Below are positions 1 through 64,000 of a DNA stretch of 64,000 nucleotides, in pieces (within the stretch, counting starts at the first letter, position 1; each line of letters begins with the position of its first letter). The position numbers were made by a program, and so were the translations under genes. Below the pieces are notes generated by a model that worked only from the letters and a program-made list of their open reading frames with translations, was not told the DNA's origin and ran no database searches. This DNA is from Anaerolineales bacterium. GTDB lineage: Bacteria > Chloroflexota > Anaerolineae > Anaerolineales > Villigracilaceae. The DNA is taken from positions 62,001 to 126,000 of the forward strand of contig JACZJC010000020.1 of NCBI GenBank assembly GCA_014860745.1. Reading direction: 5' to 3'.

Positions 1-20
1 AGACGGTGATGTGAGCCAGT

Positions 21-680
21 TTACTTGCAATCCTCATCTTCGCAGTCGCATTCCAGTCCCCTGGCCTTCTCAAAGGACTCACGGCCTTCGTTGAACGAAA
101 AATAGATCAACCCCGCCGCGCCGAGGCTGTCAACAAAACCGAAGCCGGTCAGTTGGTAGATGAAACTCGAAACCAGCAAAACCACCGACATGTAGATGCA
201 AACCATTGTGCAATTTGCATCGGCCAGAATGGGCATCGAATTGAGCGCCCGGCCCACTTTGCGTTTGCCCATTACCAAAGCCCACATCACGGCGATGGAG
301 ATAATGGAGATGACCAGCCCGGGCAGTGTCGTTTCCGGTTTGTGGTTGGTGACGATATTATAGAATGCCGTTACCCCGAGCCCGACAGCGAGAATGTAAA
401 ACGCGGTCCCCGTGACCCGCAAGGCAGTGATCTCGAACGGGGTACGGGATGTATGCGGGTTTTTCCGGATGCGATTCACCATCACCAAAATTCCGATCCC
501 AGACATGACCTCGATGAACGAGTCTACACCGAAACCGAAGAGGGCCAGCGACTCATCGCTGACGCTGAAGATTATCGAAACAAGGCCTTCAACGATATTG
601 TAAAAAATGGTGAAAAAGGCAAGCCATAAGGCGTATTGCCAATAAATTGTCTGGGCGGTCTTTTCCGTAAGTGTAGTCAT
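21..680 (-). CDS. CDF-like cation transporter, atypical metal site
   Basis: A 219-residue integral membrane protein with about six hydrophobic segments, resembling the cation diffusion facilitator fold. In ordinary CDF proteins helices 2 and 5 carry HxxxD metal ligands. Here the matching stretches read GVDSFIEVMSG (around residues 51-61) and LADANCTMVC (around 151-160), so Asp, Glu and Cys replace His. The tail is very acidic and cysteine-containing (LECDCEDEDCK), suggesting a soft-metal binding end instead of the usual cytoplasmic domain. By family it should export or redistribute a divalent metal across the inner membrane. It is divergently oriented from the cupredoxin gene at 819, which may be a functional hint. 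The substrate cannot be read from the sequence. Confidence 0.75.
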   Translation of the reverse strand: MTTLTEKTAQTIYWQYALWLAFFTIFYNIVEGLVSIIFSVSDESLALFGFGVDSFIEVMSGIGILVMVNRIRKNPHTSRTPFEITALRVTGTAFYILAVGLGVTAFYNIVTNHKPETTLPGLVISIISIAVMWALVMGKRKVGRALNSMPILADANCTMVCIYMSVVLLVSSFIYQLTGFGFVDSLGAAGLIYFSFNEGRESFEKARGLECDCEDEDCK

Positions 681-754
681 GCATCACCTCATTTTCTCGC
701 AACCCTGCTGAGTGTAACTCATCCGGGTTGAATGCAAAAGCCGTGAAGTCCCTC

Positions 755-783
755 TTGAATAATGAGCAGGAATTAGGTAAACT
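755..783 (+). promoter_or_regulatory. sigma70-type promoter of the cupredoxin gene
   Basis: TTGAAT (755-760), a 17-nt spacer and TAAACT (778-783) lie 36 nt before the cupredoxin start codon. AAAGGAG sits just ahead of that start. Consensus matches are good at both hexamers. Confidence 0.55.
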
Positions 784-818
784 GATTTCATCCCAACGAC
801 CAGTAAAGGAGTGTTGTC

Positions 819-1226
819 ATGAAAAAGTTTTTATTTGTGTTTCCCGTTTTGCTTGCAATGTCGCTTCTCATCGCCGCCTGCGGGGGCGGAAATCGACCCA
901 CCATCCTGGATGTGACCTTTGCGGAATTCACCTTCACACCGGCTGAGTTCACCGTGCCGGCCGGGCGGGAGGTCACCATCAATGTCGTGAATGAAGGTGC
1001 TGTGGCCCATGAGTTTGTCATTATGAAACTCGGTGAAACCGTCGGTGATGACTTCGGCGATGAAGATGAAGATAACATCTACTGGGAAGTCGAAGCGGAA
1101 CCGGGAGAAAGCCTTACCGCCACCTTCACCGCGCCTTCCGAACCGGGTGAATACCAGGTCGTATGCGGTACGGCAGGCCATTATTTGGCGGGCATGCTCG
1201 GCAAGTTGACCGTGGTTGCCCCGTAG
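819..1226 (+). CDS. cupredoxin (plastocyanin/sulfocyanin-like) lipoprotein
   Basis: A 135-residue exported copper protein. The N-terminus is a lipoprotein signal ending in LLIAACGGG, so the mature protein should be anchored to the membrane through Cys. The body is a single beta-sandwich cupredoxin domain. The type I copper ligands are all visible: His in VAHEFVI, then Cys, His and Met in VCGTAGHYLAGM, giving the Cys-x4-His-x4-Met spacing. The likely role is single-electron transfer at the outer face of the membrane, or copper binding. It has its own promoter and a strong terminator at 1244, so it is probably monocistronic. The start follows AAAGGAG. Confidence 0.9.
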   Translation: MKKFLFVFPVLLAMSLLIAACGGGNRPTILDVTFAEFTFTPAEFTVPAGREVTINVVNEGAVAHEFVIMKLGETVGDDFGDEDEDNIYWEVEAEPGESLTATFTAPSEPGEYQVVCGTAGHYLAGMLGKLTVVAP

Positions 1227-1243
1227 ACACATTTTGGCCGATT

Positions 1244-1283
1244 GAAACTCCCGGATGACGAAATGTCCGGGAGTTTCTTTTTC
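1244..1283 (+). terminator. rho-independent terminator of the cupredoxin gene
   Basis: A 12-bp perfect stem (1244-1255 with 1266-1277) and a 10-nt loop, followed by a run of T. It ends only a few bases before the -10 hexamer of the next gene. Confidence 0.85.
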
Positions 1284-1286
1284 GGA

Positions 1287-1292
1287 TAAAAT
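1287..1292 (+). promoter_or_regulatory. -10 hexamer TAAAAT, predicted leaderless start
   Basis: TAAAAT stands 6 nt before the GTG start at 1299 and there is no ribosome binding site. Transcription would begin at or next to the start codon. The -35 region overlaps the preceding terminator and is weak. Confidence 0.4.
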
Positions 1293-1298
1293 CAACGC

Positions 1299-2069
1299 GT
1301 GAATTTGATTACCAGCACTTCCAACTCTTTAATTAAACAAGCACGTGCCTTGCGTCAAAAAAAAGCGCGGAACGAGAGCGGATTATTTCTTGTGGAAGGG
1401 ATTCATCACGTCGGCGAGGCCGTGGAAGCCGGCTGGGAGATTGACACCATCCTGTATGCCTCGGGCTTGTTGACAAGCCCCTTCGCTCACGAATTGATCT
1501 CCCGCTTCTCTTTCAAGCCCCAGCCTGTTACCGCGCAAGTGATGGAAGCGCTGGCTGACAAGGAAAATCCCCAGGGCATTCTTGCAATTGTCAGGCAGAG
1601 GAAGAGTCAACTCAAAGACCTCGGACCATTTACCCGCGCGGTGGCGCTTGTTTCCCCGCAGGACCCGGGCAATGTCGGAACGATTTTACGCACCCTGGAT
1701 GCTGTCGGCGCAAACGTGCTCTTTCTTCTCGATGGGGGTGTGGAGTTGTATCATCCCACTGTTGTCCGCGCCAGCATGGGGACATTGTTTTGGAAACCCG
1801 TCATCCAGGTATCATTCGCTGAATTTCTCGATTGGTCGCGCAAAGGGAAGATTCAACTTATTGGCACTTCCGCCAAAGCGGATGTGGATTATCAAACGCT
1901 GGTTCCGCAAATCCCCTGGGTTTTGGTTTTAGGCAACGAGCAAAAAGGCCTTTCGAAGGAACAGACTGCCGCTTGTGATGTGTCAGTTTCCCTCCCCATG
2001 CAGGGGCGTGTCAGTTCGCTTAATCTTGCAGTTGCCGCGGGTGTACTTCTCTATCAGTTCGGGAAATAA
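1299..2069 (+). CDS. TrmH/SpoU-family RNA 2'-O-methyltransferase
   Basis: A 256-residue SPOUT methyltransferase that would transfer a methyl group from SAM to a ribose 2'-OH in rRNA or tRNA. The N-terminal part (residues 1-90) is the small substrate-binding domain seen in RlmB/TsnR-type enzymes. The catalytic knot follows with the three family motifs: SPQDPGNVGTILRT with the motif 1 Asn and Arg, LVLGNEQKGLS (motif 2) and LPMQGRVSSLNLAVAAG (motif 3). Length is normal. The start is GTG with no Shine-Dalgarno sequence and a -10 box 6 nt upstream. The exact RNA target cannot be assigned. It ends in a strong terminator. Confidence 0.9.
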   Translation: MNLITSTSNSLIKQARALRQKKARNESGLFLVEGIHHVGEAVEAGWEIDTILYASGLLTSPFAHELISRFSFKPQPVTAQVMEALADKENPQGILAIVRQRKSQLKDLGPFTRAVALVSPQDPGNVGTILRTLDAVGANVLFLLDGGVELYHPTVVRASMGTLFWKPVIQVSFAEFLDWSRKGKIQLIGTSAKADVDYQTLVPQIPWVLVLGNEQKGLSKEQTAACDVSVSLPMQGRVSSLNLAVAAGVLLYQFGK

Positions 2070-2100
2070 AAAGCCTTCTCGCGCAGAGAAGGCTTTTTTA
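2068..2100 (+). terminator. terminator after the SPOUT methyltransferase
   Basis: A 13-bp perfect stem (2068-2080 with 2086-2098), a 5-nt loop and a T-run. The stem overlaps the stop codon. It may also serve the converging gene that ends at 2134. Confidence 0.85.
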
Positions 2101-2133
2101 CAGCATCAATTGTCAGTTGGGGAAGAGGCGGGG

Positions 2134-2367
2134 CTAGAATTCATCTTCCTCGTCCAGCCATTCATCATCATCTTCGTCGGCATCTTCCTCTTCCCATTCC
2201 GCTTCTTCGTCATCTTCCCATTCATCGTCCACAACGGCCGCTCCATCGGTTGGTGAATACGTGGCGCAACCGGTGTCCGGGTCCAGCTCCACGGCGGCGG
2301 CGGAACAATAACCTTCATCCACGAACACACAATCAATGTAGTGGCATTTAATACGGGGCATTTTCAC
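2134..2367 (-). CDS. DUF1540-like Cys-rich protein with acidic tail
   Basis: A 77-residue soluble protein in two parts. Residues 1-40 contain four cysteines in the pattern C-x4-C-x6-C-x12-C with aromatic and proline positions resembling DUF1540, a small domain thought to bind metal. Residues 45-77 are almost entirely Asp, Glu and Trp, giving an extreme acidic tail. It lies 6 bp downstream of the VKOR-family gene on the same strand and is preceded by a good ribosome binding site, so the two are probably co-transcribed. Function is unknown. The cysteine module suggests metal binding, and the tail could act as a cation-binding or electrostatic element. Confidence 0.7.
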   Translation of the reverse strand: MKMPRIKCHYIDCVFVDEGYCSAAAVELDPDTGCATYSPTDGAAVVDDEWEDDEEAEWEEEDADEDDDEWLDEEDEF

Positions 2368-2373
2368 TTCCTC

Positions 2374-2802
2374 CTATGTTTGGGGGGTTTTGACCAGGCG
2401 AATGATTGCGAGGATGAAGATGAGCGTCATTACAACCTGCGATGCGACACAAAACGGGCAAATGGCTTTCAACAGCACCAGTTCCACATAGATCAACCAG
2501 ACGGTAAAAAGAAAACCGGTCAGCGCCATGCCAAAGACCATCAATGTGCCGTTCTTTTTAAAGAAGGAGCTGCGGTCTTCGAAATAATGCACTGCCAGGA
2601 TCGCGAGATACCCGATCACACCGACGGCCGCCACGGGGATGCCGTTCACTTCGGAATAGCGGCTCGCATTCACGGTGGAGCAATCGCCCGAACCGAGACA
2701 CATGCCGTCATTGGACGTGACCTTATAGATGGTCATATAAATCGAAACAAGCAAACCGACGATCCCAAGCGCAATTGATGCGCGAACCAGCATTTTATCC
2801 AT
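2374..2802 (-). CDS. vitamin K epoxide reductase (VKOR) family protein
   Basis: A 142-residue four-helix membrane protein. Two cysteines sit in the first periplasmic loop (MCLGSGDCSTV, around residues 34-43), followed by the loop Ser. The active-site CPFC is in the last helix region (around residues 114-117), as expected for VKOR. These proteins reoxidise thiol-disulfide carriers using quinone, so the likely role is driving disulfide formation in exported proteins. Many bacterial VKORs carry a fused thioredoxin-like domain. This one does not, so a separate DsbA-like partner would be needed and none is seen in the window. It follows moeA by 6 bp in the same direction. Confidence 0.88.
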   Translation of the reverse strand: MDKMLVRASIALGIVGLLVSIYMTIYKVTSNDGMCLGSGDCSTVNASRYSEVNGIPVAAVGVIGYLAILAVHYFEDRSSFFKKNGTLMVFGMALTGFLFTVWLIYVELVLLKAICPFCVASQVVMTLIFILAIIRLVKTPQT

Positions 2803-2808
2803 GCTTCC

Positions 2809-4023
2809 TCACAATAGAATTGCTTCCACTTCCTGACCAGCAGGCACGCATTTTACACCAGCGGGGATAATAAGTAAAGCATCCGCCTGAACCAAAGAGA
2901 GCAGATTCCCGGAGCCTTGGTGGCCTGTCAGCCGGGCGAATAGAACGCCGTTCTCTTCGCGGATTTTCGCCCGCAAATAACTTTCCCTCCCATCGGAATC
3001 TATCTCCTCCTCGCATCGCACACGGACCTTCCGCCTGCTTCCATCCAATTTGCCGCTCAGCCGCTCGAGCACGGGACGCACGAAAATCTCAAAACCGACG
3101 AAGGCGGAAACGGGGTTGCCAGGCAAACCTATGAATTGTTTATCGAGATATTTTCCAAAGGCAAGCGGTTTGCCCGGGCGCATGTTCACCCGCCAGAAAT
3201 TCAACGAGCCGTTGGCTTCCACCACTTCCTTTACATAGTCGAACGCGCCTACGCTTACCCCCGCTGAAGAAAGGATGAAGTCCACATCCGCGGCGATGGC
3301 CTTTTGAAAAAGCTCTTCCACCGATTCGCGGGTGTCTTTTGCCACACCAAGCCTCAGCACTTCACTGCCTGCGCTTTCGACCAATGCCGCCAGCGTGTAC
3401 GAATTCGAGTCGCGGATCTTGCCGGATTCAAGCGGGGCATCCACCTCGAGCAGTTCATCGCCGGAGGAGAGCAGGGCTACCCGCGGTTTTCGGTGAACCT
3501 GCACTGCTGCGATCCCCAGCATGGCCAGCAGGCCGAGGTCTTGCGGTTTGAGTGTCTGTCCTTTTTTCAGAACAATTTGACCCGCATGAATATCCATGCC
3601 GCGCGGGCGGATGTTTTCCCCGGCATTAACGACACGGGAGAAGGAAATATTTTCAGGAGCCGCTGTACCGGCTTCGCGGTTGTGAAAATCGGTGTCTTCC
3701 ACCGGAATAACGGCAGTTGCGCCTTCGGGTAATTGGGCGCCGGTCATGATCCGCGCAGCCTGGCCCGGTTTCAGTTTCACTGTCGGCGTGGAACCTGCCG
3801 GTATATCGGCAACCACGCTCAAGGTTAAGGAAGAGGCGGAGGTATCCCCGGCGAGGATGGCAAACCCATCCATTGCTGAATTGTCGAAGAGGGGTAGGTC
3901 GTAGGGGGCAGAAATATCCACAGCCAGGACGCGGTTCGCGCACGCAGCCAGCGGAATGCCTTCGGTTGCAGTGGGTTGAAAATGGGAGAGGATGTGTTCG
4001 CGTGCTTCGGCTACGGATAGCAT
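2809..4023 (-). CDS. moeA: molybdopterin molybdenumtransferase MoeA
   Basis: A 404-residue cytoplasmic enzyme that inserts molybdate or tungstate into adenylylated molybdopterin. All domains are present: the N-terminal MoeA region with the signature FDNSAMDGFAI, the central MogA-like nucleotide-binding domain with SSGDELL and SAGVSVGAFD, the PGKPLAFG and GLPGNPVS loops, and the C-terminal beta-barrel. Length is normal. A TATAAT (plus-strand 4039-4044) lies 15 nt before the start and no ribosome binding site is visible, so the leader would be very short. The aldehyde ferredoxin oxidoreductase at 13,793 is the obvious cofactor client in this window. Confidence 0.95.
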   Translation of the reverse strand: MLSVAEAREHILSHFQPTATEGIPLAACANRVLAVDISAPYDLPLFDNSAMDGFAILAGDTSASSLTLSVVADIPAGSTPTVKLKPGQAARIMTGAQLPEGATAVIPVEDTDFHNREAGTAAPENISFSRVVNAGENIRPRGMDIHAGQIVLKKGQTLKPQDLGLLAMLGIAAVQVHRKPRVALLSSGDELLEVDAPLESGKIRDSNSYTLAALVESAGSEVLRLGVAKDTRESVEELFQKAIAADVDFILSSAGVSVGAFDYVKEVVEANGSLNFWRVNMRPGKPLAFGKYLDKQFIGLPGNPVSAFVGFEIFVRPVLERLSGKLDGSRRKVRVRCEEEIDSDGRESYLRAKIREENGVLFARLTGHQGSGNLLSLVQADALLIIPAGVKCVPAGQEVEAILL

Positions 4024-4097
4024 ATTGAAATCGGCGGGATTATATCACCAGCCTGTCGCCGGAAAGTTCGTAAATCGTTGAAATTTTAAAAGTTTTA

Positions 4098-6323
4098 CTA
4101 GCCCGGGTTCGTGCGGTGTGCTTCCATCACGTTGGGCAAATTCTCGATCCTTGTGAGAATGCGGCTCAGTTGGGTGAGGTCTTTCACTTCGATAATAAGT
4201 CGAAGGTCCGCAATACTGCGGTTTACATTGACCGTTACATTCGCAATGTTGATATTTTCATCGGCGAGCAGGTTGGAAACATCGCCCATTAATCCCTGCC
4301 GGTCATAGGCTTTGATCTTGACCGGGACCGGGTATGTCCGTTCCACATGACCCCATCCCACCTGCAGAATTCGTTCGCGGTCTTTGGTTTGCAGGATATT
4401 CGGGCAATCCTGACGGTGGATGGTCGCGCCCCGTCCGCGGGTGATAAAGCCCACGATCTGGTCGCCGGGCATGGGGTTGCAGCAGCGCGCCATGGTGGAA
4501 AGCATTCCTTTCAAGCCGACGACCTCCACAACATCGGTGGATGTTGACGGCGCGGCAGGCGCATTGGCTAAAAGGATGTCTTCTGTGGTTTCATCCTGTG
4601 AAAATTGACGGATGATCTTGCTGATGGACAAGTCGCCGCAGCCCAGCGCGATGAACAACTCGTCCGGGGTTTTGTACCCGAGATCGCGTGCCAGCTTTTC
4701 AAAATTGAGCTCTGAAATGCCAAGCCTTTGCAATTCCCGTTCCAGGGTGTCGCGTCCCTGCGTGAGATTTTGCTCGTCTTCCTGTTTTTTGAACCAGATT
4801 TTTATTTTTGCCCGCGCGCGGGAGGTGCGGATGAGTCCCAGGTTTTGATTCAACCAGTCGCGGCTTGGTCCGCCGCGTTTGGTGGTGAGGATTTCGATCT
4901 GGTCGCCCGTTTTTAATTCCTGATACAAGGGAACGAGCTTCCCGTTTACGCGCGCGCCCCGGCAGCGATGGCCGATATCCGTGTGGACGTGGTAGGCAAA
5001 GTCGATTGGCGTGGAGCCGGCCGGCAGGTCGATGATGTCACCGCGCGGGGTGAAAATATAGACGCGGTCCTGGAACACGTCGCTGCGCATGGATTCGACA
5101 AATTCGGCGGCGTCGTTCACGTCTGAACGCCATTCCATCATCGAGCGCAGGGAATTGATGCGCTGCTCGAAGTTCTTGTCTGCATGTTTGGTGCCTTCCT
5201 TGTAACGCCAGTGGGCGGCAATGCCATATTCCGCGTTCAAGTGCATTTCATTGGTGCGGATCTGCACCTCGAGCGGGCGCTTGTCGTCATATACCACAGC
5301 CGTATGCAGGGATTGGTAGAAATTGTCCTTTGGCGCGGCGATGTAATCGTCGAACTCACCGGGGATCGGCCGCCAGGTGGTGTGGATCACACCCAGCGCG
5401 GCATAACACGAAGGCACATCCGGCACGATCAACCGCACCGCCCGCACGTCATGCACCATGTTGAAGGGTTTGCCCTTCTTATGCATTTTTTTGTAGATCG
5501 AAAAAATATGTTTCGGGCGTCCGCTGATCTCCACCTTGATGTTGTTCTTTTCAAGCAGCCTCACCAGGTTCTCTTTGATCGACTCCAGCTGTGCTTCGCG
5601 GTCCGGCCGTTTTTCGGTCAGAAGTTCAGCGATTTCTTTATACTTTTCAGGGTTTACATATCGAAAGCCGAGGTCTTCCAATTCCCACTTGATCTGCCAG
5701 ATACCCAGTCGATTCGCGAGCGGCGCAAAAATATCCAACGTCTCCTGCGCGATGCGTTTGCGTTTATGCTCCGGCATATGGCCGAGTGTGCGCATATTAT
5801 GCAAACGATCCGCCAGTTTGATCAGCACCACGCGCACGTCCTCGCCCATGGCAAGGAAGGTCTTGCGCAGGGTCTCCGAAACCATGTCTTCTTTGCGGCC
5901 AAGCAGTGCGGGTTGAATGGGAACTTCTTCGGGTTCGCTTCCATTAGATCCGTTTTCGGCGTGCTGGTCGCCGCGCGAAACGCGCGGCAGGTGGGTTAAC
6001 TTGGTGACACCATCCACGAGGATCTTCACCGTATCCCCAAATTCCCGGCGAATATCCGCCAGCGTAATGGATGTGTCCTCAACCGTATCATGCAGGAGTC
6101 CTGCGGCAACAACTTCAGCTGGGACCTTTAAATCCGAGAGAATACTGGCAACCGCAACACAATGGCTGATGTAGGGCTCGCCCGAATGCCGCTTCTGTTC
6201 GCGGTGCGCCTCCTCTGCTACATAATAGGCGCGCTGCACCAGCTCGCGGTCGGTAACCGAATAATTTTCTGGAAGTTGCTCCAGGAGTTTTTCCAGCGGA
6301 ATTGAAACCGTTGCTGCCTTCAT
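4098..6323 (-). CDS. rel: (p)ppGpp synthetase/hydrolase Rel
   Basis: A 741-residue stringent-response enzyme that makes (p)ppGpp from ATP and GTP/GDP and, if bifunctional, degrades it. Order of parts: HD hydrolase domain (residues 25-200) with an intact HDTVED (78-83); synthetase domain (240-380) with YQSLHTAV; TGS domain beginning near PRGDIIDLPAGSTPIDFAYHV; a conserved Cys region (ARCCNPMPGDQI); and a C-terminal ACT domain. The synthetase motif reads GEFDDYIAAPK, the EXDD form usually seen in monofunctional RelA, while bifunctional Rel enzymes usually have RXKD. This is odd given the intact HD site. A TACAAT hexamer 7 nt before the ATG suggests a leaderless start. Confidence 0.95.
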   Translation of the reverse strand: MKAATVSIPLEKLLEQLPENYSVTDRELVQRAYYVAEEAHREQKRHSGEPYISHCVAVASILSDLKVPAEVVAAGLLHDTVEDTSITLADIRREFGDTVKILVDGVTKLTHLPRVSRGDQHAENGSNGSEPEEVPIQPALLGRKEDMVSETLRKTFLAMGEDVRVVLIKLADRLHNMRTLGHMPEHKRKRIAQETLDIFAPLANRLGIWQIKWELEDLGFRYVNPEKYKEIAELLTEKRPDREAQLESIKENLVRLLEKNNIKVEISGRPKHIFSIYKKMHKKGKPFNMVHDVRAVRLIVPDVPSCYAALGVIHTTWRPIPGEFDDYIAAPKDNFYQSLHTAVVYDDKRPLEVQIRTNEMHLNAEYGIAAHWRYKEGTKHADKNFEQRINSLRSMMEWRSDVNDAAEFVESMRSDVFQDRVYIFTPRGDIIDLPAGSTPIDFAYHVHTDIGHRCRGARVNGKLVPLYQELKTGDQIEILTTKRGGPSRDWLNQNLGLIRTSRARAKIKIWFKKQEDEQNLTQGRDTLERELQRLGISELNFEKLARDLGYKTPDELFIALGCGDLSISKIIRQFSQDETTEDILLANAPAAPSTSTDVVEVVGLKGMLSTMARCCNPMPGDQIVGFITRGRGATIHRQDCPNILQTKDRERILQVGWGHVERTYPVPVKIKAYDRQGLMGDVSNLLADENINIANVTVNVNRSIADLRLIIEVKDLTQLSRILTRIENLPNVMEAHRTNPG

Positions 6324-6330
6324 CCGGATA

Positions 6331-6336
6331 ATTGTA
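6331..6336 (-). promoter_or_regulatory. -10 hexamer TACAAT, predicted leaderless start of rel
   Basis: On the minus strand TACAAT is followed by 7 nt and the rel ATG, without a ribosome binding site. Confidence 0.4.
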
Positions 6337-6525
6337 CTACGCGGGATTAATGAATCGAGACAGGATGCAGCGCTTCACACCCCGCTCGCGCCTGTTCCTG
6401 TTTTCTGACGGTTTTTCCCTACCCCAGCCGGTAAACCTGAATTTTTTTCAGCAGTACCTGTAGGTTGTTTCGCAGACGGCCTACGATCATGAACGTGCGC
6501 AAATCCTCATCCCATTTCCATCTGT

Positions 6526-6876
6526 TTATTTGATGTGATCCTTGATCTCGTCGCGCATATCGAGCGAGTTGCCGAGGATGACCCCAAAAATGATCATCAC
6601 AAGCGTTATCCCTGCGCCGGCATAAACCGCGTAAGGAGAGTTCCAAAAGGTTGGGAGTACGAAGACTACGATGACGCCGAGAATGAGGGCGTAGAATGGA
6701 ATTTTGACGACATGGGGGATATCCTTCCACGCCTTGGACATGGAGAAGGGCTTACGCATTCGTTTTTCTTTGATGGAGCTGCTATGTTGGAATTGACGCT
6801 GTTTGGCCAGCGGGTCGCGGGATTGAAGCTGCTTCTCGCGCAGTCGTTTGAGTCGTTCCTGTTCCTGGTTGGTCAT
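6526..6876 (-). CDS. small two-helix membrane protein, unknown function
   Basis: A 116-residue protein. The first 55 residues are charged and probably helical (a start rich in Lys, Arg, Glu and Gln), followed by two transmembrane helices (around residues 60-80 and 84-104) and a short charged tail. AGGAGG stands just before the start. It is not part of a family I can name. It is divergent from ybaK at 6921 and unlinked to rel. The layout would fit a small cytoplasmic-helix membrane anchor, but this is description, not function. Confidence 0.7.
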   Translation of the reverse strand: MTNQEQERLKRLREKQLQSRDPLAKQRQFQHSSSIKEKRMRKPFSMSKAWKDIPHVVKIPFYALILGVIVVFVLPTFWNSPYAVYAGAGITLVMIIFGVILGNSLDMRDEIKDHIK

Positions 6877-6920
6877 CTCTGCCTCCTTTGTGTTTATAAT
6901 TGTACAGGATTTAATTTCAT

Positions 6921-7400
6921 ATGGCTATTACGAACAATGTCACAAGGTTTTTGGATGCGCGCAAGGTGAAGTATTCGGCGCACGAATTGCCCGTTGAAAA
7001 ACTCGGCGCGCTGGAAGCGGCACAATTTATGGATGTGCCGCCGGGGCAGGTCTTCAAAACCATCGTCACCACGCGGGAAAAAGGCAGGCCCGTGCTGGCT
7101 GTAATCCCCGGCCCTCATGTTGTGGATTTGAAATTGCTGGCTTCTTTTCTAGGCGAGAAAAAAATGCGCCTGCCAAGCGAGCGCGAAGCCGAACAATTGA
7201 CGGGCTTGCAGGCTGGGGGCATTTCTCCGCTGGCGTTGATCAACAAGGGCTTTCTGGTGGTGATCGATTCCACCGCCGAATCGTTTGATGAGATTTATAT
7301 CTCCGGCGGCCAGCGCGGTTTGAATATTCAAATCCCCCTTAATGATCTCGTAAACCTGACGAATTCACGGGTAGCGGTCATCTCCGGAATTCCCGATTAA
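6921..7400 (+). CDS. ybaK: YbaK/EbsC-type Cys-tRNA(Pro) deacylase
   Basis: A 159-residue stand-alone editing domain of the YbaK family, which hydrolyses Cys-tRNA(Pro) made in error by prolyl-tRNA synthetase. The conserved substrate lysine region is QVFKTIVT, and the family loop GGISPLAL is present. The C-terminus has the usual ISGGQRGLNIQIPLNDLV. Length is normal. A TATAAT at 6895-6900 serves as the likely promoter. A second, more distant member of the same superfamily is at 27,235, so this genome has at least two trans-editing proteins. Confidence 0.92.
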   Translation: MAITNNVTRFLDARKVKYSAHELPVEKLGALEAAQFMDVPPGQVFKTIVTTREKGRPVLAVIPGPHVVDLKLLASFLGEKKMRLPSEREAEQLTGLQAGGISPLALINKGFLVVIDSTAESFDEIYISGGQRGLNIQIPLNDLVNLTNSRVAVISGIPD

Positions 7401-7425
7401 TCGTCCGTCACACCTTGCTTTAAGT

Positions 7426-7431
7426 TATAAT
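7426..7431 (+). promoter_or_regulatory. -10 hexamer TATAAT upstream of the Aap operon
   Basis: TATAAT lies about 100 nt upstream of the binding-protein start. No convincing -35 was found. The leader contains purine-rich tracts but no structure I can identify as a riboswitch. AAGGAGGAG precedes the start codon. Confidence 0.4.
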
Positions 7432-7534
7432 GAAACCTATTATTTTTTAGAGAGAGGAGGCGGTAGTTTTAATCTAAAAATATTTTCCCCATTGTCGTGT
7501 CCGTTCAAAAGACCATTTCTCTAAGGAGGAGAAA

Positions 7535-8665
7535 ATGCAAAAGACTCTAAGGATCGTATCGTTGTTGCTTTTGACAAGCCTTGTGCTTGCCGCATGCGGT
7601 GGGTCTGATCCCACCACCTCAACTACCGGTGGCGATTCCCCGCCTGCTGTTGAAACAGTGATTGTTGAAGTGACCTCTTCAGCGCCGGCAGTGGTTGCGC
7701 CTGCAGGCTATGGAGTGACCCTTGAAACCGTCAAAGCGCGTGGTAACCTGATCTGCGGCGTCAACTCCCAGGTCCCTGGCTTTGGGTATGTTGATGCAGA
7801 CGGAAAATTTTCCGGCTTTGATGTAGATTACTGCCGCGCCCTTGCGGCCGCCATATTTGGCGATGAAACCAAAGTGGAGTTTCGCCCCGTAACAGCCGCG
7901 GAACGCTTCACTGCCCTGCAGTCTGGTGAAATTGATGTCCTCAGCCGCAATACCACCTGGTCGCTGGTTCGCGATACCGAGCTCGGCACCAACTTCGTCC
8001 ACACCACTTTCTATGATGGTCAGGGCATGATGGTTCCCACCGAAAGCGGAATCACATCCTTACAGGACCTGGCTGGCGGTACAATTTGCGTCCAAACTGG
8101 TACGACCACCGAACTGAACCTGGCCGATGTGATGGCTTCTTTGGGGATCTCCTACACGCCCGCGGTCTTTGAAGACGCTGATTCCACCTTTGCCGCATAT
8201 GCAGAAGAACGCTGTGACGCCGTCACGACCGACAAGTCCGGTCTCGTGTCCCGCCGCACCGTCCTGGCTGACCCAGCGGCTCACGTAATTCTCGATGTGA
8301 CCATGTCCAAGGAGCCTCTTGGTCCATTGGTTCGTCATGGCGATGATCAGTGGTTCGATATCGCCCAGTGGACCGTCTTCGCCTTGTTTGCCGGCGAAGA
8401 ATTTGACATCACCTCCGCGAATGTGGACAGCGTCAAAGCCAGTGCCACTGCACCTGAGATCATGCGCCTTCTGGGTATCGAAGGCGATATGGGCTTGAAA
8501 CTCGGTTTAGACAACAACTGGGCATACAACATCATCAAGCTCGTCGGCAACTACGAGGAAGTGTACAACCGCAATCTCGGTCCGGACACTCCCACCTATA
8601 TTCCGCGCGGCTTGAACAGCCTGTACACCGATGGCGGCTTGCTCTACGCTCCGCCCGTCCGCTAA
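7535..8665 (+). CDS. aapJ: amino-acid ABC transporter substrate-binding lipoprotein
   Basis: A 376-residue extracytoplasmic binding protein. The signal ends in the lipobox LVLAACGG, followed by a Thr/Ser/Pro linker and a family 3 amino-acid binding domain. Typical signatures include LICGVNSQVPGFGYVDADG near residue 72 and GFDVDYCRALAAAIFGD. It is the first gene of a four-gene importer and is separated from the permeases by a strong hairpin, consistent with higher expression of the binding protein. By closest family (AapJ/BztA) it would bind polar L-amino acids, but specificity cannot be read from sequence alone. Confidence 0.9.
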   Translation: MQKTLRIVSLLLLTSLVLAACGGSDPTTSTTGGDSPPAVETVIVEVTSSAPAVVAPAGYGVTLETVKARGNLICGVNSQVPGFGYVDADGKFSGFDVDYCRALAAAIFGDETKVEFRPVTAAERFTALQSGEIDVLSRNTTWSLVRDTELGTNFVHTTFYDGQGMMVPTESGITSLQDLAGGTICVQTGTTTELNLADVMASLGISYTPAVFEDADSTFAAYAEERCDAVTTDKSGLVSRRTVLADPAAHVILDVTMSKEPLGPLVRHGDDQWFDIAQWTVFALFAGEEFDITSANVDSVKASATAPEIMRLLGIEGDMGLKLGLDNNWAYNIIKLVGNYEEVYNRNLGPDTPTYIPRGLNSLYTDGGLLYAPPVR

Positions 8666-8676
8666 ACTGATGGTAA

Positions 8677-8716
8677 AAAGAGGGTGGGGATTGTGATCCC
8701 CACCCTCTTTTTCTTT
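8677..8716 (+). terminator. intercistronic hairpin (partial terminator)
   Basis: A 14-bp perfect stem (8677-8690 with 8697-8710), a 6-nt loop and a T-rich tract. It sits between the binding protein and the permease genes, and no promoter is evident after it. It is therefore likely to act as a leaky terminator and 3' stabiliser. Confidence 0.8.
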
Positions 8717-8733
8717 TCCCGGAGGGTTTGCCA

Positions 8734-9915
8734 ATGCAGGAAAGCGCAAAGCAAAAAGCAACAATCCCGTTCTGGCGTGACGAACGCATCCTGAACATTC
8801 TGGGCCAGGTGGTTTTCATCATCGGGTTTTTTTTGATAGCTTCGTTGATCTATCAAAACATGAAAGCGGGGCTTGCAAAACAGGGCATAACGCTTAGCTA
8901 CGGTTTCTTGCAAGGCATTTCCGGTTTTGATATTTCTGAAACCCTGCGCCCATACAGCCGGACTTCGTCCTATTGGCAGGCGTACCAGGTGGGATTGCTG
9001 AACACATTAACCGTCAGTATAGTGGGGGTCATTGCATCGACGATATTCGGCGTGATCTTGGGGGTTGCAAGGCTTTCCACCAACTTCCTGATCAATCGTC
9101 TCGCTGCTTTCTATCTTGAATTGATCCGCAACCTTTCCCTGCTGGTGTTTTTGATCTTCTGGTATTTGGGGGTTTTTCTCAAATTACCGAAGGTCAGGGA
9201 AGCGGTCATCTGGCCCGGTTCCATCTATTTGACAAATCGCGGCGTGGGGATTCCCTGGGGACTGCCCGCCGAATCATACCCGACCTTTCGCCTGATCCTG
9301 ATCGTCGGCTTTATCCTGGCTCTTGGCGTTTTCTTCCTATTAAGATCTTACAGCAGGCGCACCGGACGCGCGCCGCTAACCATCCTGTGGACATTCCTAA
9401 CCTTCACCATCGTTGCGCTGGCTGGGTGGTTTGTCATGCCTGAAAAACCCCTCCTCTTCGATGCGCCCGTTATCGAAGGCTTGAACATGACCGGCGGAAA
9501 AGTACTCAGCCCCGAATTCATGGCATTGACTTCCGGTCTCGTTCTGTATACCTCCGCTTTTATTGGCGAGGTGGTCCGTTCGGGCATTCTCTCCGTGTCA
9601 AAAGGACAGGTGGAAGCCGCCCGCGCCCTCGGTTTGAACGGCTTTCAAACCCTTCAGTTGATCGTTTTCCCGCAGGCTCTGCGCGTGATCATCCCGCCGT
9701 TAACCAGCCAGTACCTCAACCTGATAAAAAATTCCTCACTTGCCATTGCCGTCGGGTATCCCGATGTGTTCTATATCTCGAACACGATCCAGAATCAATC
9801 GGGCAGGGCGGTGGAAATGATCTCGATGGTCATGTTGACCTATCTCATGTTCAGCCTGGTCACATCCGTGTTCATGAACTGGTACAACCAAAGAATAAAG
9901 CTGGTGGAGAGATAA
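8734..9915 (+). CDS. aapQ: amino-acid ABC transporter permease, AapQ type
   Basis: A 393-residue inner-membrane permease, long for the HisMQ class and typical of AapQ, which has an extra N-terminal membrane region. The coupling loop EAARALGLNGFQTLQLIVFPQALR contains the EAA motif that docks to the ATPase (split here across residues about 290-315). I chose the ATG at 8734 because GGAGGG lies 7 nt before it, whereas the earlier in-frame TTG at 8728 abuts that site. The next permease starts 1 nt after the stop, so translation is probably coupled. Confidence 0.88.
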   Translation: MQESAKQKATIPFWRDERILNILGQVVFIIGFFLIASLIYQNMKAGLAKQGITLSYGFLQGISGFDISETLRPYSRTSSYWQAYQVGLLNTLTVSIVGVIASTIFGVILGVARLSTNFLINRLAAFYLELIRNLSLLVFLIFWYLGVFLKLPKVREAVIWPGSIYLTNRGVGIPWGLPAESYPTFRLILIVGFILALGVFFLLRSYSRRTGRAPLTILWTFLTFTIVALAGWFVMPEKPLLFDAPVIEGLNMTGGKVLSPEFMALTSGLVLYTSAFIGEVVRSGILSVSKGQVEAARALGLNGFQTLQLIVFPQALRVIIPPLTSQYLNLIKNSSLAIAVGYPDVFYISNTIQNQSGRAVEMISMVMLTYLMFSLVTSVFMNWYNQRIKLVER

Positions 9916-9916
9916 A

Positions 9917-11113
9917 ATGACCCAGGCCAATTCAGTTCTTCCTCCCCTTGCAGAACGATCCGGCATCCTGCGCTGGCTGCGGAAAAATCTCTTTGGTTCA
10001 TGGCTCGACGCCGCCTTGACCATCATCGGCGCAATAATCATTTATTGGGCGATTAAAGGATTTCTTACGTGGGCCTTCACAGTCGCGGAGTGGGAGGTAA
10101 TTTCCGCAAACATGCGCCTGATCATGATCGGGCAATATCCTCTTGAACAGGTTGGGCAATTATGGATCGCACTGGGATTCCTGATGTTCCTGACCGGCAA
10201 CTCCCTTGCGATCTGGGCGCGCAAATCGTATTTTACAACCATCCTCCTGCTTGCATCACCCGCCTTGCTGGCGCTACTTCCATTTGGGGACGATCCCCGC
10301 AAATGGCTCATCATCCTCAGTGTGACAGGGGTAATCGGCTGGGGAATGGGATGGAGCAAGCCTGAGGCGCTGGGCAGGATCGTGATTTTAGGTTGGGTGC
10401 TCTCCCTGCCGGTGTTCATCCTGCTCACCCGCGGATTCACACCTGAAGATGGAATTATGCCCATCGTGGGCACGAATCTTTGGGGCGGGTTGTTGCTCAC
10501 CTTCCTGCTAACGGTGGTTGGCATCCTTTTTTCCTTCCCTCTTGGCGTTTTGCTTGCGCTGGGACGCAGGTCTGAGCTGCCGGTCATTCGCCTGGCAAGC
10601 ATAACTTATATCGAACTGGTGCGCGGCGTGCCGCTGATCACCATCCTTTTTATGGCTCAATTGATGCTGCCCCTTTTCCTTCCGCCGAATGTGACAATTG
10701 ACCGCGTCCTGCGTGCGATGGTGGGCATCACGCTGTTCAGCGCCGCATATCTCGCGGAGAATGTGCGCGGAGGTTTGCAAGCCATACCCAAAGGTCAGTT
10801 TGAAGCGGCGCAGGCGCTTGGCTTGAACGGCGCGCAAACCATGGTCTTCATCATCCTGCCGCAGGCCTTGCGCTTGATCATCCCGATTCTGGTCGGGCAG
10901 TTCATTGCCGTTTTCAAGGATACGGCGCTGGTGGCGATCGTCGGCCTGTTCGACCTGGTGGGCATCGCAAAGACCGTGCTGGCACAGCCCGACTTTTTGG
11001 GTCTGCAAAGAGAAGTATATGTGTTCATTTCCCTGATCTACTGGGTGTTGAGTTATGGAATGTCCTATCTCAGCCAGCGGTTGGAGGAAAAACTGGGAGT
11101 CGGGAAGCGATAA
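9917..11113 (+). CDS. aapM: amino-acid ABC transporter permease, AapM type
   Basis: A 398-residue partner permease with about eight membrane helices, again with the long N-terminal extension characteristic of AapM. The EAA coupling loop reads EAAQALGLNGAQTMVFIILPQAL. The C-terminal half is the conserved HisM-like core with YIELVRGVPLITILF. It forms a heterodimeric pore with the preceding permease. It is separated from the ATPase gene by 18 nt carrying AAAGGAG. Confidence 0.88.
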   Translation: MTQANSVLPPLAERSGILRWLRKNLFGSWLDAALTIIGAIIIYWAIKGFLTWAFTVAEWEVISANMRLIMIGQYPLEQVGQLWIALGFLMFLTGNSLAIWARKSYFTTILLLASPALLALLPFGDDPRKWLIILSVTGVIGWGMGWSKPEALGRIVILGWVLSLPVFILLTRGFTPEDGIMPIVGTNLWGGLLLTFLLTVVGILFSFPLGVLLALGRRSELPVIRLASITYIELVRGVPLITILFMAQLMLPLFLPPNVTIDRVLRAMVGITLFSAAYLAENVRGGLQAIPKGQFEAAQALGLNGAQTMVFIILPQALRLIIPILVGQFIAVFKDTALVAIVGLFDLVGIAKTVLAQPDFLGLQREVYVFISLIYWVLSYGMSYLSQRLEEKLGVGKR

Positions 11114-11131
11114 TTCCAAAGGAGATTTGTC

Positions 11132-11877
<746 letters not shown>

Positions 11878-11881
<4 letters not shown>

Positions 11882-11920
11882 TGAAACAGGACTGGGATTT
11901 CCCCAGTCCTGTTTCATCAA
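11878..11920 (+). terminator. operon terminator, 19-bp perfect palindrome
   Basis: A 19-bp perfect stem (11878-11896 with 11902-11920) and a 5-nt loop that starts inside the last codons of the ATPase gene. It is followed by a T-rich stretch. A second imperfect inverted repeat lies at 11,943-12,001, and nothing else was recognised before 12,045. Confidence 0.8.
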
Positions 11921-12044
11921 TATTTCTCTACGGTACACAGAAACCCTAAAGATCTGCTTTCCCTTCGTGAATTTGAGAATTCCCAAAAAGACCTTTAGGG
12001 TTTTTCACGAGAGAAATGTACGGTAGCGAAATCAATATTTGAAT

Positions 12045-12488
12045 TTATGTCTGAAACTCAGCAATTATTTCGCCGTTCACCCAGAGGGTGTATTTTCCAG
12101 TGGGGAAACTCCCAAGCGGAATGGTGACATCAAACGGCGCGAGAACCTGTGCGCAAATCACATCCGGGTCCGCCACGGAATACGCATCCACAACGACTTT
12201 ATTTTCTGAATTAGGCGGGCTGACCGCCACGCGTAGGTTGTGACAGGGTGTAGGTAAGCTGCCTGAGATGTGCAGCGAGAATTGCAGAGGGTAGCTTTCC
12301 AACGTAAGCAAACTCGCTTCTTCCACAAATGCCTTGCTGCGCATCAGGACTGAATCCGCCGGGCTGGGGAAGTACTCTCCGGGTTGCGACGTGGATGGGG
12401 TTTGATTGTTAGTTGTTTCGTCCATTGAAGGACCACACGCGTTGAGGGTGAACAGGAAAATGGCAGAGAGAAATATTATTTGTTTCAT
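12045..12488 (-). CDS. lipoprotein, paralogue 1
   Basis: A 147-residue exported protein. The signal peptide ends in FLFTLNACG, a clear lipobox. I placed the start at 12,488, where GGAG precedes ATG, rather than at an upstream in-frame codon. After a Ser/Thr/Pro linker comes a compact domain with LHISGSLPTPCHNLRV, a PP-N segment, DPDVICAQ and a C-terminal YTLWVNGE. The same landmarks are found in the neighbouring protein at 12,537, so the two are tandem duplicates. The three cysteines of the domain are conserved between copies. Function unknown; a small extracytoplasmic beta-domain is likely. Confidence 0.75.
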   Translation of the reverse strand: MKQIIFLSAIFLFTLNACGPSMDETTNNQTPSTSQPGEYFPSPADSVLMRSKAFVEEASLLTLESYPLQFSLHISGSLPTPCHNLRVAVSPPNSENKVVVDAYSVADPDVICAQVLAPFDVTIPLGSFPTGKYTLWVNGEIIAEFQT

Positions 12489-12536
12489 GTAGATCTCCAT
12501 GATTAAACAGACGAACTGCCCCAAATTTATGTTCCG

Positions 12537-12992
12537 TCAATAGGTGATGAAATCTCCCGCAAAACTTTCGTTAATCCAGACCGTATACCGCCCGTTGGAA
12601 TAAACCCCCAGCAGCAGGCTGGCTTCGAATTGCTGGAACACATTATCGCACTTGATGTCGGGGTCGATCAGGCTGTAGACTTCAATGTAGATTTGATATT
12701 CATCATTAGGCGGCGCCACATCGACCCGCAATTGATTGCACACGCTCGGCAGCGAACCTGAGATCTTCAGTTCCACGCGAAACGGGTCGAGGTCGAATCG
12801 TTCGATCAGTGTAGAGTTATTGATGATCGCGCCCGCCAGTTTCAGCCCGGCATCTGCGGTTTGCGGCCGGTACGGATTTTCCTCAATGACAATCCTCACG
12901 GGGATGGCAGTGGTCGCTGTCGGTTCCGGGGTGGGAAGGGCGATGCAGGCAGACAATAATAAAATGGGGAGGATGAAAAAGAGACGCTTCAT
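12537..12992 (-). CDS. lipoprotein, paralogue 2
   Basis: A 151-residue exported protein with lipobox LLLSACIA and a short proline-threonine linker. The start at 12,992 is preceded by AAAGGA. Its domain aligns by eye with the protein at 12,045: LKISGSLPSVCNQLRV, APPNDEYQIYIEVYS, DPDIKCDN and YTVWINESFAGDF. It is transcribed first and the paralogue follows 48 nt after it, so the pair probably forms one unit behind the thioesterase gene. I do not recognise the family. Confidence 0.75.
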   Translation of the reverse strand: MKRLFFILPILLLSACIALPTPEPTATTAIPVRIVIEENPYRPQTADAGLKLAGAIINNSTLIERFDLDPFRVELKISGSLPSVCNQLRVDVAPPNDEYQIYIEVYSLIDPDIKCDNVFQQFEASLLLGVYSNGRYTVWINESFAGDFITY

Positions 12993-13030
12993 TAAATCCT
13001 TTTGCGAATCATCCACGCTGCGGATTTTCT

Positions 13031-13471
13031 TCACGATCCGTTTTCTTTCAAGCTGACATTTTCGAATAGTTGAGGTGCAACGACATAGATCCCGCGTCCG
13101 CTTACGGCGACAGTTGAATCGGCCAGTTTGATTTCACCTGTCGAAAAGATTTTTCTTTCATCCACTTGAGTAATTCGCGCCTCCAAAGCGAGCGGCTGAT
13201 TTAGTGGAAGCGGTTTGTGATAGTTAATTTCGATATTCACCGCCGCCACTTTATGCCCTGCCGCCCAAACGACCAATCCCATGGCTTCATCCAGAATCGC
13301 TGCGGATGCACCACCGTGCGCATAGCCAGGTGGGCCTTGTTGAGCTTTGCTGAGAATGAAGTCGGATGCCATAACGCCATCCTCATCCACATACCAGGTG
13401 AGACCAATACTATGCGGGTTGTCTCTTCCGCAGACGAAACACCAACCGTGATAGGGGAGCTGCCTTTTCAT
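13031..13471 (-). CDS. PaaI-type hotdog thioesterase
   Basis: A 146-residue hotdog-fold protein with the PaaI-like motif YAHGGASAAILDEAMG, where the His-Gly-Gly and the following Asp/Glu form the acyl-CoA thioesterase site. The N-terminal WCFVCGRDNPHSIGL resembles thioesterases with an N-terminal Cys pair. I used the ATG at 13,471, since the alternative upstream codon is GTG and would overlap the divergent gene's promoter. The substrate is probably an acyl- or aryl-CoA, but specificity is not readable. Confidence 0.82.
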   Translation of the reverse strand: MKRQLPYHGWCFVCGRDNPHSIGLTWYVDEDGVMASDFILSKAQQGPPGYAHGGASAAILDEAMGLVVWAAGHKVAAVNIEINYHKPLPLNQPLALEARITQVDERKIFSTGEIKLADSTVAVSGRGIYVVAPQLFENVSLKENGS

Positions 13472-13497
13472 GCTTATTATTTTATCCGCTTTCGTGC

Positions 13498-13503
13498 TAA
13501 AAT
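13498..13503 (+). promoter_or_regulatory. -10 hexamer TAAAAT, predicted leaderless start
   Basis: TAAAAT stands 6 nt before the ATG of the MoaD-like gene and there is no Shine-Dalgarno sequence. It lies in the intergenic space shared with the divergent thioesterase gene. Confidence 0.4.
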
Positions 13504-13509
13504 CCACGA

Positions 13510-13749
13510 ATGATGATTCGCGTTAAAATGCTCGCCAACTATCGCGAAATTCTGCCGCCCGAGGCTATTAATGGAGTGGTGGAGTTAAACGTCCCCATGG
13601 GGACAACGGTGTACGATGCGATCTCAAAATTTGACATTCCCCTCGATGATACAAGTGTGATTGTGCTCAACGGCCTGACCGTTGAGCTGGACACACCGCT
13701 TCAAGAAGGCGACATGGTCACAGCATTTTCGGCAATTGCCGGCGGATAA
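13510..13749 (+). CDS. MoaD/ThiS-family sulfur carrier
   Basis: A 79-residue ubiquitin-like beta-grasp protein ending in Gly-Gly (SAIAGG), the tail that is thiocarboxylated in MoaD and ThiS. It lies 43 nt before the aldehyde ferredoxin oxidoreductase gene in the same direction, an arrangement known for AOR-family loci. It most likely supplies dithiolene sulfur for the pterin cofactor of that enzyme. It could instead be a general MoaD, because no other moa genes are in the window. Two adjacent ATG codons start the gene; the first is taken here. Confidence 0.85.
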   Translation: MMIRVKMLANYREILPPEAINGVVELNVPMGTTVYDAISKFDIPLDDTSVIVLNGLTVELDTPLQEGDMVTAFSAIAGG

Positions 13750-13792
13750 ATCCTATCTTCATCTTTCATCCTTTCCTCACAGGAGTTCCCCC

Positions 13793-15622
13793 ATGTACGG
13801 CTGGCATCTCAAAATTCTACGAGTAAACCTCACTACAAGAAAAGTCACTACCGAAGAAGTAGACCCTAAAATTGCCCGGGATTATCTCGGCGGGCGCGGA
13901 TGGGCGATCCATTATATGTACAAGGAAATGGATCCGATGGCAGACCCGCTTTCTCCAGCGAATATGCTTATCTTTGCCACAGGGCCGCTGACCGCGACTC
14001 CCGCGCCGACAGGCAACCGCTATATGGTGGTCACCAAGTCTCCGTTGACGGGCGCATTAGCCCACTCCAACTCGGGCGGCGAATTCCCAACGTGGATGAA
14101 GCGCACGGGATTCGACATGTTCATCTTTGAAGGAAAAGCGTCAGAGCCGGTATATGTTTTAGTAAACGAGGACCAGGTCGAGGTCCGGTCTGCGGCGCAT
14201 CTTTGGGGGAAGGATGTGCATGAGACCACGGATATTTTAAAGGCGGAAACATCCAACGATGCGAGAGTCGCATGTATTGGACAGGCGGGTGAGAATCTTG
14301 CCTTGATGGCGGCGATCATGAATGATAAACATCGTGCGGCGGCCCGTTCGGGTGTGGGCGCGGTGATGGGAAGTAAGAATCTCAAAGCCGTGGTAGCAAT
14401 GGGAAATAAAAATCCGCCCCTGCACGATCCTGAAGGGATGCGCGCCCTTAGTGTGGAGACATCTAAAAATGTAGGCGTGGATGTGAAGAAGGGGTCGAAC
14501 ATGCGCATTTATGGAACGTCTTATGTGCCGCAGGTGACGAACACGCTCGGCATTTTGCCGACGAGAAATTTTTTGCAGGGCACATTCGAACATGTCCACA
14601 ATATCGATGGCGATGCCCTCAAAGATAATTATTTGATCCGTCACACGCCTTGTTATCGCTGCCCGCTTTCATGCGGACGTTTGACCGAAGTGCCGGATGG
14701 TCCGTACAAGGGCAAGGGGGAAGGTCCGGAATATGAAACCATTTCATCATTGGGCACAGGCTGCGGTGTGAGTAACCTTGCCGCTCTTGTGAAAGCAAAT
14801 TATCTGTGCAATGAATTCGGCATGGACACTATCACAACCGGTATGACGATCGCTGTTGCGATGGAAATGTACGAAAAAGGTTATCTCTCTGAAGAGGTGA
14901 TCGGGATGCCGCTCAAGTTCGGCGACCATGACGCGATGATTGCGATGATTAAAAAAATGGCATACATGGAAGGTTTTGGCAAAGACCTTGCGATGGGCAG
15001 TTATCGCCTTGCGGAAAAATACGGCCACCCTGAGTTGGCCGTTACCGTGCGCAAGCAGGAATTTCCCGGCTATGACCCGCGCGGCTCGCAAGGCATGGGC
15101 TTGTTGTATGCCACGTCCAACAAGGGCGCGTCACACATGGAAGGCGATGTCGCCTACGAGGAGGTCTTCGGCGTGCCTGTGAAAGAAAACCCGCTTACCA
15201 CCGAAGGCAAGCCCGAATTAGTAAAGCACTTTGAAGATTCGTTTGCCTTGATCGATTCTTCCGGTTTGTGCGTGTTCGTCGCCATTCGTTACGTTTTCAA
15301 CAAAGACCGAATGATCTGGCCTGAGAGACTTTCCGAGATGATGAATCTCTCCACGGGTGCGGGATACACACCCGAAGAAGTGATGCAGGCCGCGGACCGC
15401 GTCTACACCCTCGAGCGGATGTTCCTCATCAAGGCGGGGTCCGGTCCGGAGCACGATACCCTTCCGCATCGGATGTTGCACGAACCCCTGCCTGATGGTC
15501 CGGCCAAAGGCAAGGTGGTGGAACTGGACAAAATGCTGCCGGAGTTTTACAAAAAACGCGGCTGGGACGAGAAGGGGTATCCCACGAAAGAGAAGTTGAT
15601 GGAATTGGGATTGCCGTTTTGA
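13793..15622 (+). CDS. aor: aldehyde:ferredoxin oxidoreductase (AOR family)
   Basis: A 609-residue tungsten- or molybdenum-bis-pterin enzyme. The N-terminal domain has the family landmarks DYLGGRGWAIHYMYKE and TGNRYMVVTKSPLTGA. The 4Fe-4S ligands are visible as the CYRCPLSCGR cluster (around residues 284-293) plus a later Cys in SSGLCVFV (around 491). It would oxidise an aldehyde to a carboxylate and reduce ferredoxin in the cytoplasm. The start at 13,793 is set by AGGAG, and length matches the family (about 600). It is followed directly by a terminator. The substrate is unknown, and several AOR subfamilies exist. Confidence 0.92.
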   Translation: MYGWHLKILRVNLTTRKVTTEEVDPKIARDYLGGRGWAIHYMYKEMDPMADPLSPANMLIFATGPLTATPAPTGNRYMVVTKSPLTGALAHSNSGGEFPTWMKRTGFDMFIFEGKASEPVYVLVNEDQVEVRSAAHLWGKDVHETTDILKAETSNDARVACIGQAGENLALMAAIMNDKHRAAARSGVGAVMGSKNLKAVVAMGNKNPPLHDPEGMRALSVETSKNVGVDVKKGSNMRIYGTSYVPQVTNTLGILPTRNFLQGTFEHVHNIDGDALKDNYLIRHTPCYRCPLSCGRLTEVPDGPYKGKGEGPEYETISSLGTGCGVSNLAALVKANYLCNEFGMDTITTGMTIAVAMEMYEKGYLSEEVIGMPLKFGDHDAMIAMIKKMAYMEGFGKDLAMGSYRLAEKYGHPELAVTVRKQEFPGYDPRGSQGMGLLYATSNKGASHMEGDVAYEEVFGVPVKENPLTTEGKPELVKHFEDSFALIDSSGLCVFVAIRYVFNKDRMIWPERLSEMMNLSTGAGYTPEEVMQAADRVYTLERMFLIKAGSGPEHDTLPHRMLHEPLPDGPAKGKVVELDKMLPEFYKKRGWDEKGYPTKEKLMELGLPF

Positions 15623-15624
15623 TC

Positions 15625-15658
15625 AAATTGGGGTCACGCCAAGTGACCCCAATTTTTT
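15625..15658 (+). terminator. terminator after the AOR gene
   Basis: A 13-bp perfect stem (15,625-15,637 with 15,643-15,655), a 5-nt loop and a T-run, beginning 3 nt after the stop codon. Confidence 0.88.
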
Positions 15659-15762
15659 GCCCCTTATTGTTTTGATAAACAGTTCCATTTTAGGTCAATT
15701 TAACATTTATCGCAGACTGGGATTCGGTTATACTCGTCATACATTTTAGAAGGAGAGTGCTC

Positions 15763-15918
15763 ATGGAAACCGACCCGGTCTGCAATATGGAAGTGGATCC
15801 CGCCACCGCGCAATGGAAATCTGAATACAAGGGGAAGACGTATTATTTCTGCTCCCCCGGCTGCAAGGTCTCGTTCGATAAAGAGCCGGAGAAATTTATC
15901 AAGGCGAGTATGTCTTGA
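15763..15918 (+). CDS. YHS-domain metal-binding protein
   Basis: A 51-residue protein: a start of METDPVCNMEVDP, then YKGKTYYFCSPGCKVSF and a short helix. This is a complete YHS domain, with Cys in DPVCNM and the FCSPGC pair, as found in copper or heavy-metal ATPases and as free-standing metal-binding proteins. AAGGAGAG lies ahead of the ATG. A TATACT at 15,729 may be its -10 box. The likely role is binding a soft metal ion in the cytoplasm. Confidence 0.85.
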   Translation: METDPVCNMEVDPATAQWKSEYKGKTYYFCSPGCKVSFDKEPEKFIKASMS

Positions 15919-16120
15919 TGATTTAGCCGGTCCAATTTAATAAAGGGGCAGGTGATCGAACAACTTAAACAGTGGTTCCCATTGTGTGCTGGAGAGTCGA
16001 GGCTGGTATTTCCCCCGGCATTATTAGCAGTCCAAGGTGCGGGGCATACGGGATCGGTATAAAAAGGGGAGTAGTTTGCAACATGGTAGGGTCTCAAGCG
16101 GCGGATTCCGCGTGCCGAAC
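15919..16120. other. intergenic region, nothing recognised
   Basis: About 200 bases between the YHS gene and the promoter of the next operon. It holds no RNA gene, repeat or convincing reading frame that I can support. Confidence 0.4.
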
Positions 16121-16149
16121 TTGACACAATGAATGCCATGTTCTAAAAT
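16121..16149 (+). promoter_or_regulatory. strong sigma70-type promoter of the Roadblock operon
   Basis: A perfect TTGACA (16,121-16,126), a 17-nt spacer and TAAAAT (16,144-16,149), 66 nt before the first gene. This is the best consensus promoter in the window. Confidence 0.75.
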
Positions 16150-16215
16150 AGTCCCACGATTATTAAATCGACACAATAGGTGTTTTGAACATTAAATTCT
16201 CCCAGGAGGGCTGGT

Positions 16216-16587
16216 TTGTCTAAAAACCGTACGCAACAAATGGTGGACCGCCTGCGCGAGCTGCAGGCATCCTCACCGGATATCGAAGCATCAGCGGTGG
16301 TCAGTGTTGATGGGCTTAGCATCGCGTCTGCTCTTCCCCAGGGTGTGGAGGAAGATAGGGTCTCCGCCATGTCTGCGGCGATGCTTTCATTGGGTGAACG
16401 AATTGCGGGGGAGCTGGGGCGAGGCTCCCTTGAACAGGTTTACATCAAGGGTTTGAAAGGGTATGTTGTTTTGATGTCAGTCGGCGAAGAAGCCGTCCTT
16501 ACCGCACTGGCACGCGAACAGGCCAAGCTTGGCCTGATCTTCCTTGATATGCGTCGCGCCGCCGAAGATCTGGCGAAGTTGATCTAG
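16216..16587 (+). CDS. Roadblock/LC7-domain protein
   Basis: A 123-residue cytoplasmic protein consisting of one Roadblock/LC7 domain (residues 25-110): a central beta-sheet with SAVVSVDGLSIASALP and VYIKGLKGYVVLMSVG, flanked by helices. Bacterial Roadblock proteins usually act as regulators of small MglA-like Ras GTPases or in related signalling modules. No GTPase gene is adjacent. The start is TTG, with CAGGAGGG in front. It is the first gene of a signalling operon with a V4R protein and a response regulator. Confidence 0.88.
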   Translation: MSKNRTQQMVDRLRELQASSPDIEASAVVSVDGLSIASALPQGVEEDRVSAMSAAMLSLGERIAGELGRGSLEQVYIKGLKGYVVLMSVGEEAVLTALAREQAKLGLIFLDMRRAAEDLAKLI

Positions 16588-16597
16588 TGGAGTATTT

Positions 16598-17233
16598 ATG
16601 GCCCCCCTTCAAAAAAGTGGATTGTACTACCCCAATAAATTCGGATTGATCACCATCAAGTCGCTTGAAGAAGTGATGGGAAAGAACGGCTTGAACGCCA
16701 TCCTGAACCTGGCGGGACTGAATCATTATATAGAAAATTATCCGCCCGATAACCTCGATAAAGGATTTGACTTTATCGAGCTTTCCGCAATTGGCTCCTC
16801 GCTTGAAGAAATGTACGGACCCCGCGGCGGGCGTGGACTTGCCCTGCGTGCCGGACGCGCCACCTTTTCCGATGCACTCAAGAATTTTGGAGCATTGGCA
16901 GGCGCCGCGGATTTGGCCTTCGTCGTTCTTCCGCTTCAATCCAAACTGAGAATTGGTCTGCCGGCCTTCGCCAAAATATTCTCCCAGCTGAGTGATCAGC
17001 AGACAACCGTGGAAGAAAAAGACACAGAATGGGTGTGGACGATCCATAAGTGCCCATGCTGCTGGGGCCGTACAGGTGCTGATAAGCCGGTCTGCTTTAT
17101 CTCCACGGGGTTGCTGCAGGAAAGCCTGAAATGGGTCTCCGGTGGCAACGAATTCCGCGTAAACGAATCCAAATGCGTTGCAATTGGTGACAGCGTCTGT
17201 GAATTCATCATCCAAAAAGAACCGATCTCATAA
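16598..17233 (+). CDS. V4R (4-vinyl reductase-like) domain protein
   Basis: A 211-residue protein whose C-terminal third has the V4R pattern: KCPCCWGR (residues 151-158), PVCFISTGLLQ, then ESKCVAIGDSVCEFII. The conserved cysteines suggest a metal or small-ligand site, and V4R domains are proposed small-molecule sensors. The N-terminal half resembles the helical lead-in of similar proteins (KFGLITIKSLEEVMG). It starts 10 nt after the Roadblock stop and is followed closely by a response regulator, so it is probably the sensory part of one signalling unit. The ligand is unknown. Confidence 0.8.
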   Translation: MAPLQKSGLYYPNKFGLITIKSLEEVMGKNGLNAILNLAGLNHYIENYPPDNLDKGFDFIELSAIGSSLEEMYGPRGGRGLALRAGRATFSDALKNFGALAGAADLAFVVLPLQSKLRIGLPAFAKIFSQLSDQQTTVEEKDTEWVWTIHKCPCCWGRTGADKPVCFISTGLLQESLKWVSGGNEFRVNESKCVAIGDSVCEFIIQKEPIS

Positions 17234-17251
17234 ACGAAAAGACAACCCGGC

Positions 17252-18106
17252 ATGACAGACACCAAGCACAAAATACTCATCGTTGAAGATGATCTTGATG
17301 TGGCTGAAATGCTGAACGCATATTTTCGCGTTCAGGGCTATGACGTATTTACAGTCAATTGGGGAGAGGATGGAGTGCGCTCCTCCCAGCAAGACCAGCC
17401 GGACCTCATCATCCTCGATATTCGCCTACCGGATATAGACGGCTACGAGGTAGCCCGCCGCATACGCGCCGACCGCCGCACCGCGGATATTCCCATTATC
17501 TTCCTTACCGAAAAGCGTGAACGCTCCGACCGCCTCCAGGGACTGGAGATAGGCGCGGACGACTACATCACCAAGCCGTTCGATGTTCAGGAACTTCGTC
17601 TGCGTGTCCGCAACGCACTCAAACGGGTCAGCCAGGGTTCGTTAACCAACCCCGTCACCGGGCTTCCTGAAGGCGCGTTGGTGGATGAAAAACTCTCCGA
17701 AGTGGTCGGCAGGGATGGCAGCGGCTTGTTGTTTGTCCTGCTCGAAAATATGGATTTATTCCGCGAAGCCTACGGATTTGTGGCCTCTGACGATGTCCTT
17801 AGGGCGATCAGCCTGATGATCGTCAACACCTTGCGTGAAATCAGCCGCCCGGAGGATTTCCTTGGCCATCTAAGCGGCACCGATTTTGTCCTCGTCCTGC
17901 CCCCGTCCAATCTTGCCGCATTGAGAGAGAAACTTCGTACCCGGCTCGATCAATCCATGGAATATTTTTACCCGATCAAAGACCGCGAACAAATGGCGCA
18001 ACGGCCCGATAAATTAGTGGCAAAGATCGTGGAAATTCCTTCCCTTAAGACCCAGTATACTGATGTGGAACAGGTAAAGGCGGAATTTTTACGAAATAAG
18101 AAATAG
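17252..18106 (+). CDS. response regulator with degenerate GGDEF-like output
   Basis: A 284-residue protein. Residues 6-125 form an intact receiver domain: acidic pair EDD, phosphoacceptor Asp in LIILDIRLPDIDGYE, the conserved Thr in FLTEKRE and Lys in ITKPFD. The C-terminal part (135-260) has the general layout of a GGDEF domain (NPVTGLPEGALVDEKL at its start), but the active-site loop reads HLSGTDFVL instead of GGDEF. Cyclic-di-GMP synthesis is therefore unlikely. It probably works as a phosphorylation-controlled interaction module. It starts 18 nt after the V4R gene, in the same operon. Confidence 0.85.
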   Translation: MTDTKHKILIVEDDLDVAEMLNAYFRVQGYDVFTVNWGEDGVRSSQQDQPDLIILDIRLPDIDGYEVARRIRADRRTADIPIIFLTEKRERSDRLQGLEIGADDYITKPFDVQELRLRVRNALKRVSQGSLTNPVTGLPEGALVDEKLSEVVGRDGSGLLFVLLENMDLFREAYGFVASDDVLRAISLMIVNTLREISRPEDFLGHLSGTDFVLVLPPSNLAALREKLRTRLDQSMEYFYPIKDREQMAQRPDKLVAKIVEIPSLKTQYTDVEQVKAEFLRNKK

Positions 18107-18114
18107 GTATTTGC

Positions 18115-18855
18115 TTGCGTATCACAGTTATTACCCCAACCTATAACGAAGCGGAGAACCTGCCCAAACTGGTCTCCGCTTTGTTTTCGCTACCGCTGGA
18201 TTTGCGCCTACTCGTTGTGGACGATAACAGCCCGGACGGGACCGGTCAAATCGCCGAAGAACTTGCGCGGAAATATCCCGGCCAAATCGAGGTATTGCAC
18301 CGTCCCGGCAAAATGGGCTTGCGTTCGGCGTATTTGAATGGGTTTCAAAAAATATTGGATGGCAATGCCCAGGCCGTCGTCCAGATGGATGCGGATTTTT
18401 CCCACGATCCGTCTTCGCTTGTGCATATGGCCGAACTTCTTAAAACCTACGATGTTGTGCTCGGGTCCCGATATACGGCCGGAGGATCGGTGGATGCGCG
18501 CTGGCCGCTTTGGCGAAGAAGCCTGTCGGCGTTTGGGAATTTTTATGCAAGAAGCATTCTAAGACTGCCCTTGCATGATGTTACCACCGGGTATCGAATG
18601 TGGCGTAGCGAGACCCTGAAACAAATCCCCTTCGAGCGGATTCAATCCAGCGGCTATGTTTTTCTGGTGGAAATGGCCTATCTTACCCATTGCCTTGAAT
18701 TTAAGATCGGGGAATCACCCATTTATTTTGCGGATCGTCGCTGGGGAAAATCAAAAATGTCGTTCAAGATCCAACTGGAAGCCGCCCTGCGGATTTGGCA
18801 GGTGTTGTGGAATTATCGGAGCCTCAAAAAGGCCGGCCGCCTGGCCAGGCTTTAG
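18115..18855 (+). CDS. polyprenol-phosphate mannosyltransferase-like GT2
   Basis: A 246-residue family 2 glycosyltransferase of the Dpm1 class, which moves mannose from GDP-mannose to a polyprenyl phosphate on the inner face of the membrane. Motifs include ITVITPTYNEAENLPKLV, VVDDNSPDGTG, the metal-binding VQMDADFSHDP and the C-terminal RRWGKSKMS. The protein lacks the C-terminal membrane segments found in some relatives. The start is TTG, 8 nt after the preceding stop, so it may be co-transcribed with the signalling genes. The GT39-like protein at 30,996 would be a natural user of such a lipid-linked sugar. Confidence 0.88.
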   Translation: MRITVITPTYNEAENLPKLVSALFSLPLDLRLLVVDDNSPDGTGQIAEELARKYPGQIEVLHRPGKMGLRSAYLNGFQKILDGNAQAVVQMDADFSHDPSSLVHMAELLKTYDVVLGSRYTAGGSVDARWPLWRRSLSAFGNFYARSILRLPLHDVTTGYRMWRSETLKQIPFERIQSSGYVFLVEMAYLTHCLEFKIGESPIYFADRRWGKSKMSFKIQLEAALRIWQVLWNYRSLKKAGRLARL

Positions 18856-18932
18856 GCAAATCGGTCAAGCCCTACCCAAAAACATCACTCTCTGATAATA
18901 TAAAAGCCGCACGCCGAACGATTGAAATCAAG

Positions 18933-18959
18933 CCCTCGGCTTCCCCGTCGGGGGTTTTT
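18933..18959 (+). terminator. terminator after the GT2 gene
   Basis: An 8-bp GC-rich stem with two G-T pairs (18,933-18,940 with 18,947-18,954), a 6-nt loop and five T. It separates the signalling operon from typA. Confidence 0.7.
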
Positions 18960-19051
18960 GTGTGTGTAAACAATGGGTTTTGAAAAAAGCGACCCTTAAG
19001 GGTAATAAATTTTTTAGAAGACTGTAAAGGTCTTTACCGGAAGAAGAAACC

Positions 19052-20914
19052 ATGCAAATTGAAAGAATTGACCTTCGTAATATCGCCATCATTGCCCACG
19101 TGGACCATGGCAAGACCACCCTTGTGGATGGATTGCTTGGGCAGTCGCATACGTTCCGTGAGCACCAGCACGTGGAAGAACGCGTTATGGATTCGAACGA
19201 TCTCGAGCGCGAGCGCGGCATCACGATCCTTGCAAAAAACACCGCCATCTCACTGGTTGATCCCGCCACCAAAATGCCCATCAAGATCAACATCGTTGAC
19301 ACTCCCGGGCATGCCGATTTCGGCGGGGAAGTGGAACGCGTGATGAACATGGTGGACGGCGTACTGCTCCTCGTGGACGCCGCAGAAGGGCCCATGCCGC
19401 AGACACGCTTTGTATTAAAGAAGGCGCTTGAAATGGGGCACAAGGCCATTGTTGTCATCAACAAAGTGGACCGCAAGGATGCAGAACCCTCCCGCGTACT
19501 GAATGAAACCTTTGATCTGTTTATTGAGCTTGGGGCTTCAGAAGAGCAGGCGGATTTTCCCGTTGTGTATGCGCAAGCCACTGCTGGGAAAGCGGGTCTT
19601 ACACCGGAACTTGAAGGCGATCTGCAGCCTTTGTTTAATGTAATTCTCAAGCATATCCCCGCTCCCAAAGTGGACCCAGACGCGCCATTGCAAATGCTTG
19701 TCACAACACTTGGATATGACGATTACCGCGGCGTAACAGCGATTGGCCGTGTTTTTGCGGGGACGATCCGTGCAGGACAAAAAATGGCACGCATTAAATT
19801 AGACGGAACGATTCTGCCCGAAAATGCGCGCTACCTTTACACCTTCAAAGGGTTGAACAAGATCGAAGTGGATGAAGTCAGGGCAGGCGACATTATTTCA
19901 TTGGCCGGGCTGGAAGGGATCGCCATCGGCGAGACTCTTGCCGACCCGATGAATCCCGTTGCCTTGCCAACCATTAAGGTGGAAGAGCCAACAGTCCGCA
20001 TGACGTTCGGCGTTAATACCTCTCCATTTACCGGCAGGGAAGGTACATGGGGAACTTCACGAAAATTGCGTGAACGTCTTTTCGACGAACTGCGCACGAA
20101 TGTTTCGCTGCGCGTGGAGGAAACGGAATCCGCTGAAAACTTCCTGGTCTCCGGCCGCGGCGAGTTGCATCTCGGTATCCTCATCGAAACCATGCGCCGC
20201 GAAGGGTATGAATTTCAAGTCTCCCGGCCTGAGGTGATTTATCACAAAGCCGAAGATGGCGCCTTGCTTGAGCCCTACGAAGAAGTACATGTTGAAACCA
20301 GCGGCGAGACCGTCGGCGTGGTTGTTGAAATGCTTGGGAGCAGGCGCGGCAGGATGATGGATATGCAGGATGCAGGGCAGGGCATGACGCGGATCGTTTA
20401 CATCGTCCCGACGCGCGGCCTGCTTGGCTTCCGTTATCAATTCCTCACTTCCACACGCGGCGCCGGTGTCATGCACACCATTTTCAATGGATACGATGAA
20501 TTGGCGGGGCCGATTGCCTCGCGTCCGAGAGGTTCCATTGTGGCATGGGAAGCGGGTACAACGACCGCGTATGCTTTGAAGAGCGCCGAAGAACGCGGAC
20601 AATTATTCGTGGGACCCGGCGTGGAAGTGTACGAAGGCATGGTCATCGGTGAATATACGCGCGGAAGCGACCTGCCGATCAACGTATGCAAGAAGAAACA
20701 TCTGACCAATATGCGCGCATCCGGTGGCGATATGGAAATCCGCCTCACCCCGCCCCGACAAATGTCACTCGACGAGGCAATTGAATACCTTTCTGACGAT
20801 GAGCTTCTCGAGGTGACGCCTGAAAATTATCGAATTCGCAAGCGTATTCTTTCGACGGATGAACGCGGCAAGCAGACCAAGAAAACCAAGGAACAGTTTG
20901 CCGAGCCGCAATGA
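19052..20914 (+). CDS. typA: ribosome-associated GTPase TypA/BipA
   Basis: A 620-residue translational GTPase involved in ribosome assembly and stress adaptation. The G domain has [14 protein letters not shown] (G1), [11 protein letters not shown] (G2), [14 protein letters not shown] (G3) and NKVDRKDAE (G4). EF-Tu-like domain 2, two EF-G-like domains and the TypA-specific C-terminal domain (with [19 protein letters not shown]) follow in order. Length is normal. A purine-rich site (CCGGAAGAAG) precedes the ATG, and a terminator follows. Confidence 0.97.
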
Positions 20915-20923
20915 ATTAAATTC

Positions 20924-20956
20924 AAAAAACTCACACGGAAGTGTGAGTTTTTTATT
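20924..20956 (+). terminator. terminator after typA
   Basis: A 13-bp perfect stem (20,924-20,936 with 20,941-20,953), a 4-nt GGAA loop and a T-run. It is close enough to the converging gene's end at 20,970 to serve both strands. Confidence 0.88.
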
Positions 20957-20969
20957 CGTTGATTTCTGC

Positions 20970-21680
20970 TCAGCAAGTCAGGGTGATTAATGAACTGCTG
21001 TTCGATCCGACGGTATTAAAGGCGATGACGTTGTATCCCACACTTTGGCCAGCAAGCAATGAAATGGTTTCCTGGAAGGTTGTGCTGTTTTCGGGGAGTT
21101 CTGCAACCAGATCACCGTTGCGGATGACGCGATATCCGCTCTCGTTTTCCTTGTCTGACCAGATAATGGTGATGCTGGCTTCATTCTTTACATAATCGCA
21201 GGAGATGTCCCATTTTTGGAGGCTGACGTTGTCCGGCGCGCCTCCCTGCGGGGTTGGCGGCGCGGTGACCGTTGGTACGGATGTGTAACTTCCAACAGGC
21301 GTGGTGAATTCTCCAGATACCCAGCAATTCCCGGCGGAGGTGGAGACGATCCAGTAATTTGGCGGAAAGAAACCCACGATCTCCACTGAATCGGCAGGCA
21401 GGATTTGCGTCACCCGTTCGTAATTCACACCGGGACCGGTGCGGCAGTTGGTTACATCACCGACGCTTGCCATTGGCTTGGAATACGTCGGTGTTGATTC
21501 CTTTATCCCGCCTGCCGTTGGGCTTGCGAGCGGCTCCGAGTTGGGGGGTGCGTCGATGGCGGCTTGTACGGTTAAAGCTGCAGCGGTGGCAACTTGAGGG
21601 TCAGGTGCGCCGGTGTCCGGCAGGTTGCAGGACGAAACGATCATTCCCAGCAAAAGAGCCAGACCGATGGTTTTTTTCAT
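20970..21680 (-). CDS. SH3-like plus fibronectin-like lipoprotein
   Basis: A 236-residue exported protein. The signal ends in LGMIVSSCNLP (lipobox). The start at 21,680 is chosen because GGAGAG lies just before it; an upstream in-frame TTG overlaps that site. After a Pro/Ser/Thr linker there is an SH3b-type domain (residues 70-125: VTNCRTGPGVNYERVTQ, VEIVGF, NCWVSGEF), then a Pro/Thr linker and an Ig/FN3-like domain (150-236, ending in ITLTC). Bacterial SH3b domains bind cell-wall or surface peptides. The protein probably sits on the cell surface; the ligand is unknown. Confidence 0.78.
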   Translation of the reverse strand: MKKTIGLALLLGMIVSSCNLPDTGAPDPQVATAAALTVQAAIDAPPNSEPLASPTAGGIKESTPTYSKPMASVGDVTNCRTGPGVNYERVTQILPADSVEIVGFFPPNYWIVSTSAGNCWVSGEFTTPVGSYTSVPTVTAPPTPQGGAPDNVSLQKWDISCDYVKNEASITIIWSDKENESGYRVIRNGDLVAELPENSTTFQETISLLAGQSVGYNVIAFNTVGSNSSSLITLTC

Positions 21681-21739
21681 GCTTCTCTCCAAAGATTAGT
21701 CTGAAATTCAAGGGTGGATTGATTCTCCACCAAAATAGT

Positions 21740-22903
21740 TTACTCGCCATCGCCTTCCAGCCAGGTATCCATGTATTCAGGTTTTTCCAGTTCCATGGCC
21801 TGGCCTGTGATGTTAAGTGGATGGAAGGTGTCCACCATAACGGCGAGTTCCTTTGTTTCGGTTTTGCCGATGCTGGCTTCGGTCATGCCGGGCTGGGGAC
21901 CATGCGGCAGGCCGAATGGGTGCAGGCTGATATCGCTGCGGTCGATGCCTTTGCGGCTCATGAAATTTCCCTCGGCATAATACAACACTTCATCCGATTG
22001 GATGTTGGAATGATTGTACGGCGCGGGGATGCCTTCTGGGTGGTAATCGAATAAGCGCGGCACGAAGGAACAGACTACAAAGTTGTGTCCGTCAAAAGTC
22101 TGGTGAATGGGAGGCGGCATGTGCAGGCGGCCTGTGATGGGTTCAAAATCTTCGATGTTGAAGATCCATGGGTAGAGATACCCATCCCATCCGACTACAT
22201 CGAAGGGGTGATGGTCAAGGATGTGACGGGATAATCTGTCACGCACTTTCACGCGGACTTCAAATTCACCGCGTTCGGTGTGGGTTTCGATCTCTTCCGG
22301 AACTCGGATGTCGCGTTCGCAATACGGCGCATGTTCGAGCATTTGTCCGTAATTGTTGCGGTAGCGTTTGGGCGGTTCGATCTGGGAGGGGTTTTCAATG
22401 GTGAAGAATCGGGCTTCGCCGTCCAATTGCATTTGCCAGGTGACGCCGAACGGAATAACAATGTAATCGCCCTTGTGGAACGGCAGGTTCCCGAACTGGC
22501 TTTTGAAGACTCCCTCCCCTTCATGCACCCACCAGGTTTCGTAGGCTTGTGAGTTGCGGTAGAAAAAGTCCATGCTGTCTTTGGCGCGGGAGATGCCGAG
22601 GATGACATCGTTGTTGCCGAGGAGTGGAATCCGCGCGGTGAGTGGATCAGGTCCGAGCGGAGCCTGATCCGTTGTGAAGGCGCGATGGCGAATGGGACCG
22701 AAGTCCACATACTCGGGTTTAGCGGAGCCGAGATCTTCGGTTTTCTTTACACGCGGCGGCAGGAAGTGGTGGTACAGGATGGATTGAATCGAGGAAAAGC
22801 CTTCCAGTCCCATGACTTCTTCGCGGTACAGTTTACCGTCCGCTTTTTTGAATTGGGTGTGGCGTTTGTGGGGAATGGCGCCGAGCCTGTGATAAAAGGG
22901 CAT
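21740..22903 (-). CDS. hmgA: homogentisate 1,2-dioxygenase
   Basis: A 387-residue cytoplasmic iron enzyme that opens the ring of homogentisate to maleylacetoacetate in tyrosine degradation. The C-terminal cupin-like iron site is visible: PPPIHQTFDGHNFVVCSF, NHSNIQSDEVLYY (His and Glu ligands) and HPFGLPHGPQPG (last His). The protein is somewhat shorter than the roughly 430-445 residues of animal and proteobacterial enzymes. AAGGAG lies 8 nt before the ATG. The hppD and fumarylacetoacetase-family genes upstream on the same strand confirm the pathway. Confidence 0.93.
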   Translation of the reverse strand: MPFYHRLGAIPHKRHTQFKKADGKLYREEVMGLEGFSSIQSILYHHFLPPRVKKTEDLGSAKPEYVDFGPIRHRAFTTDQAPLGPDPLTARIPLLGNNDVILGISRAKDSMDFFYRNSQAYETWWVHEGEGVFKSQFGNLPFHKGDYIVIPFGVTWQMQLDGEARFFTIENPSQIEPPKRYRNNYGQMLEHAPYCERDIRVPEEIETHTERGEFEVRVKVRDRLSRHILDHHPFDVVGWDGYLYPWIFNIEDFEPITGRLHMPPPIHQTFDGHNFVVCSFVPRLFDYHPEGIPAPYNHSNIQSDEVLYYAEGNFMSRKGIDRSDISLHPFGLPHGPQPGMTEASIGKTETKELAVMVDTFHPLNITGQAMELEKPEYMDTWLEGDGE

Positions 22904-22922
22904 GTCAATTCTCCTTATAAAA

Positions 22923-23408
22923 TTATTTGGCGATCAGAATGTAGGTGTGGGGACCTTTAAATTTTGATTGAGCGAGCGCTTCTTCCGCTTTTTGATTGAG
23001 ATACTCTCCCGAGAGAGTGGAGCCGCCGGGATGGCTGCTTGCGCCGATTTGCAGGGAGAAGGCGATGGTTTCGTGATTTGCACCTGAAAACTTGTTTTTG
23101 AAGATGGAGAGCAGCCGTTTACAAATGGTTCGCGCGCCTGCATCATCGGTGGTTGGTAGCAGAAGGTCAAGGCGGCTACCGGAACCTGTTGGGATATCCA
23201 CCGAGCGTATGTGGGCATTGATCTGTGCGGCAAAAATTGAAGACGCGTTCTGCAGGGACTCTTTTCCGACCGCGGAGGGAGTCATTTCGATTTTGAGCAG
23301 GGAAAGGGGCGCAGGATACCGTTTGGAGCGGGACACTTCATATTGGAGAAGAATTTCAAAAACACCGGCTTCATAAAGGTCATCACCGCGTGATATCGTC
23401 TTTTTCAT
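22923..23408 (-). CDS. degenerate GGDEF-like small protein
   Basis: A 161-residue soluble protein. Its start (DLYEAGVFEILLQYEVSRSKRYPAPLSLLKIEM) is typical of the beginning of a GGDEF domain. The remaining beta-alpha pattern fits too, including IAFSLQIGASSHPGG and the C-terminal KAEEALAQSKFKGPHTY. The catalytic loop is missing: the matching position reads GSGSRLDLLLPTT. It is therefore probably a nucleotide-cyclase-fold sensor or scaffold, not a diguanylate cyclase. A TATAAT (plus-strand 23,441-23,446) lies upstream. It sits between the lipoprotein gene and hmgA, but a metabolic link is not demonstrated. Confidence 0.75.
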   Translation of the reverse strand: MKKTISRGDDLYEAGVFEILLQYEVSRSKRYPAPLSLLKIEMTPSAVGKESLQNASSIFAAQINAHIRSVDIPTGSGSRLDLLLPTTDDAGARTICKRLLSIFKNKFSGANHETIAFSLQIGASSHPGGSTLSGEYLNQKAEEALAQSKFKGPHTYILIAK

Positions 23409-23491
23409 CTTGCGCTCCGATCTTGTTGAGGTATAAAATAATTATACAAATTCCTGCTCGTTCGGGGTTGCGGCGGTCAGGCTAAGATTCC

Positions 23492-24354
23492 CTAGGGAGC
23501 ACCGATCGAAATGGATTGAATTAGCGAATCGAGAAGGGTGAGCGACGGCTGGAAAGTATCCGGGCTGGCGGCGTTGAGAATGTCGGTGACAGCCAGGAAA
23601 TAGCTTTCGAAATCGGCAGGGTCAAGCGAGTCATAGCCGGGAAATTCCACCCCGCCAACGGGGATGGGTTCATTCTCATTATCGCCGGTGACAAGAAGGG
23701 GTGACCCGATCGGCAGAACCACCACTACAAGAAATTTTCCGTCGTTCGTAAGTCCCTGATAATGATAGAACGTGCCACGATTGGTTATCGGTCCAACTGC
23801 CTGGCCGTATTGGGTGACCATGCGTACGCCGGAGCCGTTCGTAAAATTCAATCTCTGCACCTGTGCAGCAACCATCTGCGCGGCGTTGAATGAGGGCACC
23901 TGCGGCAGGGAATTGAATTCCAGCGGTGCGGAGGGGCTGGCCAGGATGGCCTGTAATTTTTGCAGGCTGGTTTCCGCGCCAGCGTACGCATCCGCATATT
24001 CCTGGGCAGGATACACTGTAAGGCTCATGTTTGAAAATGAACCCGTGGTGCTGTATCCATTAAATGTGAAGCGGACGTGTTCCGGAGCGACGCTCCACGG
24101 GTCACCAGTTTCTTCCGTCACCACAGGAAGTGTTTCACCGTTTGCCCCGGCAGCCAACCCGCCCGGAATGGTGAAGGAAACATATTCGAACGAAACGGGG
24201 TTTCCACTTGGCTGCGTAGGCGCGCCGGCCGTCAAAGCCTCAAAAGTTGCGGCGACAATTGTTTCCACTCCCGTTTGCCCCGGCGTTGCAGGGTTGCTTA
24301 ATCCGCACGCCAGAGTCAAAATTAAAACCACCGCCAACCCAATAAATTTTCTAC

Positions 24355-24358
<4 letters not shown>
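23492..24358 (-). CDS. lipoprotein of unknown function in the tyrosine operon
   Basis: A 288-residue exported protein with signal and lipobox ILTLACGLS. A low-complexity Thr/Ala/Pro linker leads into an alpha/beta domain of about 220 residues with no motif I recognise. Landmarks are YVSFTIPGGLAAG, FTFNGYSTTGSFSN and FYHYQGLTNDGKFLVVVVLP. The start overlaps the stop of the upstream fumarylacetoacetase-family gene by 4 bp (ATGA), so the two are surely co-translated. The physical coupling suggests a role near substrate uptake or sensing, but that is inference. Confidence 0.75.
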
Positions 24359-26364
<2,006 letters not shown>

Positions 26365-26425
26365 ATCTTCTCCTTTGGTTGGATGGAGGGATTTTACGAT
26401 AAAGAATGGTTGTGCGCAACACAAT

Positions 26426-26454
26426 AAAAAAGCCCCAAAGGGATACTTTGAGGC
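26426..26454 (-). terminator. terminator of the YwaF-like gene
   Basis: On the minus strand, a 9-bp stem with one mismatch (26,446-26,454 with 26,432-26,440), a 5-nt loop and six T, starting 7 nt after the stop codon. Confidence 0.8.
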
Positions 26455-26461
26455 CGGTTGA

Positions 26462-27202
26462 TCAGGCGGGAACGGTCAGGCGCTTCGCGCGCCAATCCTT
26501 GATGAGGAACGGTAGATAAAGAAGGGACAGGATTGCAAACCCAACAATTTCCAATTGCGGGATATACCACGGCCAGGGCGCCAGTGCGTCCAACAGAGTG
26601 GGAAATTCAGGTTTGTGTGCGATGAACAGGTAATTGCTCCCGATTGCCAGGTTGATAAAAAAGACGGGAATCATGTAAAGGTTTGTCCAGATGAAGACCC
26701 GTTTGAAGGATTGCAGGGTGGGGCGAAAGCCTTCGACGACAGTCATATAAATTGCAATGGCGATTAACAGGCCATGTGCAATGAAGGTTTGCATGATGCG
26801 AAAATGCGGGAAGTTATAACTGGCCGCGTCGGCAGGGGTGAGCACAGCCTGCATCGCTCCACCAATGCCCAGGAAATAAACGATCTCATAAATGGTTTGA
26901 TTCTTCGTGACGAGCATAATAGGGGTGAGCCACAAAATGAAACTGCATAAGTGCAGCGGAAGCAGCGTCTGAATATTCCAAATCCCCCAATAAGCCGACC
27001 AGACATGCAGCGACGATTCGTTTACCACCAGCGCGATTGCCAGTGTCCAGTGGATGACCTTTCTCTCCTTTTCTCCCCACACCTTGCGGAAATACAAAAA
27101 CGAAAGGCAGAACATTGTGATGATGGCGATCGCAATCAAATGCCCCGTCCCGAAAAGTTCGAATTCAGGTCCCTCATACGTCAGCGCAAAGTATTTTTCC
27201 AT
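26462..27202 (-). CDS. YwaF/TIGR02206-family membrane protein
   Basis: A 246-residue protein with seven predicted transmembrane helices. The family signatures FELFGTGHLIAIAI near the N-terminus, WNIQTLLPLHLCSFI (around residues 74-88) and HGLLIAIAIYM are present. Members are widespread in Firmicutes and Chloroflexota but have no established biochemical role. GGGAGCGGAG precedes the start. It appears monocistronic, with a terminator. Confidence 0.82.
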   Translation of the reverse strand: MEKYFALTYEGPEFELFGTGHLIAIAIITMFCLSFLYFRKVWGEKERKVIHWTLAIALVVNESSLHVWSAYWGIWNIQTLLPLHLCSFILWLTPIMLVTKNQTIYEIVYFLGIGGAMQAVLTPADAASYNFPHFRIMQTFIAHGLLIAIAIYMTVVEGFRPTLQSFKRVFIWTNLYMIPVFFINLAIGSNYLFIAHKPEFPTLLDALAPWPWYIPQLEIVGFAILSLLYLPFLIKDWRAKRLTVPA

Positions 27203-27234
27203 GCTCCGCTCCCTTCAATTACAAGTCGTTGTTG

Positions 27235-27711
27235 TTACTTGACCATGACGATTTTCCCGTCCGTCATCTTTTGCAAATCTTCGGTCTGCAACTCAAAAAT
27301 GGCATTGGGTGTCCCTGCCGCAGCCCAGATGGTTTGAAAGGCCAGAAAATCCTCATCAATATAAGTTTCCATTTTTTCGCTGTGGCCGATGGGAGGCACG
27401 CCGCCGATGGCATAGCCGGTAACTGCCCGCACAAAATCAGCATCGGCCCGACCGATGGATTCCCCTGCGTATTCGCTGATTGATTTTTCGTCCACACGGT
27501 TCGCACCGCTGGTTAAAACTAAAATCGGCTTGCCGCTGTCCTTGCCGCGAAAAATCAGCGACTTAACGATCTGACCCAGCTCGCAGCCCGCACGATTTGC
27601 GGCCTCCTGCGCGGTACGCGTGGATTCGGCATGTTCGATCACAATGTATTTATAACCAAGGGATATGAGCAGGTCTTGTATTTTTTGGGCGGAGGGGGAG
27701 AGGATGGGCAT
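27235..27711 (-). CDS. YbaK/ProX-like aminoacyl-tRNA editing protein
   Basis: A 158-residue member of the YbaK/prolyl-tRNA synthetase-associated domain superfamily, distinct from the YbaK at 6921. The key Lys lies in QIVKSLIFRG, and GYAIGGVPPIGHSEKM is the active-site loop with conserved Gly-Gly and Pro-Pro. Members clear mischarged tRNAs in trans. The GVPPIGH form resembles the ProX or YeaK-like branch and would fit editing of Ala- or Ser-charged tRNAs, but the substrate is inferred. A TATAAT 6 nt before the ATG, without a ribosome binding site, suggests a leaderless transcript. Confidence 0.85.
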   Translation of the reverse strand: MPILSPSAQKIQDLLISLGYKYIVIEHAESTRTAQEAANRAGCELGQIVKSLIFRGKDSGKPILVLTSGANRVDEKSISEYAGESIGRADADFVRAVTGYAIGGVPPIGHSEKMETYIDEDFLAFQTIWAAAGTPNAIFELQTEDLQKMTDGKIVMVK

Positions 27712-27717
27712 TTACCA

Positions 27718-27723
27718 ATTATA
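27718..27723 (-). promoter_or_regulatory. -10 hexamer TATAAT, predicted leaderless start
   Basis: A perfect TATAAT on the minus strand followed by 6 nt and the ATG of the YbaK-like gene, without a Shine-Dalgarno sequence. Confidence 0.45.
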
Positions 27724-27728
27724 GCGGA

Positions 27729-28148
27729 TTACTTTTTGCGTGTGTAATGGATGTTCCATAAAACACGCCATGTTTTTCCTTCATCATCCGAGCGTTCCCA
27801 ATTCCATTCGAATTGATTTTCCTCGATATCAAACCAGATCATTCTTTGTTTGCACGCCTGCCCTTTAACGATTGCGTCCCGTGTGAGGATCATTTTCCCA
27901 TTGTCAAATCTGCCGGTAAAATCCAGATAGCTTCCGTTGTTATCCACCCAGGTTTGGCACCATAAATGGCGCTCAGTATCGAAACATGAAACACTCATGC
28001 CAATCAGGTCGGGTGCGGAAAAATTTTCCTGCACAACTTTCCCGTTCATTGTTTTTTCGACCCAATTGGTTCCCCGTCCGCCTTCCGCCCATTGCGCATC
28101 CCATTCCCCAAGCCAGAAATCAAATTGATTTTCAGGTTGAACATTCAT
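27729..28148 (-). CDS. DUF1579-like protein
   Basis: A 139-residue soluble protein, all beta by composition, starting with NQFDFWLGEWDAQW and ending in a WNWERSDDEGKTW block. This repeated W-containing pattern is like DUF1579 and related lipocalin-fold stand-alone domains that probably bind a small hydrophobic ligand. AAGGAGG precedes the ATG. It is divergent from the methyltransferase gene. No function can be named. Confidence 0.72.
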   Translation of the reverse strand: MNVQPENQFDFWLGEWDAQWAEGGRGTNWVEKTMNGKVVQENFSAPDLIGMSVSCFDTERHLWCQTWVDNNGSYLDFTGRFDNGKMILTRDAIVKGQACKQRMIWFDIEENQFEWNWERSDDEGKTWRVLWNIHYTRKK

Positions 28149-28224
28149 AAGAGCCTCCTTTGGTTTCTCAAAAGGATAGCATATTCCCGCCTTCGCAATA
28201 CCCTACCCAAAGACTATTTTGTTT

Positions 28225-28230
28225 TACAAT
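28225..28230 (+). promoter_or_regulatory. -10 hexamer TACAAT, predicted leaderless start
   Basis: TACAAT is followed by 5 nt and the ATG at 28,236. No ribosome binding site is present. Confidence 0.4.
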
Positions 28231-28235
28231 TCAGT

Positions 28236-28928
28236 ATGCCTACCCAGGAAGAAATCTACAAAACCGAAGCGGACAAGTACGAGGCCTTGATTGCGCGCGA
28301 GGATTATCAGGGGAATATTCTGAAATCACTGCATGAGATCACGCCTTTGGAAAATCGCATCGTTCTGGACTTGGGAACTGGCACTGGGCGACTGGCCTGT
28401 TTACTTGCTCCGTACGTTTCCCGCATCCGCGCCTTTGACATATCCGAGGAAATGCTGCGGGTCTGCCGCCAGAAGTTCACCGCCAGCGGACTCACCAACT
28501 GGCAGGCGGATGTGGCTGACCATCGTCAACTGCCTGTGGAAGACCAATCTGCTGATCTGGTCGTCTCCGGCTGGAGCGTAGCCTATCTCGCGGTGTGGAA
28601 CTCTGAAACATGGCGAAGTGAATTGGAAAAATGGCTGGGCGAAATGAATCGTGTCTTAAGACCGAACGGCTATATCGTCCTGTTTGAATCGCTGGGCACG
28701 GGGAATGAATCGCCGATCAGACTTGATCATCTCAAGGATTATTATCCCTGGCTTGAAGAATCTGGTTTCCAGCACAAATGGATCCGCACAGACTATAAAT
28801 TTGAATCCATCCATGAAGCGGTGGAATTGTCACGCTTTTTCTTTGGCGAAGAATTGGGTGAAAATGTGAAAAAGAATAATTGGGTGATTTTGCCCGAATG
28901 CACAGGCGTGTGGTGGAAGAAAATATAA
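28236..28928 (+). CDS. class I SAM-dependent methyltransferase
   Basis: A 230-residue Rossmann-fold methyltransferase. Motif I is VLDLGTGTGRLACLL (around residues 47-61), the acidic motif II is IRAFDISEEML and motif III spans ADVADHRQLPVEDQSADLVV. Substrate class is unknown. I start at 28,236 because family similarity begins with TQEEIYKTEADKYEAL and a -10 box lies just upstream. A longer frame extends 5' but has no support. The gene ends in a shared palindromic terminator. Confidence 0.85.
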   Translation: MPTQEEIYKTEADKYEALIAREDYQGNILKSLHEITPLENRIVLDLGTGTGRLACLLAPYVSRIRAFDISEEMLRVCRQKFTASGLTNWQADVADHRQLPVEDQSADLVVSGWSVAYLAVWNSETWRSELEKWLGEMNRVLRPNGYIVLFESLGTGNESPIRLDHLKDYYPWLEESGFQHKWIRTDYKFESIHEAVELSRFFFGEELGENVKKNNWVILPECTGVWWKKI

Positions 28929-28962
28929 TAGCATGGGCGCGGTGACCGCGCCCATGCTATTA
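28926..28962. terminator. bidirectional terminator, 17-bp perfect palindrome
   Basis: A 17-bp perfect stem (28,926-28,942 with 28,946-28,962) and a 3-nt loop, lying between converging genes. Its arms contain the stop codons on both sides. The core GGGCGCGG-TGA-CCGCGCCC resembles the GGGGCG palindromes described at 62,394. Confidence 0.8.
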
Positions 28963-29520
28963 TGCTTGAATCTTGAATTTATTTTTTAGCGCCATTACAA
29001 GACCAAAAAGAATCAAGAGAATACTTGCGCCCGCAAACGCCCATTTGATGGAGGTCAACGCCATCAATAACCAAGCCAATGCGATGGGTTTCGCAGGATA
29101 CATGGACAGCATCGTCACGATGTTTATATTCTCGAGCAGGTCGAAGAACCACGTTCCCAACGGCATAACGTTGTATTTGCGTATGGAACTAGTGGATGCA
29201 AAACCGCGTTGAAAAAGCCATGAGATCAGCAGACCAAAGAAAAATAAATACACAATCGGGTAAATAATATCCACTGTGAGTTCCACGTTGCGGTAAAACG
29301 GACGCCCAAACTCGCCGTATCTTTCGATCATGCCAAAGATTTTTTCGGGAGTTGCGCCGATCATCAAATCGAGCGGCTGGATGCCACCCTGCCCACCTTG
29401 CATCATGCCCTGGATGAGCGGGAGCAGGAAACCCGCAAAGAACACATCCAGAACGAAGAGAATGAGGATGAGCCAGCCTTTTGCCCAATTGTAGAACCTT
29501 GCTGATAAGTTTCCGAACAT
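28960..29520 (-). CDS. membrane protein of unknown function
   Basis: A 186-residue protein with four to five transmembrane helices (around residues 13-38, 82-106, 120-140, 145-183) and a conserved-looking loop rich in Gly and Met (QGMMQGGQGGIQPLDLMIG). GGAGGCAAT precedes the ATG. It resembles nothing I can name. It is transcribed away from the NUDIX gene and ends in the bidirectional terminator. Confidence 0.7.
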   Translation of the reverse strand: MFGNLSARFYNWAKGWLILILFVLDVFFAGFLLPLIQGMMQGGQGGIQPLDLMIGATPEKIFGMIERYGEFGRPFYRNVELTVDIIYPIVYLFFFGLLISWLFQRGFASTSSIRKYNVMPLGTWFFDLLENINIVTMLSMYPAKPIALAWLLMALTSIKWAFAGASILLILFGLVMALKNKFKIQA

Positions 29521-29599
29521 ATTGCCTCCATGTATAAAGTTTAAATCAAAAACACGCCGCTCGCTTTTTGGTGACGTGTTTTTGCCCGTACATAAGTCC

Positions 29600-30064
29600 C
29601 TATTTCATCGAGGCTTCACCGCCTCGTAGCGCATCCTCCACGCGGGCTTTGTGCTCGCCATGCATGGGCATGGATTCCATTTCCTCGAGCGAAAAATACC
29701 CAAAGGCAGTGGTTTCATTGCTCAACCCCAATTCCCCTTCGAGAATCTCCGCTTCAAAACTTATTACAACGAAGAAGGCTTTGTTGCCATCGGGGTAAAC
29801 CACCAATTGATCAGGGTTGCTATACACGCCCGTTAATCTTGTCGCGCGGACTTTCAATCCTGTTTCCTCCCAGACTTCCCTTTCACAGGCTTCGGCTGCG
29901 CTTTCACCCGCTTCCAAAGCACCGCCCGGCAGGCACCAACGTCCGTTGTCTGTGCGTTGAGTGAGCAGGACTTTTCCCCGATTTTTATCGAAGATGATCG
30001 CGCTGCACCCGACTCGGATCTGTCCTTCTTTTCCAAGCCTCGGACCATATAAAACCTGCGTCAT
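29600..30064 (-). CDS. NUDIX hydrolase
   Basis: A 154-residue hydrolase of nucleoside diphosphates linked to another moiety. A complete NUDIX box is present (GGALEAGESAAEACEREVWEETGLKV, residues about 46-71; Gly, the three Glu of REVWEE and the last Gly are all in register). GGGAGG precedes the start. The substrate, e.g. an oxidised nucleotide, NDP-sugar or ADP-ribose, is not determined by sequence. Confidence 0.9.
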   Translation of the reverse strand: MTQVLYGPRLGKEGQIRVGCSAIIFDKNRGKVLLTQRTDNGRWCLPGGALEAGESAAEACEREVWEETGLKVRATRLTGVYSNPDQLVVYPDGNKAFFVVISFEAEILEGELGLSNETTAFGYFSLEEMESMPMHGEHKARVEDALRGGEASMK

Positions 30065-30084
30065 TCAACCTCCCGTTTGTTAGT

Positions 30085-30108
30085 CAGGGGCGGGAAACCA
30101 CGCCCCTG
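30085..30108. repeat. GGGGCG-type palindromic repeat, intergenic copy
   Basis: An inverted repeat CAGGGGCG / CGCCCCTG (8 bp perfect, 8-nt interior GGAAACCA) in the 50-nt space between pirin and NUDIX genes. It matches the core of the two palindromes embedded in alaS and is the likely untranslated form of the same repeat family. Confidence 0.6.
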
Positions 30109-30114
30109 CAAAAA

Positions 30115-30954
30115 TTATTTTATGAACGTTCCGTTGCGCAATTCCTGGATCGTCTGCTCGATTTCTTCGCGGGTGTTCATGACGAATGGCCCATAGGGGA
30201 CGATGGGCTCATTGAACGGCGCGCCCGCGATGAGCATGAATTGCACACCCGCTTCGCTCTTAACTTCAATTTGGCTGCCATCGTCGTTGAACACCACCAT
30301 GCTGACAGATTCTACGATCTGATCACCGAACTCGCCCGCGCCGTTGAAAACATACGCAAGGGCGGTATGTCCGCTTGGGATGGGGAGAATGAATTTCGAA
30401 GCAGGCGCCAGCTTCACGTCCATGTAAAGAGGCGCGGCGGCGATTTCTGTCACGGGTCCGCGAGTCCCATCCAATTCACCTGCCACGAGTCGAATTGTAG
30501 CTCCATCTTTTTCAACAACGGGAATTTCCCCCGCGCTGACTTCCTGATAACGCGGCTGACTCATTTTTTGCGCGGCGGGCAGGTTCACCCAAAGTTGAAA
30601 GCCGTAGATGTTTCCGTTTTCGCTGCGGCGGGGCATTTCCTCGTGCAGAATGCCGCGGCCGGATGTCATCCACTGCACATCGCCCGAGCCGATCTTGCCC
30701 GCGTTGCCGAGACTATCGCGATGGTTTACAGAGCCTTCAAGCATGTAGGTGACGGTTTCGATGCCGCGGTGCGGATGCGTGGGGAAGCCGCGGATGGGAC
30801 CTTCGAGCGGGTTGTTAAAAGCAAAATGATCGAAGAGTAGGAAGGGATCATATTCATTACTGGCGCGCGGGGCGATGGAGCGTCTGAGTAAAACGCCTGC
30901 GCCTTCGATAACGAGTTGGGGTTCGATTATTTGAGAGATGGTTCGATTGTTCAT
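30115..30954 (-). CDS. pirin-family protein
   Basis: A 279-residue double-cupin protein. The N-terminal domain has the iron-site residues of pirins: FPTHPHRGIETVTYMLEG with His-x-His and the Glu, and GDVQWMTSGRGILHEEMP with the third His. The C-terminal domain ends in the usual VMNTREEIEQ segment. Some bacterial pirins oxidise quercetin; others act as regulators. Length is normal. The role here is unknown. Confidence 0.9.
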   Translation of the reverse strand: MNNRTISQIIEPQLVIEGAGVLLRRSIAPRASNEYDPFLLFDHFAFNNPLEGPIRGFPTHPHRGIETVTYMLEGSVNHRDSLGNAGKIGSGDVQWMTSGRGILHEEMPRRSENGNIYGFQLWVNLPAAQKMSQPRYQEVSAGEIPVVEKDGATIRLVAGELDGTRGPVTEIAAAPLYMDVKLAPASKFILPIPSGHTALAYVFNGAGEFGDQIVESVSMVVFNDDGSQIEVKSEAGVQFMLIAGAPFNEPIVPYGPFVMNTREEIEQTIQELRNGTFIK

Positions 30955-30995
30955 ATGCGTATAGATGATTTAAACTCAAATTTTCTTACGGATGA

Positions 30996-32621
30996 TTATT
31001 GTGTGTCTTGATAACACCGGGCTTTTATGACGCCTGAAAAAGGCTCGGCACCGAATTGCTTTTCCAATTCAGAGGGGCGGGTTCTGCTTCTAAACTCGGT
31101 ATATGCGAGCGGGTATTTATCCAGTTCTTCCTCCGCGCCGCTTAGGCGGTGATATATGATACAAGCACCGGGCGTCGGCATGACGGCCGGTGCAGCAAGG
31201 ATGGGTATGTGGTTTGGGTTCGTAACAACAAGCTCATAAAACTGAAAGTTGTAAAGACCACCTGCAAAGTTATCGAACAATATTATTTCCTTCGGATTCT
31301 CCCCGATGGCAAACTCAAGGGAGCCCTTTAGGTCATAACTTCCCATGGCGTCGACGCTGCGCGCAGGGTAGCGGAAAAAGTAATCAACCTGATAATTGGT
31401 CACTTCATAAAGAAGCAGGATGGAAACGCACGCGATGGAGAATGTCCTCACCCGGGAATGACTGAACTCGAGTAAATATTTCAATCCATAACAGGAGATC
31501 AAGAGGATGTAATAACCGAGCAACATGCCTCTTAAGGTATGGGGAGTGCCCTCAGAGGTCAATGCTGCGGCGAGGGGGGAGATTATAAGATTCAATAATA
31601 GAAAGACGTTGAATCGGTCAAATTTATTATTGATGAGGAAGTATGCCAGCCCAATCAAGAAAAGGATAAGGGTGACGATATAAACGATCCCTCCTTGTCC
31701 CGTGGAATGGCGGAGGTTATTGTCGCCATGCAGGATAAGGAAATCGAGGGAAAAATAGGTAGCCAGGTTATGAGCAAAAATTCCCATCTTTTCGGCGGGG
31801 GGGATGGGGGCATCGATATAGGAAAGTCCACGGAATCTCGAGGTGATTGCGCCCGGAAATTTGAGGGTGAACCAGGCGAGCGGAATGAGACATACAATGA
31901 ATGCAATGGAAATCAGGAAGAGTTTCCTGATGTTTTTTCGTTCGAAATAAACCAACCATAAAACACCAAGGGCAACGGTTGATATCAGCCTGGAGGTGGA
32001 GTAGGTATAAGTAAAGGTGCCTAGTACAACTCCGCAAAGCAAGGGTTTGAAATTTTCAAGCCTGCGATTGCCCTCTTCATGAAAAACCATCCAGATACAC
32101 AGCCCCACGGCGGAAACCCATGCCAGTTGAGATATCACTTCAAATGCGATTCTGGAGATGGTGAAAAACAAGGGCAGGAATCCAAAAGATGCTAACAGGT
32201 AGAGCTGAATAGTTTTATTCCCGTGAAATAATTTGGTGGCAAGAAGGAATGTAAGCAGCAGGGATGCAGCATAGAAGAGCACGCTTGTGAATCGGAGCGT
32301 ATATTCGGAAATACCGAATATTGCAAAGACCGGGACAACTGCGTAGATGTAAATCGGATTTTTATAATCGCCTACGGATTCAAAATAGATGGGAAATCGG
32401 ACATCGTGTTCGTCCACCCCATTTTGCCAGACAGTCATGGCGTTGTAGCCAATGGATGATTCGTCGAAGAATAGGCCCGTTGGAATCCGGTCCAATTGAA
32501 AAGTATGGGCAAATAGAACGAGCGCCAATAAAAGGGTAAACAAAAGAACATATGACACCTGCCGGCTGCTTTTGGAACTCAAATTGAAAAAACGAGGATG
32601 GCGGGGCTCTGCACTGCTCAT
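30996..32621 (-). CDS. GT39-like polyprenyl-phosphate-sugar glycosyltransferase
   Basis: A 541-residue membrane protein with about eleven helices. The first extracytoplasmic loop has the acidic LFFDESSIGYNAMTVWQNG, matching the catalytic Asp-Glu region of ArnT/PMT (GT39/GT83) enzymes, which use lipid-linked sugars. The C-terminal 120 residues form a soluble extracytoplasmic domain. It likely transfers a sugar to a protein or glycan outside the membrane. The Dpm1-like GT2 at 18,115 could supply the donor. Lies 17 nt downstream of the ATPase gene at 32,638, possibly in one unit. Confidence 0.82.
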   Translation of the reverse strand: MSSAEPRHPRFFNLSSKSSRQVSYVLLFTLLLALVLFAHTFQLDRIPTGLFFDESSIGYNAMTVWQNGVDEHDVRFPIYFESVGDYKNPIYIYAVVPVFAIFGISEYTLRFTSVLFYAASLLLTFLLATKLFHGNKTIQLYLLASFGFLPLFFTISRIAFEVISQLAWVSAVGLCIWMVFHEEGNRRLENFKPLLCGVVLGTFTYTYSTSRLISTVALGVLWLVYFERKNIRKLFLISIAFIVCLIPLAWFTLKFPGAITSRFRGLSYIDAPIPPAEKMGIFAHNLATYFSLDFLILHGDNNLRHSTGQGGIVYIVTLILFLIGLAYFLINNKFDRFNVFLLLNLIISPLAAALTSEGTPHTLRGMLLGYYILLISCYGLKYLLEFSHSRVRTFSIACVSILLLYEVTNYQVDYFFRYPARSVDAMGSYDLKGSLEFAIGENPKEIILFDNFAGGLYNFQFYELVVTNPNHIPILAAPAVMPTPGACIIYHRLSGAEEELDKYPLAYTEFRSRTRPSELEKQFGAEPFSGVIKARCYQDTQ

Positions 32622-32637
32622 CGGATCTTCACATTCT

Positions 32638-33441
32638 TTATAAATATCTAAGATAGGCTTCGGGATTGTCTAAAAAAGCCTTTGTTAAAGTGACGTGCTC
32701 CAGCTCATCATAAGCCACTTTGCAGATCTTCCCGTCACTGAAGCTGAAAATCTGTGCTTCAGGGAAGGCCAGAATGATCGGCGAATGAGTAGCGATGATG
32801 AATTGAGAATCTTCGGTCAGCATTTGTTTCAACGCGGAGAGAAACGCAAGTTGGCGAACGGGGGAGAGCGGCGCTTCAGGTTCGTCCAATAGATACAAAC
32901 CGCCGGGCACAAAGCGTGATTGAAACAGTGCCAGAAAACCCTCACCATGCGAGCGCGCATCGAGGCCGTCCCCATACCTTCGTTGGAGCGCGCCTGCCTC
33001 GTTTCTGTATGGCATTTTTGCAAGATCTTTCGCCAATTGTGAGCGCCCTTTGTAATCCCTGTCCACATTTTGAAGTTCTGCTTCCAGCTCCTGCCGCGTT
33101 TGCGCGATCTGTTTTGCATAGCCAAAGAAATCCTCGGCGCGTAAAAAGAATCCCTTGTGCGTGCGCTTTGTCCAGGTGAGGCGCAGATATTGTGCGAGTT
33201 TGCGGATCTGTGCAAGAGACGGGTCGGTGTTCACACTTTGGCTTCCGACCGTCACAGAGCCGATGGCGCAGGCGATGGCTTCGATCAGAGTCGATTTGCC
33301 CGAACCGTTTTCACCGACAAAAAAAGTTACAGGATTGCGGAATTCGATTTCATTCAATGCGCGGATAACTGGAACGTTGAATGGAAAGCCGCTGTCTACC
33401 TCACGGATTTCCTTTTTTTGAATGGAACGTAAATGAATCAT
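32638..33441 (-). CDS. ABC-like AAA ATPase (YbbC/RecF-type)
   Basis: A 267-residue cytoplasmic P-loop ATPase. Walker A GENGSGKST (around residues 45-53), a central helical insertion (80-170) in place of a full coiled coil, a signature-like region near GEGFLALFQ, Walker B LYLLDEPEAPLSP and switch His ATHSPIILA. This is the small stand-alone relative of SMC/RecF ATPases often annotated as AAA family ATPase. Its start overlaps the stop of the kinase-like gene at 33,438 by 4 bp. Function unknown; the pair suggests a shared task. Confidence 0.85.
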   Translation of the reverse strand: MIHLRSIQKKEIREVDSGFPFNVPVIRALNEIEFRNPVTFFVGENGSGKSTLIEAIACAIGSVTVGSQSVNTDPSLAQIRKLAQYLRLTWTKRTHKGFFLRAEDFFGYAKQIAQTRQELEAELQNVDRDYKGRSQLAKDLAKMPYRNEAGALQRRYGDGLDARSHGEGFLALFQSRFVPGGLYLLDEPEAPLSPVRQLAFLSALKQMLTEDSQFIIATHSPIILAFPEAQIFSFSDGKICKVAYDELEHVTLTKAFLDNPEAYLRYL

Positions 33442-34028
33442 AGTCTGATTTTATCAAGGATGATCGGAATAGAATGGCTGTATTCGGCGTTTTCTTTGGA
33501 AACGTTCAACTTGAGGACGTTCGATTCCGGGATGGATTCCAGCCACTCATTGACATATTCCTCCAGCAAACCCGCATCTTCACTGGACGCAATGTTGATT
33601 CGGTTCCGAGATGCCAATCTTTCGCTGATGGTCTGTGCGTCTGCGCTGAGGGCAATGACCAGCTCCGGGGGAGGGAGCAGGCTGCGGGTGTGGAAATAGA
33701 AGCGGCGGCACAAGTTGTATTCGTCGTCGTTGAGCAGGCCGCGGGTGTGAAAGAGGCGGGTGAAGCCGTGAAAATCCAGGTCCAGACCCCCGTCTATTAA
33801 AGCGGGTAATTTGCTTTGCCTGAGTTCAAGTTCCTGTTCGGCGCGGAAAAGCAGGTAATCCATTTGGTTGGCAAGCGCATATTTTGAATCCAGTTTGAAA
33901 AGGGATTGAAACGGTCTCTCGGCGTGTTGTTCGTAGGCAATGGCGAATTTTTCCGTTTTGCATAATGCGTTTGCAAGCGTTGTCTTTCCGACCCCGCTTG
34001 CGCCAACGATGACGATGAGTTTGTTCAT
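33438..34028 (-). CDS. deoxynucleoside kinase-like P-loop protein
   Basis: A 196-residue nucleotide kinase-like protein with Walker A GASGVGKTTLA (residues 9-19), the RAEQELEL helix, LIDGGLDLDFHGFTRLFH (the D-x-D region of the dNK family) and a lid region of basic residues (SERLASRNRINIA). It resembles deoxyadenosine/deoxyguanosine kinases, though the usual ERS/DRY motif is not evident. Co-translated with the downstream ATPase through a 4-bp ATGA overlap. Confidence 0.78.
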   Translation of the reverse strand: MNKLIVIVGASGVGKTTLANALCKTEKFAIAYEQHAERPFQSLFKLDSKYALANQMDYLLFRAEQELELRQSKLPALIDGGLDLDFHGFTRLFHTRGLLNDDEYNLCRRFYFHTRSLLPPPELVIALSADAQTISERLASRNRINIASSEDAGLLEEYVNEWLESIPESNVLKLNVSKENAEYSHSIPIILDKIRL

Positions 34029-34034
34029 GGAATC

Positions 34035-35384
34035 CTATTGGCTGCAAAACGCAGGTGCATCGAAGAAATCGACTTTGGTAATGAACCAGCCTGAGTTCAG
34101 TTTCTCGATGCGGATGGTCTGCGGCAAAAGCCGCGGGTCTATGCTTTGGATGAGAGCGCCATCGGAGCGACGGTATAGATTGGTGCTCCATACTTCACAG
34201 GTATCCACTTCGATGCTGGCATTGTCAATCAGGCGGATGTCATCGATATAGCTTTTGTACGAATCGATCTCGGAGATTTGGACAAGCCCCTGTTGATTCA
34301 GGCTGGCAATTTCGGTTTGGAGCGCTGCGAATATATCGCCTGCCATGATGGAAGCTGCGATATTGGCATCTCCCTGCCTATAAGCCTCGATCTGGAGCTG
34401 AATGGCTTGAGTGAGAAAATCACTGACTTCCTTGCTGAGTTCCGGCGAAATATTTGTAGTTTGGTCTGGGAAGAACGGGTCACTGCCTAGTGCTACTTCC
34501 TGACCGTCACTGACGCCGTCCTTATCCATATCCGGGTCGAGCGGATTCATGCGGTAGTAGACTTCAACCCCATCGCTGAGGCCATCGCCGTCGGTGTCCT
34601 TTTTTTGCGGATCTGTACCCGTGCGCAGGATTTCATCTTCATCGGAGATTCCATCCTTGTCGCTGTCTGTATTTGCGCTGGGCGGTGGAGTTGCGCCTTG
34701 GGGGGGTGCTTGCGGTGATTGGGCAGGTTGTGCCGCGAGACCGTATAGCGATTGCACGCCAGCAACATCATCCCGCCCAAGAAAGCGCTGCGGACCGGAG
34801 TAGGAGGGGAACATGAGCGCGCCCGGGTCGTTGCTGTGATCCAGCCCAAGGTTGTGTCCGATCTCATGTGCGGCGACTGTGAGCAAGTCGACGTTTTGGG
34901 TTTCGCTGTTCACCCATCTTTCGGCATCGTCAAAATGAAGAAAAACCTGTCTATTGTTGTATGGATTTGGAAACGAGGCGTGCGCGAGAACGTCGCCGGG
35001 TCCGTCGAAGGGATCGCCGTCGCCGTGATTGCCTTCTGCCCACCCGATGAGAATGTCTGCCTGAGCAGCATCAGCCGCCTCGTTAAAAGTTAGAGGCGTT
35101 TCACCTGCCCAGAGATTAAAGGCCGCACGGATAAGGTCGCGTTCTGTCTCACCGCTTAGCTTGCCGGTCCCGTTAATAAAGAAATAGCTGATATTTGTTT
35201 TTCCCCATTGTGAGATGGCGCGATATTTCAAGACCGTTTCATCTTCATCGCCGGCGTCCGGGAGGTTGTCGTAACGATAGCCGGTTTCAGGTTCTGCGGC
35301 GGTTGCGCTGAAGGTACAGGCAATCGAGACGACGGAGAGCAGGATAAAAATAATTACCAGATGTTTCAGGAAGGGATGGCGCAT
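34035..35384 (-). CDS. matrixin-type metalloprotease lipoprotein with Ca-binding repeats
   Basis: A 449-residue exported protein. Signal ends near VVSIACTFS, probably a lipobox. The catalytic domain (residues 55-215) has the zinc motif HEIGHNLGLDH and Met-turn ALMFP of the matrixin clan. A Pro/Gln linker leads to three Asp-rich repeats of the TSP3 type (DSDKDGISDEDE, DTDGDGLSDGVE, DMDKDGVSDGQE), which bind calcium. A C-terminal helical/SnoaL-like domain (320-449) ends in FFDAPAFCSQ. It probably degrades extracellular protein. Start at 35,384; a longer in-frame start lacks a signal-like N-terminus. No inhibitor prodomain of the eukaryotic MMP kind is visible. Confidence 0.85.
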   Translation of the reverse strand: MRHPFLKHLVIIFILLSVVSIACTFSATAAEPETGYRYDNLPDAGDEDETVLKYRAISQWGKTNISYFFINGTGKLSGETERDLIRAAFNLWAGETPLTFNEAADAAQADILIGWAEGNHGDGDPFDGPGDVLAHASFPNPYNNRQVFLHFDDAERWVNSETQNVDLLTVAAHEIGHNLGLDHSNDPGALMFPSYSGPQRFLGRDDVAGVQSLYGLAAQPAQSPQAPPQGATPPPSANTDSDKDGISDEDEILRTGTDPQKKDTDGDGLSDGVEVYYRMNPLDPDMDKDGVSDGQEVALGSDPFFPDQTTNISPELSKEVSDFLTQAIQLQIEAYRQGDANIAASIMAGDIFAALQTEIASLNQQGLVQISEIDSYKSYIDDIRLIDNASIEVDTCEVWSTNLYRRSDGALIQSIDPRLLPQTIRIEKLNSGWFITKVDFFDAPAFCSQ

Positions 35385-35472
35385 TTTAGTACCCTCGATT
35401 CTAAATTTGTCCACTTATAGCATGGCAGGCGGAACGAAACAAGAGCCTGGCAACCGTTACTTTTGGACCATT

Positions 35473-35500
35473 TTGGCGATACAATTCGATTAAGTATAAT
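35473..35500 (+). promoter_or_regulatory. sigma70-type promoter
   Basis: TTGGCG (35,473), a 16-nt spacer and a perfect TATAAT (35,495-35,500), followed by TTAGGAG and the TTG start at 35,522. Confidence 0.55.
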
Positions 35501-35521
35501 GAACACCTTAGGAGAATCATT

Positions 35522-35989
35522 TTGGAGCCACTCGAAATAACCTCGGACGACCCGCTTCTTGCAACTCTTGATTTTAAACCTTACCGCAGTCTGGTGAAAC
35601 GCGGGGTCATCCCATTTTCGCCGAGAGAAGGGGAACCGCAGACAAAGGAATTGCAGACTCCGTGGGGGGCCATGTTGACTGCCAAAAAAGGCGACATGCT
35701 TGTATTTGAGCTGGATCATCCGAACGATGTCTGGCCTGTGGACGCGGGAATCTTCGATGAGAGTTATATGATTCTTGAGCCGGGCGTCTGCATCAAACGT
35801 GCTGTGACCCTGCTTGTGCCTCTGACCGATGTTACCAGGGGAGATGCGGACCGCATGGTGACTGTTCGTACTCTCGAAGGGGTGGAGACTGTACGGGCGG
35901 GAGATTTCTATTTAGCGAAAGGGGTGAAGGGCGAGATCTGGCCGTATCCGATTGAAAAGGCCAATGAAATAATGAGACCCGCCGAGTAG
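35522..35989 (+). CDS. conserved-looking protein of unknown function
   Basis: A 155-residue soluble protein, probably all-beta with a short N-terminal helix. Landmarks are LLATLDFKPYRSLVKRGVI, GDMLVFELDHPNDVWPVD and RGDADRMVTVRTLEGVETV. No motif that I can assign. The start is TTG, with TTAGGAG upstream. The last seven codons form one arm of a 19-bp palindrome that serves as terminator, so coding and RNA structure constraints overlap here. Confidence 0.7.
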   Translation: MEPLEITSDDPLLATLDFKPYRSLVKRGVIPFSPREGEPQTKELQTPWGAMLTAKKGDMLVFELDHPNDVWPVDAGIFDESYMILEPGVCIKRAVTLLVPLTDVTRGDADRMVTVRTLEGVETVRAGDFYLAKGVKGEIWPYPIEKANEIMRPAE

Positions 35990-36008
35990 CTCGGCGGGTC
36001 TCATTATT
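35968..36008. terminator. bidirectional terminator, 19-bp perfect palindrome
   Basis: A 19-bp perfect stem (35,968-35,986 with 35,990-36,008), 3-nt loop TAG. It contains the stop codon of the plus-strand gene and the last bases of the minus-strand gene that ends at 36,007. Confidence 0.82.
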
Positions 36009-38373
36009 ATTTACTCTTTGGCGGGACACGTTTGATGATTTTGGATTTTCCAGATTCCGCGGCTGGTTTGCTCAAGTCTGGCAGGCCGTCAATTGCTCCG
36101 GCTATGAATCCATGGATGTACTTGGAGGTGTTGATCGTCTCGATCATTCCACCGGTTTCGCGCATCAATTCCACCATGTGACGGGTTAGGCGCGCATCGC
36201 GGTCTTTGGGTCTGCCGCCAAGTCCGTTCCACACTGCGATTAGGCGCACCTTGTCGATACCGTGAAGCAGGGAGGAATACAGCGCCCAGCGGTTATTGCG
36301 TTCATAAGGTTCATAGCCTTCCTTTGCTTCTCCGATATTGTCCATCTGGTAGTATTCATCCACGAGAGGGTGGCTGCGAATTTTGTAAAAGCGTTCCGTC
36401 CAGGTTTCGCCGCCGGGAGAAACAAATTCACGAATATAGGCGGCTTCAGCAAGAGGCAGGTGCACATCCACATGGATGCCCTTTTCGGCACATTCTTCTG
36501 CGAAGAGGATCTCGCTGCCGGCTGAGAGCCCTGCCAGGATGGCCTTGTCGTCTGACCCTGCATGGTATTTCTCGAGTTTCTTTCGAATTTCAGAGCGGAT
36601 TTCATTTTCCCGGGTTTCAGGGAAGGTCTTCTTTTCCTTGCTGGGATAATCGACCATATATCCGGCGAAAAGAAATACCTGTCCTGTGGATGAATTCCCT
36701 GTTGGTTTCTTTCTTTTTTTTCCTTTACCAGTCAAAGGGGGATTATCGGATTTACTTACACGGTTTACTTCTTCTTCAAGGATATTTATCGCAGCCTGTA
36801 CGTTTTCGCCGCGCAAGTCCAGTGCCCGCAGGATCTCGAGCTGGGACAAGGAGGCTTGCAGGAAAAACAAATTGCGCCGCGAGGCGGTGAGCGCCTTTCG
36901 GTAGGAGCGGATAACATTGGCAATGTTATCGATGGTGAGGACCCGTAACTCAGCCAGCGATATCAGGGTCCAGTAATCCGCATTGTCTTCATCCACTTTT
37001 GTTTCAAGGGCGAACACGAGCGCGCCTTTGAGCTCGGGCAATTCCCTGCGGATTCTAGCAATATCGGGATCGGGGTCTTTTTTGTCGTCGAAGCGGTCTG
37101 CGAGGTGGACGGCAATGCTGGAAAGCGTAAGCGCGTTGACCCCGGGATAGTAATTGTTCAGGTCGATTCGATAGCCTTTGAGATAAATGTCAATGGATTT
37201 GATCAGCCAGTGATAGGAATCGAAAGCGGCGCGCAGTCGTTTTGTTTTGTCCGAAATGTTCTTCCAAGAGTCGGCCCACATTTCCTTGTAGATGCGGCCG
37301 AGATAGGATATGGCTTCGCTGTCGTCGGGAAAATCATTCAGCAGGTTCTCGATCTTCACAATGGCTTCATCCACCCGGCCGAGGCGGTTGAGATGGAAAG
37401 CTTCTTCCCGCCGGAAGGCAAGGTTGCCGGAATTGACTTCCAACCCTTTGCGGTATTGAGCCAGAGCCAGTTCGTTCCGTCCCATATTGGCAAGCGCCTT
37501 GCCGGCTTCGCCGATGGCTTCCTCTTTGATGAGCGGGTTGCGAATCTCTTCCGTGAGCAGCAGGATGTCGCCGATGCGCTTTTGGCGCTGGGCAACCGTC
37601 ACGCGCTGCTTCCATTCGTTATACTCGCGCCAAAAACCTGTTGCCAATGGAGTCCGCAGCGAGTTCCGGTCCGGTTCTTTCAGCCCGGAGAGCAGGTTGT
37701 AGATGGGGCTGTGAATCGCATCGCGGTCCGAAGCCCAGGTGTCCTTGGTCATGCGCGCAATGGCTTGAATATCATTCTTCAGGAATTCAGGGTCCGGCAC
37801 GCCTTCGGCTGTGATGTGATAGGGAAGCGTGCGTACGTTGAAGATATCGAACGGCATGTAGGCGCGGCCCGCCTGGATATGCACCACGCCGCGTTTGCGA
37901 AACGCATGGCGGATGCCCAGCTCATAATAGGCATTGGCGTTGTCAATGCTCAAGTCACATAGCACAAGGTCGGCAAGCAAAAGCTCCTGGAACATATCCG
38001 TCAGAATATCGCCGGAGGAGGTCTCTTCATCAGCGCGGAAGGGTTCAAAGCCCGACTCTTCCAAAGCGGGCTTGATCATCAGTTTATAAATTGCGTTGAA
38101 ATCATAGAGCGTCCCATCGCTGCCTTTCTTTTTTCCGAAGGGCATTACCACAAAGGCATGCGGACGAATCACAGGCCGCGTCGGGGCGGGACTTTCAACT
38201 GGTTCTACGACCGGAAGAGTGGGATTCGCTGCGGCAGTTGATTCCTTGTCCGAAGAGGCTGTACCCGTCTCCGCTGGGGTCACCGGCGCGGGAGAGGAGG
38301 ATGGAGGTGTGGATGCTGGTAAAGAGGATAGAACATTTTCTTTGGGTGCGGGATTCGCGCTATGGTCAGTCAT
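36007..38373 (-). CDS. TIR-like / TPR-S (TRAFs-binding) / Rossmann sensor protein
   Basis: A 788-residue soluble protein, last gene of a four-gene operon. Residues 1-70 are Pro/Ser/Ala-rich and disordered. Residues 72-170 form a TIR-like or nucleoside deoxyribosyltransferase-like fold: HAFVVMPFGKKKG, EPFRADEETSSGDIL, LVLCDLSIDNANAYYELGIRHA, with the acidic Glu in YYELG. Residues about 240-560 are helical repeats of the TPR-S/TRAFs-binding type. Residues about 585-690 form a second Rossmann-like fold with VFLFAGYMVDYP and AILAGLSAGSEILFAEECAEKG, reminiscent of SLOG/TIR-like sensors. In conflict systems, such double-Rossmann plus TPR proteins are predicted nucleotide sensors next to SLATT effectors. 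SD is AAAGGA. Confidence 0.75.
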   Translation of the reverse strand: MTDHSANPAPKENVLSSLPASTPPSSSPAPVTPAETGTASSDKESTAAANPTLPVVEPVESPAPTRPVIRPHAFVVMPFGKKKGSDGTLYDFNAIYKLMIKPALEESGFEPFRADEETSSGDILTDMFQELLLADLVLCDLSIDNANAYYELGIRHAFRKRGVVHIQAGRAYMPFDIFNVRTLPYHITAEGVPDPEFLKNDIQAIARMTKDTWASDRDAIHSPIYNLLSGLKEPDRNSLRTPLATGFWREYNEWKQRVTVAQRQKRIGDILLLTEEIRNPLIKEEAIGEAGKALANMGRNELALAQYRKGLEVNSGNLAFRREEAFHLNRLGRVDEAIVKIENLLNDFPDDSEAISYLGRIYKEMWADSWKNISDKTKRLRAAFDSYHWLIKSIDIYLKGYRIDLNNYYPGVNALTLSSIAVHLADRFDDKKDPDPDIARIRRELPELKGALVFALETKVDEDNADYWTLISLAELRVLTIDNIANVIRSYRKALTASRRNLFFLQASLSQLEILRALDLRGENVQAAINILEEEVNRVSKSDNPPLTGKGKKRKKPTGNSSTGQVFLFAGYMVDYPSKEKKTFPETRENEIRSEIRKKLEKYHAGSDDKAILAGLSAGSEILFAEECAEKGIHVDVHLPLAEAAYIREFVSPGGETWTERFYKIRSHPLVDEYYQMDNIGEAKEGYEPYERNNRWALYSSLLHGIDKVRLIAVWNGLGGRPKDRDARLTRHMVELMRETGGMIETINTSKYIHGFIAGAIDGLPDLSKPAAESGKSKIIKRVPPKSK

Positions 38374-38390
38374 GACAAATATCCTTTAAG

Positions 38391-39686
38391 TTATCCCTTG
38401 GGTTCGTGCGACTTGGGGTACCGGGAAAGCAGGTTATTCAAAACGGCGGGGGGAGTGTTCGAGCCGATTTCAACTCCCGCAAATTCCTCAGCGATTTCCG
38501 CCAATGCAGATTTCAGCCCGCTGAAGCGCTCCTGAATTCCACGCTGCATGGCTTCCAACTCGGCCCTTACGATATCGGAAGAGGCCTCCTTGGAAAGTTC
38601 GTTCAACGCATTTTCCATCTCTTCTGTGAGGACCTTCTCAGATTCGCCCAGTTTATCGCTGGTGAAGTCCACTACTGCGTCTTCCATGGACTGTTTGAGA
38701 CGGCGGTCTGATTCGCGCGCTTCCTTGATGACACGGTTGATGAGGCTGGCCTCTTCGTCGAGGTCGGACGCTTTTAACGCTTCCTGCATGGCTTTGATGT
38801 ATTCAACGTTCTGGCTCCAAAGGATTTCTTCGGTGGAGCGCACCATGTTGAAGAATTCGCTCTGGGTCTTCTCGCTTTCATCCAGGCTTTTCCAATGATC
38901 ATAGAGGATGCCGAGTTCCATTCGCACTTTGCTGTAATTCCGCACAACCGCATCGAGATTTCGCAATTCCTGCCAGCCAATCAGTGCTGCAGTAAAGGCA
39001 GCTGTAAGGGCAACCCACAATGGCAGGACGGCTGCAAGGAATACGCCCAGCCCTCCAGCAATCAGAATGAGGGTTTGCAAGCGCCTGCGTTCAGCCTGCC
39101 TTCTTACTACTCTTTCACTGTGCCAGTTTAATTGTTGCTCGAGCCTGTAATGGAAATATTCGTCCCCGTTAATGTCATTAAAGCCCCCATCGCTGGAAGG
39201 GTCCTTTGGATTATGGTGCGGAGGAATGGAGCCCTTGTAGGTTTCCATGGTCAACTCGCCATTCATGCCGCTATAAACCGACCTTTGAATTTCAACGAGT
39301 CTCTTTTCGAGCCAGGTGCGGCGAGACGGTGAATCTTGTAGAATGGTGCGATAGCTGTAAATCTCTTTGAGAATTTCCTCCGCGCCTGCGCGGGAGACGA
39401 GCCAGTCCCCATTGGCATAATTGGTGCTTGTGTAGGCAGCAATACCGGATGCCAGGATCGGAAGGAGGAGGAGGAGACCTCGAATAATTAAACCTGCAAG
39501 CCCGCTCTCCAGGGGGAAACTTTGGGAAAGAATCGCAAAAAGGGTCGCAAGGATGCCAAGAGCTACGATCCACCTGCGCATTCGAAGATGGGCTTTCGTC
39601 CTTTTTGATGAGATCGCGTCCAATTGGGCAAAACGCGTCCACGCGACTTCAAGGATAGGGACTGGTTGTTGAGGTTGTGTATCCAT
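38391..39686 (-). CDS. tandem SLATT/DUF4231-like 2TM membrane protein
   Basis: A 431-residue membrane protein with two copies of a 2-helix module. Copy 1: WIVALGILATLFAIL plus LLLLPILASGIAAYTS (residues 37-85), followed by RAGAEEILKEIYSYRT. Copy 2: LQTLILIAGGLGVFLAAV plus WVALTAAFTAALIGW (205-245), preceded by YRLEQQLNWHSERVV. The charged helix and the [R]-x-x-A-E-x-x-K-x-E-x-x-x-Y pattern match the SLATT/DUF4231 superfamily, predicted pore-forming effectors. The C-terminal 170 residues are a long coiled coil (residues 260-400). Lies 17 nt before the sensor gene and 13 nt after the TIR-WD40 gene. Confidence 0.78.
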   Translation of the reverse strand: MDTQPQQPVPILEVAWTRFAQLDAISSKRTKAHLRMRRWIVALGILATLFAILSQSFPLESGLAGLIIRGLLLLLPILASGIAAYTSTNYANGDWLVSRAGAEEILKEIYSYRTILQDSPSRRTWLEKRLVEIQRSVYSGMNGELTMETYKGSIPPHHNPKDPSSDGGFNDINGDEYFHYRLEQQLNWHSERVVRRQAERRRLQTLILIAGGLGVFLAAVLPLWVALTAAFTAALIGWQELRNLDAVVRNYSKVRMELGILYDHWKSLDESEKTQSEFFNMVRSTEEILWSQNVEYIKAMQEALKASDLDEEASLINRVIKEARESDRRLKQSMEDAVVDFTSDKLGESEKVLTEEMENALNELSKEASSDIVRAELEAMQRGIQERFSGLKSALAEIAEEFAGVEIGSNTPPAVLNNLLSRYPKSHEPKG

Positions 39687-39699
39687 AAATGATCCTCTT

Positions 39700-42600
39700 T
39701 TACTGCTGGGGTAGGTTGGGGCAAAGCGAAGTGTATGCTTCGTCCTGGAAGAAGAATTCCCACTGGCTTGGGGTTAAATTTCTGGTAAGGCGGGAACACG
39801 CCATTGACACGAGATTTTCTTTTACGATAGGTACGAGCAGGTTGACATCCCAGAATTGCAGGGTCTTCCGCGAGACGGAGGATAGCAGGTTGCCGTCTGG
39901 CGAAAAATTGATTCCGGATACAAGGTCTCCGTGTGGGATGCGAACGACTTCTTCACCGGTGTTGAGGTCCCAGAGGTAGACAAAACCATCCGCGCTGGCC
40001 GATGCGAGCCAGCCCTTTTTGGAATTAAAATCGAGGGAAGTGACCCTCCCACTTTGAAGGAATTTGTAGGCGGGCTGGGTGAAATCTTTTTTGGTCATAT
40101 CCCAGACGAAGATGCTTCCATCGGAACTTGTGGTTGCAAGCCAGGTCCCTTCGAGGTTGAAATTAAGCGAGCGGATGCTTCCAACTTGTTTAAGGGTGGT
40201 GATTTCCATATTGGAACCTGTGTCCCATAACACAGTTTTATCCATAAAGCCGATAGCCAGGATTGGGTCTTTGGGGCTGTATGCGGAAGTGAAGGCGATT
40301 TCATTGAATTTAAGCTCATTCACCAACTGGCCTGACTCGATCTCCCAAATATAGACGCTGGTGTTGTCTTCGTTGGTGGTCGCCAGGAATTTTCCATCCC
40401 CGCTGATTGCCAGTCCGCTGATATCTGATCCATGCGGGAGGGAATGTAAGACCTTTGTTTCGAGGTTGTATAAGATCGCCCTTGAATTGGAAACTTCGGA
40501 GTTTTCCGAGATAGCGATCCATTTGGAATCCGGGCTGACTTTAAGTTGTGCTGTGAGCTCATCGAAGGACAACACGTTTGTTCCCAGGGTGCTGTCATGC
40601 AGGGTGGTCAATTGGCTGGCTGGGATCTGCCAGAGAATTTTATCGTCCGTGTTGATCAGCATCCATTGGCCGGCAGGGTCAAACTTGGCCTTGTTTACGA
40701 ATTCGGTAAACCCGATGTAGCCGATGCGCTCCTTCAGGGTGGAAATATCCCAAACGGTGATATTCCCGCTGCGATCGCCAACGAAGATCATGTTTCCATC
40801 CTGGCTGAACAGCAGGGCCGAGCCGATCCCATCAATGGATGCCTCCAGCATCATTGCGCCGGTTTGGGCGTCCCAAAGTCTTGCGGTCAGGTCATATCCT
40901 GTACTCAGAATCCATTCGCCGTTCGGGCTGACTTCCACGCGCTGGACAAAGCTGCCGTGCTGCATGCGGACTTTTTCCTGCCCGCTTTCGGCATCGAAAA
41001 CGCGCACGATCTTGTCATCCGAGACGGTGACGAACCAGGAGCTGTCCGGGCTGAAAGCCACATCTTCCACCCAATCCGGATGGTTGATGACATGAGTCTG
41101 CCGCCCTGTTTCGGCTCTTGCCAGACGCGCCGTGCTGTCTTCGCTGACCGAGACGATTTGCTTGCCATCCGGGCTGAAGGCCAGGTTGAATACTTCTGCA
41201 TCGTGAAGGGAACCGGGTATCAGGAATCCACTCATCACCTTCCAAAGCCGCACTGTGCCCGTTTTTGTGCCAACGGCTAGCCAATCACCTGCGGGATGGA
41301 ATTGAACAATACTGACCGGCCCTCTTGCAAAATTATAGTTATAAACATTCTGGCGGATGTCGATGTTGATGACGGAAACAAATCCATCCTTGCGCCCGGC
41401 AGCCACAAGGCTGCCATTCGGGCTGAGGTCGATATCCAGAACATCTGTCCCGTAGTTGAATGTTTCAAGTTGGGAACCATTTTGAGGGTCCCAGAGGCGA
41501 ACCGAACCGTCCAGGCTGGAAGTGACGAGGACGCGATTATCCCTGGAAAGGAAAGCGTCGGTCACATCGCTATCGTGTTGAACGCAAATCACCTTTTGGC
41601 CTTGCGGTGTCCATACACAGGCGGTCTTATCTGCGCTGGAGGAGATGATGTATTGCCCATCCGGGCTGTTGTGAATGTTCCAGATCCTGCCCATATGTTT
41701 GATCTGCGCCACGGGCATCGGCATCAGGCTGAGGTTATGACGAAGGATATCTTCCGCTTCGTTCGATGGTGAACGACTTAATGATTCCAGAGCCAGCAGG
41801 GTACTGATTTCCAGCTGACCGGGTCGTTCCTTGTAGGCGCCGGCTTGCGCGGCGCTTCGCTGAGCCTTGGCTTCATTTGCGCTTATTAATGCTTGTCTTT
41901 GATTTTCAACGGCAATGGCTTGTTGGGTAAGGGCCACCTGTTCACTGGCAGCAGCAGCTGCTGCGCTTATCTCAGCTGCTTCTCTGCTTTCAACGGCTGA
42001 CCGCCATTGGAACAACGAAAAAATACCGAGAAGAATGCTGACTACCAGCACAAGGCCAATCCCTATGGTGAGGTTTCTCTGGCGGCGAATAGCATTCTGT
42101 CGGCTGGCGCTGATGTACTCCGCCTGCAATGGAATTACTCCCCGGCTTTTATGTTCAGTGGAGGCTGTCATCCACTTTTCGCCGTCTTCCAGGTCTTCAC
42201 CCTGAAGAAGGTAGCTGGTGCTGCGATTCTTCCGGTCCCATTCCATGGCCCGTTCGAGCAGACGGGTATGCTGCTGAACCCATCCCAGGTCTGTCTGGAT
42301 TGCGCTGACAAGCTGGGGAATGGTTCCCTTGAAATCATCCTTGCGCGAACGCAGATAAACCCAATTGGTGGATGACAGTTTGGGGTGCATTTTCTGTCTT
42401 TTTTCAGGTTCGCGGTACAACACCGGGATGATCTTTTTATTATTTTTTATGCCCAGTTCTAATTCATCCCGACAGACTTGGGATTTTAGAGAATCCGGGC
42501 TGATGACGAAAACAAAGGCATCCCCGCCCTCGATGGCGGCGCTGATCTCGGACATCCAATCCGAACTGAGGGGGATGCCTTCCCAGTCCACCCAGGCGTC

Positions 42601-42708
42601 GATGCCGGCCGCATCGATGGCATTGTTCAGTTTACGCACAAAAGCTTTGTCTTTGCGCGAATAGGAGATGAATATTTTTGTTTTTCGTGCTGCGTTTATT
42701 TCAGACAT
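39700..42708 (-). CDS. TIR-TM-coiled coil-WD40 protein
   Basis: A 1002-residue protein. Residues 10-130 are a TIR domain (KIFISYSRKDKAFVRKL, DWEGIPLSSDW, CRDELELGIKNNKKIIPVL), with Glu82 at the position of the catalytic Glu of NAD-cleaving TIRs. A single transmembrane helix lies at about 209-233, followed by an Ala-rich coiled coil (about 240-300). From about 330 to the end there are 13-14 WD40-type blades (e.g. VFDAESGQE, LWDAQTGAMM, LWDLNTGEE), enough for two propellers. No NACHT or STAND ATPase is present, unlike many TIR-WD40 proteins. Predicted membrane-anchored TIR with a sensing propeller. It follows the C39/SH3 gene by 16 nt. Confidence 0.85.
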   Translation of the reverse strand: MSEINAARKTKIFISYSRKDKAFVRKLNNAIDAAGIDAWVDWEGIPLSSDWMSEISAAIEGGDAFVFVISPDSLKSQVCRDELELGIKNNKKIIPVLYREPEKRQKMHPKLSSTNWVYLRSRKDDFKGTIPQLVSAIQTDLGWVQQHTRLLERAMEWDRKNRSTSYLLQGEDLEDGEKWMTASTEHKSRGVIPLQAEYISASRQNAIRRQRNLTIGIGLVLVVSILLGIFSLFQWRSAVESREAAEISAAAAAASEQVALTQQAIAVENQRQALISANEAKAQRSAAQAGAYKERPGQLEISTLLALESLSRSPSNEAEDILRHNLSLMPMPVAQIKHMGRIWNIHNSPDGQYIISSSADKTACVWTPQGQKVICVQHDSDVTDAFLSRDNRVLVTSSLDGSVRLWDPQNGSQLETFNYGTDVLDIDLSPNGSLVAAGRKDGFVSVINIDIRQNVYNYNFARGPVSIVQFHPAGDWLAVGTKTGTVRLWKVMSGFLIPGSLHDAEVFNLAFSPDGKQIVSVSEDSTARLARAETGRQTHVINHPDWVEDVAFSPDSSWFVTVSDDKIVRVFDAESGQEKVRMQHGSFVQRVEVSPNGEWILSTGYDLTARLWDAQTGAMMLEASIDGIGSALLFSQDGNMIFVGDRSGNITVWDISTLKERIGYIGFTEFVNKAKFDPAGQWMLINTDDKILWQIPASQLTTLHDSTLGTNVLSFDELTAQLKVSPDSKWIAISENSEVSNSRAILYNLETKVLHSLPHGSDISGLAISGDGKFLATTNEDNTSVYIWEIESGQLVNELKFNEIAFTSAYSPKDPILAIGFMDKTVLWDTGSNMEITTLKQVGSIRSLNFNLEGTWLATTSSDGSIFVWDMTKKDFTQPAYKFLQSGRVTSLDFNSKKGWLASASADGFVYLWDLNTGEEVVRIPHGDLVSGINFSPDGNLLSSVSRKTLQFWDVNLLVPIVKENLVSMACSRLTRNLTPSQWEFFFQDEAYTSLCPNLPQQ

Positions 42709-42724
42709 GTCCTGCTCTTCGTCT

Positions 42725-44119
42725 TTACCTCACGACAAACCATGCCGCAACATACCCCTCATGAGTTGCGTCTTTTACCTTGAGCCATTGATTGTTTGCG
42801 CCGATTTTTGCTTCAGCACCGGGTTCTGTGACGGTAAATTCATAACCAAGCGGTACGCGTTTGATCAAGGTTGCTTCGCTGACGACGGGCTGGTTTCGCA
42901 TGGATACCGCCTCGGCAGTGGTACGGACTTTTAAAGCCCCGCCCGCAGAAGGTGCAGAAGCGCTGGCGGCTTGCGCCGTGGATCCCCCGGCATATTTCAC
43001 ATACCATGCCGCTACGTAGCCTTCTTTTTTGTTATTGTCGCGGACTTTGATCCACTGGTTTTGAACGCCGACCTTGGGGATTGCCTGATTGGCGGGTTCA
43101 AGGCTGATAAGTTGTTCGGTGACGGGTATTTTCCGAATCAATGTTTCCGGTGAAATTACAGGCTGGCTGCGGAAGGATAACTCCTCGGTTGGGTAGAGTG
43201 CCAACGCACCGGGTGGAACTGGGGCCGGTGCCGCCGATGCGCCCCCCGGTCTAGGGGCGGGAACTGCCGAGGCGGATGGAGCAGGCGCAGGGGAGGATGA
43301 AGCGGGTTTGTTTTTCTGTTCGGAAACATACCAGGCAGCTACATATCCCTGATCGCCGGCGGGGTCTTGCACCTGGATCCATTGGCCTTGCACACCGATC
43401 TTTGATTTGACCTGGGACTTCGGTTCGAGGCAGATCAATTCGGTGGTCGCTGCCATGCGTTTCCATAAATATCCGGTGACCGAGGGTTCCGCCCGCAGGG
43501 AAAGATCATCTTCCGCTGCATAAATGATGAATTTTTCGGCAGGTACCGCAACCTTCGTAACTTTGGGGGGTTCGGGCGGTGTGGTACTGTAAGAATCGAA
43601 CCACAGCACACCGCTGATTTCGGTTGCTATGGAAGCGCCGTTAAATTTGTAGCGGGTTGTCAACAGCACTTCCTTCGTGGGGCCGTCGCCGCCATATTTA
43701 TAGGGATCGTAAAGGGAATAATCTCCGCCCTTCTTTTCTTTTACCAAAACAAAATGGGTTTGGATACCGGCTTGTTTGTTCCAGTCTACTTGCAGGATGA
43801 CCGGTTTTCCCTGCGCCACAGCTGCATCGATTTGTGCAATGGGAGCGGGTGACGTTTCGCATGGCTGCATATCGCGGTAGGCGCAATTGGGCCAGATGTA
43901 TGGAAGCACGCTCGGGATAAAAAACGCCCCCTGAAAACCGCCGGCATTTTTCATTTTCTCATTGACGGTGACAGGGGTTTCGTTGTAGCCAATTCCATTC
44001 AGCATCATGGTCACAGACGTTAGCAGGCATCCCCAGCCGCCAATCGTCTCTTTTGAATGCCCCAGAGGAGCCGTCTTCCACGCCTCATCGTTCTGGTAAA
44101 GATTCTTTGTAACGAACAT
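42725..44119 (-). CDS. C39-like peptidase fused to three SH3-like domains
   Basis: A 464-residue protein, first gene of the TIR/SLATT operon. Residues 5-165 resemble the papain-like C39 fold: catalytic Cys31 in GGWGCLLTSVTMMLNG, His in IQTHFVLVKE (around 143) and Asp/Asn in SLYDPYKYG (around 157). Three SH3-like repeats follow (about 190-265, 300-375, 390-464), each with a LSLRAEP/LSFRSQP/VSMRNQP start and ending in EGYVAAW(Y/F)V. Linkers are Pro/Ala-rich. There is no signal peptide, so it may act in the cytoplasm or be exported by a non-classical path. AGGAGGTAA precedes the ATG. The mix of a peptidase-like module and surface-binding repeats in a TIR operon is unusual. Confidence 0.8.
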   Translation of the reverse strand: MFVTKNLYQNDEAWKTAPLGHSKETIGGWGCLLTSVTMMLNGIGYNETPVTVNEKMKNAGGFQGAFFIPSVLPYIWPNCAYRDMQPCETSPAPIAQIDAAVAQGKPVILQVDWNKQAGIQTHFVLVKEKKGGDYSLYDPYKYGGDGPTKEVLLTTRYKFNGASIATEISGVLWFDSYSTTPPEPPKVTKVAVPAEKFIIYAAEDDLSLRAEPSVTGYLWKRMAATTELICLEPKSQVKSKIGVQGQWIQVQDPAGDQGYVAAWYVSEQKNKPASSSPAPAPSASAVPAPRPGGASAAPAPVPPGALALYPTEELSFRSQPVISPETLIRKIPVTEQLISLEPANQAIPKVGVQNQWIKVRDNNKKEGYVAAWYVKYAGGSTAQAASASAPSAGGALKVRTTAEAVSMRNQPVVSEATLIKRVPLGYEFTVTEPGAEAKIGANNQWLKVKDATHEGYVAAWFVVR

Positions 44120-44183
44120 CTGGCCTTACCTCCTGCGTTTTGGTAAAGAATTGATTATTCGGCCAATTTTACTCCATATTTAT

Positions 44184-44201
44184 TTGCAACAAACTTGCAA
44201 C
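44184..44201. promoter_or_regulatory. TTGCAAC direct repeat, operator-like
   Basis: TTGCAAC occurs at 44,184-44,190 and again at 44,195-44,201, a period of 11 nt (one helical turn), 65 nt ahead of the first gene of the TIR/SLATT operon. It could be a regulator site. No strong promoter hexamer pair was found here. The rest of 44,120-44,284 holds nothing I recognise. Confidence 0.3.
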
Positions 44202-44284
44202 TTTTTAAGGTTGGGATGATATCTCCGCTTCCGACTCCGCCCCGGCCTGCCAGCCATTTCCGTGCATTTACTTCCCCGAATCAT

Positions 44285-45556
44285 TTATCCGCAGCAGACC
44301 CACGCACCCGCCATCAACTCTTCGGGGATGCCGGTGTCGCTTGCAAACTGACGTGCCACGAATTTTCCGCCCTGCATCACATATTCGATGTTTGATCGAT
44401 CCGCAAGCGAACGGAGGTCGTCCAGCGGATTCTTTTTTACCACGATCAAATCCGCCAGTTTACCGGCTTCAAGGGTGCCAAGCTTTTTCTCCCATCCCAA
44501 TGCACGCGCCGCGTTCCTTGTGGATGCGACGATACATTCCATCGCGGAGAGTCCTGCCTGTGACATGTAGTAAAGTTCCATGGCATTCTCCCCATGGAAG
44601 TTGTATGGCGTTGCCGCATCGGTTCCCATTGCGATCGGCACCCCCATTTCATGAGCGCGGCGGATTGAAAGCAGCGCATCCTCCTGGGTTTCCTTGCTTT
44701 TTTCCATGATCCAGTCTGGAATGCCAGGCTTGTTTCCGTAAATCACATCGTAGCCGGCCTTCAAGGTCGGCACGAGGAAGATTTCCTCCTTTGCCATGCG
44801 CTCCATCACACGCGGGTCTTTGTTTAGGTAGGTCCCATGCTCGATGGTTTTTGCTCCCGCTTCCACTGCATTGCGGATTCCATCGATCCCATGCGCGTGA
44901 GCAGCCACGATCTTTCCCACCTTGGCGGCTTCCACCACTGCGGCGCGGATCTCTTCCATTTCAAATTGCGCGGCGCCGGGCTTCTCACCGGGCGCAAGGA
45001 CGGCTCCTGTGGCCAGCATTTTGATCAAATCCGCCCCGGCTTTCAATTGTTCCCGTGCCGCCTTGCGGACCTCATCCACGCCGTCGGCTTCGCGATACAT
45101 CCCATCGTACCATTCGCTACCAGTGGATGTGATGGAAAGCAATTTGCCGGCCAATGACATCCTCGGTGCTGCGAAAAGCCCTGCTTCAACGGCCTTCCTA
45201 AGCGAAAATTCAAGATGGTGTCTTCCGCCCACATCACGGATGGTGGTGATTCCCGCCGCCAGGGTGTTCTGGGCATGTTTCAACATCACGAGCGATGTCC
45301 AGCCCAGTGGCCCGGTCATGGTGCTGTCAGGCAGGCATTCCGCCGCAATGTGGACATGACAATCGATCAATCCCGGGAGGATCCAGCGGCCTGACAGATC
45401 GATCTCGTTCACAGAAGTATCAACCGGCTCGATCCATTTTTCAGATGCGCCCGCGTAAATGATTTTGTCGGCTTCGATGGCGATGGTCCCATGCGTGATG
45501 GGTTTGCTTCCATTCCCGTCGATAAGGGTGGCGTTCTTAAGCACAAATATTGTCAT
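44285..45556 (-). CDS. amidohydrolase-family metallohydrolase (imidazolonepropionase/prolidase-like)
   Basis: A 423-residue TIM-barrel metallohydrolase. Metal-ligand motifs: LIDCHVHIA (HxH), the carboxylated-Lys region around VLAPGEKPGAA or nearby, AHAHGIDGIR and EHGTYL (His ligands), and MGTDAATPYNFHGE (Asp). Flanking beta-sandwich strands include LKNATLIDGNGSKP and LEAGKLADLIVVKKNPL. The closest groups hydrolyse N-acyl or Xaa-Pro dipeptides, or chlorinated/organophosphate-like amides; the substrate cannot be set from sequence. It is outside the TIR operon and downstream of the DUF4760-like gene. Confidence 0.85.
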   Translation of the reverse strand: MTIFVLKNATLIDGNGSKPITHGTIAIEADKIIYAGASEKWIEPVDTSVNEIDLSGRWILPGLIDCHVHIAAECLPDSTMTGPLGWTSLVMLKHAQNTLAAGITTIRDVGGRHHLEFSLRKAVEAGLFAAPRMSLAGKLLSITSTGSEWYDGMYREADGVDEVRKAAREQLKAGADLIKMLATGAVLAPGEKPGAAQFEMEEIRAAVVEAAKVGKIVAAHAHGIDGIRNAVEAGAKTIEHGTYLNKDPRVMERMAKEEIFLVPTLKAGYDVIYGNKPGIPDWIMEKSKETQEDALLSIRRAHEMGVPIAMGTDAATPYNFHGENAMELYYMSQAGLSAMECIVASTRNAARALGWEKKLGTLEAGKLADLIVVKKNPLDDLRSLADRSNIEYVMQGGKFVARQFASDTGIPEELMAGAWVCCG

Positions 45557-45571
45557 AGTGAACCTGCCGGG

Positions 45572-46075
45572 TTAAGGTTTCCAGCTTTTATGCAAATGAT
45601 AGGCGGGCGGCGGATTAATTCTTTTATCCCGTTCGTGAACGCGTTCCGCCAGCCACTGAAACCACTCGAATGCAGACTCGCGATTCCATGCAGCGCGGAC
45701 TTCCATCACATAGTTTTCCAGTTTGCTCCATGAAAGCATGATCGGGCCACTGTAGGCGTCTTCCACCATGCCGATTTCGATCTCGCGCCGGAATACAAGG
45801 ATTCCCAGTCTTTCCCATGTGCCCAGCAGCATGTAAAACGCCAAATACTGGTCCTGCGGGAGATGATCAATTTCCTCTTTTGTAGGATTGTGGTCAAGAT
45901 CGAGAACATATAACAAGCCCTTGATGAATTCATTGGTCTGGAAGGAATTCAACATCAGGATAGCCGCCTCGCGTTTGCGCATGGCCTGAAAATTTCGCAG
46001 ATTCAGGATGCCAAAGAGGATTCCGAGAATGACCGCAGTTGTGGAAATGATCTGAAAGACGAGTGATAATTCCAT
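45572..46075 (-). CDS. DUF4760-like protein with one TM helix
   Basis: A 167-residue protein: an N-terminal membrane helix (residues 5-25), then a helical domain with KREAAILMLNSFQTNEFIKGL, LAFYMLLGTWERLGILV and AFEWFQWLAERVHERDKR. This is the DUF4760 layout, seen in membrane-associated proteins of unknown function. The start at 46,075 is favoured by AGGAAT at good distance; an upstream TTG lies too near. Lies 15 nt before the amidohydrolase gene. Confidence 0.72.
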   Translation of the reverse strand: MELSLVFQIISTTAVILGILFGILNLRNFQAMRKREAAILMLNSFQTNEFIKGLLYVLDLDHNPTKEEIDHLPQDQYLAFYMLLGTWERLGILVFRREIEIGMVEDAYSGPIMLSWSKLENYVMEVRAAWNRESAFEWFQWLAERVHERDKRINPPPAYHLHKSWKP

Positions 46076-46177
46076 GCGCAAATTCCTAAATATTCATTAC
46101 GGGTGCAGGGGCGAGTATAGCATGTGGAATCAAAATGCGGCATGGCTGCCGCATCGACGAATGGAGGAATCACTTTA

Positions 46178-46912
46178 TTATTTTGGATATTGCCTGAGCC
46201 ACCACTCCGTGCCCGGCAGCCCGCTTTTCTTTACCACATTCAATAGTTGGTCGATATCGAAGTAAACGCGCCGCAAATCCACATTGAAAGAGTCGCCGGA
46301 CTGGTCCATGATCGCATATTCCGCCCACGGCAGCAGGCGGGGTGGATTGCCGGGCGAAAACGAAAACTCAAAAGCGTTGCCCACGCTGCCTGAATTTATG
46401 ATCAATTTTTTCCCTTGTCGGCGGTGCATTTGGATGTGCGAATGACCCCCAATGAAAACAGACGCGTCCTGACCTGCAAAGTATTTATCCAATGTCTCAG
46501 CGGGTGTTGTAGACTGGATGATATCCGTGGTGGAGAGCGGCGACCCGTGATAGGCCAGTAATTTTATTCCGTTGGAGAACATCAATTCATGAGTGTTTTC
46601 GAATGCCTTGATAAATTCGAGATTTTCAGAAGAAAGCCGTTCGCGGCACCAGTACAGGTCGGGGACAAGATGCTCGGTGATCTCATGCTTGGCGGCTTTG
46701 GCGGGTTCGAGGATCGCTTCGTCGTGATTCCCCTTGATGTAAATCCCATGCAGGTCTTTCAACGCTTCGAGGGTTTCCGTCGGCTGGGGGCCAAGGCTCA
46801 CCGTGTCGCCCAGGCAGATGGTCTGATCGATGCGTTGAGTTTTAATGTCCGCAAGCACCGCCTGAAGCGCTGTGAAATTTCCATGAATATCCGAGATGAA
46901 AGCAATACGCAT
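46178..46912 (-). CDS. calcineurin-like metallophosphoesterase
   Basis: A 244-residue metal-dependent phosphodiesterase of the YfcE/MJ0936-like group. Motifs are FISDIHGNFTALQAVL (Asp, His), LGDTVSLGPQP (Asp), IKGNHDEAIL (Asn-His-Asp), LAYHGSP and IGGHSHIQMHR (His pairs). The family hydrolyses phosphodiester or nucleotide substrates with Mn or Fe/Zn. AAGGGAAT precedes the start. The biological substrate is unknown. Confidence 0.9.
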   Translation of the reverse strand: MRIAFISDIHGNFTALQAVLADIKTQRIDQTICLGDTVSLGPQPTETLEALKDLHGIYIKGNHDEAILEPAKAAKHEITEHLVPDLYWCRERLSSENLEFIKAFENTHELMFSNGIKLLAYHGSPLSTTDIIQSTTPAETLDKYFAGQDASVFIGGHSHIQMHRRQGKKLIINSGSVGNAFEFSFSPGNPPRLLPWAEYAIMDQSGDSFNVDLRRVYFDIDQLLNVVKKSGLPGTEWWLRQYPK

Positions 46913-47053
46913 AAGATTCCCTTTTCTTTCCCATTGTACACGAGACGGATGAATAATAATAAATTTCCACTCGAAATAGAACCTTTGGGTGATATATTTT
47001 GATACATCCCTCGCTTCGACCTGCGCCCAAACTTGGTCACTTATCTATATGAA

Positions 47054-47512
47054 TTATAAAGCCTCATCTTTTTCGATGATTTGAATTTCGTCGGTATTGA
47101 TTTCGATATCGATCGCATCGCCGTATTGTATTCCGGGAATTTCAAGGGTGATGACTTCGATCAGGGAGGGATTTTGGAAATGGGTTTTCTTCGTTTCCGG
47201 GTGCGGATAATATACCCAGCCATCGTATTTTCCATCCTTGAAATACACCCTGCATCGCGAAAAGGAAAAGGTCTCCGGTGGGTGAAGGTCGGTCCAATCG
47301 ACCAGCTCAAATGTGAATTCGGGATGGATCATTTCATATTCGAACGGCACAATCGATATATTCAGTGTGCCGTTGAAATATTCGTACAAGTCTAACCCAA
47401 GTTTTTTAAAGAACGGCTTCTGCTTTTCCAGCGAACTGTACGGATATGCCGCGGAGGGACGGGATGCCACCTGGTGCCCGCGGGTGAGAATGCCGCAGAT
47501 TCTTCGGTTCAT
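47054..47512 (-). CDS. small beta-rich protein, RibK-like cradle-loop barrel suspected
   Basis: A 152-residue protein I do not firmly recognise. The order of elements recalls archaeal CTP-dependent riboflavin kinase (RibK, DUF120): an N-terminal RICGILTRGHQVASRPSAAY loop, YSSLEKQKPFFKKLGLDLYEYFNGTLNISI (cf. the -GTLN- signature), and near the end LIEVITLEIPGIQYGDAIDIEI. It could be a distant homologue or a convergent cradle-loop barrel. The start lacks a clear ribosome binding site; TATACT lies 11 nt upstream, so the transcript would be nearly leaderless. Confidence 0.6.
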   Translation of the reverse strand: MNRRICGILTRGHQVASRPSAAYPYSSLEKQKPFFKKLGLDLYEYFNGTLNISIVPFEYEMIHPEFTFELVDWTDLHPPETFSFSRCRVYFKDGKYDGWVYYPHPETKKTHFQNPSLIEVITLEIPGIQYGDAIDIEINTDEIQIIEKDEAL

Positions 47513-47682
47513 TGTGCGGGGAAGTATATCAGGCGGGGCGAATGTCTGCCGTGGGCTGGCAGGCCCGGGTTAAGAGGGAGGCGTGAAAAATCCAGCGGGA
47601 GGGGCTGGAAATTAATGGTCATTTCGTGCTAAAGTATAAATGCCTGCGTTTGATTTTTTTCCAGCCGGGCAGGAGCAAGGTT

Positions 47683-47955
47683 ATGGAAGTTGAGATCGGA
47701 AAGGTGACACATTACTACGATCATATCGGTGTGGCGGTGCTTTCTTTGAACGACGGTCTGAAGTTGGGGGATCGCATACATATCTTTGGGCATTCCACCG
47801 ATTTTACCCAGCGGGTGTCTTCCATGGAGGTCGAGCATCACAGTATTGTCTGGGTGAAGCCGGGTGACAATGTGGCCATCAAGGTAGCCCAACCTGTGCA
47901 CGAGCATGACATTGTGTTCCGGGTCGTCGAAGAAACGCTGGAGCCTGTCAGTTAA
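47683..47955 (+). CDS. small EF-Tu domain 2-like protein
   Basis: A 90-residue protein, almost exactly one translation-factor beta-barrel (domain 2): VEIGKVTHYYDHIGVAVLSL, LKLGDRIHIFGHSTDFTQRV and EHHSIVWVKPGDNVAIKV match the order of the barrel in EF-Tu/IF2. There is no G domain. Such stand-alone domain-2 proteins are known from genomes as translation elongation factor-like proteins, without assigned function. AGGAGC precedes the ATG. It is the only plus-strand gene in the 36-61 kb accessory region. Confidence 0.8.
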   Translation: MEVEIGKVTHYYDHIGVAVLSLNDGLKLGDRIHIFGHSTDFTQRVSSMEVEHHSIVWVKPGDNVAIKVAQPVHEHDIVFRVVEETLEPVS

Positions 47956-47971
47956 CCGAATTGATTAATGA

Positions 47972-48012
47972 AAAACCAGGGCAGGCGTTTATGGATGCCA
48001 TGCTCTGGTTTT
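47972..48012. terminator. terminator after the EF-Tu-like gene
   Basis: A 12-bp stem with one G-T pair (47,972-47,983 with 48,001-48,012) and a 17-nt interior, between two converging genes. T-run is short. Confidence 0.55.
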
Positions 48013-48081
48013 GTGCGTCCGAAAGCCGTGCTCGGAATTGATTCCCATGTGATTGCAGCTTGTAGTTCGAGTTCGCAGCTG

Positions 48082-49827
48082 TTACAGCCTGTTCACATGT
48101 CCGCGGATCTGCCCGATGACCACTCCAAGGAGGGTGAGGCCGATTAGTGAAATTAATATCGGATTGACGAAATTCCACTCCGGCCCAGCCAGAATCTTCG
48201 TTAAACCAACCCAGGGAAGTGAAATAGTAAGCACCTGGAATATTCTTGTGCTGACCGCGCCATGCCCGGTTTCTCCAATGAACGCCTTTGAATACTTCAC
48301 CCGCTGACCCTCCTCCTCCCGCATTTTTGGGAAGTTGTACATATTCTCGAAAACGGATTGATATATTTTTTCGATCACTTCCTTATCGTCAAAGTAGGCG
48401 GAGTGGGCTTTATCCGGGAAGGGGAAAAGGAAACTTTTGGCTTCGCAGTTATCCACTTTCAGGCTCGGATAACTGGCGGTGGCGGGGGTTTGAAGCGAAC
48501 CACTGATGATATCGGCCTTGTCCCAGAAGTTCATCCAATGGATCAGGGGAGCGCCGGATTTGGAAAACGGGTAGCTGGCAAGATCACCGCGGATTTGTTC
48601 CACCACGCGGTTGTACCGATGATATTGGCTGGTTTGATTTTCGAAGAAGTAGTGGACCTTATCGATGGGACTGGCCAGGGTGATGAAATGCTGGATCTTG
48701 CCGAGGTCAATCTTGTCTTTTGCGGCTATGCCGATCGCCCGGTTGGTACGGGACAGTTCAAGGATCGTATCAAAGGCAATTGTGGTCCCAAGGCTGTGGG
48801 CTACGATCACAACCCGTTCGCAGTCCTTGTGCAACAGAACATGTTTAAGAGATTCCGCGCAATGATCCAATATGGCCCGCCGCCTTTGGTGCTTTTCCGC
48901 GGTTTCCTCATAGGTACACCAGAAATAAACATCCCCCATATACTCCTTTAGGAAATTGTAAACTCCCACCGTTGAAAAGAGGGCAGAAATTAAGATCATG
49001 ATATTTGCATAGGAGGGTTCGAGCGAATCCTCCCCGATTAGAGACAGCAGCCCCGGCGGAATGATTTCTGCGGTGGCTGGAAGCGCGGCCTTGATTGTTA
49101 TGAAGAGAATATAAAGGATTAATCCCACAGCCAAAAGGAAGGACAGGATCACAAGCAGGTAGAGCAGGTTTGTCCTTGCATAGATTACCCACCATTGCCT
49201 TGCAGCCCACGCCAGACGTTCGATCTGATTTGGGTCCTGGCGGTTTTCACCCAGGGAGTTTCTGAACTGCCTGCCACTGCCCCTTGGATATTTCCGGCGA
49301 GCCTCCGGGCCTTCGAAATCCTCGTACGATTTGATGAGGTGTTTGAGATCGTTCTTGGTAAGGTCGTTTCGTTTTTTCGTCAGGTCGTCCCAATTTTCCA
49401 AAAGGATCGACCGCCGCAGGCGCGCCATTCCGCGCCAGGGGGTGACCAATGCCTTGATGGGGACCAGGGTTTGTTTGAGGAGCCACCAAAGCACCTCCTG
49501 GGGAGGGTTTCCGCCGGCGGTGAGATTTGCCCAATACGCTTCGTAGAACCGAAATTCCTTGATTGATCGAAATGTATCGATGATGCTGCGGTATTTCACT
49601 TCGATGAATCCAATATCACGGGTGAGGTTCGAAAGGGGTCTTTCTGGAAAGGCTTCAATACCCACCAGTTTCTTATTCTCCACCGATTTGAATCGTTTGA
49701 AATCGTAGTGGTCCAATGCATCCACCAGGCGGCTGACTTCCTCGTAGCGTTTCTGGCTTCCCATGCCGTGGAAGTAGACAACAGCGGTGAACTTTTTATC
49801 CTGTTTTGGGACGGCTTTTCCTGGCAT
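48082..49827 (-). CDS. membrane-anchored alpha/beta-hydrolase-like protein
   Basis: A 581-residue protein. The N-terminal strand VVYFHGMGSQKRYEEV resembles the oxyanion-hole loop of alpha/beta hydrolases. After a helical insert come two transmembrane helices (about 225-252 and 281-300) and then the nucleophile elbow RVVIVAHSLGTTIAFDTI (Ser in AHSLG, about residue 350). A further TM helix ends the protein (about 555-577). A topology with TM helices inserted between the HG motif and the nucleophile elbow is unusual and suggests a membrane-bound lipase or esterase. SD AAAGGAGG precedes the start. A good promoter lies 49 nt upstream. Confidence 0.75.
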   Translation of the reverse strand: MPGKAVPKQDKKFTAVVYFHGMGSQKRYEEVSRLVDALDHYDFKRFKSVENKKLVGIEAFPERPLSNLTRDIGFIEVKYRSIIDTFRSIKEFRFYEAYWANLTAGGNPPQEVLWWLLKQTLVPIKALVTPWRGMARLRRSILLENWDDLTKKRNDLTKNDLKHLIKSYEDFEGPEARRKYPRGSGRQFRNSLGENRQDPNQIERLAWAARQWWVIYARTNLLYLLVILSFLLAVGLILYILFITIKAALPATAEIIPPGLLSLIGEDSLEPSYANIMILISALFSTVGVYNFLKEYMGDVYFWCTYEETAEKHQRRRAILDHCAESLKHVLLHKDCERVVIVAHSLGTTIAFDTILELSRTNRAIGIAAKDKIDLGKIQHFITLASPIDKVHYFFENQTSQYHRYNRVVEQIRGDLASYPFSKSGAPLIHWMNFWDKADIISGSLQTPATASYPSLKVDNCEAKSFLFPFPDKAHSAYFDDKEVIEKIYQSVFENMYNFPKMREEEGQRVKYSKAFIGETGHGAVSTRIFQVLTISLPWVGLTKILAGPEWNFVNPILISLIGLTLLGVVIGQIRGHVNRL

Positions 49828-49875
49828 CGAATCCTCCTTTGGCTTTCACAGCAGAATTCCTTACTTATGGTAATT

Positions 49876-49904
49876 ACTATACAATATTTATTGGGTGGAT
49901 ACAA
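49876..49904 (-). promoter_or_regulatory. promoter of the hydrolase gene
   Basis: Minus strand TTGTAT (49,904-49,899), 17 nt, TATAGT (49,881-49,876). The -10 lies in TGTATAGTAATTAC, which recurs almost exactly (TGTATAGTAATCAC) at the CHAT gene promoter. Confidence 0.6.
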
Positions 49905-50022
49905 TAGCCTCGAAATAGAATCAAGCCGGCCCGTAGGTCCGAGGCGGAACGTGTCGCGTTTATTCTCTATGAACCAAGGCGCGAGTCAAGAATATGCAAG
50001 TTATCAAAACAAGGCATATTCT

Positions 50023-50058
50023 GCCCGCGTCATGGATGTGGCTTCAAGTGACGCGGGC
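50023..50058. repeat. 10-bp inverted repeat
   Basis: GCCCGCGTCA at 50,023-50,032 pairs with its complement at 50,049-50,058 (16-nt interior). It lies downstream of the gene that ends at 50,089, with no T-run, so terminator activity is doubtful. The rest of 49,905-50,088 contains nothing I recognise. Confidence 0.4.
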
Positions 50059-50088
50059 GCGGTTGCAATGGATTTTTATTCTAGCAGT

Positions 50089-50427
50089 TTAGCTGTCCCA
50101 CCATTTGAGCAGGTTGAAGGATGTATCGCGTTCCCCTTCTTCTTCTCCACGTTCCACTCGCTCAGTGCGGGCGCTCGCTGCGAGCTGGGAGAGGATTTGC
50201 GGGGAGGCGAAGCCGTAGATGAGCGCATCCTTGGCGGTTTCTGCGCTCAGGACCCAGGCGGTCAACCCGCCCACTGCCACAAGCAGGATCGTTCCCACCC
50301 AGAAGTTTAACGTCCGAAGATAGGCGGGGATCTTAATCTTGTGCCTGTTGCGGATGAGCCGCAGAATATCCGGGAGCAGGCCGCCGAGACATCCAAGCAG
50401 AAAAAGTGATGAGTTAAACGCGGGCAT
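50089..50427 (-). CDS. small membrane protein, third gene of the CHAT unit
   Basis: A 112-residue protein with two transmembrane helices (about 5-22 and 42-64) separated by a basic loop (RLIRNRHKIKIPAYLR), then a cytoplasmic tail rich in Arg and Glu. The start at 50,427 is fixed by AAGGAG 6 nt upstream. Lies 20 nt after the lipoprotein gene, so it is likely co-transcribed with it and the CHAT gene. I do not recognise the family. Confidence 0.68.
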   Translation of the reverse strand: MPAFNSSLFLLGCLGGLLPDILRLIRNRHKIKIPAYLRTLNFWVGTILLVAVGGLTAWVLSAETAKDALIYGFASPQILSQLAASARTERVERGEEEGERDTSFNLLKWWDS

Positions 50428-50447
50428 AGGGTCTCCTTTTTTATAAA

Positions 50448-51644
50448 TCAATATCCACTGAGGACGAGGACGGGCAGGTTCGTGGCATCCAATTCGGCGA
50501 AGACACCTTCTGCATTGTCGGCGTTGAAGGATTGAATGGTGACGGCAATGCCGATGTTTTCGGTCAGTTCTGCTGCGATGGCGTAGGCGATTTCTGAAAG
50601 GCCGCGGATGCTTTCATCAAATACGATGATCATTTCGAATCCGGAACCATAGCCAGCCTCGGCCAACAACCCTTTTGCATTTTCGATGTCAAATGGAATT
50701 GTCCGCAGATCCAGGGTTTGTCCCTGTGCCTCGAAAACAACAGGGATGGGAAAATCGGGATAGATCTCTTGCAGTTTTACCCAGTCAATCGAAGTTGCCA
50801 GCGCCTCCGACACGCGGAAGTCTTCCGGCTGTGCATTCAACCAGCGGAGACCCAAAATAACTGGTTCAGCCAGCGGAACCATCGGTAAACCCTGACTCTG
50901 CAGGATAAGATTTGCGCTCTGAATTTGATGCACCTGGTCCATCCGTTCGATGGGTCCAACCATCACATCAAAGCCGACCTCCACTCCGGGCGGGAACCCG
51001 AAGAAATCCTCCGCCTGTTTTTGAAATTCAGGTGTCACAGCATAAGCAGCCAGGCCCGGGTTCACTTCGAAATACTGGTCGGGCTGGTCGGTGGGAGTCA
51101 CCTCTGCAACGCCCTCCGAGCTAAGCACAATCACGGTCTCGAGGTCGCGGTACTCGATGATCGTGACCATCGTCCCTTTGAAGGTGATGCCTGCCGGCAG
51201 GGTGATGGCCCGAATGCCGCAATTATTCAACAGCCAGGTGGAGGCGTTTGTGCACCCTGTCCCTGTGCTTCCTCTTGGGCAGGTGGTGATAGCTTCGCTC
51301 AGGATACCCGCGGAACTGCGTTGAAACACATACACAGTGCAGGTTGATGTTGTGCCTTTCTTCATCTTGCCCTGACCATTTGCATCTGTGGTGACATAGC
51401 CATTCAGCACAATCGATTTCCAGGTGTTGTTTAATAGATCCAATTGCATGGGCGTGACGGTTGAACCCCACACCTTGCTGTAGGCTCCGTATCTTTGCGC
51501 CTGCCAACCAGATTTAGTTACCTGAACGCCGGGCATGGATGTGGCTGCTCCACCGCATCCGGTGACCGAACCAAGAATGAATATCACCAGCAGGCAGGGA
51601 ATGACTCGATACCAATGTTTAAGATGATGGGATTGACGTTTCAT
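50448..51644 (-). CDS. lipoprotein with a peptide-binding-protein C-terminal module
   Basis: A 398-residue exported protein. The signal ends in ILGSVTGCGG (lipobox). The middle (about 30-190) has a beta-domain with CTVYVFQRS, CPRGSTGTGC and LNNCGIRAITLPAGI, with several Cys. The C-terminal half (about 255-398) resembles the last lobe of SBP_bac_5 peptide-binding proteins: IPFDIENAKGLLAEAGYG, FEMIIVFDES and AAELTENIGIAVTIQSF. The expected N-terminal lobes are absent, so it is not a normal transport receptor. The start at 51,644 is set by AAAGGAG. It follows the CHAT gene by 61 nt. Confidence 0.72.
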   Translation of the reverse strand: MKRQSHHLKHWYRVIPCLLVIFILGSVTGCGGAATSMPGVQVTKSGWQAQRYGAYSKVWGSTVTPMQLDLLNNTWKSIVLNGYVTTDANGQGKMKKGTTSTCTVYVFQRSSAGILSEAITTCPRGSTGTGCTNASTWLLNNCGIRAITLPAGITFKGTMVTIIEYRDLETVIVLSSEGVAEVTPTDQPDQYFEVNPGLAAYAVTPEFQKQAEDFFGFPPGVEVGFDVMVGPIERMDQVHQIQSANLILQSQGLPMVPLAEPVILGLRWLNAQPEDFRVSEALATSIDWVKLQEIYPDFPIPVVFEAQGQTLDLRTIPFDIENAKGLLAEAGYGSGFEMIIVFDESIRGLSEIAYAIAAELTENIGIAVTIQSFNADNAEGVFAELDATNLPVLVLSGY

Positions 51645-51705
51645 AACCGGGACTCCTTTCTTAATCATTTTCATTTGGGAGAAAATAGACGCTTCAGACT
51701 CCGCC

Positions 51706-54357
51706 TCAGCCTGACAGCCCCAAACGGGAGATCAACTTCCTCCAGGCCGCTCCCAGCCCGGTCTGTGGGAAGTGAAGCCCCATTGTGATACCAATGACCA
51801 GCACCACGCCGACCAGCGCCGCATCGAGGATGCTCAGCCATTGCTCGAAGCAATTGGCAAACAAACCCGTCGAGGCTTGCCCTTCAAAACAAGCCCTGCC
51901 TGTTTCAATGGGAATGTTTTGATCGAATAGTGCCTGCAACGCGGGATAGATGCTGTATTTATTACTGATGGCTTCGCTTGGTTCAATGACGGACGATGCC
52001 AGCCACTCCGCATTGTCAAGGATGTAAGCGCCATCTGCATTTAGAACAGCTTCGGCTAACACCGGCAGTTGGACGATTGCCAAAAGGACCGCGGTCAGAA
52101 TCAGGCGTTTTGCCCAGTTGGCCGCGCCAAGCTTCCAGCCTGCGACCGGTTGATCCATCAACCCGAAGCTCAGACCCAGCCCGGCGAGAAATGCCACCGC
52201 AAGAAATCGCGCGAAAATATTGAAGCTCAAACCACTTCCATTCATCCAGGCTACGAATCCGTTGGCGATGCAGAAACCAAACGCACCAAGCAGAATGGCA
52301 AGACCTCTTGCACGGCGCAATTGAGAAGGGGATATGTCTTGATAATCCTGCAGCATCAATGGCACTGCCAAAATCATGGCATAGGTCATTCCCAGTCCGA
52401 TGATGAATCCCCAATAGGAATTGATGGCAAACTCCGTTCCCATCGGTTGGGAATTGATGATGGCCAGCAGCGCGCGGAAAATTGCCAAAGCCAGCCCCGC
52501 GCCGAGCGCCCCGCCAAAGGTCCAGCGGCTGATGAGCTGACGGTTGCGATGGATGTGTTTTTTGGCGCGCCACCACCAGACTGCAACCCGATCTGAGTCG
52601 CTATCGAGTTCCTGATGCAATTTTCTTGCCGCTTCTTCATCGGCTTCTGCCAGCGCTCCAAGTAGTATCGTCTTCTGTCGGCGGCGGGATGTTCCGCTTT
52701 TCGTTTCGGGAAGGGCATCCCGAATCTTTTTGATGGCTAGTTCAGGGTCGAAGGCCAGCAATGCGAGCGCCGCTGTCTGGCTGGTCAACGAGTCGAAGGT
52801 GTGGGTAACGGCAGACCATTCCAAAGTTTTGATATCTTGAGGCGGCGGGTTGTGGAAAACAAAATCCAATCCCAATGCTTTTTCGGCAAGACTCATATCC
52901 GCGTCTTGGGCTGGATTCTCTTGAACCATTTTTAGCCAATTCATCCCGACGCGGCGAAGCTGCCTGACCCAGTGACCGGTATCCTGGTCGGTTTCGACTG
53001 CTGAACGCAGGAGTAAAACAGCATCCAGCGGAGAAAGAGTCAAAGAATCGCCGCCCAGTTTCAAGGTCTGGATTTGAAGCGGACTGGCCGGCGCTCCCAT
53101 GCGTGCCCAGCGCATCAACACTTCGCTCAAGGTTGTATCCATCTCGGAATTATTTTCCGCTGCGAGCCGCGCCTGTTCATCCGTCACCGGCGGAAAGATA
53201 TTGCCGCCTGAATTCCGCAGGTAAAGAACGGGCGCGCCCCAATCACGCGCTTTCGAATCAGCCCGATAGATGGCCAGCCGCGCCTGGGAGACAGCCTCAT
53301 CGATGGTGAGACCGGGAACAAGATATTCATATAATTTTGTAGCGAATAATTTTATGAGATCATCGTAGACCGAATATTGCATGGCAACAACCGCTGGAAT
53401 GCCGCCCCTGAGAAGGGCCATGGCTACGCTGCTCCATTGCCGGAAGGGATCCCGCTCGCCGGACTCGCAGGCATCCAGCACGACCAAACGGATATGGCCT
53501 TCCGAGAGCAGGCTGCTGAGGATATCCGCATGAACCACATCCGCCATATTGCGTTCATTGGCAAGAATGACCGCGCCGCGCCCTTGTTGTTTCCCGCCTT
53601 CTTCGCCGCCGTCCCGCTTGAAATCTCCATGTCCGCTGAAGTGAAAAATATCCGCGGATTCCTTTAGCATCTCATGAATGTCGTCCTGAGTGATACCCTT
53701 CGCCTCTCTTTCGAGATCGAAATCGGGGTGATACTCCGCTCTGACGCCGTTGACTTCCCGCAGTTTGCCCTTGATGGCGGTTTGTTCCTTTTTTAGATCG
53801 AGCCTGGGATATTTCTCGTACGGCTCCGGGCTGGCCATGGCCACGATCACACGTCGATTTGGGCTGGCGCGGAACGGCGCGGCAGGGACCGAGATCGCTT
53901 CATGGCGGACGATGGAGATTCGATAGTCCAGCGCCAGGTGATCGCCGGGGACGATTTCCCCGCTGTGCAGTTTGACCAGGGCGTATTCCCAGGGCAGGAA
54001 GGCAAGTTCCCGCACCAGCCTGAGGCGGATTCGTAATCCGTTGCCCTCCTGTTCCTGCACCTGGTGATAACAGCTTTGATACAACTGGCGCGCATACGGA
54101 GGCAGGATGAGGTCGCCGAGGCGGAGCGTTAGATTTTCGAAATCCTTTCGCGCGATATTTCTATTCGCCAGTTGTTTGCGCCATTCTTCAAGCTGGTCCC
54201 AATCCGGTATCGAAATTTTTTCGTCATGTTCGCCCTCTCCCACCGGCGAATCGAAGACGCGCAAACAGAAGCGGAGCGGCCGCCCTTTTGCGTCCGTTTC
54301 ACTCTCGTTGACGTAGTCGGTATAGATGATGAAGTCGCGGTAGTTGCGGATGGACAT
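51706..54357 (-). CDS. CHAT-domain (caspase-like) protein with C-terminal TM helices
   Basis: An 883-residue protein. Residues 1-110 are an N-terminal domain, 110-400 a CHAT peptidase domain with catalytic His243 in FHFSGHG and Cys297 in LDACESG, followed by DLIKLFATKLYEYL and VSQARLAIYR. Residues 410-610 are helical, and the C-terminal 250 residues carry about six transmembrane helices. CHAT domains are caspase/separase relatives that cleave proteins in bacterial conflict and cell death systems. Membrane anchoring of the protease is notable. No ribosome binding site is obvious. The promoter is at 54,495. Lies upstream of the SBP-like lipoprotein. Confidence 0.88.
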   Translation of the reverse strand: MSIRNYRDFIIYTDYVNESETDAKGRPLRFCLRVFDSPVGEGEHDEKISIPDWDQLEEWRKQLANRNIARKDFENLTLRLGDLILPPYARQLYQSCYHQVQEQEGNGLRIRLRLVRELAFLPWEYALVKLHSGEIVPGDHLALDYRISIVRHEAISVPAAPFRASPNRRVIVAMASPEPYEKYPRLDLKKEQTAIKGKLREVNGVRAEYHPDFDLEREAKGITQDDIHEMLKESADIFHFSGHGDFKRDGGEEGGKQQGRGAVILANERNMADVVHADILSSLLSEGHIRLVVLDACESGERDPFRQWSSVAMALLRGGIPAVVAMQYSVYDDLIKLFATKLYEYLVPGLTIDEAVSQARLAIYRADSKARDWGAPVLYLRNSGGNIFPPVTDEQARLAAENNSEMDTTLSEVLMRWARMGAPASPLQIQTLKLGGDSLTLSPLDAVLLLRSAVETDQDTGHWVRQLRRVGMNWLKMVQENPAQDADMSLAEKALGLDFVFHNPPPQDIKTLEWSAVTHTFDSLTSQTAALALLAFDPELAIKKIRDALPETKSGTSRRRQKTILLGALAEADEEAARKLHQELDSDSDRVAVWWWRAKKHIHRNRQLISRWTFGGALGAGLALAIFRALLAIINSQPMGTEFAINSYWGFIIGLGMTYAMILAVPLMLQDYQDISPSQLRRARGLAILLGAFGFCIANGFVAWMNGSGLSFNIFARFLAVAFLAGLGLSFGLMDQPVAGWKLGAANWAKRLILTAVLLAIVQLPVLAEAVLNADGAYILDNAEWLASSVIEPSEAISNKYSIYPALQALFDQNIPIETGRACFEGQASTGLFANCFEQWLSILDAALVGVVLVIGITMGLHFPQTGLGAAWRKLISRLGLSG

Positions 54358-54494
54358 TTCGACACGATCCTGCTCTATTTCGTCCGCGTGCCGTCACATA
54401 CCCCCGATCCGCGCGGAAGTGGCCGAATGCAACTTTTCCGATGGATGGATTCTGGTTAAACTCTAAAGCCGAGGGAACCGCAGTCCTTGTGATT

Positions 54495-54523
54495 ACTATA
54501 CATCAGGGGAGTGCGGAAATCAA
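54495..54523 (-). promoter_or_regulatory. promoter of the CHAT operon
   Basis: Minus strand TTGATT (54,523-54,518), 17 nt, TATAGT (54,500-54,495), about 137 nt before the start codon. The surrounding TGTATAGTAATCAC matches the hydrolase gene promoter at 49,876. No other feature recognised in 54,358-54,576. Confidence 0.6.
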
Positions 54524-54576
54524 TAAGCAGTTATTGGGGATCAGGCGCAAATCGTTAGATTTCCCAGACCGTGTTT

Positions 54577-56409
54577 TTAGCTTTTCCTCTTGTTGATCAG
54601 CAATTTACGGACGTGGCAGTACATATCGGCTTTGTTGTAATGTTTTTTATACCAGATTTGATTGGGGTCTTTGTTGTCGTTCAAGGTAACTTCCAGGGGA
54701 TTTCCGTTTTCGTCTGTCTTCTTAATTTCCGTGCTTTCCTTGTTGCGCCAATGGAAATGGTCGATCAGGCGGATCGCTTCGATGGCAAAAGCTGTGACTA
54801 CATCGTCATCGCGGATTTCGATCAGGTTGTCCCCGTTTTTTTGTTCGGGGTTATAAGCGAGGTTGCTCGAGCCGCAATAGACCACGCTGTCCTTGCCCCT
54901 GAAATCAACAACGATAAATTTATGGTGAATGTTATGACCGGCGATTTTCGCAACCTCGTTAAAAGGCGGGGGCAGCTTCGTTTCTGTCCCTTTACCGGAG
55001 ACTTTGACGCCTTTCTTTTCGCCCGGCTTATACAGTTTGATCCGCGAAGTATTGTCGGTGATCCCGTATGTGAAAATTTTGTCATCTTCCACCTGCTGGT
55101 TGACCGCGGAGAGGATGGTGCTGGCGCTGTCATCGTCCATGATGGCAAAAAGGACGTCGCTTCTGGCTTGCAGGATGCGGTTCGTGATCGAGTCGAAAAA
55201 TTGATCGGTGTACTTCTTGAGGTGTGGGGAGAAACGCAGGATCATATCTGGCATCCTGCCGGCCTTGATGACAAAGTCTCCCGCGGCGCTAGCCGAATTT
55301 TTGAAGCCGCTCATTTGCTCTTTGCCAAAGGATGCGTCGAAGGCGTCTGCATAGAGCTGGGCAACCTTTTTATTGTTGAACAGGACCACATGATTGGCGT
55401 TGATATACATCCCGTTTACGGTGAAATTGGTGGACCCCGTTAATACTTTAATCGCCTTTGCCGCCGCATTATTATTTCTCTGGATCATTACCTTGCTGTG
55501 CGCCAGACTTTGATAATGACCACGGAAAATGGCGCTGCTGCCCGTTGCCTCCCGCTTGAATAAGGATTCAAATTTGGCTTCGTAACTGTCCGCTTTTTTG
55601 TGTTCCCCCGCGTTGTCCAAAATAATGCGCAGCCGTCCCTGCTTTGCGAGCTTGATCATCTTTTCTACAACCACGGGTTCATTTAGATCGTAGGCAAAGA
55701 CGTCCAGTTTCAGGCCGGCGTTCTGAAGCGCTTCATCCAGAAACTCCATAATGTGGTCGCGGGCCTGCCATCCCAGATATTTATGCTGATCTTCAAAGGT
55801 ATAAGGGACATCTTCCTGCTTGTTGGTCTTCTTGTTGAATTTTTTGATGCTCCCCGACTTCGCCTTGACGTCAAAGATCAAGTCTTTGTTACCGGGGCGT
55901 AATTTGCTGTTGTTATTAAAACGGCGCGCATAGGCCTGGGACGAAATGAAGGCGCGCGTGAACCCCACCTGAACATCCCCATCTCGAAACGGACTGAGAT
56001 CGATTCTGACGCTTGCCGTCAGGGTCTCATCCAGCGGTTTCAGAATATCGTTTTCAAGATATCGCGGCGTGACATGGTAGGTATATTCACCGTAAAATGG
56101 TTTGCCAATGAAATGGTCTGTGTTCGGCACATGCACCCATCTAAAAAGTTGAAAAGGAGAATATTCACTGCTGAGCTTTTCCCACTTGTCAATTCCATTC
56201 TTCTCCAGGATTTCAGCAGGAAAGGCCAGGCGGTTCATCAGGAAATAAGATTTCCGGGTGCCCTGAGCCACCCGAAGGCTAAACCCGACAAAATTTTTCA
56301 GCAGGGATGGGTGGAGGTCGAAAGCCAGCAGGGTCATCGCATCCCCTTTATACGCCCGCACGCGGACAGCGATCTTGTTTCCAAGTTTTATCTGACCAGT
56401 TGCTTCCAT
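54577..56409 (-). CDS. phospholipase D-like protein
   Basis: A 610-residue protein with two HKD-type half sites. Half 1: LAHSKVMIQ (about residue 301-309), followed by LTGSTNFTVNGMYINANHVVLF; the usual Asp of HxKx4D is replaced (Gln/Arg at that place). Half 2: HHKFIVVDFRGKDSVVYCGSSNLAYNP (about 495-521), intact. Two such halves form one active site in the PLD superfamily, which includes phospholipases and nucleases. The N-terminal 200 residues are a beta-rich domain of unknown type. GGGAGAA precedes the start. Could be a phospholipase effector or a nuclease; sequence alone does not decide. Confidence 0.82.
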   Translation of the reverse strand: MEATGQIKLGNKIAVRVRAYKGDAMTLLAFDLHPSLLKNFVGFSLRVAQGTRKSYFLMNRLAFPAEILEKNGIDKWEKLSSEYSPFQLFRWVHVPNTDHFIGKPFYGEYTYHVTPRYLENDILKPLDETLTASVRIDLSPFRDGDVQVGFTRAFISSQAYARRFNNNSKLRPGNKDLIFDVKAKSGSIKKFNKKTNKQEDVPYTFEDQHKYLGWQARDHIMEFLDEALQNAGLKLDVFAYDLNEPVVVEKMIKLAKQGRLRIILDNAGEHKKADSYEAKFESLFKREATGSSAIFRGHYQSLAHSKVMIQRNNNAAAKAIKVLTGSTNFTVNGMYINANHVVLFNNKKVAQLYADAFDASFGKEQMSGFKNSASAAGDFVIKAGRMPDMILRFSPHLKKYTDQFFDSITNRILQARSDVLFAIMDDDSASTILSAVNQQVEDDKIFTYGITDNTSRIKLYKPGEKKGVKVSGKGTETKLPPPFNEVAKIAGHNIHHKFIVVDFRGKDSVVYCGSSNLAYNPEQKNGDNLIEIRDDDVVTAFAIEAIRLIDHFHWRNKESTEIKKTDENGNPLEVTLNDNKDPNQIWYKKHYNKADMYCHVRKLLINKRKS

Positions 56410-56648
56410 GTTACTTCTCCCTTTTCATATAAACAATAAGGATTGCTGAATTATTATTGCATAAAGCGCGGAGAAGTACAACAAGCAATTTACCGCCTTT
56501 TTATGTTCAAGTAATAACCCCGTCCCCGCCCGTGGATTTAATATTCAAGCCCAACTTTACCTTGCGAAAATGGGGATGTCCTGCTAAACAGGGGGCGGAC
56601 TGTTGAACGCGTTTCTGGTGGGGAAGAAGCGGGAGAAGGAATAGTAGA
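56410..56648. other. intergenic boundary of the AT-rich cassette
   Basis: A gene-free stretch of 239 bases between the PLD-like gene (upstream side, promoter-like hexamers near 56,450-56,480 are weak) and the 3' end of the vWA gene. Base composition changes here from GC-rich to AT-rich. No repeat or RNA gene recognised. Confidence 0.4.
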
Positions 56649-58289
56649 TTATTCGTTTATCAGCAAGGCATCTAAAATATCCTCCAATGCTTGAGAGTGG
56701 TTAACTTGAATAAATAATTTTTTGCCAATTTCAATTCGATATTCTAAATTCCTTAATGCATGAGATACGCCATCTTCTTTTGCAGAAATTGAACTCATTT
56801 CAAACATCATTTTTGCTCCAATAGGCCAGCTTTTGCCTGCTTGTTCGACGAGTTTGCTAGCTATGTTCTTGTTTGAAATGTAAAGATTGACTATCGTTAC
56901 CCCAGATTTTCGTAAAAGATTCGCCACGTCTGGTGCTGCGTTTTCCGTAAACTCTCCATCTGAAATAATGACAAGTACCTTTTGATGTTTAGCATATCTC
57001 TTATCTGTAAACCTGAGCGATACCTTTTTCAAGGTGTTGTAGATTGGAGTTGCACCAAACATAAAATCATCTGAATATATATCTTGCTCCAGAGCATCTG
57101 GTAAGATATTTGCTATATCCTTTATTGATCGAACTATCTCTCGGCTAGTGGATAAGTCAATCCATTCGTAAAATCGTTCTTTTGCTTTCTTCTTGAACGC
57201 ATCTTTGAAAATGTCGATAACTTTTATTTTGACAAACGGTCTTAGCTCATCCCAAACCACTTTTTTTACAACTTGTTTTGTGAAGTCTTCAACTTTTTTG
57301 TCGTTTAACTTTCCCTTGATAGCACGAGTAATAACTTTAAGCCTTCTTCGACTGAAAATCCACGTTCCAGTAATCTTTGGTTGTATATCTTCTTCCAAGT
57401 GTCCGTAAATTTTTTCAGCCAACATATAGGCTTTGTTCTCGTCAAAGGTGTCAAATACTGTTAAGGCAGCATGCCCCAATGTCAATAATTCCAATATTCG
57501 GCTACTTTGTTGAGAAACAAACTCATCTAATGTTTGGCGAATGTACTCTTCATATTTGTCAGCATTATTTTGAAAGATTTTTTCAGCCGCCTGTTTGATG
57601 TTTTCAGTGTACGAGAAACTCTCGTCGAACGATGTGAATTCAATTCGTTTCTCTGTTTCTGCTTTCCATTTCTTTAGTTTTTGGGTGTGGTGATTGAGCC
57701 ATCGATTGTTTAGCCATAAGGTTCTGCCAATTAATGCCTTCAACAAATTTCCTCGAAAACTATCGTTCAATCGTTTTAATGCTGTTGTTTGAAGACTCCC
57801 TCGTATATAAAATACAAAGTCGTCATATAAACTGTCTCGAAAATTTACTTTCTGTAATATCTGAGAAGAATAATTTGACCATTTCGCGCTTATTCGTTCT
57901 TCTATTTCCTGAAGTTCAACTTTTGTTGGAATGATTTCGGTCAGTGCCAGAATATCGCAAACAACAGTTGCGTCGGTCATGCTTTCTATTAATTGTTCTT
58001 GGGGTATTTCCCTGTTATTTGCCAAATCTACAAGTTGCCATTTTTTCATTGGACGCCTGAAGCCCATGCCAACACAAAATAAGTCAACGGTTTTTATATC
58101 GGGTTTGGATGCGTACAGAACTTTTATCTTTTTTGCTTGCCGATTTAGAGCCTCTTTGATTACTTCAATTTGTGGCATTCGTCTGCCGTCACGATTTTTC
58201 CAGTTGCGTCTCATTGAACTTGAAACGTCAATAACAAAACCAACTAAGGTAGGCTGGTATGATTTGGGAGGCAAAGAGTTGTCATTCAT
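56649..58289 (-). CDS. vWA-domain protein with large helical insertion
   Basis: A 546-residue protein, last gene of the AT-rich cassette. The vWA fold starts at residue 14 with the metal-site motif FVIDVSSSM (D21-x-S23-x-S25). It returns only near residues 406-490 with GATPIYNTL (the conserved Thr, about 414) and VLVIISDGEF (Asp, about 444). The roughly 290 residues between are charged and helical (e.g. KAETEKRIEFTSFDESF, KVVWDELRPFVKIKVIDIF). All three MIDAS elements are kept, so it can probably bind a divalent cation and a partner. There is no N-terminal tag like those of its four neighbours. Lies 3 nt after the preceding vWA-like gene, without a ribosome binding site, so it is probably translationally coupled. 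Confidence 0.8.
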   Translation of the reverse strand: MNDNSLPPKSYQPTLVGFVIDVSSSMRRNWKNRDGRRMPQIEVIKEALNRQAKKIKVLYASKPDIKTVDLFCVGMGFRRPMKKWQLVDLANNREIPQEQLIESMTDATVVCDILALTEIIPTKVELQEIEERISAKWSNYSSQILQKVNFRDSLYDDFVFYIRGSLQTTALKRLNDSFRGNLLKALIGRTLWLNNRWLNHHTQKLKKWKAETEKRIEFTSFDESFSYTENIKQAAEKIFQNNADKYEEYIRQTLDEFVSQQSSRILELLTLGHAALTVFDTFDENKAYMLAEKIYGHLEEDIQPKITGTWIFSRRRLKVITRAIKGKLNDKKVEDFTKQVVKKVVWDELRPFVKIKVIDIFKDAFKKKAKERFYEWIDLSTSREIVRSIKDIANILPDALEQDIYSDDFMFGATPIYNTLKKVSLRFTDKRYAKHQKVLVIISDGEFTENAAPDVANLLRKSGVTIVNLYISNKNIASKLVEQAGKSWPIGAKMMFEMSSISAKEDGVSHALRNLEYRIEIGKKLFIQVNHSQALEDILDALLINE

Positions 58290-58292
58290 AGA

Positions 58293-59279
58293 TTACTTTA
58301 GTGGGCTTACGATAATATCAATTAATTCATCCAACATCTCTTGTTGATTAAATTGCAATAGTAGTTTTGCTTTAGGTGGTACTTTCCAAGATTTTTCAAT
58401 CGCCATTTCTGAAATTGATTTTACAACTTTGCCTGTGCCTTCCAAATCAGATGCACATTTGATGAGTTGCTTTACTCCATAATCCCAATTGTCTTTTTCG
58501 GCGGCGTATAAAACTCTTGACTCTAGTTCTGTGTCGCCAATATAACCGAAGATTAACTCAATCCCAGATTGCTTGATTGAATTACAGGTTGTCGATAATT
58601 GGTTTGCATCACCATCAGTGAATTTGCCGCTACATATTACCAATAACATTGGATTCTGGTAATTTCTATTCTTCATTTCTTCAATCATTCTTGATTCGGC
58701 AGTTTGCAACGCTTTTATTAGGCAGGAGTTATTATCTCCCATATCCAATATTTGCGCTTCTATACTTTTCTTATAGATTTTCCAAGAGCGATTTAGTTGG
58801 GCTGCATTAGGTGTTGTTGGCAAACCTTCTAGTTTCGCAATCTCTTCAAGCAGATCCCTTACACTTTCTGTAGGAATATTCGTCTTTACTGCGGAAGTTA
58901 CGCCAATTCTCTCAAAGAAATTTGCTATACCTTTTCGTGCTTGCCCAAGTCCGAAGCCGTATACAAAAAGAGAAAATCTTGGCAAAACATCTTTGGATTC
59001 AGGTGTTTTACAATAGGCAAGAGATTTTTCGACGAGCATATTCAAAGCTTTATTGAGACGCTCGGCAAATTCAGCATCCTTAGTGGATAGCTTATAGAGG
59101 GCCTTCAGCATAGGTTCTGACAAATCAATAATAACGCCTATGAGGAAAGGTGTTATTTCCTCATAGGCGTTATTTTCTGGCAGATTCTCAAGAGGCTCGT
59201 TGTTCGAAACGTGAAGATGAACGACATCGGCGTTTATCTGTGTATTAACTTTTTGTCCGCGCTGGTCATACTTGGTCAT
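58293..59279 (-). CDS. tagged, degenerate vWA-like protein
   Basis: A 328-residue protein. Residues 1-18 are the shared tag (MTKYDQRGQKVNTQINAD). From residue 45 on there is a vWA-like fold: IGVIIDLSEPM (D52-x-S54-x-P56, so the third MIDAS Ser is Pro), GDNNSCLIKALQTAE, and LLVICSGKFTDGD (no Asp at the usual SDG place). The metal site is therefore incomplete, unlike the next gene, which keeps it. The two probably form a pair. The start follows GAAGGG. Upstream neighbour is the Clp-N-like gene. Confidence 0.75.
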   Translation of the reverse strand: MTKYDQRGQKVNTQINADVVHLHVSNNEPLENLPENNAYEEITPFLIGVIIDLSEPMLKALYKLSTKDAEFAERLNKALNMLVEKSLAYCKTPESKDVLPRFSLFVYGFGLGQARKGIANFFERIGVTSAVKTNIPTESVRDLLEEIAKLEGLPTTPNAAQLNRSWKIYKKSIEAQILDMGDNNSCLIKALQTAESRMIEEMKNRNYQNPMLLVICSGKFTDGDANQLSTTCNSIKQSGIELIFGYIGDTELESRVLYAAEKDNWDYGVKQLIKCASDLEGTGKVVKSISEMAIEKSWKVPPKAKLLLQFNQQEMLDELIDIIVSPLK

Positions 59280-59317
59280 TGCAAAACCCTTCGTGCCTTT
59301 CCCATCGTTTATGCCTT

Positions 59318-59842
59318 TTAGCGATTTATTAAATCTAATCCCATCTCACTAACAATTTCATTAACTCTCTCCTCGGTTATTCCATTGTTGCGAAGGCGTG
59401 CAACTGAATTTCCAGTCCCGTATCTTGCAATATCAACCAATAAGTCTGCGCTGGATAACTTTCTCGCATTGGAAGCTTTTGGAGAAAGGTGCTTTAAAGA
59501 ATCTTCAACGCATCCTGAAAGCGTTGGATTCTCATCTAAAATTGTTCTCTCGGTTGTGATGCCTGTGTTTATCGGCTTTGGAAGTGCTTTTACGGGTACA
59601 TGTTTCAAGAATTCAGAAATTGATTCTGTGTTTAGCTTTGCCAACGCGGCAATTAGATATCGGGTTTTAATAACATTCACTCCATCTCTTCGCGCCTGAT
59701 TATATGCCATTGAAAACGCATCTTGTAGATCAGGTTCTAATTCATCCCAAACTTGATGGACTAGATTTGAAAGATGAATGTGAACATTTTCGGCGTTGAC
59801 CTGTGTGTTTACTTTCTGTTTGTGTTGGTCGTAATCCGCCAT
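59318..59842 (-). CDS. tagged Clp-N-like repeat protein
   Basis: A 174-residue protein. Residues 1-17 are the shared tag (MADYDQHKQKVNTQVNA). Residues about 30-165 form two helical repeats like the ClpA/ClpC N-domain: repeat 1 LQDAFSMAYNQARRDG ... IKTRYLIAALAKL, repeat 2 LSGCVEDSLKHLSPKASNARK ... SADLLVDIARYG. Clp-N domains recognise peptide or adaptor partners. There is no AAA module, so this is a stand-alone adaptor-like domain. Its start overlaps the stop of the small helical gene by one base (TAATG), so translation is coupled. Confidence 0.75.
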   Translation of the reverse strand: MADYDQHKQKVNTQVNAENVHIHLSNLVHQVWDELEPDLQDAFSMAYNQARRDGVNVIKTRYLIAALAKLNTESISEFLKHVPVKALPKPINTGITTERTILDENPTLSGCVEDSLKHLSPKASNARKLSSADLLVDIARYGTGNSVARLRNNGITEERVNEIVSEMGLDLINR

Positions 59843-60192
59843 TAAAAGACTCTTCTAATCATTTCTATTGCTTGCATAAATCCACCAACAAGCCCTGCCG
59901 CAGAAGTTAAACTCTCAATAATTGCTTTTGCTCCATTGATATAATCTAAAATGATTTGTTTGTTTGGCTGTGGCTTTTCCGCTTGAATTACCGCCTTTTT
60001 AATGTTGGACTCAACTTCAACACCGTTTTCTGCGTCAATTACTCCCGCCAATGTTGCTTTGGTTACTTCTTGAAGAAGCTTTTTTAATTCCAGAGCAACA
60101 TCTGCGCTGGTTGTTGCTCCTCCGAAGTTAAGATTGCCAGCAATATTGTATTGATAATTTACTTTTTGTCCGCGTTGGTCAAAAGTAGACAT
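59842..60192 (-). CDS. tagged small helical protein
   Basis: A 116-residue protein. The tag MSTFDQRGQKVNYQYNIAGN is followed by about 95 residues of helix: ELKKLLQEVTKATLAGVID, an acidic linker, AEKPQPNKQIILDYINGAKAIIES and a hydrophobic C-terminus (AAGLVGGFMQAIEMIRRVF). The end could insert in a membrane or pack in an oligomer. No known family. AAGGAG precedes the ATG. Confidence 0.7.
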   Translation of the reverse strand: MSTFDQRGQKVNYQYNIAGNLNFGGATTSADVALELKKLLQEVTKATLAGVIDAENGVEVESNIKKAVIQAEKPQPNKQIILDYINGAKAIIESLTSAAGLVGGFMQAIEMIRRVF

Positions 60193-60224
60193 GGTAATAC
60201 TCCTTGTTTGGTTGGATTAAATTC

Positions 60225-60743
60225 TTAATGGTTAAATCTAATTTTACCGCTTTGGTAAACCAAATCAATAACTTCCCCAGAGCTTATGGGAAATGAAAGA
60301 AAATCACCACTTTTTATTGCCAGCTCAGAAAAAGCTTCTGAATAATCTTTGGAACTAAACGGCACATATGGAAAATCAAGATGATATGCTAAAAATATTT
60401 CTCGCCTCCAAATCGTAGAGTTTTTAGTTACCGTAATTTTATACTCCCCAGGATTTACGTTGAATTTCACGGTGTCGCCAGGATTTATTTTAGCTGTGTA
60501 TTTGTCTTGATTATTACCGTGATATAAAAATACAACAAAATCAGGTTCTTCTTCTAATTTACCAATATCGACAAGTGAAACCCTTCCCTTGGTAAATTCT
60601 TTCGCCCAACGAGAAAAATACCTCTCGTTACCATTTGCAGTAACCCAAACGATAGCTGGCTTTTCATTTTCGCCTATATTTAGATTGCCAGCAACATTTA
60701 TCTGAGAACCAATATTTTGTTTTTTTTGGTCAAATGTACTCAT
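60225..60743 (-). CDS. tagged beta-rich protein
   Basis: A 172-residue protein, first gene of the AT-rich cassette. The tag MSTFDQKKQNIGSQINVAGN is followed by a beta-rich body with FVVFLYHGNNQDKYTAK, INPGDTVKFNVNPGEYKITV (a PEGA-like beta-sandwich strand pair) and YHLDFPYVPFSSKDYSEAF. No family assigned. GGAAGGAAT precedes the ATG. The extended -10 at 60,778 is its probable promoter. Confidence 0.7.
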   Translation of the reverse strand: MSTFDQKKQNIGSQINVAGNLNIGENEKPAIVWVTANGNERYFSRWAKEFTKGRVSLVDIGKLEEEPDFVVFLYHGNNQDKYTAKINPGDTVKFNVNPGEYKITVTKNSTIWRREIFLAYHLDFPYVPFSSKDYSEAFSELAIKSGDFLSFPISSGEVIDLVYQSGKIRFNH

Positions 60744-60777
60744 AAATATTCCTTCCGATAGGCGAGTTAATTTTCTG

Positions 60778-60786
60778 ATTATAGCA
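60778..60786 (-). promoter_or_regulatory. extended -10 promoter of the tagged cassette
   Basis: Minus strand TGCTATAAT (60,786-60,778), an extended -10 about 35 nt before the first start codon. No good -35 seen, as is common for extended -10 promoters. Confidence 0.5.
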
Positions 60787-60924
60787 TTTTCTGGGAAAGT
60801 TTATTTGTAATTGGTCAAGGAGAGAGTATAGAAATTGCCCTTCGAAACAAAATCGACCTTCGGGTTCACACGAAGCGGTTTTCCCATGTCCTATTCTCCA
60901 TTCATCACTTTCCCCTGTCCCTCT

Positions 60925-60933
60925 TGGTATAAT
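60925..60933 (+). promoter_or_regulatory. extended -10 promoter of alaS
   Basis: TGGTATAAT, 40 nt before the alaS ATG; the -35 is weak. No T-box-like leader could be recognised in the short 5' region. Confidence 0.5.
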
Positions 60934-60973
60934 TCAACACTGCTATTATTTAATCCCTCGGAGTGCTTCGCAA

Positions 60974-63718
60974 ATGAGCAAAAAACTAACCGGCAACCAG
61001 ATCCGCCAGGATTTCATCGATTTCTTCGTCGAGCACGGACACACCGCCGTGCCGTCCATGTCACTTGTGCCGGGCGGGGATGCTACTCTGCTGTTCACCA
61101 ACTCGGGTATGGTGCAGTTCAAGGATGTGTTCATCGGTACGGATACCAAGCCCTACAAACGCGCTGTCGACTCGCAGAAGTGCATGCGCGTGGCAGGCAA
61201 GCACAACGACCTCGAAGACGTGGGCCGCGACGACACGCATCACACCTTTTTTGAAATGCTCGGCAACTGGTCCTTTGGCGATTACTACAAAAAGGATGCC
61301 ATCGCCTGGTCGTGGCAGCTGCTCACCGATGTGTGGGGACTTCCCAAAGATAAACTGTATGCCACTTGTTTCGAGGATGACAGCGGCGACATCCCTCGGG
61401 ACGATGAAGCGGCCGATATTTGGAAGGCTCAGCCCGGCTTCAACCCTGACCATGTTTTATTTTTTGGGCGCAAGGAAAACTTCTGGCAAATGGCAGAGTT
61501 CGGTCCCTGTGGGCCGTGTTCCGAAATTCACATCGACCTCGGCGAAGAGCGTGACAACCTGCGCGGTATAGACCACGTCTGTGGCGTAAACGGTGAATGC
61601 ACGCGCTTCCTCGAACTCTGGAACAACGTTTTCATTCAATACAATCTTTTCGAAGATGGCCGTCTCGAGCCGCTGCCCGCAAAACACGTTGATACCGGCA
61701 TGGGCTTCGAGCGTATCGTCTCCGTTCTGCAAGGCGTCGACTCGAACTACAAGACCGATCTCTTCACCGGTTCGCTCGAAGTTCTGCGCTCACTCACGGG
61801 TCACACTGAAAAGGAAATGCTCGCCGACTTCACGCCTTATCGTGTTATCTGCGACCACGCCCGCTCCGCCGCCTTCCTCATCGCCGATGGCGTTGTCCCC
61901 GGCAACGGCGGCCGCAACTATGTCACCCGCATGATCATCCGCCGCGCCGCGCGCTTCGGAACGAAGATCGGACTCAATGAACCTTTCCTCGCGAAGGTTG
62001 CTGAGTCGGTGATCACCTACTATGGAGATTTTTATCCCGAACTCGAAAAGAACAAAGCGACGATTTTGGATAATCTCACTCGGGAGGAAGTCCGCTTCGC
62101 TCGTACCGTTGAAGCGGGTACAGCTCATTTGCAGAATCACCTCGACGAGATTCGCTCCTCAAAAATATCCACACTCGATGGAAATATTGCCTTCGACCTG
62201 TACGCCACCTACGGCCTGCCCTTCGAAATCTCCCGCGATATTGCCCGCGAACAGGGGCTCGATATCGATGAAGCAGGCTTTACCGAAGCGAAGAATGAAC
62301 ACAGCACAGCCTCTGGCGGCGGCAAAGCCATGGGCAAACTCGGCGGCGAAGATTCGGAATTCTTTGCGAATATCCTGAAAGACCTGCAATCAGGTAGGGG
62401 CGGGGTCACCCCGCCCTTACTAGGCAAAGATGGCGTTGAATATGACCCATACAATAGCCCGCATGTGGAAGGGGAAGTGCTCGCCTTGATTGTCAACGGC
62501 GAATCGGTTTCCTCAGCAGCCCTCGATGATGTGGTCGAAGTCATCCTGCCCAAGACTGGGTTCTATATTGAAGCTGGTGGTCAGGTGAACGATGAGGGTT
62601 ATATTCGTTCTGTAGGGGCGGGGTCTTCCCGTCCTGTTGAATGGGAAATTGAAGTCACCGCCGTCCGCCGCGCTGCGGCTGGTATCATCACGCACATCGG
62701 GCAGGTCATTTCCGGTCAACCGAAAGTGGGTGATAAAGCCACCGCCGAAGTCAATATGACTCGCCGCCACAACATCATGCGCAATCACACTGCCACGCAC
62801 CTTCTGCACAAAGCGTTGCATCAAGTTCTTGGCGAGCATGCCCGGCAGGCAGGCTCACTTGTCGCGCCTACCCATCTCCGCTTCGATTTTACTCAACCCG
62901 ATGCAATGACCCCCGAACAAATCGATCGCGTCGAGAAGTTGGTCAATGAAGCGATTGCAGCGGATATGCCTGTGGTCAAAGCGACCAAGTCGTTGGATGA
63001 AGCCAAGAAAGAAGGCGCGATGGCGCTCTTCGGTGAGAAGTATGGAGAAACAGTTAGAACAATATCCATCCTCGAGGACGAGGATGATAAATTTTCCTAC
63101 GAACTTTGCGGTGGTACCCACCTTGACCGTACTTCGGACATTGGCGCGTTCATCATTGTCAGTGAAGGCTCGGCGGCAGCGGGTATTCGCCGCATCGAAG
63201 CGGTTACAGGTCGTGGAGCGTATGACCTCATCAATAAGCGCTTCAAGGCGTTGAAGCATACCGCCGGCATTTTGAAATCCTCTATCGAGGAAGTCCCTGC
63301 CAAAGTGGATGCCTTACAGGATGAAGTTTCCGACCTCAAAAAACAGCTTGCCGACCTGCGGATGCAGTCCGCGCTTTCCACATTCGATCTGCTGCTTTCC
63401 AACCTTAATAACGTGAAGGAAGTGAATGTTTTAGGCGTAGAGATTCCCAACGCGGATGTGGATACACTCCGCACCCTGGCCGATAAATTCCGCGAGAGAC
63501 ACCCGAAAGCTGGGGCGGCTGTTCTGGTTACCGGGACAACTGTCATTGCCGTGGTGACAGAGGATGTCGTCAAGAAAGGCTTGAAAGCCGGTGACCTTAT
63601 CACGGGCATTGGCGGAAAAGGCGGTGGTCGTCCCAACCTGGCACAAGGCAGCCTTATGGGAGATGTTAGAGAAGCGCTGGATAAGTTGACGAAGGTTATT
63701 GACGAGAAATTGAAATAA
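60974..63718 (+). CDS. alaS: alanyl-tRNA synthetase with two repeat-derived insertions
   Basis: A 914-residue enzyme charging tRNA(Ala). Class II catalytic core in residues 1-240 (LFTNSGMVQFKDVF, LGNWSFGDYY, GMGFERIVSVLQG), then the tRNA-recognition and editing domains with HTATHLLHKAL (HxxxH) and the zinc pair Cys/His in CGGTHLDRTSDIGAF. The C-Ala part ends in GGKGGGRPNLAQGS. Two short in-frame insertions look foreign: GRGGVTPPL (about residues 474-482) and VGAGSSRPVE (about 547-556), each encoded by a GTAGGGGCGGGG palindrome. Both lie in loops between conserved blocks. CGGAG precedes the ATG. A long palindromic terminator follows. Confidence 0.97.
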   Translation: MSKKLTGNQIRQDFIDFFVEHGHTAVPSMSLVPGGDATLLFTNSGMVQFKDVFIGTDTKPYKRAVDSQKCMRVAGKHNDLEDVGRDDTHHTFFEMLGNWSFGDYYKKDAIAWSWQLLTDVWGLPKDKLYATCFEDDSGDIPRDDEAADIWKAQPGFNPDHVLFFGRKENFWQMAEFGPCGPCSEIHIDLGEERDNLRGIDHVCGVNGECTRFLELWNNVFIQYNLFEDGRLEPLPAKHVDTGMGFERIVSVLQGVDSNYKTDLFTGSLEVLRSLTGHTEKEMLADFTPYRVICDHARSAAFLIADGVVPGNGGRNYVTRMIIRRAARFGTKIGLNEPFLAKVAESVITYYGDFYPELEKNKATILDNLTREEVRFARTVEAGTAHLQNHLDEIRSSKISTLDGNIAFDLYATYGLPFEISRDIAREQGLDIDEAGFTEAKNEHSTASGGGKAMGKLGGEDSEFFANILKDLQSGRGGVTPPLLGKDGVEYDPYNSPHVEGEVLALIVNGESVSSAALDDVVEVILPKTGFYIEAGGQVNDEGYIRSVGAGSSRPVEWEIEVTAVRRAAAGIITHIGQVISGQPKVGDKATAEVNMTRRHNIMRNHTATHLLHKALHQVLGEHARQAGSLVAPTHLRFDFTQPDAMTPEQIDRVEKLVNEAIAADMPVVKATKSLDEAKKEGAMALFGEKYGETVRTISILEDEDDKFSYELCGGTHLDRTSDIGAFIIVSEGSAAAGIRRIEAVTGRGAYDLINKRFKALKHTAGILKSSIEEVPAKVDALQDEVSDLKKQLADLRMQSALSTFDLLLSNLNNVKEVNVLGVEIPNADVDTLRTLADKFRERHPKAGAAVLVTGTTVIAVVTEDVVKKGLKAGDLITGIGGKGGGRPNLAQGSLMGDVREALDKLTKVIDEKLK
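62394..62420. repeat. REP-like palindrome inside alaS, copy 1
   Basis: GTAGGGGCGGGG (62,394-62,405), loop TCA, CCCCGCCCTTAC (62,409-62,420): a 12-bp stem with one G-T pair. In the alaS frame it reads through without a stop. Confidence 0.8.
62612..62637. repeat. REP-like palindrome inside alaS, copy 2 (degenerate)
   Basis: The same left arm GTAGGGGCGGGG (62,612-62,623), then TCTT and a diverged right arm starting CCCGTCCTG. Two mutations break the pairing relative to copy 1. It also stays open in the alaS frame. Confidence 0.7.
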
Positions 63719-63719
63719 A

Positions 63720-63761
63720 AAAATATCAGGGATACAGCCGCGGCTGTATCCCTGATATTTT
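63720..63761 (+). terminator. alaS terminator, 21-bp perfect palindrome
   Basis: A 21-bp perfect stem with no loop (63,720-63,740 with 63,741-63,761), ending in TTTT. Starts 1 nt after the stop codon. Confidence 0.85.
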
Positions 63762-63864
63762 CGAACGTGCTGTCGGGGGGGGTATTGATTTCGGAAACAG
63801 AAACAATGTGCGGCGGGTAAAGAAGCGACCTGTGCCAGACATTTCCACTATATTTTAATCAGGG

Positions 63865-64000
63865 CTATGGCTCGAAGGAACAAACCCGATTGCGGCCGGT
63901 CTGTTTGGCCCGATATAGTGCCTGGTCAGCGGCATCGATCAATTTTGCGAGATTTGCGAATTGCCCGCTGGCGCAGGCCACGCCCACACTTATTTGCACG
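63865..64000 (-). CDS. 3' end of a GGDEF-domain protein (cut by window edge)
   Basis: The last 44 codons of a minus-strand gene; the rest lies beyond 64,000. The translation (VQISVGVACASGQF ... LIDAADQALYRAKQTGRNRVC ... FEP) is the typical C-terminal end of a GGDEF (diguanylate cyclase) domain, with SVGVA and DQALYRAKQTGRNRV. The catalytic GGDEF loop is outside the window, so activity cannot be judged. 63,762-63,864 between it and alaS holds nothing I recognise. Confidence 0.85.
   Translation of the reverse strand, partial: VQISVGVACASGQFANLAKLIDAADQALYRAKQTGRNRVCSFEP

Follow-up and report, generated by a model that had tools for sequence, protein, structure and literature searches.

An AT-rich five-gene cassette in an Anaerolineales bacterium as a candidate amyloid-type signalosome without NLR

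In this study we analysed a window of 64,000 nucleotides (the whole stretch of DNA presented above) and found in it five tightly packed open reading frames on the minus strand, four of which code for proteins that begin with the same short motif, the FDQ tag. The genes and features are as follows:

60778..60786, minus strand: extended -10 box TGCTATAAT, candidate promoter of the operon, an exact match read from the sequence
60225..60743, minus strand: tagged gene 1, 172 aa, an open reading frame whose body has no assigned family
60669..60743, minus strand: FDQ tag of gene 1, MSTFDQKKQNIGSQINVAGNLNIGE, from the tag alignment and DNA pattern; aligns to a published amyloid peptide over 22-23 columns
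59842..60192, minus strand: tagged gene 2, four-helix protein, 116 aa, the usual partner of the tag family
60118..60192, minus strand: FDQ tag of gene 2, MSTFDQRGQKVNYQYNIAGNLNFGG, from the tag alignment, DNA pattern and tag HMM comparison
59318..59842, minus strand: tagged gene 3, 174 aa, body weakly resembling a Clp N domain
59768..59842, minus strand: FDQ tag of gene 3, MADYDQHKQKVNTQVNAENVHIHLS, same three sources
58293..59279, minus strand: tagged gene 4 (vWA2), a vWA protein of 328 aa
59205..59279, minus strand: FDQ tag of gene 4, MTKYDQRGQKVNTQINADVVHLHVS, same three sources
56649..58289, minus strand: gene 5 (vWA1), an untagged vWA protein of 546 aa

This layout agrees with an earlier note on the same DNA: genes 2 and 3 overlap by 1 nucleotide, genes 4 and 5 are 3 nucleotides apart, and the last gene codes for a vWA protein without the tag. 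The one extended -10 promoter that the note had named is found as an exact box at 60786-60778 and is retained as a candidate; a promoter scanner with a mandatory -35 box, which reported 14 promoter-like sites against 12.2 expected, missed it. The cassette is as AT-rich against its neighbours as had been noted, with a GC content of 0.375 (37.5%) compared with 0.541 in alaS and 0.509 in the whole window. The lowest value for any 4,095-base stretch to its left is 0.483 (48.3%), a comparison that covers the left flank, the right flank of 3.3 kb being too short. The GC contrast and the patchy distribution described below support the proposal that the cassette was laterally acquired.

The tag spans about 16-25 residues, and seven positions are constant in all four copies (M1, D5, Q6, Q9, Q14, N16 and A18). 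Alignment, DNA pattern and blastp all confirm this near-identical start of four neighbouring genes. The DNA pattern has 4 matches in the window and 0 in 100 shuffles, and a search of the bacterium's own genome returned the same four sites together with one partial match of 8 positions (E 5.8), which we take as chance. In whole-protein blastp among the four tagged proteins the tag is the sole shared region (E 2-3e-8 for genes 3/4, 1e-6 for 1/2, 2-5e-4 for 2/4 and 0.002 for 2/3, with weaker values of 0.014 for 1/3 and 0.04-0.07 for 1/4). That the bodies behind the tag are unrelated, as first proposed, thus holds among the tagged proteins themselves, but the tagged vWA2 has a paralogue in the untagged vWA1. 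A signal peptide is ruled out by the lack of a hydrophobic core, as read from the sequence.

Two of the tagged bodies resemble little else. The body of gene 1 reads as beta-rich; no family in Pfam or PADLOC matches it, the one NCBIfam match is far under the cut-off, plasmids gave none at E 0.1 and PDB sequences gave four chance-like matches (best E 0.32), and in the tag-bearing and related loci analysed only its tag region was matched. Gene 3 has no Pfam Clp_N (PF02861) match. Its profile comparison with Clp N domains gave an hhalign score of 24.8 (up to 19.1 in 30 shuffles; P 0.002) at a probability of only 13%, with the match extending over both repeats in three Clp N domains from the same genome, so that we speak of a weak resemblance. 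AlphaFold2 without an alignment gave no usable fold for gene 3 (pLDDT 42), and neither PDB sequences nor plasmids contained a match. Across 201 genomes of the phylum gene 3 had, apart from its self-match and the tag of gene 4, two weak candidates (E 0.003 and 0.007), one of which (L063) lies among ordinary-looking genes.

The two vWA proteins are, judging by their alignment, paralogues (blastp E 1e-6). vWA1 matches Pfam VWA (PF00092) with E 8.8e-6 and 26.5 bits against a cut-off of 23.8, whereas vWA2 stays below it (E 0.0099, 16.6 bits). The metal-site motif DxSxS is intact in vWA1 (DVSSS); the motifs of vWA2 are degenerate (DLSEP, CSGK). Full-length homologues of vWA1, 29% identical, occur in Ktedonobacterial relatives, where they adjoin a gene for a CHAT-vWA fusion whose vWA half aligns to vWA2 and which keeps DLSGS and SDGK. 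A search for gene 4 in 251 genomes matched only its own genome; since these CHAT-vWA2 relatives exist, that search was either insensitive or lacked them in its sample. No plasmid homologue of gene 5 was found.

For the gene 2 protein AlphaFold2 predicts four helices (residues 29-48, 54-72, 78-93 and 96-115) with pLDDT of about 90 in the body and about 50 in the tag. Homologues of this body were found by body-only tblastn in 22 of 28 distinct tagged loci; the search missed L030, L042 and L047, where only a multiple alignment brings the helical proteins into register. Hence the tagged four-helix protein is the usual partner of the tag. Its fold could not be assigned (best Foldseek E 0.63), and the absence of BELL, HeLo or Death-fold chains among the fold matches listed is uninformative. 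One plasmid homologue was found, on the Herpetosiphon plasmid pHAU02, and none in a viral collection searched with two helical sequences. The helical homologues on pHAU02 and in genome G180 carry motifs other than the FDQ tag, and in both cases the adjacent gene shares the exchanged motif (E 4e-9 in G180, 2.5e-4 on pHAU02) and is its best non-self match among 988 ORFs.

Beyond the window the tag family is widespread but rare. The tag occurs in 5 of 400 genomes of the phylum, the bacterium's own included, and 30 tag-bearing stretches reduce to 28 loci (L029/L046 and L045/L049 each being the same place) in Chloroflexi, cyanobacteria, Nitrospirota, a Lokiarchaeota MAG and others. The tagged genes do cluster, as the earlier note had wanted checked: in 28 genomes, all picked for having a tag, 47 of 59 tag sites have another within 5 kb, where random placement gave a mean of 0.16 and a maximum of 4 in 2000 trials. 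Two of the 59 sites (G403, 87087 and 87343) may be one gene, the genome of L040 was left out of this genome-wide search, and L053 (Microcystis) gave no match in it. At the level of loci, 23 of 28 have at least two tag sites within 5 kb. These 23 include L035, whose second site sits in an open frame of 37 residues, L037, L033 and L045/L049 with interrupted or short helical genes, and L032, whose partners are at least 2.8 kb off; the five with a single site are L039, L044, L050, L053 and L054. Among 45 distinct tag DNAs both synonymous codons are used about equally at invariant residues, hence it is the amino acids that are selected. The viral collection held four stretches with the tag pattern, two of them 16-residue stubs followed by a stop and two inside one phage-contig protein; they were left out of the counts.

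In other loci the tag sits on NACHT, AbiTii, caspase, TPR, pentapeptide or zinc-finger proteins, and those with NACHT, AbiTii, caspase or TCAD2 are of immune or cell-death type. A NACHT protein was seen in 3 of 28 tagged loci, once below the Pfam cut-off. Several tags lie inside proteins with no start codon before them (caspase-tag L023, TCAD2-tag L021, AbiTii-tag L042, L096 and L099). Other internal tags begin with ATG (L039, L044, L050 and L054), so an internal start is possible there. The tail of L042 and the tagged helical protein next to it share 48% identity.

By its sequence the tag is a relative of a peptide that aggregates. A tag HMM built without the window sequences scores the Methanothrix soehngenii motif AEB69175.1(5-29) at 31.1 bits, and the best of 1000 shuffles reaches 11.1. 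This motif is an unclassified NLR-side motif whose peptide aggregates, gives cross-beta-type FTIR spectra and binds Congo red, and which the BASS1-10 profiles missed (PMC8086366). The cassette shares two marks of amyloid signalling motifs, a short motif (about 15-40 aa) common to the proteins of neighbouring genes that otherwise differ in their domains, and sequence kinship to an experimentally aggregating member. A NACHT or NB-ARC partner gene, the mark of the NLR signalosomes of BASS type, is seen in some other tagged loci and not among the five cassette genes and the two downstream of them.

These findings suggest that four differing proteins with one tag assemble into one signalling complex that works without the usual receptor. 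We favour, as somewhat likelier than all other readings together, a laterally acquired amyloid-type signalosome without NLR, which would probably serve defence or cell death. The homotypic assembly or docking proposed earlier is well supported by the clustering of tag sites across phyla, by the exchange of the motif on the helical body jointly with its neighbour and by the cross-beta aggregation of a peptide of the same family. The proposed core of two vWA proteins and a Clp-N-like adaptor fares less evenly: the vWA pair is a two-gene unit that recurs in the Ktedonobacterial relatives, but elsewhere it is the four-helix protein that usually accompanies the tag, and gene 3 is at most a putative Clp-N-like adaptor. 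We infer amyloid formation by the four tags, the direction of signalling, the trigger and a role in killing as follows. At rest the tags would be disordered. A trigger would be sensed by vWA2 and vWA1 as a pair, with the Clp-N-like or the beta-rich protein perhaps taking part, upon which the tag of vWA2 would be exposed or concentrated and nucleate a cross-beta fibre. Onto this fibre the four-helix, Clp-N-like and beta-rich proteins might then add their own tags, and different bodies would therefore be united by induced proximity. The four-helix protein would be the constant output module, and in a defence response it would most likely carry out the growth arrest or cell death.

Several observations count against the signalosome. 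No NLR or other NTPase was found by Pfam scan in the five cassette genes and two downstream genes. AEB69175.1(5-29) passes pHMM and some grammars and lies under threshold in PASTA2, AmyloGram and ArchCandy (PMC8086366). Helix 4 of the gene 2 protein is not clearly membrane-spanning by its predicted hydrophobicity (19-residue Kyte-Doolittle maximum 1.31, and 0.76-1.75 across 23 alignment rows), the tag is at its N-terminus as against the C-terminus of described effectors, and VIA-align finds only generic four-helix bundles (Z up to 11.3, below the warning level of about 13 for bundles). Judged against 988 ORFs, the motif shared on the Herpetosiphon plasmid gives only a weak match (E 0.014), and 12 of 59 tag sites are unclustered, four of them weak sites in G214. 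The earlier note had named as contrary outcomes a lack of co-occurrence of the five genes and a tag absent from homologues of the bodies; in part this is what we see, as among the searched genomes the five genes occur together only in this window, and the vWA homologues found carry CHAT, with no tag in the four genomes that have vWA1 homologues. Finally, in nine of 30 stretches an untagged membrane protein (hydrophobicity maximum 3.0) stands behind a tagged TPR-like gene, therefore not all partners are tagged.

That membrane protein also belongs to the strongest alternative, in which the tag is a docking peptide and not an amyloid, and tagged proteins bind one site on a scaffold (vWA1 in the window, elsewhere the membrane protein) to give a stoichiometric complex or condensate. 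A short, polar tag predicted to be disordered in the monomer, found on four different bodies, suits such client-scaffold logic, and vWA1 is an untagged candidate scaffold. However, aggregation with cross-beta-type spectra is on record for a peptide of this family, the simultaneous exchange of the motif on both neighbours suits self-templating better, and at E 1e-3 the other stretches lack the membrane protein, thus there is no one constant scaffold; we consider docking unlikely, at about one chance in five. Less probable still is a vWA regulatory or chaperone complex of MoxR-vWA or TerY type without a role in cell death, in which the tag would set stoichiometry only. Two vWA proteins (one with an intact metal-site motif), a weak match of vWA2 to TerY (PADLOC E 0.021) and DnaJ-type and TPR partners in other loci speak for it, but there is no MoxR or other AAA gene among seven neighbouring proteins in a Pfam scan, the Ktedonobacterial counterpart carries a CHAT protease, and AbiTii, caspase and NACHT proteins are found among the tagged relatives. 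That the tag has no function as protein and reflects recent shuffling of one 5' end (the translation start region) among neighbours is very improbable: the tag DNAs of genes 2 and 4 agree at 22 of 24 bases in one stretch, so local copying is plausible, but the tag is conserved as protein across phyla with mixed synonymous codons, and the internal tags without a start codon in the main refute a translation-start artefact.

It might be that the FDQ motif serves as an exchangeable amyloid plug in a general, NLR-free class of prokaryotic signalosomes, a proposal we make tentatively and hold to be somewhat less than an even bet. A constant four-helix hub would then be coupled to any sensor or effector (vWA pair, TPR, AbiTii, caspase or NLR) through exchange of its N-terminal motif of 25 residues. 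In the window the plug would have taken the place of a covalently fused CHAT protease, so that an effector acting in cis would have become an assembly of several proteins in trans. The exchange of CHAT for tag suggests a way in which covalent effectors turn into recruited ones, or recruited into covalent ones, and the motif exchange on one helical body offers a clean experiment on specificity. A 2021 review (PMC7889193) asks whether NLR-independent bacterial pathways use signalling amyloids and suggests that RHIM, in contrast to other motifs, might function from a central position. Because a NACHT protein was seen in only 3 of 28 tagged loci and several tags are internal, the window locus and its relatives are concrete candidates for both.

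Compared with the NLR-associated BASS and other amyloid signalling motifs (PMC8086366, PMC7889193), the cassette has a tag of the same family, shared by products of adjacent genes; NACHT receptors of K. racemifer and of a Chloroflexi MAG carry it too. The cassette differs in that it lacks an NLR, has four tagged proteins in place of two, bears the motif at the N-terminus of the helical effector candidate and belongs to a family whose partners include vWA, AbiTii, TPR, zinc-finger and pentapeptide proteins. According to PMC7889193, BASS motifs also accompany CHAT or TIR domains, less often, and described bacterial effectors carry the amyloid motif at the C-terminus. The BELL domain, compared by its description in that review, is likewise a small alpha-helical bundle and usual partner of an amyloid motif, but it has a transmembrane helix and a C-terminal motif, whereas the gene 2 protein has an N-terminal motif and an only moderately hydrophobic last helix. 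In AbiTii (PF18864) proteins of L044, L054 and L042 the AbiTii domain is followed by tag and helical body in one protein, whereas none of seven window proteins scanned with Pfam is an AbiTii. The Ktedonobacterial pairs (L121, L122 and L123) agree with the window in both vWA proteins and in their order, with an N-terminal CHAT protease where vWA2 has the FDQ tag. The MoxR-vWA ternary conflict systems with EAD adaptors, as outlined in PMC7159879 and PMC8195603, also have a vWA component and an adaptor joining sensor and effector polypeptides, but the window has no MoxR among seven proteins, and its adaptor is a 25-residue motif and not a folded EAD or Death-like domain; by term search of the two texts, 'amyloid' is absent from the former and occurs once in the latter, in a reference. 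In conclusion, the principle of the signalosome is known, and its NLR-free, four-member, vWA-based form appears to be new.

Between a PLD-like gene and alaS sit five closely packed minus-strand genes (the cassette), and four of their five proteins share the start M-x-x-[FY]-D-Q-x-x-Q-x-[VI]-x-x-Q-x-N (the FDQ tag).

Features of the cassette and its flanks
54577-56409, minus strand (same as cassette): PLD-like gene, left flank
56649-58289, minus strand: gene 5, untagged vWA protein (vWA1)
58293-59279, minus strand: gene 4, tagged vWA protein (vWA2)
59318-59842, minus strand: gene 3, tagged, weakly Clp-N-like
59842-60192, minus strand: gene 2, tagged four-helix ("helical") protein
60225-60743, minus strand: gene 1, tagged, beta-rich
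60974-63718, plus strand: alaS, right flank

The earlier note had placed four tagged genes in an AT-rich block, and this was borne out: the tag DNA pattern matched 4 times in the window versus 0 in 100 shuffles, and the cassette has 37.5% GC versus 54.1% in alaS, 48.7% in the PLD-like gene and 55.1% in the CHAT gene beyond it. Left of the cassette, GC reaches a minimum of 48.3% over any stretch of cassette length. A genome-wide search found no further convincing tag copy in the remainder of the window's own genome. The two vWA proteins named in that note are present, but they are paralogues of each other (vWA2 against vWA1, blastp E 1e-6), and its Clp-N label for gene 3 is suggestive at most. 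Within the vWA2 gene, where the tag linker meets the vWA domain, lies a perfect 19-bp inverted repeat (59130-59174, minus strand); folding of the RNA around it beats 198 of 200 shuffles (z -3.0), and it could be a fusion scar or an attenuator.

The tag is a rare family. Scanning a genome collection for a start codon followed by the tag (about 41 bits; with equal base frequencies, an estimated 0.2 matches would arise by chance) yielded 30 stretches, representing 28 distinct loci, many of them from MAGs. Their titles name Chloroflexi, Anaerolineales, Ktedonobacter, various cyanobacteria, Desulfocapsa, Desulfococcaceae, Nitrospiria/Nitrospirota, Thiomargarita, Thiotrichales, Gammaproteobacteria, Pyrinomonadaceae, Chitinophagaceae and Lokiarchaeota. 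We found the tag in 5 of 400 genomes of the window's phylum, Chloroflexota, its own genome counted (a 4-row model gives the same count). Among 292 genomes from the phylum to which cyanobacterium G402 belongs, G402 alone had it. At 23 of the 28 loci at least two tag sites lie inside 5 kb. Since the 29 genomes searched whole (28 of which matched the tag model) were picked for having a tag, clustering and not frequency is the result of that search: 47 of 59 tag sites had another within 5 kb, whereas random placement gave a mean of 0.16 clustered sites and a maximum of 4 in 2000 trials.

A literature text search with the tag strings FDQRGQ, YDQRGQ and FDQRNQ led to one paper, PMC8086366. It describes a BASS3-like motif on the NLR side, residues 5-29 of Methanothrix soehngenii AEB69175.1, which was first detected via pairwise alignment of neighbouring genes and was missed by the BASS1-10 profiles; the synthesised peptide gave cross-beta-type infrared spectra and Congo red staining, despite being sub-threshold in PASTA2, AmyloGram and ArchCandy. 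Against a tag HMM built without window sequences, this peptide scores 31.1 bits (best of 1000 shuffles, 11.1), and its alignment covers 20-23 columns for the gene 1 and gene 2 tags, 14-16 for those of genes 3 and 4. Because of this HMM kinship to an aggregating peptide we take the tag as a probable amyloid signalling motif, and the window's own four tags would, by analogy, form amyloid.

The usual partner is the helical protein (116 residues), homologues of which, queried with the body only, occur at 22 of the 28 loci. Aligned relatives show 64% identity in Anaerolineales UBA7227 and 41-51% at nine cyanobacterial loci. An AlphaFold2 model from a 23-row alignment folds the body into a four-helix bundle (pLDDT near 90) and leaves the tag disordered; structure searches returned no specific fold relative of the body, and the PADLOC candidate family PDC-M14B matched weakly (E 1.6e-5). 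In Ktedonobacter robiniae (L018, 7215-11074 and 11118-15529) the tagged helical gene is apparently interrupted by a roughly 3 kb insertion, and behind the tagged ORF come first a transposase-like ORF and next a NACHT ORF; this copy thus looks inactivated.

A search of 201 genomes with the full-length helical protein as query gave two further homologues, in genome G180 and on Herpetosiphon plasmid pHAU02, both lacking the FDQ tag; the tag model had no match in either genome. In G180 the helical protein opens with a different motif, whose counterpart in the neighbouring gene sits ahead of the NACHT domain (56% over 34 residues, E 4e-9), and on pHAU02 a third motif is common to Haur_5292 (helical) and Haur_5291 (50% over 20 residues, E 2.5e-4). 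Among 988 ORFs of the compared loci, the adjacent gene is the top non-self match of both motifs (G180 E 4e-8, Herpetosiphon E 0.014). For the G180 motif, FDQ-tagged proteins come next (E 0.03 or worse), hence it may be a distant cousin of the tag. A simultaneous motif change on both neighbours is what self-templating would predict; there are only two such cases, of which one is weak.

Elsewhere the tag is attached to many different bodies, and only a minority of the partners observed are NLRs.

Partners elsewhere (bodies assigned by Pfam)
K. racemifer: tagged NACHT
Chloroflexi MAG of L032/L096: two NACHT/FGE-sulfatase proteins
K. robiniae: NACHT ORF (below cut-off) downstream of the tagged ORF, with a transposase-like ORF in between
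Pyrinomonadaceae MAG, Anaerolineales MAG: AbiTii, then tag and helical body in a single protein
Lokiarchaeota MAG: AbiTii-tag-helical single protein adjoining a tagged helical gene
Nine loci: tagged TPR-like protein (165-175 residues), then untagged membrane protein
Two Nitrospirota-type MAGs: clear TPR proteins
UBA7227: DnaJ-type zinc fingers scoring at or close to cut-off
Cyanobacterial MAG: SH3 protein
Further tagged loci: coiled-coil or unassigned bodies
Genomes G359 and G214 (outside the 28 loci; tags weaker, single or scattered): caspase-tag protein and TCAD2-tag protein
Thiomargarita and Thiotrichales MAGs: pentapeptide-tag proteins
Same Thiotrichales MAG: EAD7-like (below cut-off)/tag/P-loop fragment

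At L096 one tagged helical gene is accompanied by two tagged NACHT genes (5548-8298 and 10424-13483) whose products carry an FGE-sulfatase domain at the C-terminus, and one effector may be common to two receptors. In UBA7227 (L052, 1973-2616) the helical gene is followed by two tandem, near-alike tagged zinc-finger genes (DnaJ CXXCXGXG-like), probably a duplicated partner. Only some of the nine TPR-like proteins reach the TPR cut-off. The conserved untagged membrane protein of about 260 aa that follows (L031 5145-5924; Kyte-Doolittle 3.0) has relatives at L029, L034, L038, L040, L047, L055, L056 and L058; for the one of the nine scanned, nothing from Pfam, PADLOC or NCBIfam passed the cut-off. 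One Thiotrichales MAG has four scattered tag sites (L050, L097 7545-8249, L098 7396-7917, L099 465-854), one between an EAD7-like stretch and a P-loop and one beside a Wadjet JetD gene; tags may thus pair with folded effector-associated domains as well as with GDxVGRDK-type stretches.

Of 201 genomes, 4 besides the window's own hold homologues of vWA1; these four belong to a single genus, in the same family as K. racemifer. At L121, L122 and L123 (two genomes) a gene that fuses a CHAT protease to a vWA2 homologue lies ahead of the vWA1 homologue; in the two fusions scanned with Pfam the CHAT part has E 5e-9 and 7e-12, and blastp against vWA2 gives E 3-4e-8 over vWA2 residues 24-328 in L122 and L123, piecemeal in L121. 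Part of the region is masked in G148, where CHAT and the vWA1 end are present; G050 yielded only fragments, and no CHAT was recognised there. The tag had no match at E 0.01 in these genomes. The metal-site motifs DLSGS and SDGK are kept in the fusions and lost from the window's vWA2. Since CHAT occupies the N-terminal place of vWA2 in these relatives, the alignments put the tag where the protease stands. We infer a control-module role for the vWA pair, which would govern a protease in cis in the relatives and tagged proteins in trans in the window. Past the cassette, on its strand, lie an untagged CHAT protein with hydrophobic C-terminal stretches and higher GC (51706-54357) and the untagged PLD-family protein (54577-56409; PADLOC DrmC E 1e-10; GC above the cassette's). 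The CHAT-vWA fusions in other genomes make a functional link of both with the cassette possible.

Taken together, the tag family, its clustering, the motif exchange, the kinship to an aggregating peptide and the alternation of CHAT and tag make an amyloid-type signalosome without an NLR the best explanation of the cassette, one we hold with moderate confidence, slightly reduced by the recurrent untagged membrane protein at nine loci. A trigger would act on the vWA2/vWA1 pair, the vWA2 tag would nucleate a fibre, and the fibre would recruit the helical, Clp-N-like and beta-rich proteins. The helical protein would be the executioner, the least certain step, as its helix 4 is only moderately hydrophobic and not clearly a membrane span.

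In the literature searched we found no description of this NLR-free arrangement; the tables of the first BASS publication (J Mol Biol 2020) may already contain some of the motif's distribution. The review PMC7889193 describes the bacterial motif search as biased to NLR settings and poses the existence of NLR-independent motifs as a question. Amyloid signalling between neighbouring gene products is itself already known in kind.
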